Positions 1 to 64,000 of a DNA stretch of 64,000 bases are shown in pieces; positions within the stretch are counted from its first letter, which is position 1; each line of letters starts with the position of its first letter. A model generated the notes under the pieces. That model did not search any database. It was not told the origin of the DNA and saw only the letters and a list, made by a program, of their open reading frames with translations. The DNA comes from Dehalococcoidia bacterium (GTDB lineage Bacteria > Chloroflexota > Dehalococcoidia > GIF9 > UBA5629): assembly GCA_003142375.1 (NCBI GenBank), contig PLME01000014.1, forward strand, positions 7,830-71,829, given 5' to 3'. The translations under genes were made by a program, and so were the position numbers.

Positions 1-1152
1 ATGTTCGTCGGCGTCGGCGCCTCACGGGTGCGCGACCTTTTCGACCAGGCTAAACGCAACACTCCCTGCATCGTCTTCGTCGATGAAATCGATGCCGTCG
101 GCCGCCACCGCGGCGCAGGGCTGGGAGGGGGACATGATGAGCGAGAACAAACCCTCAATCAAATTCTGGTTGAGATGGACGGCTTCGACAGCAATACCAA
201 TGTGATTGTGCTGGCCGCCACCAACAGGCCGGACATACTTGATCCGGCGCTGCTTAGGCCCGGCCGGTTCGACCGCCATGTCGTTATAGACCAACCGGAT
301 ATCAACGGCCGCAAGGCCATCCTGGTCGTGCATGCCAAGGGCAAGCCGCTGTCCAAGGACAGCGACCTTGGGATCATAGCGCGCCAGACACCGGGCTTCA
401 GCGGCGCCGACCTGGCAAATCTGATAAACGAAGCAGCCATCCTGGCCGCCAGGCGCAATCGCAAAGACGTCAGCCAGAAAGAGCTCGAAGATTCCATAGA
501 CCGGGTAATAGCAGGGCCGGAGAAGAAGGGCAGGGTCATTACTAAGAAAGATAGGGAATTGATAGCCTACCACGAGACCGGGCACGCTCTGGCCGCCAAA
601 ATGCTGCCTAACGCCGACCCGGTCCATAAGATTTCGATCGTTGCCAGGGGCATGATGGGGGGATGGACTCGCTTCCTACCCACCGAAGAACGCTATCTGG
701 AGACATTTGAACGCTTTAATGACCTCATGGTCGTAAGCCTGGCCGGCCGTGCGGCCGAGCAGGTTGCTTTCAATGAGCTCACCACAGGAGCTCAAAACGA
801 CCTGGAAAAAGTCACTCAGATCGCCCGCCGCATGATTACAGAGTTCGGCATGAGCCAAAAACTCGGACCCCGCACCTTCGGCAAGAGGGAAGAGCTGGTT
901 TTCCTGGGCAAGGAAATCCATGAGCAGCGGAATTATAGCGATAAGATAGCCGAGGAGATCGATGCTGAGGTGGAGCACCTGGTCAAAGACGCCTATGCCA
1001 AGGCAGTAGAAATCATGATACAGAATAAAGACCGTCTTAAGTTTATCGCCGACTTTTTGATCGAGAAAGAGACCATCGATGACGTCACTTTCGAGGATCT
1101 TCTAAAGAAGCCTATTCCCGCCCCCGATTTAGAGACCGCCCCCGCCTCCTGA
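1..1152 (+). CDS. ftsH: ATP-dependent zinc metalloprotease FtsH, 3' part (gene starts before the window)
   Basis: Walker B/SRH region ([38 protein letters not shown]) and HExGH zinc motif ([12 protein letters not shown]); reading frame open from base 1. Confidence 0.95.
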
Positions 1153-1160
1153 CAACCACC

Positions 1161-2123
1161 CTATTTATTCCTCTCGATGACGTAGGCCACCAGCGCGTTA
1201 AGTGATCCCCTGGCATCGCAGTCCGGCAATTTATCCAGCGACCCGCTGGCCTTCCCGTAGAATTCACGGGCAATCTCTTTGCATTCATCGATAGCGCCGG
1301 AGTCCCGAATTTTCGCTACAGCTTCAGGCACCAGGCTTTTATCCCGCTCAACAATAACTTTATAAATCAAAGGGTCCTCAGGATTGTGCTGCAGATAGAT
1401 AATGGTCGGCAGGGTCATGGCGCCTTCGCTGAGGTCCGACCCGACCGGCTTGCCCAGCGTTGATTCGTCCCCTACGAAATCCAGTATGTCATCGATAATC
1501 TGGAAGGCCAGCCCGAAATTCTGCGCATAATCCTTCAACGCCAGCACCTGGTCTTCAGGGCACCCGCTTAAGACCGAGCCGCACTCGGCGGCCATAACGA
1601 AAAGACAGGCCGTCTTATCGCTGATCCATTTATAGTAATTGTCCCTGGCCCCTCCAGGTTCAAAGTGCGTACTGGCCTCGCGCAGCTCCCCACCGGATAT
1701 GATCATGAGGGTCTCGGTGAAACGCCTGATAACGCGGGTATTTTCCGTGGTTGTAGCCAGGCTGCCAGCCCGCGAAAACAGGTAATCGCCCAGAAGCAGA
1801 GCGCTATTCGAGCCCCATGTGCGGTAAACCGCCGGCTTGCCATGTCTGGTGGCCGAGTTATCGATAATATCGTCATGGACAAGCGTCCCTATATGCAGCA
1901 GCTCCACGGCAGCGGCCATGGGCACCAGTAAATCCAGGTCGTAGTTATAGAATTTACTGCTGAGCAGTGTCAGGGCAGGCCTGACCCTTTTGCCCACATT
2001 AAGCAGGGCATACTCCAGCATTTGCGAGAGTAGGGGGATATCGTTGCGGGCTATGTCGCCCAGCTTGGCTTCCACCAGCTTCAGGTCTTCCTTTACCGGG
2101 GCATAGATCTCATCCAGGTTCAT
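1161..2123 (-). CDS. Polyprenyl diphosphate synthase
   Basis: DDxxD-type motifs (LVHDDIIDNSATRHGKPAVYRTWG; FQIIDDILDFVGDE). Confidence 0.93.
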   Translation of the reverse strand: MNLDEIYAPVKEDLKLVEAKLGDIARNDIPLLSQMLEYALLNVGKRVRPALTLLSSKFYNYDLDLLVPMAAAVELLHIGTLVHDDIIDNSATRHGKPAVYRTWGSNSALLLGDYLFSRAGSLATTTENTRVIRRFTETLMIISGGELREASTHFEPGGARDNYYKWISDKTACLFVMAAECGSVLSGCPEDQVLALKDYAQNFGLAFQIIDDILDFVGDESTLGKPVGSDLSEGAMTLPTIIYLQHNPEDPLIYKVIVERDKSLVPEAVAKIRDSGAIDECKEIAREFYGKASGSLDKLPDCDARGSLNALVAYVIERNK

Positions 2124-3802
2124 GCAGGGCCCCCGCTGCCCAGGCGCGCCATCTCCTCTTCAACGATCTTATCCTCCAGCTTGACGAAAAGCGCCTGCGG
2201 TTGAGGCAGTTTCTGGCCTGCGGCCGGCAGTTGCACACACCATCCGGCGTCGCGTATATCTCCTTCAAAGCCCAGGTAATTATGCAGCTTCTGCGAGGTG
2301 AAGGGCAGGAATGGATAGAGCATGGTTTTTAAGGCTGATATAGCCCCGATGGCGGTGTAAACCGACCTGGCGGCGACAAGCCTGTCCTGCTTGAGCATTT
2401 TCCAGGGGGCCGTATCATCCAGATAGCGGTTGACGTCCTGCGCCAGTGCCATGGCTGCCTTGAGTGCCTCTTTGAAATGACAGGCGTATAGCTGTTTATC
2501 TACCTCTTTGAGTGTGCTTTCGGCCTTCTCAAGCAGCCCCTTGCTGGCTTCGTCCAGCTCTCCCGGTTCAGGGACTACAGCTCCGAAGTTGCGGTTGGTA
2601 AAGGTTAAAACTCGATTGACCAGGTTGCCGTAGGTGGCCACCAGTTCGTCATTGTTTTTCCTCAAGAACTCGTGCCAGGAAAAATTAGTGTCCCCGGTCT
2701 CAGGCATATTGATCGAGAGGTAATACCGCAAGGGATCGGGATCGTAGCGCTGCAGGTAATCGGGCAGCCATACAGCCCAGTTCCTGCTGGTCGATAGCTT
2801 CTTGCCTTCTATGGTCAGGAACTCATTGGCGGGTACATCGTAAGGTACATTCAGGCCGCCATATCCCATCAACATGGCGGGCCAGATGATAGTATGGAAG
2901 GGGATGTTGTCCTTGCCGATAAAATAATATGACTTGCTTTCGCCCGTCCAGAAAGGTTTCCAGCCCTCGGCGTCACCGTGCGATTTGGCCCATTCCTTGG
3001 AGGCAGAGAGGTAGCCGATAACCGCTTCAAACCACACGTAAATGCGCTTTTTCTCGAACCCCGGTTGAGGGACGGTTACGCCCCATTCGATGTCACGTGT
3101 AATGGCCCTGTCCTTCAGGCCGCCTTCCAGGAAACCCAGGGTGAACTTCCGGACGTTTTGCCTCCAGAAAGTCTTGTCTCCCACCCATTTCTGCAGCTTT
3201 TCCTCAAAGGCGCTGAGCTTGAGAAAGAAATGCTCCGACGTTTCAAACACAGGCGGCGTAGCGCAGATCCGGCAGCGCGGATTTTTTAGTTCATTGGGAT
3301 TCAGAGTCCGCCCGCACTGGTCGCACTGGTCGCCTCGCGCACCGTTGAAATCACAGTAGGGACAGGTGCCTTCAACATAGCGGTCGGGAAGGAAGCGTTT
3401 ATCCGTTGGGCAATAGGGCTGGAGCATGGAGCCTTTATAGATGTACCCCTTTTCCAGCAGGCGCAGGAATATGTCGTGTGTAACCGCGGCGTGGTTTTCC
3501 GTATCCGTATGGGTGAATAGGTCGAAGGTGATGCCCAGCTTGTCCCAGCATTCCAGGAACTCTTTATGGTACTTTTGAGCGACTTCGGCTGGACTGATAC
3601 CTTCCTGCTCCGCCCTCAGGGTGATGGGTGTGCCGTGTTCATCGCTTCCGGATACCATAAGCACATTGTTGCCTTTCAAGCGGTGATAGCGCGCAAAAAT
3701 ATCGGACGGCAGGTAGCAGCCGGCTATGTGGCCCAGGTGCAGAGACCCATTGGCATAAGGCCAGGCGACTGATACCAGAATATTCTCAGGCAATCGGAAC
3801 AC
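2120..3802 (-). CDS. metG: Methionyl-tRNA synthetase
   Basis: SVAWPYANGSLHLGHIAGCYLPSDIFARY, zinc-binding CPYCDFNGARGDQCDQCGRTL, KLSTSRNWAVW. Confidence 0.96.
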   Translation of the reverse strand: MFRLPENILVSVAWPYANGSLHLGHIAGCYLPSDIFARYHRLKGNNVLMVSGSDEHGTPITLRAEQEGISPAEVAQKYHKEFLECWDKLGITFDLFTHTDTENHAAVTHDIFLRLLEKGYIYKGSMLQPYCPTDKRFLPDRYVEGTCPYCDFNGARGDQCDQCGRTLNPNELKNPRCRICATPPVFETSEHFFLKLSAFEEKLQKWVGDKTFWRQNVRKFTLGFLEGGLKDRAITRDIEWGVTVPQPGFEKKRIYVWFEAVIGYLSASKEWAKSHGDAEGWKPFWTGESKSYYFIGKDNIPFHTIIWPAMLMGYGGLNVPYDVPANEFLTIEGKKLSTSRNWAVWLPDYLQRYDPDPLRYYLSINMPETGDTNFSWHEFLRKNNDELVATYGNLVNRVLTFTNRNFGAVVPEPGELDEASKGLLEKAESTLKEVDKQLYACHFKEALKAAMALAQDVNRYLDDTAPWKMLKQDRLVAARSVYTAIGAISALKTMLYPFLPFTSQKLHNYLGFEGDIRDAGWCVQLPAAGQKLPQPQALFVKLEDKIVEEEMARLGSGGPA

Positions 3803-3820
3803 CCCCGAAACAAATTAAGA

Positions 3821-4258
3821 CTATTTGCCGGTTTTGGAAGGGAAAAATGTAAATATTTTCTCGCCCTTTTCCTTTCTTTCAGTTCCCGCTTTGCGTTTAT
3901 CGCAGCACTCGTTGCAGAACCGCAGGTTCTCACTGCGCTCCCTGGATTTATCGAAGTGGATGACTGCGCCGGAGTTCTTCTTCCTGAAGGACTCTCCGCC
4001 CTTCTTCTTAAAACATGCCGGGCAGTAGCACTTCTCACTGTCGCCGTCCAGCACTAGCAAATACTCTTCGCCGTTTTCCAGCTTGTTGCCGCACTCCGAA
4101 CAATCGATATCGTCGATGAAAATTGTCTCTTCTTTGAATTTGTCTGATGGTTTTTCGTCTATCGACAGATAGACTTCGCCATCCTGCATAATTCGGTCAC
4201 ACCCGTTACAGGTAATCGGACCAATGGAAATTGCACCTCTGCGGAATCTCTGTTGCAT
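3821..4258 (-). CDS. Hypothetical Cys-rich (zinc-ribbon-like) protein
   Basis: Multiple CxxC pairs (CNGCDR, CSECGNK, CPACFKKK, CNECCDKR); sits between metG and rsmI on the same strand. Confidence 0.6.
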   Translation of the reverse strand: MQQRFRRGAISIGPITCNGCDRIMQDGEVYLSIDEKPSDKFKEETIFIDDIDCSECGNKLENGEEYLLVLDGDSEKCYCPACFKKKGGESFRKKNSGAVIHFDKSRERSENLRFCNECCDKRKAGTERKEKGEKIFTFFPSKTGK

Positions 4259-4260
4259 GC

Positions 4261-4974
4261 TCAGTCTCCCTTATTAAATTTGTCCCTGGCTTTGCGCAAG
4301 GATTTTTTTATCTCGCCGGTTCCTTCAATAACTAATGTAAATTCGCCCCTGGGTTTCGCAAAATGGCTAGCCGCCTCACTCACCGTGCCGCGGAAAACTT
4401 CCTCGTGCAGCTTGGTCAGCTCCCGGCAAACAGCTATTTTTCTGTCGCCCAGTGCGTCCAGTATAGTCTGCAAGGTGGCCGCAACCCTGTAGGGCGATTC
4501 GAAACAAACTATGGCCCGCGGTTCTTCGCTTACGGACAACAGGAGGTTTTTCTTCTCGTTTTTCTTTCGAGGTAGAAAACCCAGGTAAATAAATTGGGAA
4601 GCCGCCAGCCCTGATGCTGCTACGGCCGTCGTGACTGCCGAGCAGCCCGGCAATACTTCTACACGGAAACCCTTTTCAATAGCTCCTTTGATCAGCTCAT
4701 AGCCCGGATCGCTAATGCCGGGCATACCGGCTTCCGATATCAGGGCGATATCCTGTTCTTCCAGCATTCCAAGTAACACAGGCAATTTCATCCTCTTATT
4801 ATGCTCGAAATAGCTGGTCAGCCTGGTGTTAATGTTGTACCTGTTTAAAAGTTTACGTGCTGTGCGGGTGTCTTCTGCAGCTATAAGCTGCACTTCACCC
4901 AGCACTCGCAGTGCCCTCAGTGTGATATCTTCAAGGTTTCCGATGGGCGTGGCTACGACATATAAGACAGGCAC
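4261..4974 (-). CDS. rsmI: 16S rRNA (cytidine-2'-O)-methyltransferase RsmI
   Basis: LYVVATPIGNLEDITLRALRVL, AAEDTRTARKLLNRYNI, SEAGMPGISDPG. Confidence 0.95.
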   Translation of the reverse strand: MPVLYVVATPIGNLEDITLRALRVLGEVQLIAAEDTRTARKLLNRYNINTRLTSYFEHNKRMKLPVLLGMLEEQDIALISEAGMPGISDPGYELIKGAIEKGFRVEVLPGCSAVTTAVAASGLAASQFIYLGFLPRKKNEKKNLLLSVSEEPRAIVCFESPYRVAATLQTILDALGDRKIAVCRELTKLHEEVFRGTVSEAASHFAKPRGEFTLVIEGTGEIKKSLRKARDKFNKGD

Positions 4975-5012
4975 AATAACCAGATAATTATAGCTTAATT
5001 CGCACTCAAGGG

Positions 5013-5816
5013 CTACTTAAGAGCCTGTTTGCCCGAACAAATAAACCAGGGATAGCGGGTTATTTCCCGGTAGCCTATTTTCCGATATACCGGCTCTCCA
5101 AACTGGCTGGCCTGAAGGATAACTTTACGCGCACCCAGGGAGAATGATGCATTGCTCACTTCTGTTGTGCACTGCTCAGCCAGCCCCAGCCCGCGCGCCT
5201 TTTTTGTTGTACCCACCCAGTAAATTCCAGCGATGCCATGGGAAAGCAGGGCCATGGCCACAGACGCGGGTTCGCCCTTATAATAGACAACTGCCCAAAG
5301 CGTATATGGGCTGAGTACCCGCCCGGCTAGAGCAAAATATTTTTCGGTGATCGCCGGGGGAAGCCCCAAGTCGTGAAAGGACTCTACTGCAACCTGTTTG
5401 AAGCTCTCTAACTCACGGGCATCCTCTACCCAGCGCAGCTCGGCGCCATCCGGCAGGCCTTTTCCTTTAACGGGCTCATCAAGCACCATGCCGGCGTTGT
5501 TGGATATCATGGGCATTTTAAGCTCCTGGCAGCGACTGATAATAGCCCGGTCGTCATGTCCGCGCAGAAGCAGTGAAAAGGCCGGTTTACGTTTCTCAAA
5601 GAAATCTTTGGCCCGGGACAGGAAACCTTCAGCATTTGCATCGGGACCTGCCGACAGGTTAAACGCTACATTGCAGGCAGGAAAATCCACGGCCGAATTG
5701 ATAAAGACGCCGTCCTGGTATTTGAATACCTCGGTGCCGGGTATCCAATTCAAACCATCACACCAGTATTCGGTGCGGTTAAGGTCAGCCAGCCGCAATA
5801 AATCGGAATCATTCAT
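5013..5816 (-). CDS. GNAT-family N-acetyltransferase
   Basis: C-terminal GNAT-like segment (IAGIYWVGTTKKARGLGLAEQCTTEVSNASFSLGARKVILQASQFGEPVYRKIGYREITRYPWF). Confidence 0.75.
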   Translation of the reverse strand: MNDSDLLRLADLNRTEYWCDGLNWIPGTEVFKYQDGVFINSAVDFPACNVAFNLSAGPDANAEGFLSRAKDFFEKRKPAFSLLLRGHDDRAIISRCQELKMPMISNNAGMVLDEPVKGKGLPDGAELRWVEDARELESFKQVAVESFHDLGLPPAITEKYFALAGRVLSPYTLWAVVYYKGEPASVAMALLSHGIAGIYWVGTTKKARGLGLAEQCTTEVSNASFSLGARKVILQASQFGEPVYRKIGYREITRYPWFICSGKQALK

Positions 5817-5920
5817 AGCCGACAGTATACGTTGGAGTTTAACGATGCGTCAATATGAGCTGGCTTGACTTAGGACAGCTAATTTTGATATATTCTGCAA
5901 CATCATCTTTGAGGTCTGAT

Positions 5921-7066
5921 ATGTCCGCACCTAAATTCAAAGAACTCGAAAGAGCTTATGGTTTTGATGAAGTGGCCATTGTGCCCGGAGATGTAACAGT
6001 TAACCCCGACCAGACCAATATAGAATTTAAAGTACGCGATATCACCTTCCCCATACCCATCGTGGCTGCCGCTATGGATGCAGTCGTAGATCCTGACTTT
6101 GCCATCCTCTTCAATAAATATGGTGGACTCCCCATGTTGCACTGCGACGGTGTCCAGGTAAAATATGAAGATCCCAAATCTGTGCTGGAGGAGATAATAA
6201 ATGCCCCCGCCAGCCAGGTCACAGCCCTGATGCAAAAGATCTACAGTGCGCCTATTAAAGACCACCTGGTGGCCAAGAGAATCAAGAAAATCAAGCAGGC
6301 CGGCGCAATTTGCGCTGTCTCGCTGATCCCGGCGACAACCAAGAAGCTGGCCCCCATGGCAGAAGAGGCCGGCGCAGATATCGTTGTAGTTCAGTCTACC
6401 GTAACAACGGCACGCCACATTTCCAAGAGCTATCGTGGCCTCAGCTTCACCGATCTGTGTAAGCAGCTCCGTGTACCGGTGATCGTCGGCAATGCCGTCA
6501 CTTACAGTGCGGCGCTGGAGCTGATGAGGACCGGCATCGATGGATTGCTGGTTGGAATCGGGCCGGGTGCGGCCTGCACCACCAGGGAAGTGCTGGGTGT
6601 TGGAGTGCCGCAGGTTACCGCCACTATCGATTGTGCGGCGGCACGCGATGTTTATTTTAAAGATACCGGCAGATACGTTTCTATAATCACCGACGGCGGC
6701 ATCCGCATAGGCAGCGACATGTGTAAAGCTTTCGTATCCGGCGCCGATGCGGTGGTGTTCGGTTCCATACTTACACGCGCTGAAGAAGCTCCGGGCAAAG
6801 GCCACCACTGGGGCATGTCGCAACCATCCGCTACGCTTCCCAGGGGAACACGCATCACAACCGGCATTAAAGGTTCGCTGGAAAAAATCCTCTTCGGCCC
6901 GACCTCGGTTACAGACGGCAGCGAGAATTTCATAGGCGCCCTGCGCAATGCTATGGGAGTCTGCGGAGCCGTCAATATCAAGGAATTCCAGAAGACCAGG
7001 CTGGTGATAGCCCCGGCCATCAAGACTGAAGGTAAATACTTCCAGGCTTTACAGCAGACCTGCTAG
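5921..7066 (+). CDS. IMP dehydrogenase/GMP reductase family protein without CBS domains (GuaB-like)
   Basis: FDEVAIVPGDVTVNP, GIGPGAACTTREVLGVGVPQ, IITDGGIRIGSDMCKAFVSGADAVVFGS; likely start at internal Met of the listed ORF. Confidence 0.88.
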   Translation: MSAPKFKELERAYGFDEVAIVPGDVTVNPDQTNIEFKVRDITFPIPIVAAAMDAVVDPDFAILFNKYGGLPMLHCDGVQVKYEDPKSVLEEIINAPASQVTALMQKIYSAPIKDHLVAKRIKKIKQAGAICAVSLIPATTKKLAPMAEEAGADIVVVQSTVTTARHISKSYRGLSFTDLCKQLRVPVIVGNAVTYSAALELMRTGIDGLLVGIGPGAACTTREVLGVGVPQVTATIDCAAARDVYFKDTGRYVSIITDGGIRIGSDMCKAFVSGADAVVFGSILTRAEEAPGKGHHWGMSQPSATLPRGTRITTGIKGSLEKILFGPTSVTDGSENFIGALRNAMGVCGAVNIKEFQKTRLVIAPAIKTEGKYFQALQQTC

Positions 7067-7072
7067 CCCGGC

Positions 7073-7687
7073 TTAGATAAAAACGGAAACCCCGAACCAG
7101 ATCCCGAACCCCACCAGTACCAGAGCGCATATTCCGAATACTATCCTCTGCATACCGGGCGTCCATAAATGCCTTGTCCTGAAAACCGTCATCGAGACGA
7201 TCTGTGTCCATATAATATCGCAGGACAGATGCACGAGGGTGAAGAGCACCAGCCCGTAGATGCCGAAGGCCACGGCGCCGGTTATGAGCGCCACACCCAC
7301 CGTAGCCCACCACAGAAAGAAATACGGATTGCCCCCCGTCATAACTATCCCGGTTACCAGTGAGTTATAGGGCAGGGAGACGGACCCTGCTACCGGCTTT
7401 CTGAATGTCAGGAAAATCATCAGCCCCATGATAACCAGCAGTAGCCCCCCGGCCACTCCCGTCGCCTGTTTTACAATGGGAATAGTCAAATAAGTTGCGA
7501 ACCCGAAATATATCAGGGCTATAATGGGTATTTCGATGATACCATGCCCCAGAGCGATAAAGACGCCGGCATTTTTCTCATTATATCCCTTGGCAATGGT
7601 CGCCGCCGTCAGCGGTCCGGGCAGCATTACACCTGACAGCGAGACGCCAGCGGCAGAGATCAGGTAAATCCAAAGATTTTGTGACAT
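7073..7687 (-). CDS. LysE/RhtB family transporter
   Basis: Hydrophobic, VSLSGVMLPGPLTAATIAKGYNEKNAGVFIALGHGIIE and TGGNPYFFLWWATVG. Confidence 0.82.
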   Translation of the reverse strand: MSQNLWIYLISAAGVSLSGVMLPGPLTAATIAKGYNEKNAGVFIALGHGIIEIPIIALIYFGFATYLTIPIVKQATGVAGGLLLVIMGLMIFLTFRKPVAGSVSLPYNSLVTGIVMTGGNPYFFLWWATVGVALITGAVAFGIYGLVLFTLVHLSCDIIWTQIVSMTVFRTRHLWTPGMQRIVFGICALVLVGFGIWFGVSVFI

Positions 7688-7728
7688 CGTTAGCTACTCC
7701 ACGGAGGGGTCTCGGTCACACGGATAAC

Positions 7729-8511
7729 TTAATCATCATCATCATCGCCGCCTTCATCCTCTTTGGCGGCTGCCCGAGTCTCAATCCTGGGAATCAGTGC
7801 AATGCTGCCCTGATCTTTCTTTTTGTCCACGGCCGGAAGCTCAGAAATATCATTTACTACCCTGGCCAGCTCAGCTGCAGATGTATCGGCTGGCAAAACA
7901 AGGCTTTTTACCCTGCTGTCACGCAGGGCCATCAGTTCGGCGCGTGTCAAAGATTTGTTAACCTGCGCAATCACATGTTGGCCCGTGAAATCCGCCACTT
8001 TCCGGCAGTTAACCAAATTTTCCAGCGTCATAGGTGTCACTCTCATATCGATCATCACCGCGTTAATAGACGGATAAAGGTCATTTACGGTCCTCAGCAG
8101 ACTTGCCTCCATAGCAGAATCAAGGGCCAATATTTTACCCGCCGCATCGAATTCCTTGCCATCGAAAGCTTTCACCGGCATGCTCAAATCAAATACGATA
8201 AAATCAACGTCGGGCGTCATCAATTTTGCCCCATTGGCATACTTGGCAGAGGCTATCAGCAGGCCTATGGAGATATTGCCGCAGCTTTTGAGACACTTGG
8301 CCAGTGCACTGGAGGTCAGTCCGGCCGAATCCACAAAGGCAGCTACAGCGCCTGAATCGGCCAACCCCTTCAATTCCTCGTCCGATTTTCCCGTAGACTC
8401 GACTGCGACCAGCAAGGTCGGCTGCGGTGCTGTTTCGGTCGCCCTCCTGAAACCCATGGCCGGCGCGGATTTTTTAAAAAAACTATTTAATTTTTCGATA
8501 AATTTGCTCAT
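7729..8511 (-). CDS. Hypothetical protein with acidic C-terminal tail
   Basis: Long ORF, coherent composition, GGDDDDD tail; no family recognised. Confidence 0.5.
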   Translation of the reverse strand: MSKFIEKLNSFFKKSAPAMGFRRATETAPQPTLLVAVESTGKSDEELKGLADSGAVAAFVDSAGLTSSALAKCLKSCGNISIGLLIASAKYANGAKLMTPDVDFIVFDLSMPVKAFDGKEFDAAGKILALDSAMEASLLRTVNDLYPSINAVMIDMRVTPMTLENLVNCRKVADFTGQHVIAQVNKSLTRAELMALRDSRVKSLVLPADTSAAELARVVNDISELPAVDKKKDQGSIALIPRIETRAAAKEDEGGDDDDD

Positions 8512-8605
8512 ATTCTGTCAGCGCTCCTCCGATTCAACATGGGAATATTATCTCATGGAAAGCTGATAAATTTCTCCTGCATATAAATCGTGCTGAAAGC
8601 ACGGG

Positions 8606-9532
8606 TCACCATTGAAATACATCGACGGATACAACTTTGCCCATGTCCGGCCAGGTAACCACCTGGCCGGTCTGCGGGAAAATAGGTGTGGAAGAATACT
8701 CTTCACCCACTTTAAAGTTGACTATCTTGTCAGCGTAAAAGCCCTGTGAGGATGAAACGTCGTCAATGTAGACCGTGCCATGGTCGGTGGTCTCAAAGGC
8801 ATTAAAAGAGTGATTGGAGAGGCCGCCGCTACCAGCATCAGGCCGCAACTCTATGGCAACTATGGCCGCCCTTATACCTGCAGCTTCGGCGTTATTGTGC
8901 AGCATTTCAGCGAAATCCCCGCAGGTGAACTTGCCGGAAATATACGCATGCCTATCGCTCTGGTCCGTTTGCAGGAAGGATTTCAGCTCGGCCCATATAG
9001 GGTTGTGAGCGGACGGGTTGTTATGCAAAACGATGTAATGGTTGTCGGCACCAACCATTACGGCCCCCTTAAAGAAAACGTATTCCTCATTCTTGCCCAG
9101 GGCCGGAAGCAAACTTAAGGGAAAGTCAGGTTGATTATTGGTGGGGCCGCAAGCATTGACGCTACTGGCCGGGCTGGCGATTTTCACCACGGGCCTCACA
9201 TTAACTATCACAGCATAGCCGATCGTTCCGCCGGCGTTGCTGGCGCTGAGATTATAGGCCGTTATACTGTCGGGTTTGACCTCAAGGCTGCCATTCGGGG
9301 CCACCGGGCCGATGCCGTTATCTATAGTGATATTGTCGGCCCCTTTAACTTCCCATTCCAATTTCACGGAATTGCCGCTCTCTATATTGGAGGGTTCGGC
9401 TGTGAAAAGCACTACATCCGGCCTAAGAGGGGCGGCCGGCTTCACGGCCACCGTCCAGGGTATGTACGCAGAACAAGCGCTGCATACTATTGCAGCGGCA
9501 GTCAAAAACCCGTAGACTATGGCTTTTTTCAT
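8606..9532 (-). CDS. Lipoprotein with transglutaminase-like C-terminal domain
   Basis: Lipobox-like AAIVCSAC; candidate C-H-D residues in FTCGDFAEMLHNNAEAAGIRA / NHSFNAFE / VYIDD. Confidence 0.6.
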   Translation of the reverse strand: MKKAIVYGFLTAAAIVCSACSAYIPWTVAVKPAAPLRPDVVLFTAEPSNIESGNSVKLEWEVKGADNITIDNGIGPVAPNGSLEVKPDSITAYNLSASNAGGTIGYAVIVNVRPVVKIASPASSVNACGPTNNQPDFPLSLLPALGKNEEYVFFKGAVMVGADNHYIVLHNNPSAHNPIWAELKSFLQTDQSDRHAYISGKFTCGDFAEMLHNNAEAAGIRAAIVAIELRPDAGSGGLSNHSFNAFETTDHGTVYIDDVSSSQGFYADKIVNFKVGEEYSSTPIFPQTGQVVTWPDMGKVVSVDVFQW

Positions 9533-9619
9533 ATCTTAACTATCAACTAAATGGTTATTTTTAAGTATAGCTTCGGCGGCTCAAGCAGCAAAATGCGGCA
9601 GTGGGAATGAGATGGGTTG

Positions 9620-11941
9620 TTAGGCGGCGGCCAGGGGCAATTCGATCACAAAACAGGCCCCCTGGCCCGGTTTGCTCTCGGCATAAATGTTGCCATTATG
9701 TTCCCTGATAATACCGTAACTGATGCTGAGTCCCAGCCCGGTGCCTTTGCCCATTTCCTTGGTGGTGAAAAACGGATCGAAGATGTGGGTCAGGTTGGCG
9801 GGCAAAATTCCCGGCCCGTCGTCCTTAAACACTATTTTAACCATGTCCTGTATTCGCACGCTGCTCACCTGGAGTGAGCCTTTCTTATTAGCTTCGTACA
9901 TAAAATATTCGGCATTGAGGACGATATTCAGGAAAACCTGCTGCATCTGGGACACGTCCAGCATCAACTTGGGCAATTCATCGCAAAACTGTGTGGATAC
10001 TTCTATGCCTGATTTTTTCATATATGTGCGGCGCAATTTGATTACACTTTCGATTATGGCGTTGAGATCGGCGGCCTGCTTATGCGGCTTCTGCCCGCGG
10101 GCAAAGATGAGAAACTCACTTAAAATGCTGGCTGCACGGTTTGCTTCCCTGCAAATAGTGCCCGCATCTTCCTTAACGCTCTCAGGGATATCCTGCTTTT
10201 CTATCAGCAGCTGTGATAGGCCGATCACACCGGTCAGCGGGTTGTTGATCTCATGGGCCAGTCCGGCAGCCATCTCACCCATAGATGATAACCGGTCGGC
10301 CCTGACCAGCTTCTCCGTCATTTTCTTGTGCTCGGTAAGGTCGGAGAACAGCACTGCGTACCTGCCGCGTTTAGGGCTCAGGCCGTTAACACGGAAATAT
10401 TTATCGAGGGTGGCGGAGTAGAACTCCTCTATATGCATGTTCTTGCCCTCCGACACAATGCTCTCCCATATCTCTGCCGTGAGCAACCTCATGGTGGGAA
10501 ATACTTCCCACATGGTCTTGCCGATGATATCATTGGCTTTAACCCCGGTAATCTGCTCAAAGGCCGGGTTCACTTCCAGAAAACGAGCTTCAACTGCGGC
10601 ACCACCTTCTCCATAAGTCACCTCAAATACGGCAAAGCCGTCATGCATGCTGTCGAATATAATGCGATACTGCTCCTCGCTCTCCTTCAATGCCTGCTCC
10701 GCCTTCTTACGGTCCGTTATATCCCGCAGTACAACCTGGAACTTCTCTACCTGGCCTTTTTCATTGGAGAGCGCACGCAACGTCTGTTCCATCCACCTTG
10801 TGCTGTTGCCTTTGACCAGAGGTTGAATATCGTAAATAACCCGGTCCGGTTCGGTCAATAGCTCCTCTATTGAGGCCGTGAAGATCGGGTATTGATGCTC
10901 ATCCATCATGGATAAATAGCTTCTGCCCACGATTTCCCTGCTCAATTTGCCGTAGAACTTGCAGAAAGCTCCGTTGGCAAAGGTAATGGTGCCGTCTGGA
11001 ATAAACCTGCATATCAACTCCAACTGGTCTTCTACGATGGCGCGGTATTTCTTCTCACTTTCCTTTAAGGCTTCTTCCAGATATTTTCGTTCGGTTATAT
11101 CATGGATAATGATGCTGAATCCTATGACCTTATCTTCATAAAGGATGTCGGTTGGGCTGGTATTGCACCATACAATGCGGCCGCTCTTGTGGATAACACG
11201 GAAATCCAATGTAGCCCTGGCGCCGTTTTCTCTGACAGCTCCACTGAAGAGCTTAATAATCTGGTCCGCATCATCCTTATGCATGAAATCCACAAACAAC
11301 TTGTCTATTAACTCTTCACGCGAATATCCAGTCATCTGGCATAGTGTATTGTTAACAAAGTTAATGTGCCCCGCCACATTGATGGTAGCCATACCGGCGC
11401 CGGCGCTCTCCACCAGCCTGCGGTATTTCGATTCGCTCTCCTTGAGCGCTCCCTCAACCTTTTTCCGTTCGGTAATGTCACGTCCAATGATCAGGCAATA
11501 TTCTTTCCCGTTATGCAGCATGTAATTTATCGTCGTATCAACCGGGAAGGTGTAGCCGTCTTTGTTGCGCTGCAGCGTTTCTATCCTCACTGAACCGGCG
11601 GCCCTGACCTTTTTAAACATCTTGTACCAGGCGGCCACATCGCGAATTACATCGATGTCCGTCATCTTCATCTTCAACAGCTCTTCCAATGAATAACCCA
11701 GCGACTGACAGGCAACTTCATTGACGATCAGGAAGGCCGCATCGGCGGTTACCAGATAAACATAGTCCGCCGATCGGTGAATGAGGTTTAGGATATGTCT
11801 GGGAATATCGAGCTCTTTTACTTCGGCTTTTATTTCGGGCGGATCGATATTGCGTTCGCGCAGGTTTACATGCAGAACCGATTGACGGTTAACTTTTTTC
11901 TCTATCGATTTCTTACCGCTATCCATAAAATAAATAGGCAC
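9620..11941 (-). CDS. Multi-PAS sensor histidine kinase
   Basis: Repeated PAS/PAC segments ending in DITERKK/DITDRKKAE; H-box GLAHEINNPLTGVIGLSQLL; ATPase GKGTGLGLSISYGIIREHNG. Confidence 0.93.
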   Translation of the reverse strand: MPIYFMDSGKKSIEKKVNRQSVLHVNLRERNIDPPEIKAEVKELDIPRHILNLIHRSADYVYLVTADAAFLIVNEVACQSLGYSLEELLKMKMTDIDVIRDVAAWYKMFKKVRAAGSVRIETLQRNKDGYTFPVDTTINYMLHNGKEYCLIIGRDITERKKVEGALKESESKYRRLVESAGAGMATINVAGHINFVNNTLCQMTGYSREELIDKLFVDFMHKDDADQIIKLFSGAVRENGARATLDFRVIHKSGRIVWCNTSPTDILYEDKVIGFSIIIHDITERKYLEEALKESEKKYRAIVEDQLELICRFIPDGTITFANGAFCKFYGKLSREIVGRSYLSMMDEHQYPIFTASIEELLTEPDRVIYDIQPLVKGNSTRWMEQTLRALSNEKGQVEKFQVVLRDITDRKKAEQALKESEEQYRIIFDSMHDGFAVFEVTYGEGGAAVEARFLEVNPAFEQITGVKANDIIGKTMWEVFPTMRLLTAEIWESIVSEGKNMHIEEFYSATLDKYFRVNGLSPKRGRYAVLFSDLTEHKKMTEKLVRADRLSSMGEMAAGLAHEINNPLTGVIGLSQLLIEKQDIPESVKEDAGTICREANRAASILSEFLIFARGQKPHKQAADLNAIIESVIKLRRTYMKKSGIEVSTQFCDELPKLMLDVSQMQQVFLNIVLNAEYFMYEANKKGSLQVSSVRIQDMVKIVFKDDGPGILPANLTHIFDPFFTTKEMGKGTGLGLSISYGIIREHNGNIYAESKPGQGACFVIELPLAAA

Positions 11942-12137
11942 AGCTTACATATAAGAAAACGGGCTGTACCACTGAAAAGTTTATTAACTCTCTTTGCTTA
12001 TAATTTATAGCCGACCTCTTTAAGTAACAAAATCGCTTTTATTATATTGACCCGATATTTGTACATGTTTTTTCTATGTGTACTATCAAGTCCGGACATT
12101 CTTATACATATTTTTTAATTTAGTCCCTTGGAAATAT

Positions 12138-12160
12138 AATATACTAAAAATCAGTATATT
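12138..12160. promoter_or_regulatory. Inverted repeat AATATACT-N7-AGTATATT upstream of the CoA-disulfide reductase-like gene
   Basis: Perfect 8-bp arms about 60 bp before the CDS at 12219. Confidence 0.4.
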
Positions 12161-12218
12161 TTCAATGTCTGCAGATAATATCTTTTATATAAGTTAAATC
12201 TTTTGATGAGGCAGGGCG

Positions 12219-13904
12219 ATGGATAAAAAGAAAAATTTCGTGATAATCGGCGGAGGCGCATGCGGCCCCAAAGCAGCCGCAAGGGCGCGCAGGCTGGATG
12301 CCAATGCTAATATAACTATGGTTCAGGATGAGATTTATACATCTTATGCCGCCTGCGGGCTTCCCTATTTTATCTCAGGTTTGGTGAAGTCGGGAAACGA
12401 GCTGATGGTACGTAACGCCGAGGCCTTTAAAAAGATCAGCAATGTAGATGTCCTGATACACACCAGGGCGGACAGCATTGACCGGTCGGCCCACAAAGTG
12501 CATATTACCAATTTGACGGACGGCCAAACTTCTACACTCGATTATGACAAGCTGGTACTGGCCACCGGCGCCGACCCTATCGTGCCGCCCATCAAGGGCA
12601 TCAACCTGCAGGGTATACATGTGCTCAAAAAAATACCGGATGCAGAAGAAATCATGGCATTAATGACCGCTTCACGCACACATAGAGCTGTTATCGTAGG
12701 AGCGGGTTTGATCGGCATGGAAATGGCGGAAAGCCTGGTAACCAAAGGCTTCGAAGTGACCGTTGTTGAGGCGCTGGACAGGCTTCTGGCTGCCGTCGTC
12801 GATGAAGAGATCAGCGACCTCGTTGCAAGACATGTAAAAAGCAAGGGGGTCACCCTCAAATTAGGGCAGAAGATCGTGGCATTCGAGGGGGAAGGCCGGG
12901 TCCAACGCTCGATTACCGATAAGGAAAGCATCGACGCTGACGTGGTCATTTTCGCCATCGGTATACGCCCCAATTCCAGACTGGCCAGGGAGGCCGGGCT
13001 GGAGGTCGGCGCCTTCGGGGATATAGTTGTCGACCAGCACCTGCGGACCAGCGATCCGGATATATATGCCGGGGGCGATTGCGTGGCCAACATTAATCTT
13101 ATTACAGGTCAAAAAGTCTTTGTGCCCCTGGGTTCTACGGCCAATAAACACGGACATGTCATAGCGGCCAACATGACGGGCGGCGACCAAATATGGCCGG
13201 GTATCGTATCCACGGCCTGTGTTAAGGTCTTCGATTTCAATATCGGGCGTACCGGGTTGGGCGAAAAAGAGGCCGTAACCGCAGGCTATAACGTTGTTAC
13301 CGGCCTGATACCGGGACTGGACTTGCCGGAATATTACCCCGGCAGCAAAGAGGTAATTATAAAGCTTGTTGTGGACGCCGCAACTCACCGCATACTGGGC
13401 GGACAGGGCACAGGGCCTGGAGAGGTCATCAAACGCACAGATGTGCTGGCCACCGCCATCACCATGGGCATGACGGTGGATACTCTGGCCAACCTCGACC
13501 TGGCCTACGCACCACCCTACAATTCCTCGCTCGATATCCTGCACCATCTGGCCAACCTGGTGCTGAATAAGATAGCCGGAAGAATCCAGGGGATTAAGCC
13601 CAAAAAAGTGAAAGAAAAAATAGATAAAAAAGAGGATTTTACTCTGCTTGATGTCAGGAGCCGCGGCGAATTTCAAACCGCCAGGATAGAGTCGCCTCAA
13701 ACATGCCTGCTGCCTCAATCGAGGCTCCGCCAGGAGATACAGACTTTGCCCAAAGATAAGGAGATCGTGGTGATGTGCCACCGGGGAAGCCGTGCCTACC
13801 AGGCAGCCTGTACCCTCAAAGGAGCGGGCATGAAGGACGTTAAATTTATGGAAGGCAGCCTGACCTGCTGGTGCGATGATGTGGTCGGCAAGCCGCCTTT
13901 ATAA
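12219..13904 (+). CDS. FAD/NAD(P) disulfide oxidoreductase with C-terminal rhodanese domain (CoA-disulfide reductase type)
   Basis: IIGGGACGPKAAARARRLD, SYAACGLPYFISG redox Cys, YAGGDCVAN, rhodanese VVMCHRGSRAYQAA. Confidence 0.9.
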   Translation: MDKKKNFVIIGGGACGPKAAARARRLDANANITMVQDEIYTSYAACGLPYFISGLVKSGNELMVRNAEAFKKISNVDVLIHTRADSIDRSAHKVHITNLTDGQTSTLDYDKLVLATGADPIVPPIKGINLQGIHVLKKIPDAEEIMALMTASRTHRAVIVGAGLIGMEMAESLVTKGFEVTVVEALDRLLAAVVDEEISDLVARHVKSKGVTLKLGQKIVAFEGEGRVQRSITDKESIDADVVIFAIGIRPNSRLAREAGLEVGAFGDIVVDQHLRTSDPDIYAGGDCVANINLITGQKVFVPLGSTANKHGHVIAANMTGGDQIWPGIVSTACVKVFDFNIGRTGLGEKEAVTAGYNVVTGLIPGLDLPEYYPGSKEVIIKLVVDAATHRILGGQGTGPGEVIKRTDVLATAITMGMTVDTLANLDLAYAPPYNSSLDILHHLANLVLNKIAGRIQGIKPKKVKEKIDKKEDFTLLDVRSRGEFQTARIESPQTCLLPQSRLRQEIQTLPKDKEIVVMCHRGSRAYQAACTLKGAGMKDVKFMEGSLTCWCDDVVGKPPL

Positions 13905-13923
13905 TCGCGTTTCTCTGAATATA

Positions 13924-13955
13924 AACGGCCGCCGGAAAATTTTCCGGCGGCCGTT
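13924..13955. terminator. Palindromic terminator between convergent genes
   Basis: AACGGCCGCCGGAAAATTTTCCGGCGGCCGTT, perfect palindrome in the convergent gap. Confidence 0.8.
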
Positions 13956-13985
13956 AAATAGACTATTTTTAATTATACTTGCGCT

Positions 13986-15677
13986 TTATGCCTTAGCTTT
14001 TTTAGCGTCATCCTCCACCAGCAGGCGTTTGAGGACCTTGCCTACCATGGTCTTGGGCAGTGCGTCACGGAATTCAATAAACTTGGGGATCTTGTATCCC
14101 ACCAGCGTCTCCTTACACAATGCCTGTATCTCTTCGGCTGTTGCTGTCTTGCCGGGACTTAGCACTACCCAGGCTTTAACAGCTTCGCCCTGTTTGGCAT
14201 CCGGTATACCGGCCACAGCCACTTCGGACACGGCAGGATGCTTGCTGATAACCTCTTCAACCTCGCGCGGCCATACCTGGAAACCGCTGGGCTTAATAAG
14301 CTCCTTCTTACGTGACGTGATGAAAACGTATCCGTCCTCATCCATGTAGCCTACGTCACCGGTATACAGCCAGTTATCCCTGAGCATTTCCTTGGTCTCC
14401 TCCGGCTTGTTCCAGTATCCCACCATAAGCTGCGGAGCTTTGAAGATGATCTCGCCTTCTTTGCCTGCCGGCATCTCACCCTCGCCTGTCTCGATATCGC
14501 CAATGCGTATGATCACATCGGGCAGGGGCATACCCACCGAACCCTGCTTCCACTTTCCGGCAAAGGGAGTGCAGGTGCAGGCCATCGTGGTCTCGGTGAG
14601 TCCATACCCTTCTACGATGCGTGCGCCGGTGAGCTCCTCAAAACGTTTCTTGGTATCGGCCAGCAACGGTGCAGCGCCCGAATTGCAGCATTTCATGGAA
14701 TGGAAATCGACTTTGCCGGCCTTGACCTTGGGATGCTCCAGCAACGATATAAACATGGCGGGCACCGCCGGGAAATATGCCGGCTTATCGTTTTCGATTG
14801 ATGCGATCACATCATCACGGTCACGAGGGTTGGCTACCAGCGACAGGGACATATGGCTGACGATAGCCGTGCTCATTACGGCATATGTGCCGAAAGAATG
14901 GAAGAGCGGCAACAGCATGGCCATAACATCTTTATAAGGCTCGGCCATAGCCCCGACCCAGGTTTTGAATTGCAGGCCCGTCATGACCTGTGAAATATGT
15001 GTCCCCACCACACCTTTGGGCAATCCCGTGGTGCCTCCGCTGAAGAGTATCAATGCGGGGTCGCCGGGCAAAACTTTCACATCGGGCCGTTTGGCGCCGG
15101 CTTTCTCTTTTAAAAGGTCCTGCAGCCAATGGTCTCCAGACTGGAGCTCGATGTAATGGCCCTGCTTCTTTTCCATCAGCAGAGTGAAAAGCACTTTGAG
15201 CACCGGGGGCAAATATTCCTTAATATTGGTGGCAATGACATTTTTAACGCTTGTATGCGATTGTACCTTTTTCACACTGTTATAGAACGGGGTTAAAACC
15301 ACCACGGTTTCCGCCCCGCAATCCTTGAGGGCATGTTCCAGTTCCGCTTCGGTGTACATGGGATTAACGTGCACCATAATGGCGCCAGCCTTCCAGGCTC
15401 CCCAGCGGCAGATTATGGCCTGGGGACAGTTGGGCATCAACAGCGCCACACGGTCGCCCTTCTTGACATTTTTAGCAGCCAGGGCGGCGGCAAACTCATC
15501 GCTGAGTTTGTTGACCTCAGCGTAAGACATTTTCCTTTTTTTGAAATGCAAAAACGTAGCATCAGGATGCTCTTTGGCTGCCTCATCTACATAATCGACC
15601 AGCGTCATTTGCGGATACGGCTCCAGTGAATGTGGCACTCCCGGGTCGTAGTTTTTAAACCATCTGTATTCTGCCAT
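13986..15677 (-). CDS. Long-chain acyl-CoA synthetase (AMP-binding), full length
   Basis: ILFSGGTTGLPKGVVGTH, YGLTETTM, WLYTGDVGYMDEDGYVFITSRKKELIKPSGFQVWPREVEEVI, PKTMVGKVLKR. Confidence 0.93.
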   Translation of the reverse strand: MAEYRWFKNYDPGVPHSLEPYPQMTLVDYVDEAAKEHPDATFLHFKKRKMSYAEVNKLSDEFAAALAAKNVKKGDRVALLMPNCPQAIICRWGAWKAGAIMVHVNPMYTEAELEHALKDCGAETVVVLTPFYNSVKKVQSHTSVKNVIATNIKEYLPPVLKVLFTLLMEKKQGHYIELQSGDHWLQDLLKEKAGAKRPDVKVLPGDPALILFSGGTTGLPKGVVGTHISQVMTGLQFKTWVGAMAEPYKDVMAMLLPLFHSFGTYAVMSTAIVSHMSLSLVANPRDRDDVIASIENDKPAYFPAVPAMFISLLEHPKVKAGKVDFHSMKCCNSGAAPLLADTKKRFEELTGARIVEGYGLTETTMACTCTPFAGKWKQGSVGMPLPDVIIRIGDIETGEGEMPAGKEGEIIFKAPQLMVGYWNKPEETKEMLRDNWLYTGDVGYMDEDGYVFITSRKKELIKPSGFQVWPREVEEVISKHPAVSEVAVAGIPDAKQGEAVKAWVVLSPGKTATAEEIQALCKETLVGYKIPKFIEFRDALPKTMVGKVLKRLLVEDDAKKAKA

Positions 15678-15702
15678 TTTGGTACCTCCTAAAAAATTAA
15701 TG

Positions 15703-17118
15703 TCAGGGTTTATTTTCAGTTATTTTGCCGGCGGCCTTGACCATGTCCCGTTTGCGCCCGTTCAGGAAAAGGTAGCCGTCGGCATCCAGATATCCGATAT
15801 CACCCGTACGCAACCACCCATCTGCCATTGTGGAAGCAGTTTCCTGCGGCTGTTTCCAGTAGCCCGACATCAAGTTGGGGGCTTTGATATAAACCTCACC
15901 TGGTTCCCCAACTCCCAGAGTACGCCCCGTCTCCGTGTCTGCCAGCTTGACCACCACGTCGGGCAAAGGCAATCCTACGGAGCGCGCTTTACCTGCTCCG
16001 GGAACGGGCGCCATCACAGGCGCCTCCATAGCTTCCGTCAAGCTGTAATTATCTATCAGCCCGATGCCGGTCACTTCTTGGAATCTCTCCCTTACTTCCA
16101 CCGGGAGTTTATCTGCACCCGATATACAAATCCGCAGCCCCTTTATATTTGCCTTGCCTGACTTGATCTTAATGTGGTCCAACAGGTTGGCATAAAAATG
16201 CGGAATATCCATCATCACGGCGGGCCCGTATTTTTTGATGCTCCTGATAATCTCCGCCCAATCCAGAGGGTTGGGGATAAGGATACATGATGAATGATTG
16301 ATCATGGCGATCCCCAGAGCTCCTGCGAAACCCAGGGCATGGAACATCGGCATAGAGAGCATTACCCCGTCATCCCATTCATAAATAACCGGGTATAACC
16401 AGGCATTAACCTGCATGGCCGTTATAATCAGTGCCTGATGCGTTCCTACTGCACCTTTGGCCGGCCCTGTGGTTCCTCCGCTGAACAGTATCACCGCCGG
16501 GTCCGATGGACTTATATCTATATACGGACGTCCTGCGTTTTTATACTTTTTTATCAGGTCCAGAAAAAATACATCTCCCTGCTCTAACCTGACGCGGCCG
16601 CCATTTTTCCTTTCCTGCGTTAGAGTATAGACAAAACTCATATTGGCCGGCATATAGTCCTTGATGCTGGTGGCGATGACGGTTTTGATATTGGTCCCGG
16701 CCTGCATTTTCTTCACAATATCGTAAAACGGGTTTAATACAATCACGGCAGCCGGATCAATTTCTTTCAGGATGTGCTGCAACTCAAATTCTGTAGCCAG
16801 GGGATCAACAGGCACCGCAACAGCACCCGCCCGCCATATGCCCTGAAATCCAATCACCATTTGCGGCGAATTGGGCAGCAACATGGCCACTCTATCGCCT
16901 TTTTTAATACCCATGGCTGCCAGCCCCACGGCCAGCGCATTGCTGAATCGGACGTAATCGTCATACAGAAGTTTGCCGCCTTGAAAAAAGAATACCGCCC
17001 TGTACGGTCTGGCCTGGGCCGACTCGTCAACCACATCGATCATCGTCCTCTGAGGGTACGGTTGCAATGTGTACGGGACATCCTTACCGTAATGCTTAAA
17101 CCAGGGATATTCTTCCAT
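15703..17118 (-). CDS. Acyl-CoA synthetase paralog lacking the C-terminal subdomain
   Basis: ILFSGGTTGPAKGAVGTH and WLRTGDIGYLDADGYLFLNGRKRDMVKAAGKITENKP*; stops just after the hinge motif. Confidence 0.85.
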   Translation of the reverse strand: MEEYPWFKHYGKDVPYTLQPYPQRTMIDVVDESAQARPYRAVFFFQGGKLLYDDYVRFSNALAVGLAAMGIKKGDRVAMLLPNSPQMVIGFQGIWRAGAVAVPVDPLATEFELQHILKEIDPAAVIVLNPFYDIVKKMQAGTNIKTVIATSIKDYMPANMSFVYTLTQERKNGGRVRLEQGDVFFLDLIKKYKNAGRPYIDISPSDPAVILFSGGTTGPAKGAVGTHQALIITAMQVNAWLYPVIYEWDDGVMLSMPMFHALGFAGALGIAMINHSSCILIPNPLDWAEIIRSIKKYGPAVMMDIPHFYANLLDHIKIKSGKANIKGLRICISGADKLPVEVRERFQEVTGIGLIDNYSLTEAMEAPVMAPVPGAGKARSVGLPLPDVVVKLADTETGRTLGVGEPGEVYIKAPNLMSGYWKQPQETASTMADGWLRTGDIGYLDADGYLFLNGRKRDMVKAAGKITENKP

Positions 17119-17190
17119 GCGAAAAGCTCCGTTCCCGGCGCGCTATGAAAAACTGCAGGAACCCGCCCGCCCGGACATCCTATATCATTG

Positions 17191-17204
17191 ATTGACTGGT
17201 CAAT
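17191..17204. promoter_or_regulatory. Palindrome ATTGACTGGTCAAT upstream of the acyl-CoA synthetase pair (TetR-type operator candidate)
   Basis: Perfect 6-2-6 palindrome ~73 bp upstream of the start at 17118. Confidence 0.45.
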
Positions 17205-17263
17205 TGTAACACAGTGAAGCAGATTGTCAAGTGAGGGCCCTTCTATTACCCAAATTATGCGGA

Positions 17264-18307
17264 CTACTGTCGCTGCATTCGCCGCAACTGCCCGCAGGCA
17301 GCCTCTATCCCTGCTCCACGCTGTTCCCTTTGCGTCACCGGTATATCCGCAGCTTCCAAAACCCGGCGGAATTCTGCAGCCTGGTCGGCCCGCGGCGGTT
17401 TATAATTTTTCCCTTCAACAGGATTAAGCGGGATGAGGTTTACATGGCAGTTTATGCCTTTCAATAATGCAGCCAGCCTGGCCACCTCCGACTGAGAGTC
17501 ATTGACCCCCATTAAAAGGCAGTACTCGAAGGTTACCCTGCGGCCGGTCTCCTTAAAATAATGGCGCCCGGCCTCGATGAGATCTTTTAGCGAATACCGG
17601 GACATACCCGGGACCAATCTTCTACGTAAGGCATCTTCGGAAGCATGTAGCGATATAGCCAGCGTCAGTTGCAGATGTTCAGCGGCCAACCTGTATATGC
17701 CGGGGACGTATCCTATAGTGCTGACCGTGATGTTACGCATCCCTATATTCAACTCCGAGTTCAACAGCTTAACGGCCGTTAGTGTCGCATCATAGTTCAT
17801 CAGGGGCTCGCCCATGCCCATGAATACCACATGGCTGACCCTGCCATCCGGAGGAAGCATTTTTTCGCGAACTGCAACCTCACCTACCGTCAGCACCTGA
17901 TCGATTATTTCACCCGCAGCCAGGTTGCGTTTAAATCCTCCGGCCCCTGTAGCGCAAAAGGAACACCCGATAGCACAGCCGACCTGAGTGGAAACACAGC
18001 AGGAAAAACGGTCTTCATAAGCCATGCCCACCGATTCGATCAAATCGCCGAAAGCCGGGCTTAGCAGTACCTTAAAGGTCATATCCTTGCCCCTTCGTGT
18101 CTTTACAATTTGTGAACGTCCGACTTCATAATCTTGACCCAGCCATGATCTGAATTTTGCGGGCAGATTGGACATCGCCGCAACTTCTTTGCAACCATGC
18201 CTGTAGACCAGATCGGCGACCTGCTTGCCCCTGTATCCCTTCTCCCCCGCCTCGGCAGCGATCAGTTTCAATTCATCATCCGACAAGCCCAGCAATATCT
18301 TTTTCAT
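17264..18307 (-). CDS. rlmN: Dual-specificity 23S rRNA/tRNA adenine-C2 methyltransferase RlmN
   Basis: Radical SAM motif CAIGCSFCATGAGGFKRNL; GMGEPLMNYD. Confidence 0.95.
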   Translation of the reverse strand: MKKILLGLSDDELKLIAAEAGEKGYRGKQVADLVYRHGCKEVAAMSNLPAKFRSWLGQDYEVGRSQIVKTRRGKDMTFKVLLSPAFGDLIESVGMAYEDRFSCCVSTQVGCAIGCSFCATGAGGFKRNLAAGEIIDQVLTVGEVAVREKMLPPDGRVSHVVFMGMGEPLMNYDATLTAVKLLNSELNIGMRNITVSTIGYVPGIYRLAAEHLQLTLAISLHASEDALRRRLVPGMSRYSLKDLIEAGRHYFKETGRRVTFEYCLLMGVNDSQSEVARLAALLKGINCHVNLIPLNPVEGKNYKPPRADQAAEFRRVLEAADIPVTQREQRGAGIEAACGQLRRMQRQ

Positions 18308-18353
18308 CCGAATATCCGCCTAATTATGTATGACCCTAAGGTATACTGCAAAC

Positions 18354-18700
18354 GAGCCGAATGGGACTTTGACCCCCCCGATCAATGGTGCTAGCATGGA
18401 GTTGAGGACAACCCAAGGCACTAGTCCTCGCGGAGGTGGTAAATGGTCAAAAAACAGGCCATGTTCGTAGAATGGCACTTTCCTCTGACTGGCTCTCCTG
18501 TGCCGGAGGGGTTAAGGTAAGCTTCGACCGTGCAGAACGGGAGAGCATGTAAAACTTCCGAGCTCTCCATTTGTAGCCGCAAGGCTGCATTAATGCGATA
18601 AAGTAGAGATTTCAGGCTTATCTGAAGGGGAGAGTAGGAAGGACTAAGGATCTGAATGATCAAGGGGGCCCCGATTAATCGGGGCCCCCTTATTTATTAG
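18354..18700 (+). ncRNA. Candidate structured non-coding RNA of unknown class, ending in a strong terminator
   Basis: Hairpins: GAGGAC/GTCCTC, TGGTC/GGCCA, GGCAC/GTGCC, GGAGAGC/GCTCTCC, TGTAGCC-GCAA-GGCTGCA, TTCAG/CTGAA; terminator 18662-18691; TATACT at 18342; no plausible plus-strand ORF. Confidence 0.5.
18662..18691 (+). terminator. Perfect 30-nt palindrome followed by a T-rich tract
   Basis: AAGGGGGCCCCGATTAATCGGGGCCCCCTT then TATTTATT. Confidence 0.85.
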
Positions 18701-18739
18701 GATTATGCATTCCAGGTAGTCATCAGGGCTGCCGTCCAT

Positions 18740-20599
18740 CTAGTCAACACCATATAGCATACGTCCCGCCCTTATTAATAGTTCTTTGCCAATCAAATCA
18801 TCAGCCAATAATGGCAGTTGGATGATTGGCGCACTAAATCTTTGATACATCTCTTCTAAATATTTTAATTGCATGGATTTACGCTGTTTCAAATAGGTGT
18901 TAGTCAGTATGTCGTCGGGCAATATAAGATTGGCAACTATCATGTTCGTCGATATTCCGATGGTTTTAAGGTCTTCCATTGCGCGGCTTGCCTCTTCAAT
19001 GGGCGTGTTCTCGGGATACATAACAAAGCTGAAAGTAGTGCGCTCGGAATCCTGCATCATTTCAATTACTTCCTTGAAACGAGCTTTGGTAACCCTATCC
19101 ATCTCAGTATCATCAGTAGTTGTATATATTTTGATTTCCAGTTGTTTGCTCCATTCTACCGGCAATTTAAGCAGCCGCAAAGTATGCCCCGTAGGTGCAG
19201 TGTCGAACACTATAACCTCGTAGTCCTTGAGACTGGCAAATTCAATAAATTTTTCAAATGTGGCCATTTCCTCCGTGCATGGAGAGTTCAGTTCTTCTTC
19301 TATCGCTGCAACACGCCTCTTATCATATTTCTGACTGACTTCAGCGATTACCTTGGCCTTGTATTCCTTCGCAGCTTGTGGTCCGTCGATACATGCCATC
19401 CACAGATTTCCCTTTTTCCCTACCCGCGCTGGTTTCTCAGAAATAGGCTGACCAAGTATCTGCGCAAGATGAGAAGCCGGATCAGTGGTGAGTAACAATG
19501 TGCGACGGCCCCGCCCGGCTATCCATAAAGCTGTGGCAGCGGCAACTGACGTTTTGCCTACGCCGCCCTTACCGGCAAAGAAGATCGTCCTGCGGTTTCC
19601 ATTATTTGGAATCAACAGTTTTTCGATGGCCGGGGCAATCCGGGCATATTTTTGTATCGAAGATGCCTTTGCAGTTTCACTGATTTCTATCTTATAACCC
19701 GCAAGCTTCACAGGCTCTTCCAACAGCTTCTTTCCTATTGCCTGCAATGATTCCTTGCCGTTAACCTCATTTGCCTCCAGTTCCATCAGCGTGGTTGGTA
19801 GTGCGAGACTTGTTTTAATCTGGCTTAAATACTCCTGTTGTTTATAAAAACGGCGAAGCATGAATGGATTATCGCACGCCTTCTTAGGATAAATACCGTT
19901 TACAACTAGCTGCTGGGATGCAATGCCCAGTTTAGTCAATTCTGAAATAGAGCGCAGCGTTTCATAGATAGCCGTCGCCTCGGGACGCAGTACAAAAATG
20001 AAAGTGGTTTGTTTTGAATCTCGCATGGCAGCAAGTGCACGATCAAACTTTTCTTTCGACTCTGCGAGTGCTGCCGCAGGACCTATACAGGTCTGCCCTG
20101 CGCTGCCGTCCTTAGCAGCGTTTTCTATTACCATGCTCCATTCCCCAGGCAACTCAAGCAAACGCAATGTATGGCCTGTGGGAGCAGTATCGAATATTGC
20201 CACATCATAATCCAAATCCTGCAGAAAATCCGTGAAACGCTCGAAGGCCGCGATTTCAGCAGTGCATGGTGAATTCAACTGTTCCTCCACCACAGCAAGG
20301 CTTTCCTCTGGAATTAGTCCCTTCAAAGGAGCGATTGTTCTTTCTCTGTATTCGGACGTAGCTTTGTCAGGGTCAAGCTCCATGGCAAATAGGTTGCTTA
20401 TCCCTGTTATCGGAACGACATTATATCCAATAGGTTGCTCGAAAACGTCGGCCAGGTTGGAAGCAGGGTCGGTGGTTACGATGAGAGTCTTCTTGCCCGA
20501 AGCCGCATAATGCAATGCGCTCGCCGCTGCCATAGTCGTTTTTCCCACGCCTCCTTTTCCAGAAAAGAAATAAAAATGGGTGTTATGGCGCGCCATCAT
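18740..20599 (-). CDS. arsA: Arsenite-efflux ATPase ArsA, tandem two-domain form
   Basis: Two Walker A motifs (FFSGKGGVGKTTMAAA; FFAGKGGVGKTSVAAA) and two copies of FDTAPTGHTLRLL. Confidence 0.93.
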   Translation of the reverse strand: MMARHNTHFYFFSGKGGVGKTTMAAASALHYAASGKKTLIVTTDPASNLADVFEQPIGYNVVPITGISNLFAMELDPDKATSEYRERTIAPLKGLIPEESLAVVEEQLNSPCTAEIAAFERFTDFLQDLDYDVAIFDTAPTGHTLRLLELPGEWSMVIENAAKDGSAGQTCIGPAAALAESKEKFDRALAAMRDSKQTTFIFVLRPEATAIYETLRSISELTKLGIASQQLVVNGIYPKKACDNPFMLRRFYKQQEYLSQIKTSLALPTTLMELEANEVNGKESLQAIGKKLLEEPVKLAGYKIEISETAKASSIQKYARIAPAIEKLLIPNNGNRRTIFFAGKGGVGKTSVAAATALWIAGRGRRTLLLTTDPASHLAQILGQPISEKPARVGKKGNLWMACIDGPQAAKEYKAKVIAEVSQKYDKRRVAAIEEELNSPCTEEMATFEKFIEFASLKDYEVIVFDTAPTGHTLRLLKLPVEWSKQLEIKIYTTTDDTEMDRVTKARFKEVIEMMQDSERTTFSFVMYPENTPIEEASRAMEDLKTIGISTNMIVANLILPDDILTNTYLKQRKSMQLKYLEEMYQRFSAPIIQLPLLADDLIGKELLIRAGRMLYGVD

Positions 20600-20659
20600 A
20601 GAACCATGTCCTTATTCAAAATAATTTGCGAGAGACATTTCGGATAATTAAAGATAAAT

Positions 20660-21118
20660 TCAACAGCAGCGATTTTGCGTCCCGCCGCCAGAGGCTTTCT
20701 TAAAACTTGGGCCGCAACTGATATCGCAGGAATTCTTTCCAGAGCAACACCCTTCCTCCTCAGCAAGCTCCACTTTGACTACAGGTTTGCTATTGTCGCC
20801 AACCTGTACCAGATCTTTTAGTTCCGCCAGCGAAGGATATGCGCCCACCTTGACCACCTTCCCATCGCAGGTAGTAATTGGCAGCGCTTTGATCTGGTGC
20901 TCTTGAATTAGCTTGACAACCTCCGGGTTTTCCCTGAATCTTTTTGGGTTCCCTGTGATACTATAACGCTCGACCCTGGCACCAGTTTCCTTCAATTTGT
21001 CCAATGCATCCTGCAAGTCAATCAGCGACTTATCCGGGTTGGGGCCGCATACCCCGCTGGAACAGCACATGGCTGACTCGTAAATAATGAAGCTCCTGGT
21101 CATGGCAACTCCTTTCAT
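20660..21118 (-). CDS. arsD: Arsenite metallochaperone/regulator ArsD
   Basis: MCCSSGVCGPNPDKSLIDL N-terminus; Cys-rich C-terminus ending NRCC; adjacent to arsA. Confidence 0.92.
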   Translation of the reverse strand: MKGVAMTRSFIIYESAMCCSSGVCGPNPDKSLIDLQDALDKLKETGARVERYSITGNPKRFRENPEVVKLIQEHQIKALPITTCDGKVVKVGAYPSLAELKDLVQVGDNSKPVVKVELAEEEGCCSGKNSCDISCGPSFKKASGGGTQNRCC

Positions 21119-21150
21119 ATTCTAATTAGTGTCTTTGAACGGCCATTTTT

Positions 21151-21909
21151 CTATGGGCATGTACCCCCACCACTGCAACATGACCCCGATGACTTCTGCC
21201 AGTGAGATATACGGTCTTGCGCTGCTGGGGCAGGCTGGGTTATCTGTATAGTCTCAATGGGCTGTTGCACGGTATAATTGTCGCTAAGATCACCGATGCC
21301 TACGATATATGTCCCTGGCTCGGCCTTGGTCACTTTGAATGCAGAATTGTAGTTGGAACCCGGTGGCATAACAACCTTGTCGGATTGTTCTGTGATCCCG
21401 TTTATCTTTAGCTCGGCAATGTAAGTCCCCTCACTTCCGCCCGTGTTTACAATACGGGCCGTGATAATCACTTCCTCCCCTGGATTTGCCACTTCCATAT
21501 TTATATTCAAATTAGAAACTTCGAAAGCGGCAGGCGCAATTTTTTCCACGGTTACCGTAGAGCTTTTGTCACCTATTCTAATTTCATATGTGCCCGCTGT
21601 ACCCCTGTGCAGTGTGAATTGAATTTCCTTTAATTCCCCCGGCGCAAGTGTTACTTCGGTTCGATCATCAGCTATCCCGTTTACCATCACCGGCACTGTA
21701 TAGGTGGCCTCGCTCCTGCTGGCATTATTTATCGCGGCAGTGACAACGAATTTTTCGTTCTCTATCACCTTATTCGGAGTCACCTCCAGCGATTGAACCC
21801 CAAAGTTATTTGCTGATGCCGGTTCGCAGGCCGGCAATGGCAATAGGAAAGCCAATAAAAACAGACTCATTAAAGCTGCTATTCCTCTTTTCATTTTATT
21901 TACCTCCAT
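21151..21909 (-). CDS. Exported CARDB-like protein with Cys-rich C-terminal tail
   Basis: Signal peptide; two CARDB-like repeats (VTPNKVIENEKFVVTAAINNASRSEATYTVPVMVNG...); ends KSSGSCCSGGGTCP. Confidence 0.75.
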   Translation of the reverse strand: MEVNKMKRGIAALMSLFLLAFLLPLPACEPASANNFGVQSLEVTPNKVIENEKFVVTAAINNASRSEATYTVPVMVNGIADDRTEVTLAPGELKEIQFTLHRGTAGTYEIRIGDKSSTVTVEKIAPAAFEVSNLNINMEVANPGEEVIITARIVNTGGSEGTYIAELKINGITEQSDKVVMPPGSNYNSAFKVTKAEPGTYIVGIGDLSDNYTVQQPIETIQITQPAPAAQDRISHWQKSSGSCCSGGGTCP

Positions 21910-21938
21910 AGTCTCAAATCCATTAAAATCTACGCCGT

Positions 21939-22640
21939 TTAGAGCGTAAATAGGATCCAGACACCGGCCGCAATTAGCAGGACTCCTGAAACTCTCTGGA
22001 TTGGCACAGCCATTTTATGAATAAATCCCGTCAACTTGCCCAGGCCTATGCCGAGAATTGCCGCTACCATGGGCAGACTATAACCAATAGCAAACACTGC
22101 AAGTATCAGGGCACCCCATCCACCCTCTCCCTTCAATGCGGAAACGCCCAGTATAATCGGGAGCAGCGCGGGGCCGCAGCAACCCATGGTATAGGTTATG
22201 CTCACCACACCTACGGCCAGCCCAAAAATTGACGCCCCTAACATTCCAGACGGTAATTTGCCTATAACCGGATTTACAGAGGGTAGTCGGAATGGCAGCA
22301 GATTAAGTGCCACAAAACCGAAGAAAATGGTGAGGATGGCGATAAGTATCTTACCGTACAGACCGAAAGCGCTTCCGACTGTCTGGCTTATAAAGCCGAC
22401 AGCCCATCCTGCCGCGGAGAAAGCGAGAACTGTTCCCAGCATGAAGAAGCCGGCAATTATAAATATATCTCTTTGCTGTTCACTTTCCCGCGAACCAGCA
22501 TATCCAATAACCGCGGCTATCAGGGGCGCCGAACAACCAATACAAGCGAAGGATGTTACAAGGCCTAATAATAGCCCCGCTGGCAATACGAGCAAGCCAA
22601 ATTCCGGCGCGCTGAATATTTGGTTTATCCATTCCTGCAT
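21939..22640 (-). CDS. CcdA/DsbD-like thiol-disulfide membrane protein
   Basis: Multi-TM; FACIGCSAPLIAAVIG and YTMGCCGPALLPIILG. Confidence 0.8.
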   Translation of the reverse strand: MQEWINQIFSAPEFGLLVLPAGLLLGLVTSFACIGCSAPLIAAVIGYAGSRESEQQRDIFIIAGFFMLGTVLAFSAAGWAVGFISQTVGSAFGLYGKILIAILTIFFGFVALNLLPFRLPSVNPVIGKLPSGMLGASIFGLAVGVVSITYTMGCCGPALLPIILGVSALKGEGGWGALILAVFAIGYSLPMVAAILGIGLGKLTGFIHKMAVPIQRVSGVLLIAAGVWILFTL

Positions 22641-22658
22641 TTTATTTTTGCTCCAGTA

Positions 22659-23258
22659 TTATTGCCCGCAGCACCCTGAACCTGGAACACAAGTTTTTTG
22701 CAGGCTAAGATACGCTTGAAGAAGCTTCCTATCAGTAATGTCACCTTTGACTATTGCCCCCTGGCCCGTGGCTGCAATTACCAGGACTGACGGAAGTGGC
22801 TGTATGGCAAGGCGGTCCATAGTAGCCTGGAATTCAGGATCAGTGGAACTCAGGGTCATTGTATCGACAGCGCCGCCGTTCTGCTTTATTTGTTCCAAAG
22901 CAGTTTTGACCGCCTGGTCTGCTTTTGCCGTAGCATCATCATTGCCCGGAAATAATACAAAGATGAAATCATAAGTTGCGAATTTTGAGTTCAGGTTTTT
23001 CACCCAGTTTAGCTCGCCTACCCCGTCTGAGGCCGGAGTATTAACGGCCGCTGTAGACGGCGCAGGGTTGCTGGTCGAGGCCGGCGCACTAACGGCCGCT
23101 GTAGATGGTGAAGAGTTGCTGGTCGAGGCCGGCACCTTAGCCGCCGCAGAACTGGCTGATGTGCGCGTCATCAAAGTGTACGTTACAGCCCCGGCAATCA
23201 TTAAAACAGCAAGCACACAAAGCGCTATTTTCCACCACTGCATGTTTTTATTGGTCAT
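22659..23258 (-). CDS. Membrane-anchored thioredoxin-like protein with repeat linker and CC tail
   Basis: N-terminal TM, PASTSNxxPSTAAV repeats, thioredoxin-like body (FATYDFIFVLFPG...IQPLPSVLVIA), ends CVPGSGCCGQ. Confidence 0.6.
   Translation of the reverse strand: MTNKNMQWWKIALCVLAVLMIAGAVTYTLMTRTSASSAAAKVPASTSNSSPSTAAVSAPASTSNPAPSTAAVNTPASDGVGELNWVKNLNSKFATYDFIFVLFPGNDDATAKADQAVKTALEQIKQNGGAVDTMTLSSTDPEFQATMDRLAIQPLPSVLVIAATGQGAIVKGDITDRKLLQAYLSLQKTCVPGSGCCGQ
23029..23128. repeat. 48-bp tandem repeat (about 2.2 copies) encoding PASTSN(S/P)xPSTAAVxx
   Basis: Duplicated GGTCGAGGCCGGCxC..TAACGGCCGCTGTAGAxGG units. Confidence 0.8.
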
Positions 23259-23313
23259 TTCTGCTCCTTTTGTATAAATTTCGAAACACTTCGAATATCA
23301 GATATAAAATTTT

Positions 23314-23643
23314 TTAAACCGGTTCGGCCAATTTGAAAAATTCCAGTAGTAAATCAATCACTGAAAGGTCAACCGAGCATTCTGTGCGTTGCCCGTGCCT
23401 TTTTATTTTGACCAGACCGGAGCGGTTCAACTCCTTGATATGATGTGATACGGTTGAACCCGCAATCCCCAGGTCTTTGCCCAGTGTACCCACGCACTCA
23501 CATATCTGGCCGTCTGAGCCGCATGGACTGGCTTCTATGCAACAACTGGCCAGACGCATAAAAATCTTCACCCGATATGGATTCGACAACGCCTTAAAAA
23601 TATCAGCATATCGCTGCGCATCATCATTTCGATATCTCGACAT
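23314..23643 (-). CDS. arsR: ArsR-family transcriptional repressor (1)
   Basis: wHTH: KALSNPYRVKIFMRLASCC...GIAGSTVSHHIKELNRSGLVKIKRHGQRTECSVD. Confidence 0.9.
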   Translation of the reverse strand: MSRYRNDDAQRYADIFKALSNPYRVKIFMRLASCCIEASPCGSDGQICECVGTLGKDLGIAGSTVSHHIKELNRSGLVKIKRHGQRTECSVDLSVIDLLLEFFKLAEPV

Positions 23644-23694
23644 GTTTCTACTATAGACCTACCTATTTATTTTTGTCAAGACCTGTAAGTCTAA

Positions 23695-24804
23695 TTAAAG
23701 ACGGTTTATAGTCTCACGATCGAAATATTTGCGCTTGAAATACAAAGACACATTGACCAGGCCTATCAGCACCGGCACTTCGACCAGCGGGCCAATCACC
23801 GCGGCAAAAGCCTGCCCCGACCCTATCCCAAATACCGCAACTGCAACAGCTATAGCAAGTTCAAAATTGTTGCTGGCAGCGGTGAAGGCAATGGTGGCCG
23901 TCTTCGGATATCCGGCGCCGATCTTCTTGCCCATGTAAAAAGAGACCAGGAACATCACCACGAAATATATAAGCAGAGGAACAGCGATGCGCACAACATC
24001 CAGCGGCAATTGAACAATAATCTGGCCCTTGAGCGAGAACATCACCAGGATGGTGAAAAGCAGCGCCACCAGTGTAATAGGGCTTATCTTCGGTATGAAC
24101 TTGGTATCATACCACTGCCGGCCCCGGGTCTTCAGCAACACAAACCTGGTTAGCATTCCGCCGAAAAACGGTATACCCAGATAGATCAAAACGCTCTGCG
24201 CTATCTGCCAGATGGTTATATTCACGGCAACTCCCTTCAGTCCGAACCATCCCGGCAGTATTGTGATAAAAATATAGGCGTAAATGGAGTAAAACAGTAT
24301 CTGGAAAATAGAATTGAAAGCCACCAAACCGGCTGCATATTCGTTATCGCCCCTGCAAAGCTCGTTCCAGACGATCACCATGGCTATGCAGCGCGCCAGC
24401 CCTATCATTATAAGTCCGACCATATAATCAGGAAATCCGTTCAGAAACAGGATGGCCAGCAGGAACATCAATATGGGCCCGATGATCCAGTTTTGCACCA
24501 GCGAAAGACCGAGGATTTTCCAGTCTCGAAAAACCAACGGCAATCCCTCGTATTTGACCTTGGCCAGAGGGGGATACATCATCAGGATAAGACCCACTGC
24601 AATTGGGATCGATGTAGTACCCACTTGGAACACGGAGATAAAATCTGCGACTCGTGGTATAAAATAGCCCAGGCCCACCCCGATGGCCATAGCCAGGAAA
24701 ATCCAAAGCGTCAGGAAACGGTCAAGCACCGACAATTTTAAGGTGCTTTGCTCTGCCGTACAGGATACTCCATTCTCCTTCATATCCATTTGAACCTTCT
24801 TCAT
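23695..24804 (-). CDS. acr3: Arsenite efflux pump ACR3
   Basis: Multi-[71 protein letters not shown]. Confidence 0.94.
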
Positions 24805-25193
24805 GAAATTTCTTCCACCATCTTGCTTACCCTGGACTTAATCTCATCCCTGATCTTTCTCACTTCTTCTTTGGACTTGCCCTTCGGATCAGGTAATCCC
24901 CAGTCCTCTGTATCCACCAGGGTGGCGGGGCAGACGCCCTCCGTACTGCACCCCATAGTGATTACCCTTTTGGCATCTTTCAGCATCTCGGCAGTCAGCT
25001 GCCTGGGTTTATTGCCGCTTATATCGATATCCAATTCCTTCATAACTTCAATGACCACCGGGTCTACCCGGTCGGACGGCATGGTCCCGGCGGAAAAAGC
25101 AAGGGCTTTACCTTTAGACATGTGATTGAAAAATGCCTCTGCCATCTGGCTTCGGCCCGAGTTCCCGACACATACAAAGAGAATTTTGTTCAT
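24801..25193 (-). CDS. arsC: Arsenate reductase, low-MW phosphatase type
   Basis: [35 protein letters not shown]; Met at 25193 fits better than the longer ORF start. Confidence 0.93.
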
Positions 25194-25207
25194 GCAGCAG
25201 ACAGCCC

Positions 25208-25915
25208 TTAATAAAGCTTCAACCAGAGCCCAATATAAACCAGGCCGATTACGATGAAAAGTGCGGCCATTGCGACCCGGATATATTTTTCTGCCCTGCT
25301 GATGGCATTGATCCATTTAGCCGCACCCGCAATACCCAGCGACAGGAGAGTGCCGAAGAGTAGTACGGGGAGGCCGGTGCCAAGGGCAAACACAGCAGGC
25401 AAACCAACACCGCCTGTTGTCTTCAGTGCCATAGGGATAAGCACCATAAAAAAAAGCACTGCGCTGTAAGGGCAAAATGCCAGCGCCAGTATAAGGCCCA
25501 GGGGCAGTGCCCCCAGCACGCCCATGTCTGCAAATTTGCCGGCAGCGTTGGCCAGCCGGGAATCGTGCTCGCCCAGGTCAATCCTGTCCAGAAACAGCAT
25601 GATAACGCCGACCAAGATCAAAAATGGGCCGATTACCAGCTCACCGATCTGTTGTAAAAAATTGGCGATGGCCGGTATGCTTAGTCCCGCATAGATTATC
25701 AGGGTCCCCAGCAAGCTATAGGTTATCATCCTGCCCAGCGTATAGAGCGCACTGCTGGTAAATGCATACTTGCGGTCGGAGATCTTGCGGCTGATGTAAG
25801 CCAGCGCCGCCAGGTTGGTAGCCAGTGTGCAGGGCCCCAGGCAGGCCATAATACCGAGCAGAAAAGCCGACACGGCCGGTATATTCAGACTACCTGCCAA
25901 TCCCTGCAAATCCAT
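25208..25915 (-). CDS. CcdA-family thiol-disulfide membrane protein (second copy)
   Basis: LLGIMACLGPCTLATNLAALAYISRKI; AFCPYSAVLFFMVLIP. Confidence 0.85.
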   Translation of the reverse strand: MDLQGLAGSLNIPAVSAFLLGIMACLGPCTLATNLAALAYISRKISDRKYAFTSSALYTLGRMITYSLLGTLIIYAGLSIPAIANFLQQIGELVIGPFLILVGVIMLFLDRIDLGEHDSRLANAAGKFADMGVLGALPLGLILALAFCPYSAVLFFMVLIPMALKTTGGVGLPAVFALGTGLPVLLFGTLLSLGIAGAAKWINAISRAEKYIRVAMAALFIVIGLVYIGLWLKLY

Positions 25916-26448
25916 TAAGTGCTCTTGCCTTCCAGAATATCCGTCAATTTGAGCCTGATATAGCTAATAAGTTTATCCTTGTCCTGGTCGCCGGTCATCA
26001 ACCAGATATCGTCCAGGGTGTAAGTTTTTTCTATGCTGCCGCGTCTTTCGGTAACCCATAGGGCAAAAACAAGCGTGTCATATTTCTTGACCAGTTCAAA
26101 ATTGGCAGGGTCATCGGAGACAATCATGGTAAGTTTAAGTTTACCATTGGCCTGCTCATCCTTGAAATATGTGTCGACGACATATTTTATACTATCGCCC
26201 ACAAGGGCCATACAGTGGCAGGGCGCCTTTGTATGGAAATAAACCAGCTCTACTTTATCGGGCTTGACTGGTAGAGGAGCTATGGTCAGGCTGACCGAAG
26301 TAGAATTGTCGACTAGCATCGTTGTAGTATCTGTGACCGGGATACCATTCTGGACCGCCGGGGCTGTCTGCGGAGCGCTGCAACCCACTACAGGCAGGAC
26401 AGTTGCTGTAAGCGCAAGTAGAATAGTAATAAACCAGAATATCCTCAT
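25915..26448 (-). CDS. Lipoprotein, thioredoxin-fold-like
   Basis: Lipobox VVGCSAPQ; VELVYFHTKAPCHCMALVGDSIKYVVDTYFKDE. Confidence 0.65.
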   Translation of the reverse strand: MRIFWFITILLALTATVLPVVGCSAPQTAPAVQNGIPVTDTTTMLVDNSTSVSLTIAPLPVKPDKVELVYFHTKAPCHCMALVGDSIKYVVDTYFKDEQANGKLKLTMIVSDDPANFELVKKYDTLVFALWVTERRGSIEKTYTLDDIWLMTGDQDKDKLISYIRLKLTDILEGKST

Positions 26449-26450
26449 AT

Positions 26451-26705
26451 CTATACTTCCTTTCGTTGCAAAGCCGAATTAATAAGCTTTTTAAGTGCCT
26501 CTTTATTCGGCACCGATCCTGAACTGACCACCTTTTCATCGATCACCAGACCTGGAGTCATCAATATCGAATATTGCATTATCTGCTTCATATCATTAAC
26601 TTCCTCTACCACTGCATCCACCTTCAAATCAGCCACCGCTTCTTTCACATTTTTCAGCAGGCTGTGGCATTTGGCACAGCCCGTCCCCAGAACTTTGATA
26701 TGCAT
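26451..26705 (-). CDS. Small redox-active disulfide (thioredoxin-like) protein
   Basis: MHIKVLGTGCAKCHSLLKNVKEAV...YSILMTPGLVIDEKVVSSG. Confidence 0.9.
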   Translation of the reverse strand: MHIKVLGTGCAKCHSLLKNVKEAVADLKVDAVVEEVNDMKQIMQYSILMTPGLVIDEKVVSSGSVPNKEALKKLINSALQRKEV

Positions 26706-26753
26706 TCAAGCCTCCTTGTATTGCTTTTTATGCTTACGCTCAGTCAATAAATC

Positions 26754-27107
26754 CTATGTCTGCCGGGCGCATTCCGGCAGTATACGCTCAGCGCTTGCCA
26801 GTTTCTGCAGGTCATCCTGACCGATTTTACTCTGCTCCATCCCCTTGCGGACCGATCTCACGATCTCGACCGTATTTGCATCGATGCCGTCCCAATCGAT
26901 CGAGTAAAGTGCAAACAAGCCCTGCCTTCTCATCTTAAGCAGTCCGGCGTTATACATGGCCGAAAGATGATGTGAAACGCGCGGCTGCGACATGTCCAGC
27001 ACCTGTATGATCTCGCAAACGCAGCACTCCCGCCCAAATAACATGTTGAGTATCCTGAGCCTCGTCTCATCAGACAGTGACTTTAAAATTCCGACCAGAT
27101 TACGCAT
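26754..27107 (-). CDS. ArsR-family repressor (2)
   Basis: LKSLSDETRLRILNMLFGRECCVCEIIQVLDMSQPRVSHHLSAMYNAGLLKMRRQG; Met at 27107 preceded by AAAGGA. Confidence 0.9.
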   Translation of the reverse strand: MRNLVGILKSLSDETRLRILNMLFGRECCVCEIIQVLDMSQPRVSHHLSAMYNAGLLKMRRQGLFALYSIDWDGIDANTVEIVRSVRKGMEQSKIGQDDLQKLASAERILPECARQT

Positions 27108-27135
27108 TTTTCCTTTAAACCTTTGACTAACATAC

Positions 27136-27163
27136 AACTATATAATAATATGTTTATATAGTT
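27136..27163. promoter_or_regulatory. AACTATATAA-N8-TTATATAGTT operator in the divergent arsR2/permease gap
   Basis: Perfect 10-bp inverted repeat between divergent genes. Confidence 0.6.
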
Positions 27164-27183
27164 ATATAAAAAATATAGCTGAA

Positions 27184-28329
27184 ATGGTTTATGCTGTCAA
27201 TATGCGGCAGCACCCGGAATACAAAATGACAGAACAAGTACAACTAAGTAACGTTAAGGCCTGCAGTTGCGAGGCAGAGACCACTGCATCAAAGCAGGAA
27301 GGGAAGCCCGCCGGCAGGTCGAGGCTATATATTTTGTTAGGCGTTGGACTGGCCCTGTGGGCACTTTTGTACTGGGCGCTGCAGCCGACGGCGGACTTCC
27401 TTACTTACGATCTCTTGAAGCTCCAGGCATCGAGTCATCTGGGCACCAGTGTAAATTTTTTTCTCTATGATGCGCCCAAGGTCATCCTGCTCCTGGTCCT
27501 TATTATCTTCGCAGTTGGCATCATCAGGTCTTTCTTTTCCGCCGAACGCACACGTCAGATACTTGCCGGGAAACGCGAGTTCGCGGGCAACATCCTTGCA
27601 GGCGGGCTTGGGATTGTGACACCCTTCTGCTCCTGCTCGGCAGTGCCTCTTTTTATAGGCTTTGTGGAGACAGGTATTCCATTAGGCGTAACCCTTTCCT
27701 TTTTAATCGCCTCACCCATGGTCAACGAGGTTGCGCTGGTAATGCTCTACGGCATGTTCGGCTGGCAGGTGGCACTGATTTACCTGGTCACCGGTCTGGC
27801 TATAGCCATTGTGGCCGGATGGGTGATAGGCAGGCTGAAAATGGAGCGCTACATCGAGAGCTGGGTATTCGATATTAAGATGTCGGATGCCAATGCCCCT
27901 AGTACGAACATGTCTTTTGAAGAACGCCTTCGCTATGGCCTGAACGCCGTGCGTGAAATTGTGAGCAAGGTCTGGCCATATGTGCTGGCCGGCATAGCAG
28001 TGGGCGCCTTCATCCACGGCTACGTGCCGGAAGGTTTGCTGGCTTCCTTCATGGGCAAAGGCGCCTGGTGGAGCGTGCCCGCAGCCGTACTGATCGGCAT
28101 TCCCATGTACTCCAACGCCGCTGGCATTATCCCGGTGGTGCAGGCCCTGATGGAGAAGGGAGCGGCGCTCGGCACTGCATTGGCCTTTATGATGGCCGTA
28201 GTCGGCCTGTCCCTGCCGGAGACCATCATATTGCGCAAGGTCCTAAAGTGGCAGCTGATAGGCGTTTTTGTCAGCGTTGTGGCAGCGGGCATTATCCTGA
28301 TAGGCTATCTGTTCAACACCTTCATGTAA
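27184..28329 (+). CDS. UPF0718/ArsP-like permease
   Basis: GLGIVTPFCSCSAVPLFIGFVETGIPLGVTLSFLIASPMVNEVALVMLYGMFGW; GIPMYSNAAGIIPVVQALMEKGAALGTALAFMMAVVGLSLPE. Confidence 0.9.
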   Translation: MVYAVNMRQHPEYKMTEQVQLSNVKACSCEAETTASKQEGKPAGRSRLYILLGVGLALWALLYWALQPTADFLTYDLLKLQASSHLGTSVNFFLYDAPKVILLLVLIIFAVGIIRSFFSAERTRQILAGKREFAGNILAGGLGIVTPFCSCSAVPLFIGFVETGIPLGVTLSFLIASPMVNEVALVMLYGMFGWQVALIYLVTGLAIAIVAGWVIGRLKMERYIESWVFDIKMSDANAPSTNMSFEERLRYGLNAVREIVSKVWPYVLAGIAVGAFIHGYVPEGLLASFMGKGAWWSVPAAVLIGIPMYSNAAGIIPVVQALMEKGAALGTALAFMMAVVGLSLPETIILRKVLKWQLIGVFVSVVAAGIILIGYLFNTFM

Positions 28330-28427
28330 ATACGGCCCAGGTCGCAGTTTTCAGCATTCCGGAACGCCAAATATGAATCTTTGACATCAGCTCTTATTAT
28401 CTGTTATAATTATATATAACAGTTCGG

Positions 28428-28456
28428 AAAACCTCCCGTGACGGAGGTTTTTTTTA
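28428..28456 (+). terminator. Rho-independent terminator
   Basis: AAAACCTCC-CGTGAC-GGAGGTTTT with eight Ts in total. Confidence 0.85.
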
Positions 28457-28566
28457 TTGCCCAAATTTCAGCTTCGACCAAGCTTTGCGATCAGAATTTG
28501 CCAATATCATAGCCCGTTATTATACTTTTCAAGACACAATGAATCTTCAGCCCGAGGTGATACCAC

Positions 28567-29553
28567 ATGATTAATTCCAAGCCGGTAATTATCGCCTGCC
28601 TCAGTGGCATGGTGGCCCTGTCTTCACTGTTTATGGTCTCGTGCTTCCGGCCTGCGGCTAATTATAAGCCCTCCGAATTGCCCGGCTTGATAGCTTTTGC
28701 TTCAGACCGCGATAAGACCCCTCATATCTTTACCATCAAGCCTGACGGCTCCGATGTCAGGACAACCTCGGACGATAACAATACCGTCGACGGCCTGCCC
28801 ATATGGTCCCCCGACGGCAAAAAGATTGCCTTCTCTTCTGACCAGTCCGACGACTATGAGATATGGACCATGAACGAGGACGGCAGCGGACGGAAGAAGA
28901 TCAGCAACAGGCACGGCTGGGACGGCATGCCAAGATGGTCGCCTGACGGGTCAAAGATAGCCTTTGTCAGCGAAGTGTTGGATAAACAGGGTGAGACCAG
29001 CTACGAAATATTCGTAATCAACGCCGACGGCAGCGGGATGAAACAGCTTACCGACAGCACTACCTGGGGTACCGGCAGCAGCACCGCCGAAGAAAAGATG
29101 GGATGGAACAGTGCCCCCACCTGGTCGCCCGACAGCTCCAGGATCCTTTTTGCCTCCAACCGTGATAACGCCAGCATTTCACCCATCCTTTATATTATGA
29201 ACGCCGACGGCACCGATCAGAAAAAATTCGGACTATTTTTTGACGTGGATGGCACCGCACCCAACTGGTCCCCGGTCACCAATCAGATCGTCTTCGCCAG
29301 GGGCAGCGCTGCCAAAGGCGATATCTGGGTGATGGACGGCAGTTCCCCCTTCCCGCTGCTAACCGCTAAAAAGCTCACCACCAACCTCGATAACAACTAT
29401 ACCCCGGTCTGGTCGCCCGACGGCAAGCAGATCGCCTACGTGTCCGACACCTACGGAAAGGACAATATCTTCATCATGAACACCGACGGCACCAGCGTGC
29501 ACCGCGTGACCTACAGCCAGTCCAACAACGACCGCAACCCGGCCTGGAGATAA
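28567..29553 (+). CDS. TolB-like WD40/PD40 beta-propeller lipoprotein
   Basis: Lipobox MVSC; repeated W(S/A)PDG(K/S)KIAF ... IWTMNEDGSG / IFVINADGSG. Confidence 0.9.
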   Translation: MINSKPVIIACLSGMVALSSLFMVSCFRPAANYKPSELPGLIAFASDRDKTPHIFTIKPDGSDVRTTSDDNNTVDGLPIWSPDGKKIAFSSDQSDDYEIWTMNEDGSGRKKISNRHGWDGMPRWSPDGSKIAFVSEVLDKQGETSYEIFVINADGSGMKQLTDSTTWGTGSSTAEEKMGWNSAPTWSPDSSRILFASNRDNASISPILYIMNADGTDQKKFGLFFDVDGTAPNWSPVTNQIVFARGSAAKGDIWVMDGSSPFPLLTAKKLTTNLDNNYTPVWSPDGKQIAYVSDTYGKDNIFIMNTDGTSVHRVTYSQSNNDRNPAWR

Positions 29554-29703
29554 TTCCTTCAGGGAAACTCAAAACTCTAAACATTAAGCTCAAAACCCCG
29601 ATAATTGGAATTCAGGGTTTTGGATTTGTTTAGTATTTAGAATTTTATTAACTGCCCATAGCCGGTGAACCCGTATTCAAAATCTCCCCCTGTCAACCCC
29701 CAT

Positions 29704-29733
29704 TTGACATTAGTACATTTGTTCTACTATAAT
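29704..29733 (+). promoter_or_regulatory. Consensus sigma70 promoter with embedded LexA-type box AGTACATTTGTTCT (29712-29725)
   Basis: TTGACA-18 nt-TATAAT; box fits the cyanobacterial LexA consensus RGTACNNNDGTWCB. Confidence 0.75.
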
Positions 29734-29769
29734 CTCCATGCGTACTCGAGGAAAGGGGGGTGAAATGCG

Positions 29770-30018
29770 GTGTCCAAGCTTATCGACGAGCCTATAACCG
29801 TTCATGTCAGCAAGGAATCCGGGCCTACTGCTTTCATCTGGAGGAAGCGTTTATACCGGGTGATAAACATCCTCTCCTGGTGGCGCGAGCCCTCTGAATG
29901 GTGGAACGGCGAACCCGTGCGCATCCTCATCCGCGTTACCGCCGAGTGCAAGAGGCCGGGCATCTATGAGCTCTGCAAGAGCGATTCCGACTGGTCCCTC
30001 CGCCGTCTGCTCGACTGA
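29770..30018 (+). CDS. DUF6504-like small protein associated with the error-prone polymerase
   Basis: GTG start after AAAGGGGGG; GPTAFIWRKRLYRVINILSWWREPSEWWNGEPVRILIRVTAECKRPGIYELCKSD. Confidence 0.75.
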   Translation: MSKLIDEPITVHVSKESGPTAFIWRKRLYRVINILSWWREPSEWWNGEPVRILIRVTAECKRPGIYELCKSDSDWSLRRLLD

Positions 30019-30035
30019 TTTTACGAGGCATAAGC

Positions 30036-33000
30036 ATGTCATTCGTACATCTCCACGTCCATTCCTATTACAGTTTCCTGGACGGCGCCGCCGGGCCGGC
30101 GGAGCTCCTGGAGAAGGCCAGGCATTTCGGCATGTCCGCCCTGGCGCTCACCGACCACAACCGGCTGACCGGCGCCATCAGGTTCTACGACGCTGCCAAA
30201 AAGCTCGGCATCAAGCCGATCATCGGGGCAGAGATAAACATTGAAGGCGGCTATCACCTCACGCTCCTCTGCAAGGACATGCCGGGCTATTCCAACCTTT
30301 GCCGCCTGCTTACCGCCATGCACTGCAGTAAAAGCCCTGATAGGCCAGCCGCCACACGCAGCATGCTCGACAGCTACCACGAGGGCCTCATAGCCCTCTC
30401 CGGCTGCAGGCTGGGAGAAGTGCCGCAGCTTCTAATCAAAGGTGAACCTCTGGGCGCTGCCCGTGCCGCCGGCTTTTACCGCGAGATCTTTAGACATGAC
30501 TTCTTCATCGAACTGATCCGCCATCCATCCCGGCGGGGAGCGCCCACGTGCTACCTGCTCTCAAGCTTCGCGCAAGAGCACGGGATACCTGTGGTTGCAA
30601 CCAACAACGTCCACCACCTGGGCATGCGTGATTACCGCATCCATGAGCTCCTCAATGCCATCCGCCTGATCGTGCCTGTCACACAATTGCCGGGGCCGCG
30701 CACCGTAGAGCAGTATTTTAAATCGCCTGCGGAGATGGAACGCCTCTTCAATGATTTCCCCGGAGCCACCGCCATGTCAGGAGAAATAGCTTCACGCTGC
30801 AATCTTGACCTTGAATTGGGCAGGCCGCGCTTTCCCAGGTTCGACCTCCCCGTCGGGCAAACCGCCGCAGGGCTGCTGCGTAAGCTGGCTTACGACGGCA
30901 CCGTGCAGAAATACGGCGGCCTGACGCAGGAGTTGGCCGACCGCCTGCAGATGGAGCTCGATACCATCGAAAAGCTCGGGTTCTGCAGCTATTTCCTGGT
31001 GGTATGGGATATTGTGCGCTGGGCGAGGGCACGCGGCATACGCTGTCAGGCACGCGGCAGCGCCGTAGACAGCCTGGTGGTCTACGCCCTGGATATCAGC
31101 ATTGCCGATCCCATCCATTACGACCTGCTCTTCGAGCGCTTTATGCACCCCCTGCGCAACGAGCCGCCGGATATCGACCTGGATATTGACCGCCGGAGGC
31201 GGGATGAGGTGCGCGATTATATCTACCGCAAATACGGCGCTGAAAATGTCTCCTGTGTGGCCACCATCAATACCTACCTGGCACGCGGCGCCATCCGTGA
31301 TGCCGGCAAGGCCCTGCAAATACCGCAGGCTACCATAGAAGAAGCATGCAAGGGCATACACTGGCTATCCGCTTCCAAATTGATGGAAAAGGCAGAGACT
31401 TTGCCCGAACTGAAGGACAGCTCAGTATATAGAAGGCCTGATCTCAAGGAGTTCTTCAAGACCTGCGCCGCCATCGACGGCTTTCCCAAGCACCTCTCAG
31501 TGCACCTCGGCGGCCTGCTCATCGGGGAAAACCGGCTCTCCGACCTCGTTCCACTGGAGCCTTCCAGCGGCGGCGACATCATCAGCCAGTACGACAAGGA
31601 TGATATAGAAAGGCTGGGGCTGGTCAAGATGGATCTGCTGGCCCTGCCCACCATGACGGTTATCGAGGAAGCCGTCCGCAGCATCAAGCAGGGCCGCGGC
31701 CTCGACATAGATATCGATAAAATCCCGCGTGATGATCCTGCTCCCTTTGCCATGCTGCGCGATGGTAAAACTATCGGGGTCTTCCAGCTCGAATCGCCGG
31801 CGCAGAGGGAGATGGCGGGCAGGCTGCTGCCTCAGACCTTCGATGATATCATCGTCTCGCTCTCGCTGGTGCGCCCGGGTCCGCTCAAGACCAGCATGGA
31901 CAAGGTATACCTGAAGCGCCGCCACGGCAGGGAAGCGGTGGAACATCTACATCCCAGCCTTGAAGGCGCCCTGGGTGAAACACTGGGCGTCATCCTGTAC
32001 CAGGAGCAGGTGCTGCGCGTGGCCCACGACCTGGCAGGCATGAGCTACGCCGAGGCCGACGGCTTCAGGCGCGCCATGACCCATGACCGCACCGAGGACG
32101 AGATGGGGAAGATGCGCCTTTCCTTTATCCGCTGCGCCATGAAGAAAGGGGTCAAGCGCGATGTGGCTGAAGAGGTCTTCGGGCACCTGGCCGCATTCGC
32201 CGCCTACGGCTTCTGCAAGGCGCATGCGGCAGCCTATGCGGTGCTCTCTTATCAGACCCTCTGGCTGAAGTGCCATTACCCGGCCGAGTTCATGGCGGCC
32301 ATACTCTCCAACCAGCCCATGGGCTACTATCCGCCGCGTGTGCTGGCGGCGGATGCCCGCCGCAGCGGCGTCGTCGTGCTGCCGCCCGACGTGAACAGGT
32401 CGTCCGACCATTATGCAGTGGAGGACGGCGCCATACGTGTCAGCCTCAGCCAGGTCAAGGGGATCACCGGCGAAACCATCGCTTCCATCATTCGTGAGAG
32501 GGGAAAAGGCAGGTTCACCTCGTTGAGGGATTTCATCCTGAGGGTGGAAGCCAGCCAGCCCATATTGGAAAACCTGGTGAAGGTGGGAGCGCTCGATGCC
32601 TTCGGCAAGCGCGGGGATATGCTGGCAGGAGTGCCCACCCTGTTGCAATTCAAACGCCACACCACCTCAAGCAATCCACCCCTTATCGGGGACATGCCCG
32701 GCCAATATGATTCTACCCATGTCCCCGATACAATCGGGGCGAAGCAATCAGCCGGTCCCGATGCCATTGTCGACCCTAACCATGTCATTGCGAGCGAAAC
32801 GAAGCAATCCTTTGATCGAAGCACCCAGACCGTAAGAGAGAGCCTCCTCAATGAACGCGAAATACTCTCGCTCGACCTTTCGGCGCATCCGCTGGACTTC
32901 TGCAACCTGGATAAGGGTTTTACCCGCATCAAGGACCTGCCTGCCCTGGCAACCGGCCGGTCCGTTAAACTGGCGGGATCGGTCATCCGCTACCAGACTC

Positions 33001-33215
33001 CGCCAACACGTACCGGCAAGCGGGTGGTCTATGTAATCATGGAGGACGGCACCGGGGTGGCCGATGTGACCGTATTCAGTGATGTGCAGGAAAAATGCGG
33101 CAAATACCTCTTCCGCTCCGGTTGGCTGGAGGTCAGGGGCAAGATACAAAGAAGGGGACCGAAATCACTCTCTATCATAGCCGATGTCATCAAGCCGCTC
33201 CGGCAGCGCAGTTAA
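30036..33215 (+). CDS. dnaE2: DNA polymerase III alpha-subunit family, error-prone DnaE2 type
   Basis: PHP domain VHLHVHSYYSFLDGAAGPAEL; PDIDLDIDRRRRDEVRDYIYRKYG; C-terminal OB-fold; encoded just after the DUF6504-like gene. Confidence 0.88.
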   Translation: MSFVHLHVHSYYSFLDGAAGPAELLEKARHFGMSALALTDHNRLTGAIRFYDAAKKLGIKPIIGAEINIEGGYHLTLLCKDMPGYSNLCRLLTAMHCSKSPDRPAATRSMLDSYHEGLIALSGCRLGEVPQLLIKGEPLGAARAAGFYREIFRHDFFIELIRHPSRRGAPTCYLLSSFAQEHGIPVVATNNVHHLGMRDYRIHELLNAIRLIVPVTQLPGPRTVEQYFKSPAEMERLFNDFPGATAMSGEIASRCNLDLELGRPRFPRFDLPVGQTAAGLLRKLAYDGTVQKYGGLTQELADRLQMELDTIEKLGFCSYFLVVWDIVRWARARGIRCQARGSAVDSLVVYALDISIADPIHYDLLFERFMHPLRNEPPDIDLDIDRRRRDEVRDYIYRKYGAENVSCVATINTYLARGAIRDAGKALQIPQATIEEACKGIHWLSASKLMEKAETLPELKDSSVYRRPDLKEFFKTCAAIDGFPKHLSVHLGGLLIGENRLSDLVPLEPSSGGDIISQYDKDDIERLGLVKMDLLALPTMTVIEEAVRSIKQGRGLDIDIDKIPRDDPAPFAMLRDGKTIGVFQLESPAQREMAGRLLPQTFDDIIVSLSLVRPGPLKTSMDKVYLKRRHGREAVEHLHPSLEGALGETLGVILYQEQVLRVAHDLAGMSYAEADGFRRAMTHDRTEDEMGKMRLSFIRCAMKKGVKRDVAEEVFGHLAAFAAYGFCKAHAAAYAVLSYQTLWLKCHYPAEFMAAILSNQPMGYYPPRVLAADARRSGVVVLPPDVNRSSDHYAVEDGAIRVSLSQVKGITGETIASIIRERGKGRFTSLRDFILRVEASQPILENLVKVGALDAFGKRGDMLAGVPTLLQFKRHTTSSNPPLIGDMPGQYDSTHVPDTIGAKQSAGPDAIVDPNHVIASETKQSFDRSTQTVRESLLNEREILSLDLSAHPLDFCNLDKGFTRIKDLPALATGRSVKLAGSVIRYQTPPTRTGKRVVYVIMEDGTGVADVTVFSDVQEKCGKYLFRSGWLEVRGKIQRRGPKSLSIIADVIKPLRQRS
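32681..32815. repeat. Interspersed palindromic/CATTGCGAGCGAA-type repeat inserted in the dnaE2 coding sequence
   Basis: ATCGGGGACATG (32685-32696) / CATGTCCCCGAT (32718-32729); CCCCGAT-ACA-ATCGGGG; CATGTCATTGCGAGCGAAACGAAGCAATCC (32781-32810). Confidence 0.75.
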
Positions 33216-33278
33216 AATACCCCACCTCCTCTCTAATTCATATCAGCCCCGGTATTATTCTAATTTTGTGTAATAAAA

Positions 33279-33315
33279 AAGCGAAGAGCGCCTCAGTGCC
33301 AGGCGCTCTTCGCTT
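33279..33315 (-). terminator. Terminator of the small minus-strand gene at 33336-33464
   Basis: AAGCGAAGAGCGCCT-N7-AGGCGCTCTTCGCTT; followed by TTTTTTATTA on the minus strand. Confidence 0.85.
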
Positions 33316-33335
33316 CGGGAGGAGAACCGCTATAT

Positions 33336-33464
33336 TCAGACCATCCGGCTTAGTAACACCATCATGGAAACGATCAATCCTGCGCAAAGCAACATAGACC
33401 AGAAGAGAGCCTGTGTTTTCCAATCATGCTTGACCATTCCAAAAACCGATTTCATGACAGTCAT
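33336..33464 (-). CDS. 42-aa single-TM small membrane protein (absent from the supplied ORF track)
   Basis: Read by hand: MTVMKSVFGMVKHDWKTQALFWSMLLCAGLIVSMMVLLSRMV*; SD TAAGGAGGG upstream of ATG; terminator downstream. Confidence 0.7.
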   Translation of the reverse strand: MTVMKSVFGMVKHDWKTQALFWSMLLCAGLIVSMMVLLSRMV

Positions 33465-33588
33465 TTTTTCTCCCTCCTTAATCTATTTCGAAACTATTCT
33501 AAATCGTGAACTACCTAAATACAATAGCGTATGAGTACTGGTTTGTCTGTGACATTAGTACTAAGAGGGCCCCATCGTGCACAAATTA

Positions 33589-33611
33589 AAAAGGCGGGTG
33601 ACCCCGCCTTT
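33589..33611 (-). terminator. Terminator of the small gene at 33640-33774
   Basis: AAAGGCGGG-TGAC-CCCGCCTTT, followed by T-rich sequence on the minus strand. Confidence 0.8.
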
Positions 33612-33639
33612 ATTAAAATTCCGGATGATTTAAACCCGC

Positions 33640-33774
33640 CTAGAGAGCCAATGCCACACCCAGCACAATGACTACAGCCAGAAGAAGCGTGCCATCTATT
33701 ACCATACCACCCAAGATCAACTTGAGCTTGCCGTCTGTCTTCAATATCTCCGTGAAAGTTTTTCTGGTATCCAT
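33640..33774 (-). CDS. 44-aa single-TM small membrane protein
   Basis: MDTRKTFTEILKTDGKLKLILGGMVIDGTLLLAVVIVLGVALAL; SD AGGAGG before the internal Met. Confidence 0.7.
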   Translation of the reverse strand: MDTRKTFTEILKTDGKLKLILGGMVIDGTLLLAVVIVLGVALAL

Positions 33775-33998
33775 GGCGTCCTCCTGATTCTTTATGGCAC
33801 TATTATGCCCCCTGGCCGCCCGGCCGTGAACCGCTATAAGTCCGGTATTGACATGCCCCGCGGTATGATTCTTTTTACCGAAGGTAGTAATACCAGCGGA
33901 TGATAAGACGCTGACAAAAGGCTGATAGGGATATACTTTGACAATACACAATGCCAAATCTATGCTATTAGAAGAACACGTATTTGATATTTACAGAC

Positions 33999-34766
33999 AT
34001 GAAATCTTTTAACCACATATTATTACTGGCTCTGGTATCCTTCTCGGGCTTCCTGTTATCATGCGCCAACAAGGAATTCATTACGACTCAAGATTACATC
34101 GCCACGGAGAACAGCACCGAATCTGTAACGGAATCCTATACCGAAAATGAAACTTACATGACCGTTTCTTCAGGTGAGTACGAACTGCCTTCCTTTAACA
34201 ATTGGACCTGGGGGAATGCATGCTACTATGGCTACGATATATCCGATCCTGAAATTTACGATAACATTAGCTTTAAGATCGAAATCTGGCAACCGCCACA
34301 GTATGAGCCGGAAACGATCAGAGTTTTCGATGTAACTAAGACGGGCCATCTCTCTTATCCTGACCTGCCGGTTTCAGGTGAAGAAGCCACCACAGAAAAT
34401 ACGGAGAACTACATCATAACAGGCTCAGCGTCCAACGCGTGGTTGAAGGCTGCCAATGATTGGATATACCAGTCGAAATTTGTGGGCGCCTGGGCCAATC
34501 TCTGGTCCAACCAGGATAATCCCCATATCATCGAACTGGATGCAGGTAAAGCCCATAAAATAGGCATTCTCATCCTGGGGCCGCTAAACAAATGGAACAC
34601 CACCCTCAGGCTTTTCATCCGGTGGACTATTAGTTCCCCGACGTACGGCCCGGTCAGCAAAGAGAGAACCGTGCAGAAGCAGGTTCCCCATCAGGTTGTT
34701 AAGCAAAGGAATTATTATGAAATAAGGCGTGTTCCTATATGGGAAACACTCTTTTCTACGCACTGA
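33999..34766 (+). CDS. Hypothetical lipoprotein (tandem paralog A)
   Basis: Lipobox GFLLSCAN; C-terminus RRVPIWETLFSTH parallels the next gene. Confidence 0.65.
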   Translation: MKSFNHILLLALVSFSGFLLSCANKEFITTQDYIATENSTESVTESYTENETYMTVSSGEYELPSFNNWTWGNACYYGYDISDPEIYDNISFKIEIWQPPQYEPETIRVFDVTKTGHLSYPDLPVSGEEATTENTENYIITGSASNAWLKAANDWIYQSKFVGAWANLWSNQDNPHIIELDAGKAHKIGILILGPLNKWNTTLRLFIRWTISSPTYGPVSKERTVQKQVPHQVVKQRNYYEIRRVPIWETLFSTH

Positions 34767-34821
34767 TTGGGTAATTTATGAATCAAACAGGTATGAATTA
34801 CCGTCCGACAGGAGCTGACAA

Positions 34822-35613
34822 GTGATAGGGGCAGCAATCGGACGCAGTTTGTCCGCGGTCTTTATCATAATGCTGATGGCAATCGTCAGTGTCGAAGCAG
34901 GATGTGTCAATGTCAGCTACCCCGTTAAAGAGACCTACTGGGAAAACACAACAGTCTCTGAAAATCATTCCGAAGCGTTTAGCGAAGTTGTTCCCGTTGT
35001 CCGTGCTGTTTCCGGGGAGCAACCTCTGACACCGTATATTGTTTGGAGCGAGCCTGAGCTTGAATACAACACCTTGAAACATTTCTGGTACTACGGCTAC
35101 AGCCTGCCGAGGCATGACAAATCCAGGGTCAAAATACTATTTCTTAAACAGAGCTATTACGAATTTGTTCGCGTCTATGTGTACGATTTCAGCGAGCGCG
35201 GGCAAATACTGGGGCCGCCGCTAATTTCGGCAGCCGAAAACGTATCTTCCTCCGAAACAAAGTTACAGGGCATCGGTAGCTGGAATAGCTGGATTAATTC
35301 AGCGGATACAAAGCTTACGTTTGCCCGGCCCCTATTCAGCGTTTCCGACCTGTGGTTTAACTATGAGGAAAATCGAGCCGTTGAATTTGATACACATGGA
35401 AGCCGTGAGATAGCTATAATCATAAGCGGTCCAAATATTGCCCAAAACTGCTACTTCACAACAACCCTGACATGGTCTGACTATACAACAGAAAATGTGA
35501 CCAGCACCTCTGATCATATCGTTTCATCAAGCATCCAACAGCCCATTCAAAAATCCAGAAGCACTACTAGGACCAAACAAGTGCCCTTCTGGGAAATATT
35601 TCCCCACCCGTAA
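34822..35613 (+). CDS. Hypothetical exported protein (tandem paralog B)
   Basis: Signal peptide; shared layout and C-terminus TKQVPFWEIFPHP with paralog A. Confidence 0.65.
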   Translation: MIGAAIGRSLSAVFIIMLMAIVSVEAGCVNVSYPVKETYWENTTVSENHSEAFSEVVPVVRAVSGEQPLTPYIVWSEPELEYNTLKHFWYYGYSLPRHDKSRVKILFLKQSYYEFVRVYVYDFSERGQILGPPLISAAENVSSSETKLQGIGSWNSWINSADTKLTFARPLFSVSDLWFNYEENRAVEFDTHGSREIAIIISGPNIAQNCYFTTTLTWSDYTTENVTSTSDHIVSSSIQQPIQKSRSTTRTKQVPFWEIFPHP

Positions 35614-35660
35614 ATCTTAATTCAGTAAACGCCTAACAATTCACAGTTGCCACAGCTTCA

Positions 35661-35680
35661 AATGAGCCAAATGGCTCATT
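35661..35680 (+). terminator. Terminator-like hairpin
   Basis: AATGAGCC-AAAT-GGCTCATT followed by TT after the paralog pair. Confidence 0.55.
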
Positions 35681-35742
35681 TTGGTGACCCATCCGGTTGA
35701 ATTTTTGACCCTAGCGGCTCATAATCTAATGGGAGTCCTATT

Positions 35743-36087
35743 ATGACAGAGGATGGGAAACAAATGAGAGCCGCTGCCGTAGACCCTGCCCGCCAGGGAC
35801 ATATGCTGTTTGCGCTATTGCTGATGGCGCAATTCCAGCTCTGGGACGGGATTATGACGCAGGTCTTTGTCAGGAGCGGCTTTGCCACGGAGGCCAACCA
35901 CCTGATGGAGCCGCTTATTAACAACGGGGTTTTTCTAGCGGTTAAACTGCTGGGCATTGCGGCGCTGGTGCCCTTGTTGTGGTTTGTGCACAAGCGCTAC
36001 CCCAGGGTCGCTTTCACAGCGGCATACTGCCTGTCCGCAATCTATCTGGGCGTTATTACCTGGAACTTTGTTGTATTTTTCAACTAA
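35743..36087 (+). CDS. Small membrane protein, DUF5658-like
   Basis: QFQLWDGIMTQVFVRSGFATEANHLMEPLINNGVFLAVKLLG; hydrophobic helices. Confidence 0.65.
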   Translation: MTEDGKQMRAAAVDPARQGHMLFALLLMAQFQLWDGIMTQVFVRSGFATEANHLMEPLINNGVFLAVKLLGIAALVPLLWFVHKRYPRVAFTAAYCLSAIYLGVITWNFVVFFN

Positions 36088-36130
36088 AGTTCCAGGGTCG
36101 CCTTATATGTGACAGCTTTATCCTTCAGGG

Positions 36131-37930
36131 CTACTTTTTTACAGTTGCAAAGTCGAAATCAAATTCGTTTCTTTCCACCACGTCGATCAGTATATCTACA
36201 ACCTTCGGATCGTAAATCCGGTCCCTGCCGCTCTTAAGCTCGGTGATGATTTCCTCTTTCTTACGGGCGGGCCTGTAAGGCCTATGAGAACTCATAGCTT
36301 CCACTACGTCACAGATGCCGAGTATACGTGATTCAGCGCTGAGCTTATCGCCCCGGATACCGTTGGGATACCCGCTGCCATCCAGCCGTTCATGATGGTT
36401 CAGTACCATATCCATCACATTCTCCGGCAGGTCCATATCCTGGAGCATCTCATGTCCGCGTTTTACATGGGAGCGTATAAGCACCCATTCTTCATCGGTC
36501 AGTTTGCCGGGTTTGGATAGAATGGTGTTGGGTACGGCTGCCTTGCCGATATCATGCAGGAGCGCGCCGACTCGCAGCCATTCGAGTTCTTCGCTATTTA
36601 GCCCCGCTTTCTCACCGATAGTGACCGCCAGGATTGCCAGCCTCTCCTGGTGGCTTACCGTGTAAGGATCAACAGCAAACATTGCCCTGGATATCATCTT
36701 GGTCAGCTGGATAAAGTGGAGCTTAACCTGGGCATTCACCTTCTGTCGCTCCAGCGCTTGTGCGATCATATTGGTAGAAGTAGCCAGCAAATTGATCTCC
36801 ACCGGCTTCCATCCCTTTGAGTCCGCCTTTTTATCAAAACTGACTACACCTGCAAATTCGGAATTAACCATTATGGGAAGAATAAGGCTGGACATGTCAC
36901 CATTGGATGAGCTGATGATGGCGCCCTCTTTTTTCGATAGCTCCATAAAGCCCTGGCCAAGTCCCTCGCCCCTCATCAGGTCAGACATGGATTGGGTCTT
37001 CCCGTTCCCGTTGTTTCCTCCGACTATATAGTTGACATAGAGCTTGGGGTTCTGTAATCCATCCGAAGTTATAACCGGCTGAGTCGATTTAGCCTTGTTG
37101 GACAGGATATCAGATACTTTGCCCGAATTTGGCAGGTCATTAAGCAGGATAAATGCGCTGTGGATGTCAGATGTATTGCATAAAATCTCAAGTATCTTTT
37201 TATAAGGAATATCTTTTCTGTTTTCCAAAAGCACTTGCCCCACTCTGGCGATAGCTTTAAGGCAGTGCTCTTTCTCCTTCTGTGCTTTTTCTATCTCCCT
37301 ACGTTCCTCTATATCCCTGGCAATGCCCTGGAAGCCTGTCAACTCGTTGCCCCTGTTTTTAATAGGCATAAAACTTACTTCCACCGGTGTTTTTTTACCG
37401 TCGTTCTTCATCACATCGATATATAAATGGCGGCCGGCGATATCCTTGTATCGTTTTAGCTGCTCGATAATAAAGGGCCTGAATTCGGGGGACAGTATAT
37501 CCTGTATGTTATTGGTGAGGATTTTGTCCAGGCGATAACCGCTAAGACTTTCAATGGCTTTATTGGCGAATGTAAAATTCCCGTCCCTGTCCAGCGTGAA
37601 AATGACATCCTGTGTAGTATCGATGATATGTTGGATCCTTTTTTCAGCTTTACTGGCCTGCTCGCGCTGGATAACAAGCTCATTATGTATCTTATATATT
37701 TCACGGAAGCTGAAATGCACCAGCAAAGATATAATGGACATGCCGAACAGCCAGTCCAGCAGCATCTGGAAAACAGTCACAGTTATCCCCGAATTTAAAA
37801 ACACATAATGTATGATCTGCAGGGATGCCAGCGTTGATCCTGCCATAAACAAGATCAGTGCTTCCAGTTGTCTGAACTGAATTTTCACCTCTTTTTTTAT
37901 AACATCCATAGCCATTTTTTTTCTCCTCAC
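36131..37930 (-). CDS. Membrane PAS-GAF-HD-GYP protein (c-di-GMP phosphodiesterase type, canonical motifs)
   Basis: N-terminal TMs, PAS, LLHDIGKAAVP, HHERLDGSGYPNGIRG, DVVEAMSSHRPYRPA. Confidence 0.9.
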   Translation of the reverse strand: MRRKKMAMDVIKKEVKIQFRQLEALILFMAGSTLASLQIIHYVFLNSGITVTVFQMLLDWLFGMSIISLLVHFSFREIYKIHNELVIQREQASKAEKRIQHIIDTTQDVIFTLDRDGNFTFANKAIESLSGYRLDKILTNNIQDILSPEFRPFIIEQLKRYKDIAGRHLYIDVMKNDGKKTPVEVSFMPIKNRGNELTGFQGIARDIEERREIEKAQKEKEHCLKAIARVGQVLLENRKDIPYKKILEILCNTSDIHSAFILLNDLPNSGKVSDILSNKAKSTQPVITSDGLQNPKLYVNYIVGGNNGNGKTQSMSDLMRGEGLGQGFMELSKKEGAIISSSNGDMSSLILPIMVNSEFAGVVSFDKKADSKGWKPVEINLLATSTNMIAQALERQKVNAQVKLHFIQLTKMISRAMFAVDPYTVSHQERLAILAVTIGEKAGLNSEELEWLRVGALLHDIGKAAVPNTILSKPGKLTDEEWVLIRSHVKRGHEMLQDMDLPENVMDMVLNHHERLDGSGYPNGIRGDKLSAESRILGICDVVEAMSSHRPYRPARKKEEIITELKSGRDRIYDPKVVDILIDVVERNEFDFDFATVKK

Positions 37931-37980
37931 CGTTAGTACGCCGAATAGCGGTTCAGCGTTATATCAATCTTGGATGCAGG

Positions 37981-39744
37981 TCACTTCTGCTTCCAATCGT
38001 TTCCTCCGGAATTATAGCTGTACTGGCTGCCGGCAATGGCGCCCTCATCGTCGATGTCTTCCTCATCCAAATTCCTCAACCTCTTGATAGTATGTCCGAT
38101 CCAGAAGAACATAAACCCGAACAGCACCAGGCCCAGGCAGATCAATACATACTTTACCCAGTCGGGCATATTAGTCAGGATAGTAATAAAAGTATGCCCT
38201 TTATAGAACGAACTGACCGGCGACCAGGCACTTTCATTGGAAGCGCGGTCAACTGCCTTCACACGCCAGTAATACGGGGCATCCCTTCCGGGCAAAAGTT
38301 TGCTGTCATCCGTCACGTCTATGTAATTGGTCAATAAATTGGCCTGGGACATTATCACGTTGGTAAACTTGGGATCGCCGGCAACCTCAATGGTATAAGC
38401 AACACCGCTGGGGTCGGAGACAACCTGCCATTCAAAGTGGGCATCTTTGGTCACCCTGCTGCCTTCGGCCGGCAAAGTGGTTGCAGGCGCCAGGGGCGGG
38501 GTTGATTCCACGATGAAAATGGCGTTTTGCGTGTTGATGCCGTCCGAGACTGAAATTGTATGCGTCCCGAATCGACTCACAGGAACCTTAAAGCTTTGTG
38601 TAAAACTCCCCATCTCCTGCACTGTGGTCCCATCCAGTTTGATGTTATCGTAGCTCATAGTTACAGGGAATCCCGGCCTGAAGCCGGCGCCTTGAAGCCC
38701 TACCTGCATACCGATAAACCCGTTGTTGGGGTTCACGCTCAATGATGCAGATACAGATACATCCTTATATGCCTTATTAATACGGTCATCGAGTTTTATC
38801 TTGTGCACTCCGTCCCCGCTGGGCGGTACTTTTATACTGGTCATAAAGCCGCCGTTGGAATCGGTCTGCACTATTCCGGCATCTTTATCATCGAAATATA
38901 CTAGAACATCGGTTACACCCTGGAAACCTGTCCCCATAATTGTGACGTTATCTCCTACAGCAATATTCGACGGCATCACTGTCATCTGCTGCCTGACATT
39001 AAATACTGCTGTAGCGACGTCGTTTTCAGTATCCTGAACCTTGATATCATGATTACCGCGCACTGTGGGAGGAATCTGCAGTTTAGCATCAAAGAACTCA
39101 CCCTTGTCATCCGTCTGCGTGGTTACAATCTTTTGGTCGTCCAGGCCGATATAAACTAGTTTTTGTGCGGCAAAGCCTTTGCCCTTGATCACCACAACAT
39201 CATTTACAAAGCCGCTGACAACATTCCCCAGATCGATAGAGGGATCCACTTTGAAACCGGTAGTCAGTTTGTTGACTCCGTCATCGGCCATGATGATATA
39301 TCTTCCGGCGGGAAATATATCCAGATCGAAATCCACCACGCCATATCCAGCGTCATCCGTGGTTGTTTTGGCGGCGACTATGGTTTTGGTGCCGACACTG
39401 GTCCCTGCACCGATGATTGTGCCTGAGCCGAAGGTCACTATAACTTGCTTGTTAGGCTGGTAATTTATGATTTTAATGTAAATCTGGGTGCCGATAGTGC
39501 CCTCATTAGGCATGACTTCTACACTGGGGGAGCCCGTAGTATTATCTGCAACAGCTGCCGGAACGCTTATCCTGGGAAAACCAAATGTGCCAATGCCCAC
39601 GGCGGTTATGACTAAAAGGAGCCTGATAACGCACCAGTTACGTGCAGGTTCATTTTTTCGAACAGCGCGCAAAAGGACGTTGCTTATATAAAGGAAATAG
39701 CCCTTCAAAGCTTCCATTTTAGATTTCACGTTACTATGTTTCAT
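37981..39744 (-). CDS. Exported IPT/TIG-repeat protein with Fn3-like segment and C-terminal TM anchor
   Basis: Repeated IPT-like units (VMPSNIAVGDNVTIMGTGFQGVTDVLVYFDDK...), C-terminal TM WVKYVLICLGLVLFGFMFFWIGHTI. Confidence 0.75.
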   Translation of the reverse strand: MKHSNVKSKMEALKGYFLYISNVLLRAVRKNEPARNWCVIRLLLVITAVGIGTFGFPRISVPAAVADNTTGSPSVEVMPNEGTIGTQIYIKIINYQPNKQVIVTFGSGTIIGAGTSVGTKTIVAAKTTTDDAGYGVVDFDLDIFPAGRYIIMADDGVNKLTTGFKVDPSIDLGNVVSGFVNDVVVIKGKGFAAQKLVYIGLDDQKIVTTQTDDKGEFFDAKLQIPPTVRGNHDIKVQDTENDVATAVFNVRQQMTVMPSNIAVGDNVTIMGTGFQGVTDVLVYFDDKDAGIVQTDSNGGFMTSIKVPPSGDGVHKIKLDDRINKAYKDVSVSASLSVNPNNGFIGMQVGLQGAGFRPGFPVTMSYDNIKLDGTTVQEMGSFTQSFKVPVSRFGTHTISVSDGINTQNAIFIVESTPPLAPATTLPAEGSRVTKDAHFEWQVVSDPSGVAYTIEVAGDPKFTNVIMSQANLLTNYIDVTDDSKLLPGRDAPYYWRVKAVDRASNESAWSPVSSFYKGHTFITILTNMPDWVKYVLICLGLVLFGFMFFWIGHTIKRLRNLDEEDIDDEGAIAGSQYSYNSGGNDWKQK

Positions 39745-39757
39745 GGCTTCCTCCTTA

Positions 39758-40369
39758 TTATTTCGAACGCATGCCGCCTAAGAATTCCGACACTTCGTTG
39801 CCCAGGCTTTCTATATTCTCGACATCTACATCGAAGAGGTTGGCGGCCAGGTCTGATGCGGCCGAATCCTCTACTTCCTCCAATTCAAAAACGCTCATTA
39901 ATTCCTCTATGTTCTGCTGTTCAGGAGTCTCTTCCTCTCCCTCTACCAGCGTGTCCATGGTAGGAAGGTCAGGCAATGCTATTTCTGAAACTTCCTCATA
40001 AGGGGCCGATGATGCACCCTTCTTTTCGTCTTTATCTTCGGACGATTTTTTAGATTTCTTCGATGCCGCTTCCGCTGATTGGACATTCTCAGGCAAGAGC
40101 TTATCGTCCGACAGCTCTTTGAGTTTGAGCAGCTTGTCATCCTTACCTTTATTTTTATCTTTACTGTTGCCCTTTTCTTTTTTCCCTTTTTTTACCGGCA
40201 CAACCTTGGGTATCTTCTTGACACCGGCGGCCTTCAAGATTTCGATTTCCTTTTTAGATATAGCCCGGACCGGCGTCATACTTCTCATCAATAGCCACAT
40301 GATGCCAAAAACGCACATCGAGGCGACTACGATGATCAGCAAATACACGCCAACTTCGTAAAAATCCAC
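39758..40369 (-). CDS. Single-TM protein with long charged cytoplasmic tail, in the arl cluster
   Basis: TM VGVYLLIIVVASMCVFGIMWLLM followed by Lys/Glu-rich region; directly downstream of arlJ. Confidence 0.6.
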   Translation of the reverse strand: MDFYEVGVYLLIIVVASMCVFGIMWLLMRSMTPVRAISKKEIEILKAAGVKKIPKVVPVKKGKKEKGNSKDKNKGKDDKLLKLKELSDDKLLPENVQSAEAASKKSKKSSEDKDEKKGASSAPYEEVSEIALPDLPTMDTLVEGEEETPEQQNIEELMSVFELEEVEDSAASDLAANLFDVDVENIESLGNEVSEFLGGMRSK

Positions 40370-40393
40370 AGTTTACTCCTGCTTGCTCCTCAT

Positions 40394-41983
40394 TTATTGA
40401 ACCATCGCCAAGTTGCTGAACATTCCTTTGATCAGATCGGGGACGCCGACCATCGCCAGGCCGGTTATAAGCATCATGACCGACGCAAGGTAGAGGTATT
40501 TGTAGTTATGTCCCCCTTCGACCACTTTGATGGCGGCAGGATTGACTGCCGTGAGCATGAGCAACATGGCCGTTGACATCATATAGAGCATCCCCAATGA
40601 GGCAGCGCCGTTGGAGAAGAAGGAAAAGGTGGGCAACTGCGCTATGGCATTCATACCTTCCATGCCTGTAGTCTGCATTTTTTGCATTGCCGTTGAGAAA
40701 TTCAACATGATCTGGTAGATGCCGACCAGCAATACGGCCATGGTAACATGCATAGTGGCAACCAGGTAGAAAAACCCCGAGGAGACCATTTTCCTTTTGC
40801 CCCGCAGCAGGGCAATTTTCATGGCAAACATGGATGCCTGGTTACCAACGGCGCCGGCGTCTCCGCCAACCGCGATCCCGTCGCAGAAAATTCTCACGCT
40901 CCTGTTGACCTGCTCGCTTCCCGATTCGCAAACTAGCTTCTGCCAGCAAAGTTCAGGGCGGATTCCGAATTTAAGTGCGTTGTTCATCCTGCTTACCGGC
41001 TTTTTCAGCGACCCGAGCGAGCCGAAGTCAAGCCTCGAGATGCCTTCAATGACCGTAGTGCCGATCACCTTGGTGATGCCTCCCAGGGATCTGAGAAATC
41101 CGGCGATATCCATGTCATATTTATCTATTCTGCGGTCATCCCACCAGATCAGGATTCCAGGCGGGGCGATGATTACCGCAATTACAATAAGAGACCAGCC
41201 TAATCCGGCTTGCATCAAAAATAATATGGGGACGGCCAGCACTATCATTGGAACCGACACATACTTCAGGACCTTTTTGGCCAATTCCTGGGCTTTGGAT
41301 GTCTGCGGAAGATTATGGGTTTTGATCTCCTTGGGAGCGGCCCTGTACATGACCCAGCAGCCTAACAGCGTTGATATCAGCATTAAAAACGTAAGGGTTG
41401 CTATGAAGCTGGGTGCCATGGGGAAAATCAATATTGAGACCACGCTTATGACTACAACCAGGGAAGCTGAAATGATGAGGGCTGTGAACGCATCGGTCCA
41501 TTTCTTAAGGCTTTCCACGTGCGCCTCGTATTCTTCACCATAGGTTGCACCCATTACTTCCGCTTCGCGTTTTAAGAACTCGGCTTCGTTCTCGCCCGAT
41601 GCCATGGCGCCCGCCATACGCAGCAGAAGCGCTTTCGGCTCGGGCTCTTTGATTGTTTCGCCTACCATGCGGCAGGCCTCCGAATAATCATAATTTAACT
41701 TTTTTGCCAGGAAATGCACCTTACGCAAGTAAACGGACGACGTAAAGTTAAGCTGCGAAGCATAATCGAAGATCTGCGACCGCGAGAGGTCCGAGGTCAC
41801 CAGCGCGGACAGGTAGGTAACATGGCAGAAAAGGTCGCACTTCAGAAGATCGGTATTCAGTTTGATCTTCCCAGAAGAATCGTCAAAACCGTAACCGAAA
41901 CCTTGGGCTTTACCGTTGCCGTTATCGCCGGTTTTAGAAGAGCCCTTCTCGCTGCGCTTTAGCAAGGACTTTAAGGAGATCAT
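40394..41983 (-). CDS. arlJ: Archaellum assembly membrane protein ArlJ/FlaJ
   Basis: T2SF-type domains, multiple TMs, adjacent to arlI; SRSQIFDYASQLNFTSSVYLRKVHFLAKKLNYDYSEACR. Confidence 0.88.
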   Translation of the reverse strand: MISLKSLLKRSEKGSSKTGDNGNGKAQGFGYGFDDSSGKIKLNTDLLKCDLFCHVTYLSALVTSDLSRSQIFDYASQLNFTSSVYLRKVHFLAKKLNYDYSEACRMVGETIKEPEPKALLLRMAGAMASGENEAEFLKREAEVMGATYGEEYEAHVESLKKWTDAFTALIISASLVVVISVVSILIFPMAPSFIATLTFLMLISTLLGCWVMYRAAPKEIKTHNLPQTSKAQELAKKVLKYVSVPMIVLAVPILFLMQAGLGWSLIVIAVIIAPPGILIWWDDRRIDKYDMDIAGFLRSLGGITKVIGTTVIEGISRLDFGSLGSLKKPVSRMNNALKFGIRPELCWQKLVCESGSEQVNRSVRIFCDGIAVGGDAGAVGNQASMFAMKIALLRGKRKMVSSGFFYLVATMHVTMAVLLVGIYQIMLNFSTAMQKMQTTGMEGMNAIAQLPTFSFFSNGAASLGMLYMMSTAMLLMLTAVNPAAIKVVEGGHNYKYLYLASVMMLITGLAMVGVPDLIKGMFSNLAMVQ

Positions 41984-43769
41984 AAAAATTCTTTACTCCC
42001 TGTTCACTTAGCTTCTCAAGTATCTTGGCACGCCGCTCGACCTCTGCATAAATTCGGCGCCTTTTGTGCGGTGGTATGCCCAGCATGGGAGCAATTTTTT
42101 GCTCGAGAATATAGCTGTTACCATCGCCGCTGAATACAAATGTATCCGTTACCGGGTCCCAGCGAAATGCTTCCACAAAGGTAAAGGACTGTTGTACCGG
42201 GTCATAGCCGACTATTTCGTTGATACTGGTCATACGCCTGCCGGTTTTGCCGCTGGGCAGCTTTACGGCCTGCTGAATTATGACTATATTCAAGTTGTCC
42301 ATATAAGATTTGGGCACATTAATGGGACTGCCGGTCATACGTTGTATCAGCCTTTCCACCGAGGCGGCATGGAAGGTTGCCATCACGGAGTGGCCTGTCT
42401 GCATAGCCTGAAAAGCTATAGCCCCCTCAGCTCCACGGATTTCCCCGATTATTATTTCGTTGGGCCTCTGACGCAGGGCTGCTTTAAGCAGGTCGAACAT
42501 CGTCACACCGGCCTGGCCGTCCTCCTTAGTGCTGGATACCACCTCACGGATCCAGTTCTGGTGCGGCACCTGCAACTCCGGCGTGTCCTCTATCGAGATG
42601 ATCTTAGCGTTGGGATGAATGAATGTAGTAACGGCGTTAAGCGATGTAGTTTTCCCTGAGGCTGTTTCACCGCATACAAAGCAGTTCATGCCTTCACCGA
42701 GGGTGACAGAAAGGTATGAGGCCATCTTGTAATCCAGGGTACCCATATCTACAAGCTCTAGCACCGAGAGCGGCGTATCGCTGAATTTCCTGATGGAGAA
42801 ATTGGAGCCGCGCTTTGACACGTCAGTGCCATAGACAATATTTATGCGTGAGCCATCCGGCAAGGTGGCGTCGACGATGGGGCTGTGCACGCTCACAGGT
42901 TTTTTAATGCGTTCGGCCAACCGCATAACGAACTGGTCCAGGTCTTCCGAGGTAGCAAAATTCACCACCGTTTTAAGGCTCTTAAAGATCTTATGCTCTA
43001 TGAAGATGACCCCCAGCCCGCTGCAGCTCACGTCTTCAACGTACTTATCGTAGACGATGGGCTCCAGCACTCCCAGGCCGACTTTGTCCCTGCAGATGAG
43101 GTACTTGATTTCATCCAGTTCACGAGCAGTTACTTCCAGTGGTTTGACCTTGCTGTTAAAGGACATTTTATCCATGAGCCCGGTGGCAGCCCTCGACCTG
43201 CCGTTCCTGAACCTATCCGACATAGAGAGAGTCGCCGCAGATGCTACCGTCTGGTCGGGATCTCTAGATTTTTTGATGTCAATATTCCTCTTATCCCGTA
43301 TGCCCTGCCCCTTTATCACGCAGATGTCATCAATGCATTTGAGGAAGGCTTCCCGTTTTTCATCCGCAGTGATGACGGAGAAATTCCCCAGCCTATCTGA
43401 CATGTCAAGCAGCCGCTTTTCAACTTCCAGCATAAGCTTATCTATGTTATCCAGCAGTATCGGCTCTATAGATATATAAGTATTCCTGCCGTCGCCATGG
43501 TCATACAGAATATGGGTAAATATGCCGTCCTTAACCGGATAAATAAGGTTAGGGTTGGAGGTAGACCCAAGGCTGCGGTCCAGAGTTTCATAAAACTTGG
43601 GCAGGCCGTAATTATCTATTGGAATCATCTGGAGATATTCCAACAGGTGCGGATTCTTAGCAACAAGTGCCTGCGTCGTTTTAGACAGCAGGCTTAAGAT
43701 GTTGCAACCATCGGATTTTTTCCTTGTTGCCGCATCCGGAACCGGGAAAGGAAGTAGTATTTCAGGCAT
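41934..43769 (-). CDS. arlI: Archaellum motor ATPase ArlI/FlaI
   Basis: CGETASGKTTSLNAVTTFIHPNAKIISIEDTPELQVPHQNW; LRQRPNEIIIGEIRGAEGAIAFQAMQTGHSVMATFHA. Confidence 0.95.
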   Translation of the reverse strand: MPEILLPFPVPDAATRKKSDGCNILSLLSKTTQALVAKNPHLLEYLQMIPIDNYGLPKFYETLDRSLGSTSNPNLIYPVKDGIFTHILYDHGDGRNTYISIEPILLDNIDKLMLEVEKRLLDMSDRLGNFSVITADEKREAFLKCIDDICVIKGQGIRDKRNIDIKKSRDPDQTVASAATLSMSDRFRNGRSRAATGLMDKMSFNSKVKPLEVTARELDEIKYLICRDKVGLGVLEPIVYDKYVEDVSCSGLGVIFIEHKIFKSLKTVVNFATSEDLDQFVMRLAERIKKPVSVHSPIVDATLPDGSRINIVYGTDVSKRGSNFSIRKFSDTPLSVLELVDMGTLDYKMASYLSVTLGEGMNCFVCGETASGKTTSLNAVTTFIHPNAKIISIEDTPELQVPHQNWIREVVSSTKEDGQAGVTMFDLLKAALRQRPNEIIIGEIRGAEGAIAFQAMQTGHSVMATFHAASVERLIQRMTGSPINVPKSYMDNLNIVIIQQAVKLPSGKTGRRMTSINEIVGYDPVQQSFTFVEAFRWDPVTDTFVFSGDGNSYILEQKIAPMLGIPPHKRRRIYAEVERRAKILEKLSEQGVKNFYDLLKVLAKAQREGLF

Positions 43770-43793
43770 ATAGTAAAACCTCTTTAAATTACA

Positions 43794-44519
43794 TCAGGCC
43801 CTGGCTCTGCCCAGCGGCATGACACGCATGCCTGTGCCGGGGTCTACGTCAAAGCTCATGATATTGCCGGTATTCTTGTCAGCGCCACGTACTTTGGCTA
43901 CCTCCAGAACCTTGACCAATTTATCGCCCACCTCCTCAATTCGCAGTCTTAAGTGCGCATCGCAAGCCGATCTTATGCGGATCAACACCTGCTCATCAAA
44001 AGCATACGTGTGAGTTATATTAATAATGGTCCTGCCGCCGTCACACATTTTTTTACATTTTTCAAAATATTCAATAATCTGCTCCACCGATGTATGGGCA
44101 ATTATCGGAGTGAGAGAGTCCACGACAATCAGCTTGTAGGTGGGATAGGCCATAATTCCCGACGTTATCGTGGCAAACGTATCCATAGCTTTCATTCTGG
44201 ATGGCTCGATCGTAAATATCTTTATCCAGCCCAGCAGCAGGTGATCGATGATACTCAGCCCCAGGCTGTCCATCTGACTGTGCATGCTTTTAACCGTATT
44301 TTCCGTGGTAAAAAGCAGGACCCTGTGGCGCGCATTGAGCGCACCCCACATCATCTGCTGAGACAGCACCGACTTGCCTGCATCTGACTGTCCTTCAATT
44401 AAGGTCAGCGAACCTACGGGTATCCCTCCGCCGAGCCGCTTATCGATCTCGGAGTGCCCCGTACAAATTATTTCGTCTTGCGACCGTGCATCTTCATCTG
44501 ATGCCAATATTTTTGTCAT
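43794..44519 (-). CDS. arlH: Archaellum regulatory ATPase-like protein ArlH/FlaH
   Basis: LGGGIPVGSLTLIEGQSDAGKSVLSQQMMWGAL; position next to arlI. Confidence 0.92.
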   Translation of the reverse strand: MTKILASDEDARSQDEIICTGHSEIDKRLGGGIPVGSLTLIEGQSDAGKSVLSQQMMWGALNARHRVLLFTTENTVKSMHSQMDSLGLSIIDHLLLGWIKIFTIEPSRMKAMDTFATITSGIMAYPTYKLIVVDSLTPIIAHTSVEQIIEYFEKCKKMCDGGRTIINITHTYAFDEQVLIRIRSACDAHLRLRIEEVGDKLVKVLEVAKVRGADKNTGNIMSFDVDPGTGMRVMPLGRARA

Positions 44520-44553
44520 ATCATCCTCTTAAAATTACGCGTCTCCATATCGG

Positions 44554-45052
44554 CTACCAGCCGAACGCTATCTGGCTCCGGGCGCCGTTAGGCGTTACCA
44601 CCGTGGCCAGGTTGGTCTTATTCTCAGTGGCTGCAGGCCACAGATTGACTGTTATTTGCATCGTCTCACCCGGGTTCAAGATATTGGGCTGGTATATTTC
44701 CGGCTTGCCCTGGAAAAAAAAAGGCACTGCTTGTCCACCCTGGCGTAGCCACTGAATTTGGTATCCAGTTTGTGCCTCCATCCTGATACCGCACGATAAC
44801 ATCCCAGGCTGCGTAATCGGCCAGCGACGTATTGCCCGTATTAGCTACATAGAGGGTTACACTGTTGCCGCCCGGCGAAGTCACGGCATTTTCGCAGGAG
44901 ATGCTGGTATTAACCATATCCCTTGACAGCACCTCCTCCTGTCTCAATGCATCCGCCGTGGTATTTACAGCATTGAGCGCAGTCATGCACAGCGAAACTG
45001 CAGCAGCGATCAGTAAGGCAATGCAAACAAGTGTGATTGCGAAATTCTCCAT
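44554..45052 (-). CDS. arlF: ArlF/FlaF-like stator protein, interrupted by a +1 frameshift at a 9-bp homopolymer
   Basis: Frame 1 45052-44666 (MENFAITLVCIALLIAAAV...); frame 2 continues KPEIYQPNILNPGETMQITVNLWPAATENKTNLATVVTPNGARSQIAFGW to 44554; A9 run at 44714-44722. Confidence 0.75.
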
Positions 45053-45528
45053 GGCTCTCCTAGGCTTGCGCTGTAAATATCCTGGTCAGATATCCCGTTG
45101 GGCAGCACAAATTTAAAATAGTATGAACCGGAAGGTGCGGAGGCTAAGAAAATTGTTATCTTGACCGTGCCTGTCGTCGCCCATTCAGTCCCATTTTCGA
45201 TTGTATAGCTCCAGTACGGAACTTCTGATCCTATACTGCCGAATGGAATCCTGGCAAAATTCCCTTCGGGTCCGAAAAATACGTCGCTGTTTTGTATTCC
45301 CAGTATCCTCGATGCCCCGACATTTTTTAACCACACATAAACGCTGCTGCCGCTGTCGGCCATCTCAATTATCTCGATCTTACACCTGATTCTGTCATCT
45401 ATCTTTCCGGTGGCATCAGCTATGGCACCCGTGCTCTGCGTTATTGCCGGGTAAATAGCATTGATAACTACCATACTGCAAACAACTCCTCCTATTATCA
45501 GCAGGAGGGTAACCATCACCTTATCCAC
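45010..45528 (-). CDS. arlG: ArlG/FlaG-like stator protein
   Basis: N-terminal TM LLLIIGGVVCSMVVINAIYPAI, beta-rich domain, FKFVLPNGISDQDIYSA. Confidence 0.8.
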   Translation of the reverse strand: MDKVMVTLLLIIGGVVCSMVVINAIYPAITQSTGAIADATGKIDDRIRCKIEIIEMADSGSSVYVWLKNVGASRILGIQNSDVFFGPEGNFARIPFGSIGSEVPYWSYTIENGTEWATTGTVKITIFLASAPSGSYYFKFVLPNGISDQDIYSASLGEPWRISQSHLFALPY

Positions 45529-46432
45529 GCCTTGACTCCTTCATTACCGATAACATGGAAAGCAGGGCGCTATCGTGTTCCTCGGATCCTCCCATCAAAC
45601 TCTCCAATTGTGCCAATGTGGCCAGGTAATCGGTTGCCGTCGGAGACTGCTTGGAAGTAGACTCGTATCTTGAAATATGAATCATCCGGATCAGCACATC
45701 CTTTATATTGGTTGGTATGCGGCCCATGGCGCTCGACATCTCCACCAGAGCCTCTGTCCTATCTTTACCAAGCTTTCCGCATGCCTGGTCAATCCATTGT
45801 GTCATGCCCGCAATTACTACCAGGTCGGCCCTGCTGCCGGCCATGGTAGCAGTCCCGCCCTTTTTCTTACCGTTTCTGGGGGAGCCTTTGCCACTCAGCG
45901 GCTCTTCCTTTTCTTCGTCGACAGCTTCATCTATCTCAGCCTCGGATTCCAGTTCAACCGGGATAATATTTTTCTTTTTGCCCTTCTTAGGTTTCGGCGC
46001 CGGCTCATCTTCTGCCTCTTTTTCATCCTCCTGCGGCGACCCCGCAGAAGGTCCCGGCTGCGAATCGGCCAAAGCCTCCGATCCGGATGAAGGCCCCAAT
46101 TCGGGCATATCATCGGTCGGGCCACCCGGGCCGGGCTTATTGGCATCGAGGTCGGCAAACGGCTTGCCGAAGGACAAATCGGGATCGTCAAGGCCGGCAT
46201 CGGCGGACGGCTGATTGCTATTTTTACCTAAATCAAATATATCGGGGGGTACCTCTTCCTTATCTTTATCGGGTCCGGCAGGTGGTGTGCCGGTGTTCGG
46301 TACCATGCTGAAATTAAAGGGGTTCTGAATATTGAGGTACTGCTCACGGATATCAAGCAGGATCGTTTTGACCTCATTTTTCAATATCTTTAATTCTTCT
46401 TCCAGAAGCTTTATTCTTTGTTCTTCGTTCAT
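45521..46432 (-). CDS. ArlC/D/E-like cytoplasmic archaellum protein
   Basis: N-terminal coiled coil, Pro/Asp/Glu-rich linker, ArlD/E-like helical module RADLVVIAGMTQWIDQACGKLGKDRTEALVEMSSAMGRIPTNIKDVLIRMI. Confidence 0.7.
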   Translation of the reverse strand: MNEEQRIKLLEEELKILKNEVKTILLDIREQYLNIQNPFNFSMVPNTGTPPAGPDKDKEEVPPDIFDLGKNSNQPSADAGLDDPDLSFGKPFADLDANKPGPGGPTDDMPELGPSSGSEALADSQPGPSAGSPQEDEKEAEDEPAPKPKKGKKKNIIPVELESEAEIDEAVDEEKEEPLSGKGSPRNGKKKGGTATMAGSRADLVVIAGMTQWIDQACGKLGKDRTEALVEMSSAMGRIPTNIKDVLIRMIHISRYESTSKQSPTATDYLATLAQLESLMGGSEEHDSALLSMLSVMKESRRG

Positions 46433-46452
46433 ACGATTTACCCCTTTTTATG

Positions 46453-46481
46453 GTGGGCATCCGCCCTTGGCGGATGCCCAC
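46453..46481. promoter_or_regulatory. Intercistronic 13-bp stem-loop between the archaellin pair and the arl machinery genes
   Basis: GTGGGCATCCGCC-CTT-GGCGGATGCCCAC; no U-run on the transcribed (minus) strand. Confidence 0.65.
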
Positions 46482-46525
46482 TTTTCACATTACCACCTAT
46501 AAATCAAGTTTCTAGTTCATAAGGC

Positions 46526-47137
46526 TTAGTGCAGGTCCATCACCGGTTCGATAGCCGGAGGCAGCTGCCTCTGGATGGTGATGGTGGAGCCGATCGACGG
46601 TTTTACCTGCAGGTTGAATGTATCATTGCGCTGCAGAGGCTGGCTCAGGGCCAGACCGGTGCCGAGATCGGCCAGATCAACGGTGATCTCAAACTGCTCG
46701 CCGGTCTCCAAAAGGTTGTTGCCGTTGTCATCGCCGATGGCGGCAAAGGACCATTTCACGTTATTGAGATAGTCGTTCTTGGTCGTCAGACTGATGACGC
46801 ACTTGTTCATGCCTATCGTGGCCCCTGAGTTGGGGGTCATGTCGATGGGGTTGCCGGCTATGGCATTCTTAACCGTGAAAAGGATGCTGGTAAGATTTTC
46901 GGTATCGCCGTAGCCTATACATGAGCCCGAAAGCTCCATGTTGCTCTTGGCTTCGTTAAGGCCGGCATAGATGGTTTCCTTGCCCCTCTCTGCGGAGAAG
47001 AGGCCCGCACTCAATACTGCATAGCCGAATACGGCTGCCACAGTCACGAATGCGATCAGTATGATGGCGGTCTCCAGACCGGTCATACCTTTCTCTCCCT
47101 TATGGAGATTGAACATCGCTTTCATTAATTTAATCAT
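46526..47137 (-). CDS. arlB2: Archaellin (second gene)
   Basis: Class III-type leader MIKLMKAMFNLHKGEKG|MTGLETAIILIAFVTVAAVFGYAVLSAGLFS; C-terminus NDTFNLQVKPSIGSTITIQRQLPP. Confidence 0.93.
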   Translation of the reverse strand: MIKLMKAMFNLHKGEKGMTGLETAIILIAFVTVAAVFGYAVLSAGLFSAERGKETIYAGLNEAKSNMELSGSCIGYGDTENLTSILFTVKNAIAGNPIDMTPNSGATIGMNKCVISLTTKNDYLNNVKWSFAAIGDDNGNNLLETGEQFEITVDLADLGTGLALSQPLQRNDTFNLQVKPSIGSTITIQRQLPPAIEPVMDLH

Positions 47138-47165
47138 TTTTTCCTCCTTACTAAAGGTTCAAAGC

Positions 47166-47771
47166 TTAGTGCAGGTCCATCACCGGTTCGATTGCCGGAG
47201 GCAGTTGCCTCTGGATGGTGATGGTGGAGCCGATCGACGGCTTAACCTGCAGGGCGAATGTATCATTGCGCTGCAGCGGCTGGCTCAGGGTCAGACCGGT
47301 GCCAAGATCGGCCAGATCAACGGTGACCTCAAACTGTTCGCCGGTTTCCAAAAGTTGATTGCCGTTGTCATCGCCGATAGCGACAAAGGACCACTTCACA
47401 TTATTGAGATAGTCGTTCTTGGTCGTCAGGCTGATGACGCATTTGTTGTTGCCGCTGCCATCATTCGGGGTCATGTCGATGGGGTTGCCGGCAATGGCAT
47501 TCTTAACCGTGAAAAGGATGCTGGTGACGTTTTCAGTATTGCCCTTGGCCAGGCAAGAACCCGAAAGCTCCATGTTGCTCTTGGCTTCGTTCAAGCCGGC
47601 ATAGATGGTTTCCTTGCCCCTCTCTGCGGAGAAGAGGCCTGCACTCAGTACTGCATAGCCGAATACGGCTGCCACAGTCACGAATGCGATCAGTATGATG
47701 GCGGTCTCCAGACCGGTCATACCTTTTTCTCCCTTGTGGAGATTGAACATTGCTTTCATTAACTTAATCAT
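47166..47771 (-). CDS. arlB1: Archaellin (first gene)
   Basis: Same leader and core as arlB2; SD AAGGAGG before Met at 47771. Confidence 0.93.
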   Translation of the reverse strand: MIKLMKAMFNLHKGEKGMTGLETAIILIAFVTVAAVFGYAVLSAGLFSAERGKETIYAGLNEAKSNMELSGSCLAKGNTENVTSILFTVKNAIAGNPIDMTPNDGSGNNKCVISLTTKNDYLNNVKWSFVAIGDDNGNQLLETGEQFEVTVDLADLGTGLTLSQPLQRNDTFALQVKPSIGSTITIQRQLPPAIEPVMDLH

Positions 47772-47944
47772 TTTTTCCTCCTTAGTAATTGTCTCGACCA
47801 TTTGTTAAATTTTGATTGCCTTTTTTAATTTTTGATGTCAACCCTGATAGGCTGTCACCTCCTGCTAATTTTGTTTATATTGTGTTCACTATGAACTTGC
47901 CGACACCTCCTTACTCATATTCAAGAAAAATTAATCCCATATTT

Positions 47945-48409
47945 TCATAATTTAACCAGGGTAAAATTGCTCCCCTGCTGAAATAAAACCATGCGCCATA
48001 GATGAACAATACGAATTGCTCCGATTAAATCGCTGCGTCTTACATCTCCGGTAAGAAAACCCGAAGCCCCGCTCTCAATGGCCGGCACCAGGAAGTTTTG
48101 CTCATCATTCAACACGATGACGCCTACATGAGGTGAGCATTCCTTAATATATGAAATGACTTTAGTGCTGTCCGTGCCCCTCAACCTTCCATCAAGGATC
48201 ACGATGTCGGGGGATACTTTTACGACCAGGTCCAATGCCTCTTTGCCGTCACGGGCCTCACCGATAACCTTTATGCTTTCGTCACCCGCCAGCATATGGC
48301 GGATTCCCTCACGCATAGCCTCGCTGCTGTCTACCACCAGTACACGTATCGCGTCTTCAACCAGGTTGCCTGTTGAATCGGTAAATGCGCTCGTTGACCG
48401 TGTAATCAT
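47945..48409 (-). CDS. Stand-alone NarL-type receiver-like protein without HTH, upstream of archaellins
   Basis: RVLVVDSSEAMREGIRHMLAGDESIKVIGEARDGKEALDLVVKVSPDIVILDGRLRG; conserved Lys position reads GFLTGDVRR. Confidence 0.8.
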   Translation of the reverse strand: MITRSTSAFTDSTGNLVEDAIRVLVVDSSEAMREGIRHMLAGDESIKVIGEARDGKEALDLVVKVSPDIVILDGRLRGTDSTKVISYIKECSPHVGVIVLNDEQNFLVPAIESGASGFLTGDVRRSDLIGAIRIVHLWRMVLFQQGSNFTLVKL

Positions 48410-48588
48410 GACCCTCCTCAGTTATCGTATATCTCAAGATACTAATCTTTGTTTTGATCTATTTTGGCATGGCCGACGTTGAGCGGTAAGTCCCAAATGG
48501 TTTCATTATGGTGACCGTATTAGCTCATACTTTTGGCCCTGACATGCCCGCGCATAGGAATAAATCGGGCTGAATTGGGCAAATAAAA

Positions 48589-48609
48589 AAGGCCCCGAGT
48601 GGGGGCCTT
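48589..48609 (-). terminator. Terminator after the narL-like gene
   Basis: AAGGCCCC-N5-GGGGCCTT with TTTTTTATTT on the minus strand. Confidence 0.85.
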
Positions 48610-48636
48610 AAAGTTTAGCGGTTAAACTGATCGCTT

Positions 48637-49284
48637 TTAGAGCATATTTCTTCGGTAGGCTTCAGCCACAGCCTGAGTGCGGTCGACCGCATCAAGCTTA
48701 CTGAAAATAGTGTTGGTTTCCCTTTTTACGGTTGCCTCGCTAACGCATAGCTTGCCGGCTATTTCCCTATTAGTAATACCCGCTGCGATCAGCCGCAGGA
48801 TATCGAGCTGGCGGGGAGTAAGCAGTGTATTACGGCTGAGCTGGGCCACATTGCCAAATTGAGTGAATAGGGTACGTGTAATGGAAGGTGCAAAGGGTGA
48901 CTGGCCTTCAAAGGCCAGTTTAATGGATCTGGAAAGCTCTTCTCTGCCTATATCCTTTAGAAGATATCCCACGGCTCCGGCCTCGGCAGCCTGGGCCAGG
49001 TATTTATCTTCATATACTGTGAGGATTATTATATTGGCCTTACATTCCTTGGCTTTAAGCTGTCTGGTGGCCTCGATCCCACCCATGCCGGGCATCCTGA
49101 CATCCATTAATATAATATCCGGGTCCAGTTCCGCGGCTTTCAGGATCGCATCTTCCCCTGATTTTGCTTCTCCGACAACATCAATCCGCTCATCCAGCTC
49201 CAGCATGCGGCGCAACCCTTCACGCACCAGCTGCTGATCATCCACCAGCATAACCCTTATCAATTTTCTATCACTGCTGCTCAT
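48637..49284 (-). CDS. NarL/LuxR-family response regulator
   Basis: Receiver DPDIILMDVRMPGMGG, YLLKDIGREEL; HTH LTPRQLDILRLIAAGITNREIAGKLCVSEATVKRETNTIFSKLDA. Confidence 0.95.
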   Translation of the reverse strand: MSSSDRKLIRVMLVDDQQLVREGLRRMLELDERIDVVGEAKSGEDAILKAAELDPDIILMDVRMPGMGGIEATRQLKAKECKANIIILTVYEDKYLAQAAEAGAVGYLLKDIGREELSRSIKLAFEGQSPFAPSITRTLFTQFGNVAQLSRNTLLTPRQLDILRLIAAGITNREIAGKLCVSEATVKRETNTIFSKLDAVDRTQAVAEAYRRNML

Positions 49285-50872
49285 TTCCTGCCACTATTGA
49301 GCTGATGTGAGTCGAATCACTATGCGTTAAGAGCGGCAGGCGGCCGAATATCTTCGTACCATTGCCGGGGGCTGTAACGATGTTCAATGCACCCCCCAGC
49401 ATTTCTGCCCTTTCTTTCATAGTGATTAACCCGATGCTGCTTTTGGCTACTTTGTCGCTCAAAGCTTCCGACAGGTCGAATCCCTGTCCGTCATCAGTTA
49501 TCTCAACTATGGCATATTCTAAATCAAATTTCAAAATAAGGTCAACGTGCGATGCCTGCGCATGCTTCCTGACGTTATTCAAGGCTTCCAGTATTATACG
49601 GTATATGCTTACTTCCTGCACAAGGGACAGGGTATTCATGCTTCCTATGATCTTAAATTCACAGGTTGTGCCGTTTTCTCGGTTAAAACTCTCCACCTGC
49701 CTGTGCAGAGCCTCGATTAAACCAAGCTCGGCCAAAGCAATGGGGTGGAGATCGAGTATAATTCGCCTCAGTTCCTTTATGCTTTGATTGAGTATATTGT
49801 TGGTCCTCTTTATCTCGGTTATCGTGTCATCGTGCCGCGCAGATGTCAGAAAAGCTTCGCATAATTGCATTCCGTAGGAAGCGCTGACCAGCCACTGCGC
49901 CAGACCGTCATGGAGCTCGGAGGAGATCCTTCTCCGCTCATCTTCCTGGGCGGTCAACGACTTCTTTAAAAACCGCTCAAGGTTCCTCTGCTGCATCCTC
50001 ACACTTTCGAACAGGGTAGCATTTTCGATGGCGATGGCCGCCTGACCCGCCAGTATGTATAAAAGCTCCAGGTCACCCTCCGTGAACGGATTGCGTGAAG
50101 TAATCTTGCTGCAGTTGATAACACCGATTACCTTTTTCTTTAATAATAAGGGCACACAGAGAGAGGAAACTATCTCAGGATTGCCGCTGAATTTAAGCTG
50201 CTTGGCTTCACCGTTCAGCAAGATGGCACGGCCGGTCTCAACAACCGACCAGGCTATGCTGTCGTCGGAGATATCTTCGCCCTTGCCGATCAATTCACCC
50301 GGGAGGCCGATGGCTGCCCTGATGGTTAACTGCTGGGTAAACTCATCCAGCAGCATGAGTGATACCCGGTCAGCCCTGGTCTCTATGCATACCAGGTTGA
50401 CGATCCTGGGGAATATCTTATCGGCATCCAGCTCCGATACCAGCGATTTATTCAGCTCAAATAAAGGCAATAATGTTTTTAACCGCATATTCTCTTTGGC
50501 CAGCCGACTGTGCTGCAATACCTCTTCAACCACTTTCTTCAGGTTCTTCTCGTCCACCGGTTTTTCCAGTATGGCCTGAGCACCCGCCTGGAAAGCCTTT
50601 ATGAGGATATCGGGCGAATCGTTCTGGGTCATCACTATTACGCCGATTTCAGGGCTGAGAAAACGTGCCCTGTGTAAAACTTCCAGGGCGTTATCTTCCT
50701 GAATGGCCAGATTGTAGACCAGAACGTCAATGTTTTTTCGTTGGATAATGGAAAGGGCTTCTGAACAGGACTCAGATTTAATTACCGTGAAACCGCTGTT
50801 GGTTAATGCGTTTTTTACCGCTGTTGCTGTCGTGCGATCGTCATCAACCAGCAAAATGCTCTCTTTATACAT
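49271..50872 (-). CDS. Receiver-GAF-HisKA_3 histidine kinase (NarX/DegS type)
   Basis: Receiver SILLVDDDRTTATAVKNAL; GAF; ERRRISSELHDGLAQWLVSASYGMQL; ITDDGQGFDL. Confidence 0.93.
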   Translation of the reverse strand: MYKESILLVDDDRTTATAVKNALTNSGFTVIKSESCSEALSIIQRKNIDVLVYNLAIQEDNALEVLHRARFLSPEIGVIVMTQNDSPDILIKAFQAGAQAILEKPVDEKNLKKVVEEVLQHSRLAKENMRLKTLLPLFELNKSLVSELDADKIFPRIVNLVCIETRADRVSLMLLDEFTQQLTIRAAIGLPGELIGKGEDISDDSIAWSVVETGRAILLNGEAKQLKFSGNPEIVSSLCVPLLLKKKVIGVINCSKITSRNPFTEGDLELLYILAGQAAIAIENATLFESVRMQQRNLERFLKKSLTAQEDERRRISSELHDGLAQWLVSASYGMQLCEAFLTSARHDDTITEIKRTNNILNQSIKELRRIILDLHPIALAELGLIEALHRQVESFNRENGTTCEFKIIGSMNTLSLVQEVSIYRIILEALNNVRKHAQASHVDLILKFDLEYAIVEITDDGQGFDLSEALSDKVAKSSIGLITMKERAEMLGGALNIVTAPGNGTKIFGRLPLLTHSDSTHISSIVAGNEQQ

Positions 50873-50927
50873 TGCAATCCTTAAAGATTAGTGCCTAGTT
50901 TACCTCTTTGTATACCTATAATTTATA

Positions 50928-51500
50928 CTATTTCTTCTTCGGCCACCAGCCCCACCAGTTTTCCTGACCGCATTTAGTGCACTTGACCTTCATAGCGACA
51001 ACACCGACGGAACCACATGAGCCGCACTTGAAGATTTTACTGATGTTATAGCCGGCTGTTCCCCTCAACCCTTCTGAAATAACCTCCACCTGGCTGCTTA
51101 CATTCTGAAGCTGCTGTACAGCAGCTTTGAAGGCCGCCGGGTTGACCTGGTTTGAAGTATTATTACTGTTATTATCAAGCTTGGTGATCATCACCTCAAG
51201 TTTGGCCATGCGATTTACGATTTCAGCCATCCTTTCCTGCAATGCATTGATATCACCGGCCGCTATACATTCATCGTGACTGTGACCGCCACCCGAAGCC
51301 GGCTCCTCGGCAAACCCGTGGCTGGACGCCACACTCACTTTCTGTACGTTTTGCAACGGTGGCGGCGCATCGGGTCTGGGTTTAACTTCCGCTGTGGTGC
51401 TGGCTGCGACCCTATGTGCCGACGTGGATTTACTGGAGACGCTCTTGCCCACCATTGAATCGATCTCTTCCTGCGTCAGCATTTTACTCGTATCGTCCAT
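50928..51500 (-). CDS. Zinc-ribbon protein with FliM/FliY-like N-terminal CheY-binding motif
   Basis: N-terminus MDDTSKMLTQEEIDSMVGK; disordered linker; coiled coil; C-terminal CGSCGSVGVVAMKVKCTKCGQENWWGWW. Confidence 0.75.
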   Translation of the reverse strand: MDDTSKMLTQEEIDSMVGKSVSSKSTSAHRVAASTTAEVKPRPDAPPPLQNVQKVSVASSHGFAEEPASGGGHSHDECIAAGDINALQERMAEIVNRMAKLEVMITKLDNNSNNTSNQVNPAAFKAAVQQLQNVSSQVEVISEGLRGTAGYNISKIFKCGSCGSVGVVAMKVKCTKCGQENWWGWWPKKK

Positions 51501-51534
51501 TGCACACCTTCTATGTTAAGTTTCTAGAACCCAA

Positions 51535-52719
51535 TTAATACTCATTTAATTCGCTTATCAATATATTCTTTTTACTATCTTTCGTCAGATCGATATCACG
51601 TTTAACGTCCTTATGGCCCGGCTTCTCATTACATTCCAGCTCACAGCCTGTGCATATGTCGGGTATTTCTTCCACCGGCTCTTTGGATGCTGTGCTAATA
51701 ATGCGAATGATAGGCCTTTTTAGACATTCCGGGTTTGATTTGCTTACTATTCCCATGCGTCCGTCATTTAGTTTTACCATTGCGCCCGTCGGGTACACCG
51801 GTACAGTCTTAGCAAATACCCGGACCAGCTCAGGATCGAATAGCTCGCCGCTATAAGCAAATATATATTCTATGGCATCCTGTGAAGATACAATGCTGTG
51901 TTCGATGGCAAAGGCGGGGAGGAACTCCTCGCGGTGGGGACGCTTCGAAGCAAGCGCAAAGCCTACATCGGTTATTCCTAGTATGCGCGCCGGGAGGCAT
52001 ATCTCCGCACCTTTTAAACCGAAGGGGTAGCCGCTGCCGTTCCACCTTTCGTGATGCTGCAATATGATGTTGGCGGTTTCCGGTCCGATCTCAGTGTATC
52101 GGGCCATGATCTGCGAACCATAGACCGGGTGCCTCTGCACCGCCTTCATTTCTGCACTATTTAAATACTGCGGCTTCTCCAGAATGCCCTGGGGTAAAAG
52201 CACATAACCTACGTTCTGAAAAAGGGAGGCCATCCCTATTTGTTTAATCTCACGTTTATTCATGCCGCTGGCTTTGCCTATCAGCATGGAAAGAGATGCA
52301 ACCTTCACCGGGTGCACGTAATTATAATCGCGCAAGGAAAAACATCCGGCTATGGAAGCATCGCCCTTCTTTTCAGAAAGGAGTGATTCCATCAGCTCAT
52401 CCATCAGGTTATTCATCAGCACCAGGTCAATGGACTGCTGGTTCCTGCCCGTCAACATAGTCCGGCATTCGATCAATGCCCTGCGCAGCGATTTGGATAT
52501 CGCTCCTTCCAGCTGCGGAGGCACAAAACAAGTGGCCTGGATATCTTCGGTTTTACCATTGAGTATAAATAGTTCGCCCACACCTATATCGTCAATTTGA
52601 GCAATATCGCGGGCATCCAGCACCGTCCCCTGCTGTAAAACGATATCGCCCCAATTGTCACAGATCGGGGAAGCCAACTCCATACCCGGCCTGGCATAAA
52701 TTGCCGATATACGCTGCAT
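51535..52719 (-). CDS. HD-GYP-like protein with degenerate HD dyad (1)
   Basis: MASLFQNVGYVLLP in place of HDxGK; HPVYGSQ; LQHHERWNGSGYPFGLKG. Confidence 0.85.
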   Translation of the reverse strand: MQRISAIYARPGMELASPICDNWGDIVLQQGTVLDARDIAQIDDIGVGELFILNGKTEDIQATCFVPPQLEGAISKSLRRALIECRTMLTGRNQQSIDLVLMNNLMDELMESLLSEKKGDASIAGCFSLRDYNYVHPVKVASLSMLIGKASGMNKREIKQIGMASLFQNVGYVLLPQGILEKPQYLNSAEMKAVQRHPVYGSQIMARYTEIGPETANIILQHHERWNGSGYPFGLKGAEICLPARILGITDVGFALASKRPHREEFLPAFAIEHSIVSSQDAIEYIFAYSGELFDPELVRVFAKTVPVYPTGAMVKLNDGRMGIVSKSNPECLKRPIIRIISTASKEPVEEIPDICTGCELECNEKPGHKDVKRDIDLTKDSKKNILISELNEY

Positions 52720-52755
52720 TTATTTAATACCTTCCAGTATTAATTTCAGTCGTCT

Positions 52756-53910
52756 TCAATATTCCATCACCTGCACAATCAGTTTTCTCTGGTGCTCGGC
52801 ATCGGCCAGGTTATAATCGTAAGTTTTAGCCAGTTCCCTCATATTGCTGTCATAACAAATGCGAACTTTGGGCCTTGAAAAATAACCGCAGTTGGCATTC
52901 GAAACGATGCCAACCTCACCCGTATTAAGCTTAACCATGATTCCCGAAGGATAAGTAGGCAATTGCTGGGTAAAAATCTTGACCAGGTCGGGGTCGAACA
53001 GCTCTCCGCTGTAGGCCACGATGAATTCCATGGCTTGATGCGGCCTGAGAAAATCTGCGTCGCTGAAATCGCCTGAAAAGGCGTTAATAAATTCTTGCGC
53101 TTCCTTGGGCAGTATGCAGCCGCGATGCGGCCTTTTAGATACCAGCGCAACGATACTATCGGTGATGCCCAGTATGCGGGCCCCATGACAGATACTCCTG
53201 CCCTTTATCCCCTGGGGATAGCCGCTGCCGTTCCAGCGCTCATGGTGTTGCTGGATAATCAGGGCGGTCTCTTGAGCAGCTTGCCCATAGCGTTTTACTA
53301 TCTCAGCACCGTAGGACGGGTGCTTTTGTATTGTCTGCGTTTCAGATTCGTCCAGAGGCCCCTCTTTATCAGCCAGTCCCTCCGGCAAAGCGGCATAGCC
53401 GATGTTCTGCAGAAGCGTAGCCATGCCCAGATTAATAAGCTCGGTCTGCCCCATTCCTGCAGCCTTGCCCATCAGCAAGGAAAGGCTGGTTACCTTGACT
53501 GGATGCACGAAATCATAGTCCTTCATGGAATGGCATCCGACTACTACCGGTTCACCCATAGCCACCGGGAACAGTTGCTGCACCATTTCAAAAACACCCT
53601 GCCGGATTGATGAAAGGTCCATCATCTGCGCCTTACCCGAGCCAATAATATGCTGAGCTTTGCGCAGTATCTGCCTTAAAGATCCCGCAATTGAACCCTC
53701 CAGTTCGGGCGTTATCAGCGGCCAGGCAACAACATCATCCACCCGCTTGTCCATAATAAATAGCTCGCCCACACCCAACTCCTCCAGATTTTCTACCTGA
53801 GCGGATGATAGCTTGGTCCCCTCCTTCAAGAGCAGCTTGCCGAAGCAGTCATATAATGCGCGGCCCAGGAACATAGTTGGTTTAGCGTGTTTAGCAGAAA
53901 TTCTTCTCAT
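52756..53910 (-). CDS. HD-GYP-like protein with degenerate HD dyad (2)
   Basis: MATLLQNIGYAALP; HPSYGAEIV; QQHHERWNGSGYPQGIKG. Confidence 0.85.
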   Translation of the reverse strand: MRRISAKHAKPTMFLGRALYDCFGKLLLKEGTKLSSAQVENLEELGVGELFIMDKRVDDVVAWPLITPELEGSIAGSLRQILRKAQHIIGSGKAQMMDLSSIRQGVFEMVQQLFPVAMGEPVVVGCHSMKDYDFVHPVKVTSLSLLMGKAAGMGQTELINLGMATLLQNIGYAALPEGLADKEGPLDESETQTIQKHPSYGAEIVKRYGQAAQETALIIQQHHERWNGSGYPQGIKGRSICHGARILGITDSIVALVSKRPHRGCILPKEAQEFINAFSGDFSDADFLRPHQAMEFIVAYSGELFDPDLVKIFTQQLPTYPSGIMVKLNTGEVGIVSNANCGYFSRPKVRICYDSNMRELAKTYDYNLADAEHQRKLIVQVMEY

Positions 53911-53940
53911 TTTTTTTACCTTCCATAAGTATTCTCTAAC

Positions 53941-54744
53941 TTAAACTTTTGCCAAAGACGCGGAGTTTTTCTTCTGATAAAAGCACGACCCGAATTTGCC
54001 GAATCCTAATTTGGCGGCGTTAATCATGAATTCGGTGGCGCCCACAAAAAGTACGCCGTTCTCCCTTAATGACTCAAAAAACCGCTGATTGAGCTTTTCC
54101 TTGGCTTCCTCGGTAAAATAAATAGTCACGTTGCGGCATGCGATCAGGTCAAAGCCCGTTTCGAATTTATCTGCCAGCAGATTGTGACGTTTGAAAACCG
54201 CCTTATCCCTGATTTCTTTCTTGGCCCAGTAGTCACCGTTTTCCTGAGTGAAATATTTGTCGACCAGATGTTTGGGAATATTTTTCATCAGATCGTCCCG
54301 GTATGGCCCGCCCACTGCCGCCCTGGCCAGGCTGAGTTCATCCATATCCGTCCCCAGGATCCTGTAATTTACTTTTTTACGATTCTCGCATAGCAGCATG
54401 GCAATGGAGTACACTTCGGCACCATTTGAGCATCCCGCACTCCATATGTTGATGTAGTCCCTTTTTTCCAGTAAAGCCGGCAGTATACTGTTCTCCAGTT
54501 CCTGAAATACAGCGGCGTCACGGCAGAATTCGGTCACATTTATCGTGATGAAATCGCACAGTTTTTTCAGGCTGGGTTCGTCCTGCTCTATGATCCGGCA
54601 ATAGTGGATAACGTCTTTTTCATTAGTATTTTCTATGAAGGCAGACAGGCGCCGGCGCATCTGCTGGGTCTTATAGCTCTCCAGATCGATGCCCGTCATA
54701 GTAAGTACTTTCTTTTTTAGAAATAAATATTCTTGATCAGTCAT
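53941..54744 (-). CDS. cheR: Chemotaxis protein methyltransferase CheR
   Basis: FITINVTEFCRDAAVFQELE, WSAGCSNGAEVYSIAMLL, FDLIACRNVTIYFTEEAKEKL. Confidence 0.95.
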   Translation of the reverse strand: MTDQEYLFLKKKVLTMTGIDLESYKTQQMRRRLSAFIENTNEKDVIHYCRIIEQDEPSLKKLCDFITINVTEFCRDAAVFQELENSILPALLEKRDYINIWSAGCSNGAEVYSIAMLLCENRKKVNYRILGTDMDELSLARAAVGGPYRDDLMKNIPKHLVDKYFTQENGDYWAKKEIRDKAVFKRHNLLADKFETGFDLIACRNVTIYFTEEAKEKLNQRFFESLRENGVLFVGATEFMINAAKLGFGKFGSCFYQKKNSASLAKV

Positions 54745-54747
54745 AAT

Positions 54748-55845
54748 TTAGATTCTCACCATAGATTCACTGGGTTTGCGGCAGGCCGCGGTTATTTCAT
54801 CTACTATCCTGTCTAGCGGTACAACTTTATCTACCAGGCCGGCCTCGGCCACGCTCCTCGGCATGCCGTAGACCACGCAGGTTGATTCATCCTCGGCCAG
54901 GATCATTCCGCCTCCCGCTTTTATCATGGCGGCGCCGTCAGTGCCATCAGATCCCATTCCAGTTAATACAACACCCAGGCAGCGCGATCCATACGCTTTG
55001 GATGCCGATTCCATAGTTACATCCACGGCAGGCCGCAGCCCGCAGCGCGGCTTGTCCTGGTTAAGGCTTATCTGACCGTTGGTTTTCATCACCATATGAT
55101 ATCCGCCCGGTGCGAGCAGGGCCTGTCCCATCGAAACCCGGTCTCCCACCTCGGCTTCTTTCACGCGAATTTGGCTTATTTCATCGAGCCTTTCGGCTAT
55201 AGATTTCGTAAATTTGGGCGGCATATGCTGTACTATCAAAAATGCCGCAGGCAAATCGGCCGGCAAGTTCGGCACAACCTCATATAGTGCACGGGGGCCG
55301 CCCGTCGAGCTGCCGATGATTACAACCCTGTTCAACTTTCCCTGCCCGGAGGGGTTATTAACAGGTAGCTTTTTCTTGCTCCGCTGAAGGTCCGCAACTA
55401 TTCTCTGCAGCCTGGAGGTAACCTTAGCTACATCGATTTTAGACGCCTGCTTGATTTTCTGAATCAGCTCTGTATCCGATTCCAGCGACCCCGTCGGGTT
55501 AATCAGCGACGGTTTCAGGAAGAAGTCCACTGCTCCGATTTCGAGTGCCCTGATAGTAACATCAGCCCCTTCCGCCGTCAGGTTGCTCAACATCACCACT
55601 GGAGTAGGATATTCAGCCATTATGCGCTGCAGAGCGGTTACGCCATCCAGCTTGGGCATTTCCACGTCGAGCGTGACAACATCCGGCTTCAGCGCTTTAA
55701 TCTTCTCGATTGCGTCAAGGCCGTCCCTGGCCGTACCCGCAATTTCTATTTGCGTGTCGTTAGCCAGATGCTTGGCGATCATGATTCTGGCAAAAGCCGA
55801 ATCATCAACTATCAATACCCTGACACGTTTATCAGTATCTATCAT
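54748..55845 (-). CDS. cheB: Chemotaxis methylesterase/deamidase CheB
   Basis: Receiver PDVVTLDVEMPKLDG; IIGSSTGGPRAL; FLIVQHMPPKFTKSIAERLD; LTGMGSDGTDGA. Confidence 0.96.
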   Translation of the reverse strand: MIDTDKRVRVLIVDDSAFARIMIAKHLANDTQIEIAGTARDGLDAIEKIKALKPDVVTLDVEMPKLDGVTALQRIMAEYPTPVVMLSNLTAEGADVTIRALEIGAVDFFLKPSLINPTGSLESDTELIQKIKQASKIDVAKVTSRLQRIVADLQRSKKKLPVNNPSGQGKLNRVVIIGSSTGGPRALYEVVPNLPADLPAAFLIVQHMPPKFTKSIAERLDEISQIRVKEAEVGDRVSMGQALLAPGGYHMVMKTNGQISLNQDKPRCGLRPAVDVTMESASKAYGSRCLGVVLTGMGSDGTDGAAMIKAGGGMILAEDESTCVVYGMPRSVAEAGLVDKVVPLDRIVDEITAACRKPSESMVRI

Positions 55846-55880
55846 GTTTCAGTGCCCTCTCCGCCCTACGGGCGGCTTTT

Positions 55881-56237
55881 TTAACTAATCATCTTTTTTA
55901 CGGCCGCCAGGACGCGGTCTGCATCAAAAGGCTTGACTACGAAATCTTTGGCCCCCGTCTTAAGCGCTTCCATTACCATGGACTGCTGGCCCATAGCCGT
56001 CACCATGGCAACCCTGGCGCCGGGGTCCATCTTCATCAGCTCCTTCAATGTAGACAGACCGTCCATGTTCGGCATCGTGATGTCCAGCAGGACGCCATCG
56101 GGTCTATTTTCCCTGTATTTTTCGATGGCTTCCGCACCATCCGCCGCTTCGGCAACCTCAAATCCATTGTCCGAAAGCAGCTTCGTGCATCTCATGCGCA
56201 TAAATGCCGCGTCGTCTACTATAAGTATCTTCGCCAA
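55881..56237 (-). CDS. cheY: CheY response regulator
   Basis: AKILIVDDAAFMRMRCTKLL, GVLLDITMPNMDG, DFVVKPFDADRV. Confidence 0.92.
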   Translation of the reverse strand: MAKILIVDDAAFMRMRCTKLLSDNGFEVAEAADGAEAIEKYRENRPDGVLLDITMPNMDGLSTLKELMKMDPGARVAMVTAMGQQSMVMEALKTGAKDFVVKPFDADRVLAAVKKMIS

Positions 56238-56383
56238 GATTTACCTCCTTCAAAATGTTCCTTAGGATTCAACCTCGGACTCCCGCCCGGGTGTTTGTCG
56301 AATCTATTAATCTGTTCACTAATTTTCACAACCATGCCTTATTTCCACAAGTGGTAATAGTTTATTTTTGTTGAGCCAATAAG

Positions 56384-58531
56384 CTATTGTTGTTCCTCAC
56401 TTAATTTATACTTGGCTACCGTCTGTTTAAACTCATCAGCGACCTGGGTTACCTTGCTTCCTGCTTTCACAACCTGCTGGATTTGCGAGCCGACCTCATG
56501 GGCAGCTGCCGAAACCTGCTCGGTGGCTGCGCTGTTTTCTTCGGCCACACCGGCCACTTCTTCGACGGATTTGGATACGGTCTTGGCTGTGGCAGACATC
56601 TGCTCCGTAGCTGCAGTATTCTCCTCGACAATGGCGCTGATATTGTCGCTTAATTTCACCATCTCGGCGCTCATAGCATTCAGCTGTTCGGCAGCGGCGG
56701 ATATCTGCTCCACCTGCTCGCTCATCTGGCGTGATTGTTTCAAAATCTCTTCCAGGGATTGACCGGCGCTGGTAGCCAGGCTGTAACCACTGGCTATTTG
56801 CTCGGTTCCTTTCTCCATAGCCGTTACCGTCTGGGATACACCGGTCTGGATGCCATTGATAAGCTCGGCTATCTCTTCGGTTGAAGAGGAGGCCCTTTCA
56901 GCCAGCTTTCTCACCTCATCAGCCACTACAGCGAAGCCCCTGCCCTGTTCGCCGGCTCTGGCCGCCTCGATTGCAGCATTGAGCGCCAGCAGGTTTGTCT
57001 GATCGGCTATATCGTTGATGGTAGCAACGATCTTGCCGATCTCACGTGAGCGAGTGCCCAGACCGCTGACTTTTTCCGATGCAACTTCAATAGTTTTCTT
57101 GATCTCCTCCATACCCTTTATCGTTTTCTGCACCATCTCTGCGCCTTTATGAGCGGTATCAGTGGCCGACCTGGCGCTGCTGGTTGCGTTTACAGTGTTG
57201 GATGAGACTTGTGTTATAGCAGTGGAAACCTGGCTCACGATCTGAACATTTTTCCCTATTATAGCTGCCTGCTCCTGTGCGCCCCTGGCTATCTGGTCTA
57301 TGGCCCTGACCAACTGGTCAAGGGCTTTCATGGTATCCTGCATCGAGGACGCCTGGTCACTTGCGCCGTTGGCCACCTGCTGGCTGGCACTGGCTATCTG
57401 GTTTGTCGCCTGGCCAGCCTGCTCAGAGGCCTGGTTCAATTGTTGGCCGGATTCTAAAAGCTCCTTCGACATCCGTTTCAGCATCCGTACCACCCCTACG
57501 CGGCCGTCTCCGGATTTATTCGCAGCCTCTTTCAATTTGGCTAATTCACCCTTGTAGTCTCCCGTCACCCTGGATCTCAAATCAAACTGGGCCTGGTCAT
57601 CCATGACTTCTAAAACTTCGTTCAGCGGAGTAACTACCGTATCAAGAACATAGTTGATACCGTTAATGATATCGGCCCATGCCCCTTTGAATTTCGAGCC
57701 GTCGCCGCGGATATCCAACTGGCCATCGGTTGCCGCCTTAATCAGGGAGTCAACTTCATTCACCATCCCGTTGATAGAATCGATAAACTCATTAAAAACC
57801 GTAAACTGCTCCCTCCAGACGCCATGCTTAGCTTCTTCACGCGTCTCCCAATGCGGAAGGTTCTTCTCGCCATTGGCTATCCTTACAAAGTAATCATGAT
57901 GCGTTAAATGAACAGTCAGCAGCCCGTCCAGGCACATATTCGTTCCCTTGGCGACTTTCCTTAAGACGCCGTCGAATTTGTTGGCGTCTACCCTTCCGTC
58001 GATTTTCCCCTGTGAGATGCCTCCGTATACACTACCCATCTCAAGGGCAAGTGTCAGCTCCCTGGTAGCATCGATAAAATATTCCATGGCGCCGGTGATA
58101 TTACCGCCTTCATCTTTAACTGGGATGGTATAGCAGCGGAAGAATTTATCAGCCTGCGGTGTTTTGATCACAACTTCACTACTATACGTATTGCCGTCGG
58201 CAAACACCTTGCATGCCTGGCACTTTGGAGTATTGCAGAGCGGGAATTTAAACAGGTCATGGCATTTCTGGCCGACGCAGTCCGCCTTGCTTCGGCCCAG
58301 AGCTTCAGCGCCGGCCGCGTTGGCATACTTTATGGTGTATTCCTTATCGATAACCACGACGGGTGCAGGCAGCACATCCATATAATCATAGGATGGTGCT
58401 TTTTCTTTGCCGTTCTTGCGAAACAATGACTTCTTTTTGACTTTGCCCAGCACCACACTATGGCTTCCGTTGCCGTTGCCGTTGCCATTGCCGGACCCAT
58501 TATCCTTTTTCTTTTTGTCTAAACTGATCAT
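56384..58531 (-). CDS. Soluble PAS-containing methyl-accepting chemotaxis protein (1)
   Basis: PAS with Cys cluster; signalling hairpin [41 protein letters not shown]; no TM helix. Confidence 0.95.
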
Positions 58532-58594
58532 CTCGCCACCTTATAGTAAAATTATGTTTTATAATCTTTTTACCTTACTTTCCACCCATCCCAT

Positions 58595-60727
58595 TCATTC
58601 GCCTTCCGGCAGCTTATACGTAGCTAGAAGCTCCTTGAACTCGCCGGACATCGTTTGGAGCGCACTACTGGATTCCACGACTTCGTGTGCCTGAGCGCTG
58701 ATCTGCTCGGCAGCCGCAGATACTTCCTCTGTCGAGGCGCTGTTTTCCTCCGATACGCCGGCAACTTCCTCCACCGATTTGGACACCTGTTTGACTGTTT
58801 CATCCATGCTCTCGGTGATGGCTGTGTTCTCCTCGGCGATGGCGCTTATATTGTCACTGAGTTTGACCATCTCCGAGCTCATGCTGGATAGCTGTTGGGT
58901 AGCAACGGATATTTGCTCGACCTCCTTTCCCATCTCTTTGGATTTTGTCAGTATCTCATCAAGCGAACAGCCGGCCCTGGTAGCCAGTTCATATCCGTTG
59001 GCGACCTCCTCAGTGCCTTTGGTCATAGCATTGATGGTGTCCTGTACCCCTTTTTGTATGTTGTTGATGAGCTCTTCAATTTCCTTGGTGGAAGTCGATG
59101 CCCTTTCGGCAAGCTTCCTGACCTCGTCGGCTACCACTGCAAAACCCCTGCCCTGTTCACCTGCCCTGGCGGCTTCGATGGCAGCGTTGAGAGCCAGCAG
59201 GTTAGTCTGGTCGGCAATATCATTGATAGTGGCAACGATTTTACCTATTTCCCTGGAACGATCGCCCAGGCCACTGACTTTTTCTGAGGCGCTATCCATG
59301 GTCTTCATGATATTTTCCATACCTTTAATGGTATTCTGTACCATATCTGCACCCTTCTGAGCCGCTCCCGAAGTGTCTTTAGAGCTGGTGGTAGTCTGCT
59401 TGGCGCTGGAGGAAACCTGGCTGATCGCTTCGGAAACCTGGTTTACAACCTGAACATTTTTCTCGATCATCTGAGCCTGTTCCTGTGCTCCCTTAGCTAT
59501 CTGGCTGATGGCAGATACGAGCTTCTCCACGGCAGCCAATGTTTGCTGCATTGCCGTAGCCTGGTCAGACGCGCCTTTGGCCACCTGCTGGCTGGAAGCT
59601 GCAATCTGCTGCGTGGCCTCACCTGATTGTTCAGCCGACTGTTTAAGCTGTGCGCTTGCGCTGGCAAGATCGTTCGAAACCTTCTTAAGGGTTTTCATTA
59701 CAGTGATCCTGCCGTTGAGAGACTCATTAACGGCATCCTTGAGCTTGCTAAGATCACCTTTATACTCGCCGCTGACTTTAGTAGTCAGATCATTTTGCGC
59801 CTCAAGATGCAGCACGCGGAAAACATCGTCCATGGGCTCTATTATCGAATCGAGGGTGGAATTGATGCCCGCCATCATCTCGGCCCAACAACCCTTGAAT
59901 TTGGAAGCATCACCTCTCGTATCGAGTTTGCCCTGCGCCGACTCCATGGTCAGTTTGTTCATCTCCTCCATAAAGCTGTTAAGAGAACCGATGAACTCGT
60001 TAAAGGTACCATGCATTTGCTTCCAGCATCCGTACTGGGATTCCACCTGGTCCTCCCAGCGTTCTAGTTTTTCTCCCCGCGAGATCTTCAGGAAGTAATC
60101 ATTCTGTCTCATGATTAAACCGAGCAGGGAATCCAGCAGCATATTGGTACCTTTGGCTTGTTTGCGCAGTATGCCATCAAATTGTTTGTAGTCCGCCCTT
60201 GCCTCCGGTTTCCCCAGGGCGATGCTAGTGAATAGATTACCCATCTCAAGGCCAAAGGTCAGTTCCCTGGTAGCATCGATGAAGTATTCTATTGCACCGA
60301 TAATTTCGCCCTTATCGTCTTTAACCGGCACGGTGTAGCAGCGGAAGAACACATCGCCTTTAGGCGCCTTGACCACCACTTCACTGCTATAGGTGATGCC
60401 GTCGGCAAAGGCCTTGCATGCCTGGCAATTAGGAGTATTGCAGAATTTGAATTTGAACAAGTCAAAACACTTCTGCCCCAGACAGGATTCCTTAGCGCCG
60501 GTCAGGATCTCCGCACCGGGACTATTAATAAACTGTATTGTGAATTCCCTGTCGAAAAATACGACGGGTACAGGCAAAAGATCTATGAAACTGAAATCAT
60601 AAATACTTTTAGCTGCCTTGCCGTTTTTCCTAGACGGCGCGGTTTTGGACCTGCCGTGCCCGAAGAGCGACCCCGTCAGCACATGGCCGGCATTTCCATT
60701 GCCTTTCTTTTCCTTTGCCTGAATCAT
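58595..60727 (-). CDS. Soluble PAS-containing methyl-accepting chemotaxis protein (2)
   Basis: Same architecture as MCP 1; [41 protein letters not shown]. Confidence 0.95.
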
Positions 60728-60792
60728 GCTGTTTCCTCCTTAACTACCTGTCTGGTTAACAATCGTGCACGCACGCAGACAAATAGGTTTTT

Positions 60793-61302
60793 TCATAATT
60801 CTCCTACCGGGCTGGCCGTGGTCCTCAATTTCGTAATACCGGTGTCGATGTTCAACCACATGGAACGGCCCAGCGTACCCCTTGTATCCTCGGCCTTAAT
60901 GGACATCTTATTTTCAGCGACGGCGCTTTTAACTGCCGTGATATTACGGTCGCCGATATCCAATATGCTTCCCACAGGGACCGTATGGATAATTTTGGCG
61001 CCTCCTGCGACTTTAATTACGATCCTGCTTTTTACAGCCCCTTTGCTTTCCATTTGATTTACCATGGCCGGCAAGGCCGTATTGGCATACTTGGTTGGTG
61101 TTTTTCCGCAATCGGCAACGTTCCCGTGCGGCAAAACTACATGCACCATGGCGCCGACCCGTGCTACGGGATCATAAGCGCTTATACCTATGCATGAACC
61201 CAACCCCAGGCAGGCGAGGACCGTGTGCGGATCATTGGAGACCTGCATTTCTCCCAGACCCACAACTACCATCTCCTCATTTTTTACTGAACTGAGTGTC
61301 AA
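60793..61302 (-). CDS. cheD: Chemoreceptor glutamine deamidase CheD
   Basis: LACLGLGSCIGISAYDPVARVGAMVHVVLP; IVIKVAGGAKI. Confidence 0.93.
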   Translation of the reverse strand: MTLSSVKNEEMVVVGLGEMQVSNDPHTVLACLGLGSCIGISAYDPVARVGAMVHVVLPHGNVADCGKTPTKYANTALPAMVNQMESKGAVKSRIVIKVAGGAKIIHTVPVGSILDIGDRNITAVKSAVAENKMSIKAEDTRGTLGRSMWLNIDTGITKLRTTASPVGEL

Positions 61303-61919
61303 TTGACGCCTCCTGCGGCGGTGATGAGCGGCAGTTTCATGAAGCTGGCGTTGGGCATGATTAAAAATGTGCCCTGTATAGTCTGGTCGCTTACGCCGAA
61401 AGATGTCTCAGCAATGAAGACATCGTCACGTTCTGCCAGTATCTCGGCCAGAGCGATATCCAAGATAGCTCCCGCCATTTCAAGCAGGACCACCGGGGGA
61501 GACGGTTCAAGCAGGATACCAAGGGAGTCGGCCACCGCATTCAAGAAAAATGTGCCTGTTATGTTGCCCATTTCGCCCAGAGCCGATTGTGTCATTTCAT
61601 CCAGGCTTTTGCAGGTGCCCGGGGGGTCGCCCATAAGCAGGTCCAGGATGCTATAGGCAAATTCAGGTTGGTGGGCCAGCAGGATATGCCCGTTGCTGGC
61701 TCCTGAAAAGGTAATATATACACCGATAACCATGCGCTCAGGTCCGCCCAGCACATATGGCATTTCTTTGGCAGGGATCTTGCGGATACCGATAGAATTG
61801 ATTTGAAAATCCTTGCCTACCATTTGGGAGAGACCGTTAATAGCATTGGTCATGCCTTTTTTAACTAAACCGTCCCAGACGGCCATTTCCTCAGTTTCTG
61901 AGACCTGATTTTTATCCAT
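61299..61919 (-). CDS. cheC: CheY-P phosphatase CheC
   Basis: SALGEMGNITGTFFLNAVAD (one clear phosphatase motif); ETSFGVSDQTIQGTFLIMP. Confidence 0.85.
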   Translation of the reverse strand: MDKNQVSETEEMAVWDGLVKKGMTNAINGLSQMVGKDFQINSIGIRKIPAKEMPYVLGGPERMVIGVYITFSGASNGHILLAHQPEFAYSILDLLMGDPPGTCKSLDEMTQSALGEMGNITGTFFLNAVADSLGILLEPSPPVVLLEMAGAILDIALAEILAERDDVFIAETSFGVSDQTIQGTFLIMPNASFMKLPLITAAGGVN

Positions 61920-61952
61920 ACTTATTTTGACCTCCTGAAGTCACATTCCGTG

Positions 61953-64000
61953 TTACGCGTTCACGGTTAAATCAAATTTGTTGGAACTGCGTCCCTGCTG
62001 GGCATACATCCTGATCAATGTAGGTATGTCGAAAATTAAGGCCACCTCACCATTGCCCAGGATGGTGGCCCCGGCAATCCCTTTCAGTTCACCGAGATAT
62101 TTGCCGAGGGGCTTTATAACAAACTCCATTTGTTCCTTAAGTTCGTCCACAACGATGCCCGCCACCTTCTCTCCCGCTTTGACAACCAGCACATATGGGT
62201 CATCCTTTTCAGTGACGGTGTCGCCCATGTCGAGCACCCTGTTCATCCTCATGAGCGGGACGATGCTGTCTCTCAGGAGCATGACCTCCCTGGTTTGAAT
62301 TGTCCTGATATTAGCCCGGTTGATTTTTATGGTCTCCATAACCGATACCAGAGGCACGATGAATGTCGAACCGGCGGTGGTTACGACCAGGCCCTGGAAC
62401 ACCGCAACCGTAAGAGGCAACTTGATAGTGAAGGTTGTTCCTGTGTTTAAGTGGGTGTCCAGCGTCACGCTGCCGTTGAGACGCTCCACATTATTACGGA
62501 CTATATCCAACCCTACTCCCCTGCCGGATACTTCCGTAGCTTTTTCGGCAGTGGATATGCCCGAAGAGAAGATCAGGTCGATTGCTTCTGCGTCCGTCAT
62601 GTTGCCGGCAGCTTCAGCAGAAAGGAACCCCTTTCTGACAGCTGACTCTTTAACTTTCTTGGGATCGATGCCCCTGCCGTCATCCTCCAGCTTAATTACG
62701 ATGTGCCCTTCTTCCTGATAAGCCGAAAGCCTTAACATGGCCTTCTGCGGCTTGCCTTTGGAACTTCTTTCTTCCGGCACCTCTATCCCGTGGTCTACGG
62801 CATTCCTGAGCAGGTGAATCAGAGGGTCCTGGATCTTTTCTATGATGGTACGATCCAGCTCAGTGCTTTCGCCTTTAATTACAAAATCCAGGTTCTTGTG
62901 TTGTTTCTGAGCAAGGTCCCTTACCAGCCGCGGGAATTTACTGAATACCAGGCTGATCGGCACCATGCGTACCTTCATAATGTCCTGGTACAGCTCATTG
63001 ATGACCTTAACGATATGGTTGGAAGTGTCTCCCAGGTCGTGCACCAGGTCATCATCGGGATATTCCATCTCCAGCATTTTACCGACCTGGCTGATCCTGG
63101 AGCGATCGATTACCAACTCCTCAACCATATTCATGAGGCTGTCCAGCACCGTAACATCCACGCGGATGCTCTGCATAACCTCGGTTTTAACATCGGGACC
63201 TGCCAGCTTTACCTCTGAATTCGGCGTTGCTTTAACGGCTTCGGCCGGAGCGGCCGGCTGAATTTCTTCCAGGCTGCCGGCCGATAACAGCTTTGCTGCC
63301 TCCGGTGACCCGTAGGGTGCTACGATGACTTTCTCAATGTCTGAAATCAGACTCAAGCCGGTCACAATTTCGTCTTGTCGCCTTACGCAGCAAACTATGG
63401 CTGTAAATTCGGGTGATACTTTTTCCTGCTCAATTTCCTGCATGCAGGGGTTGGAAGCAATTAAATCGCCGATGGTGGTCAGGTCGTTGTATAGCTGGAG
63501 GCTGCGCACAGCCAGCCATTCACTGCGGCGGTCGATGAACGCTTTTACGATATAAGCATTCGAGCCTTTTTTGACTGCGTCGGCAATCTTTTTCTCCGCA
63601 TTCTTATTCAGAATGATGAGCTTTGTCTGCTTTTTGTCCCCGTTGTGCTGCTCCTTTTTGGCCGGTGCGGCGACCACTGCCGCACCGCCTTCGGCAGACT
63701 GGTTGAGCTGAGCTACTATTGATTCAATATCAATATCGCTTTCTTCACGTGTCACTATTTCGCCCTTTAGTACTTTGAGCGCATCCAGCCCGAACAGCAG
63801 GGCATCTATGATCTTGGCATTTACAGTTATCTTATTGTTGCGCAGCTTATCCAGGAGGCTTTCCATGGCATGGGTAACTTCAGCCATGCGTTCATGTCCC
63901 AGCATGGCTGATGAACCCTTGAGAGTATGGGCTGCGCGAAATATTTCCTGCAGCAGTGCCTGGTCGTTTCCTTGGTTTTCAAGCTTGATGATATCTTCAT
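61953..64000 (-). CDS. cheA: Chemotaxis histidine kinase CheA (5' end beyond the window)
   Basis: Hpt motif IFRAAHTLKGSSAMLGHERM read upstream of the listed ORF Met, frame open to base 64000; LLRNAVDHGIE, GRGVGLDIVRNNVE, C-terminal CheW-like domain. Confidence 0.96.
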   Translation of the reverse strand, partial: EDIIKLENQGNDQALLQEIFRAAHTLKGSSAMLGHERMAEVTHAMESLLDKLRNNKITVNAKIIDALLFGLDALKVLKGEIVTREESDIDIESIVAQLNQSAEGGAAVVAAPAKKEQHNGDKKQTKLIILNKNAEKKIADAVKKGSNAYIVKAFIDRRSEWLAVRSLQLYNDLTTIGDLIASNPCMQEIEQEKVSPEFTAIVCCVRRQDEIVTGLSLISDIEKVIVAPYGSPEAAKLLSAGSLEEIQPAAPAEAVKATPNSEVKLAGPDVKTEVMQSIRVDVTVLDSLMNMVEELVIDRSRISQVGKMLEMEYPDDDLVHDLGDTSNHIVKVINELYQDIMKVRMVPISLVFSKFPRLVRDLAQKQHKNLDFVIKGESTELDRTIIEKIQDPLIHLLRNAVDHGIEVPEERSSKGKPQKAMLRLSAYQEEGHIVIKLEDDGRGIDPKKVKESAVRKGFLSAEAAGNMTDAEAIDLIFSSGISTAEKATEVSGRGVGLDIVRNNVERLNGSVTLDTHLNTGTTFTIKLPLTVAVFQGLVVTTAGSTFIVPLVSVMETIKINRANIRTIQTREVMLLRDSIVPLMRMNRVLDMGDTVTEKDDPYVLVVKAGEKVAGIVVDELKEQMEFVIKPLGKYLGELKGIAGATILGNGEVALIFDIPTLIRMYAQQGRSSNKFDLTVNA

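Follow-up and report, generated by a model that had tools for sequence, protein, structure and literature searches.

The window, by which we mean the whole 64,000-nucleotide stretch of DNA that was analysed, belongs to a dehalococcoidian member of the Chloroflexota whose genome (92% complete) carries a full archaellum cluster. The genes and features that concern us here are as follows.

40394..47801, minus strand: archaellum cluster, with ArlJ, ArlI, ArlH, ArlG/F, an ArlD/E-like protein and two flagellins
45521..46432, minus strand: ArlC/D/E-like switch protein, a candidate docking partner (homologs occupy the equivalent position in other genomes' arl clusters; ArlD/E identity taken from position and reading)
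50928..51500, minus strand: gene of the EID-ribbon protein, 190 aa, the proposed CheY-P to archaellum adaptor
51505..51510, minus strand: ribosome-binding site AAGGTG, 4 bases 5' of the ATG start, read from sequence
51535..52719, minus strand: degenerate HD-GYP protein (QN instead of HD), conserved upstream neighbour of the EID gene
52756..53910, minus strand: second degenerate HD-GYP protein
53941..63905, minus strand: che operon, with CheR, CheB, CheY, two MCPs, CheD, CheC and CheA (CheR, CheB, CheD and MCP named from sequence)
55881..56237, minus strand: CheY, proposed ligand of the EID peptide, with a FliM-contact face like that of Thermotoga maritima CheY

The EID gene begins 34 bases after the first degenerate HD-GYP gene and, as the original prediction had it, lies between the che and archaellum genes on the strand that both occupy. 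The two HD-GYP-like genes separate it from cheR, and an HK/NarL/REC set separates it from the flagellins; this set (47945-50872) encodes a receiver-only protein, a NarL-type regulator and a GAF/receiver histidine kinase, all probable archaellum regulators, and a NarL-type regulator and kinase also accompany the arl or che genes of genomes G355, G291 and G345.

In every case with readable context, the EID+ribbon gene closes the che operon, and the order cheA-cheC-cheD-(cheY)-cheB-cheR-HDGYP-EID gene is conserved in at least 10 genomes. The gene stands at the operon end after cheB-cheR-HDGYP in G113, G131, G191, G381, G190, G284, G213, G345, G143 and G181; it follows the HDGYP gene in G090 and G301 (on the fragment available), the match in G291 comes directly after HDGYP, and in G212 the two genes are side by side. 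In five genomes (the window's own, G012, G355, G113 and G301), it also adjoins arl genes. All HDGYP neighbours with a readable motif have QN in place of the catalytic HD, whereas an unrelated HD-GYP protein in the window (36131-37930) has the canonical HD. The QN-type proteins (in the window, 51535-52719 and 52756-53910), which precede the EID gene in many che operons, are likely c-di-GMP sensors or pseudoenzymes rather than phosphodiesterases.

Within the EID-ribbon protein, four segments can be told apart.

51447..51482, minus strand: MLTQEEIDSMVG, residues 7-18, the FliM/FliN-type CheY-docking peptide; helix at 10-18 in a low-confidence model
51261..51446, minus strand: linker, residues 19-80, variable and probably unstructured
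51069..51260, minus strand: predicted helices or coiled coil, residues 81-144 (low-confidence model, coil-type Pfam matches)
50931..51056, minus strand: zinc-ribbon-like domain CxxC-x11-CxxC...WWGWWP, residues 149-190, the proposed docking or assembly end

The protein had been described as a FliM/FliY-like N-terminal peptide followed by a low-complexity linker, a coiled coil and a C-terminal CxxC...CxxC ribbon, with no FliM/FliN core, and most of this description held. The first residues are MDDTSKMLTQEEIDSMVGK and contain MLTQEEIDSMV, the linker is rich in Ala, Ser and Pro, and the ribbon cysteines are spaced C159-x2-C162-x11-C174-x2-C177 ahead of a C-terminal WWGWWPKKK. Scans against Pfam and NCBIfam found neither a FliM/FliN core nor any other domain, and no named ribbon family rose above cut-off in the Pfam scan; the matches that did appear were coiled-coil noise and a single sub-threshold ZZ finger, and were set aside. 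The coiled coil is predicted at about residues 81-144, weakly so, by an AlphaFold2 monomer model built with six close orthologs, whose mean pLDDT of 44 is poor. The strands of the ribbon are likewise predicted at low confidence; its four cysteines are invariant across 14 diverged homologs.

Conservation is concentrated at the two ends of the protein. Mean pairwise identity among the six closest orthologs is 69% over residues 1-20, 36% in the linker, 61% in the coil and 88% in the ribbon, and across the 14 diverged homologs Q10, D14, F157 and G184 are invariant along with the four cysteines, while the linker cannot be aligned. Two conserved ends joined by a free tether fit the picture of a bait on a string. 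The peptide is kept in all five public orthologs. A public genome scan, which detects close relatives only, returned Chloroflexota only, the named relatives being Dehalococcoidia or Chloroflexi metagenome bins. When orthologs lacking the EID motif were sought, none turned up among the full-length members of the operon family. Among 541 ORFs of at least 100 aa in the fetched loci, 14 had the motif at the N terminus, of which 13 were EID proteins of che operons and the other was a FliM. Because all five public orthologs keep the peptide, and given its conservation among homologs and the rarity of the motif, we do not regard it as a chance match.

The likeness to FliM could also be recovered from the family itself. 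A profile seeded only with the EID-ribbon family, and with no FliM, matched the N termini of 370-aa ORFs beside cheA in family f36, and those of G184 and G060 contain FliMN_C (PF01052) and are thus FliM, with other f36 genomes alike; elsewhere in the phylum, in other classes, it picked out the N termini of G516 FliM and of a FliN-like EID protein from G458. The peptide reads MSDNAVLSQADIDALL in the EID protein of G090 and MASDNAVLTQREIDALL in the FliM of G184. The motif could in principle be coincidental and the protein unrelated to CheY, since only about nine residues are common with FliM and CheY binding is predicted from sequence. We consider this very improbable: the motif is conserved over ten families despite the diverged linker, it is always N-terminal and in a che operon, and the profile independently retrieves FliM and FliN. 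The EIDALL motif is a published CheY-P binder (PMC9126983), and the literature searched yielded no description of an EID peptide other than in FliM/FliY.

The CheY encoded in the window scores equally with Pyrococcus horikoshii and T. maritima CheY overall. At 11 of the 14 positions that we take, on the basis of the E. coli complex, to be FliM contacts, it matches T. maritima CheY, and at 8 the archaeal P. horikoshii CheY; Q92, F106, R115, A119 and K122 (E. coli numbering) are common to the window and T. maritima proteins and differ in P. horikoshii. T. maritima CheY binds FliM, and the resemblance of this face is suggestive of FliM-type peptide binding in the host as well.

In archaea, CheY reaches the archaellum switch through the adaptor CheF. 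A CheF profile gave no match above cut-off in 26 genomes, the host included, with archaeal controls positive, and the CheF-arch domain (PF04283) was not found in the EID-ribbon protein. FliM/FliN cores were equally wanting above cut-off in all 18 genomes with an EID+ribbon protein, the host among them, apart from one sub-threshold match in G284. A 2025 Nature Microbiology paper reports that CheF is absent from Chloroflexota, that another, unknown component may replace it, and that archaella and flagella are mutually exclusive (PMC12488501). The EID-ribbon protein is our best candidate for this missing substitute. Alternatively, the real adaptor could lie elsewhere, as a highly diverged CheF or a CheY-P-binding ArlD/E, with the EID protein in an accessory regulatory role, for instance acting on the upstream degenerate HD-GYP protein, whose QN-for-HD form is equally conserved as a neighbour. 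The ArlD/E-like proteins of che-positive genomes are also longer on average (310 versus 252 aa, P=0.002), a difference confounded by family; within f80, the proteins hardly differ in length (345 and 336 aa), and we dropped this difference as evidence. With the CheF profile negative against positive controls and the peptide itself predicting CheY binding, we judge this alternative to be distinctly improbable.

We surveyed 393 genomes of the host's class, searching the same set for ArlI, the EID family and CheA. ArlI was present in 58 genomes (E<1e-60), CheA in 55, and an EID+ribbon protein in 18, which span ten families. The original prediction held that the gene should co-occur with arl and che loci and be absent from arl loci of nonchemotactic genomes, and the survey agreed on both counts: among the 58 ArlI-positive genomes, the protein was found in 16/16 with CheA versus 0/42 without it, and no N-terminal EID ORF appeared in the arl loci read from che-negative genomes. 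Divided by motor, the 55 CheA-positive genomes carried it in 16/16 with Arl, 0/29 with FliM and 1/10 with neither. The eighteenth carrier, G181, has cheC, cheD, cheB and cheR beside its EID gene on a short contig, so all 18 carriers are che-positive. Fisher P values for the co-occurrence were about 1e-13 to 1e-14; they ignore kinship and operon linkage, and contrasts at the level of families are therefore the more honest measure. The association with CheA is in part expected from operon membership. Genomes with both CheA and Arl cover nine families, and within f1, f64, f66 and f80, the EID gene has been lost together with cheA. A wider survey of the phylum turned up no additional EID-ribbon carriers; the genomes sampled contained no ArlI beyond the class, so archaella such as those of Anaerolineae (e.g., Litorilinea) fall outside its scope.

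The same distribution bears on whether the peptide reaches a motor at all. Being co-encoded with cheC and cheD, the protein could act as a sink or localiser for CheY-P or as a phosphatase scaffold, for instance together with the operon's own CheC; CheY-P would be buffered even by a lone bait peptide, and contact with the motor is so far a conjecture. Such a role would, however, leave the motor in these genomes without any recognised receptor for CheY, since neither CheF nor FliM was found, and the EID gene is missing from flagellated relatives that do have che genes. We therefore think it improbable that the peptide serves CheY-P in this way.

Exceptions to the archaellum link come from two genera. 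G213 and G181, of a single genus in family f46, combine an EID+ribbon protein with che genes, and searches in them for ArlI, archaellin and FliM came up empty; in G149 and G170, from another genus, the EID protein has a different C terminus and lacks the ribbon, and no archaellum was found. All four encode a PilB-type ATPase, and G213, G181 and G149 a PilT-like protein as well. For G213 and G181, the choice is between a recent loss of arl genes and a bait that serves pili as well. The window genome itself contains PilB and PilT, so a pilus output is possible there too. The protein might then be a CheY-P adaptor whose motor is the type IV pilus, driving twitching, or some other output, with an indirect link to the archaellum, as the type IVa pili of the archaellum-free G213 and G181 and the ribbon-less EID proteins of the arl-less G149 and G170 would suggest. 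Set against this are the 16/18 carriers that are ArlI-positive, compared with 15% of the class, the five genomes with the EID gene beside the arl cluster, and the finding that most che-positive genomes without an archaellum have FliM and lack the EID gene. We regard a pilus output as unlikely, though less so than the other alternatives.

The ribbon, too, has a wider distribution. Other Dehalococcoidia proteins share its C-terminal C(xx)C...CxxC...W-x-GW(W/F)P pattern and differ in having no EID peptide and other N-terminal parts: a ParB-like protein (locus L027), small HTH-like proteins (L020, L022 and L024) and membrane-anchored proteins (L013, L032 and L034). Therefore, this mobile domain, which has no Pfam family, is a general module and is not specific to the archaellum. 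In f64, membrane-anchored proteins with a coiled coil and a ribbon and no EID peptide are encoded immediately after the EID-ribbon gene or what remains of it (L067 12333-13781 and L076 2924-3607), and are possibly membrane partners of the EID-ribbon protein.

We conclude that the EID-ribbon protein is probably a tethered CheY-P receptor that replaces CheF and, in effect, the N terminus of FliM in archaellated Dehalococcoidia. Its N-terminal helix would bind the alpha4-beta5-alpha5 groove of CheY-P as the FliM N-terminal peptide does, the flexible linker and coiled coil would hold the bait at the archaellum base, and the coil and C-terminal ribbon would oligomerise and attach to the switch complex, with the ArlD/E-like protein as the most plausible site, such that docked CheY-P would change archaellum rotation. 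The peptide and the CheY face are the grounds for inferring that CheY-P binds; which protein serves as docking partner, and by what route switching is transmitted, are conjecture. The original proposal of an adaptor from CheY-P to ArlC/D/E is thus supported in part. Docking of CheY through the FliM-like peptide is likely, since the peptide is kept, arl and che genes co-occur with it, and no CheF rose above cut-off, whereas the archaellum output is an inference because the ribbon is found in proteins unrelated to motility and G213 and G181 have no detectable archaellum. In view of the f46 exceptions and the ribbon on other proteins, we hold the archaellum output to be well supported, not proven, and probable on balance, and a direct contact between ribbon and ArlD/E to be a conjecture with the chances somewhat against it.

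Compared with known systems, the protein belongs with neither FliM nor CheF. Like FliM and FliN(Y), it has an LSQxEIDALL-type helix at the extreme N terminus followed by a flexible linker, and it is co-encoded with che genes; unlike them, it lacks the FliM middle domain and FliMN_C (SpoA, PF01052), having a coiled coil and zinc-ribbon-like end instead, and its host's motor is an archaellum (the motor genes in the window are arl) rather than a flagellum with a C-ring. It is absent from genomes with FliM, as if it took the place of FliM. With CheF (PF04283), it shares co-encoding with che and arl genes and the proposed role of CheY-P adaptor for the archaellum, yet it has no sequence match to CheF and no PH-like domains. 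The surfaces of CheY would differ as well: CheF uses its C-terminal domain to bind close to alpha1 and the site of phosphorylation (PMC9126983); for an EID peptide, the expected site is the alpha4-alpha5 groove. We see in it a new variant of CheY-P-to-motor adaptor, with a function like that of the FliM N terminus, a new anchor and a CheF-like placement.

The 2025 paper that described functional archaella in Chloroflexota did not settle by what route CheY gets to a CheF-less motor, and the EID-ribbon gene fits this gap as a specific candidate that can be tested and whose binding surface is predicted; it is probably the link by which bacteria with an archaeal motor steer. We lean, by a little, toward a chimeric switch, in which Dehalococcoidia with a horizontally acquired archaellum neither kept nor recruited archaeal CheF and instead placed a FliM/FliN-type bait on a ribbon protein of their own lineage; a bacterial-type signalling output would then steer an archaeal rotary motor through a nonarchaeal binding mode. 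If so, the CheY docking peptide would be a portable module that evolution has moved between unrelated motors, and a motor transferred between domains could be rewired to the local signalling pathway.

Several observations concern related genes. At the end of che operons in loci L131 (613-1110) and L074 (5845-6357), there are EID proteins with no ribbon and a different conserved C terminus, ..VLNKKLxxLG, in genomes where no archaellum or flagellum was found; here, the bait peptide sits on another anchor. One che operon of G190 (L062, 12751-13098 and 13368-14231) encodes tandem EID proteins, one with the ribbon and one without. On contig C57 of G131 (L138, 2139-18317), a second che cluster lies beside an ArlI-like ATPase, ArlJ-like genes and archaeal-type pilins, possibly a chemosensory archaeal-type pilus in a bacterium. 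Two neighbouring arlI genes occur in the archaellum cluster at L058 (3076-6567) and also in G063, G068, G175 and G210. Finally, the window encodes two nearly identical archaellins in tandem (46526-47801); across its genome, four contigs together carry at least six archaellin matches above cut-off.
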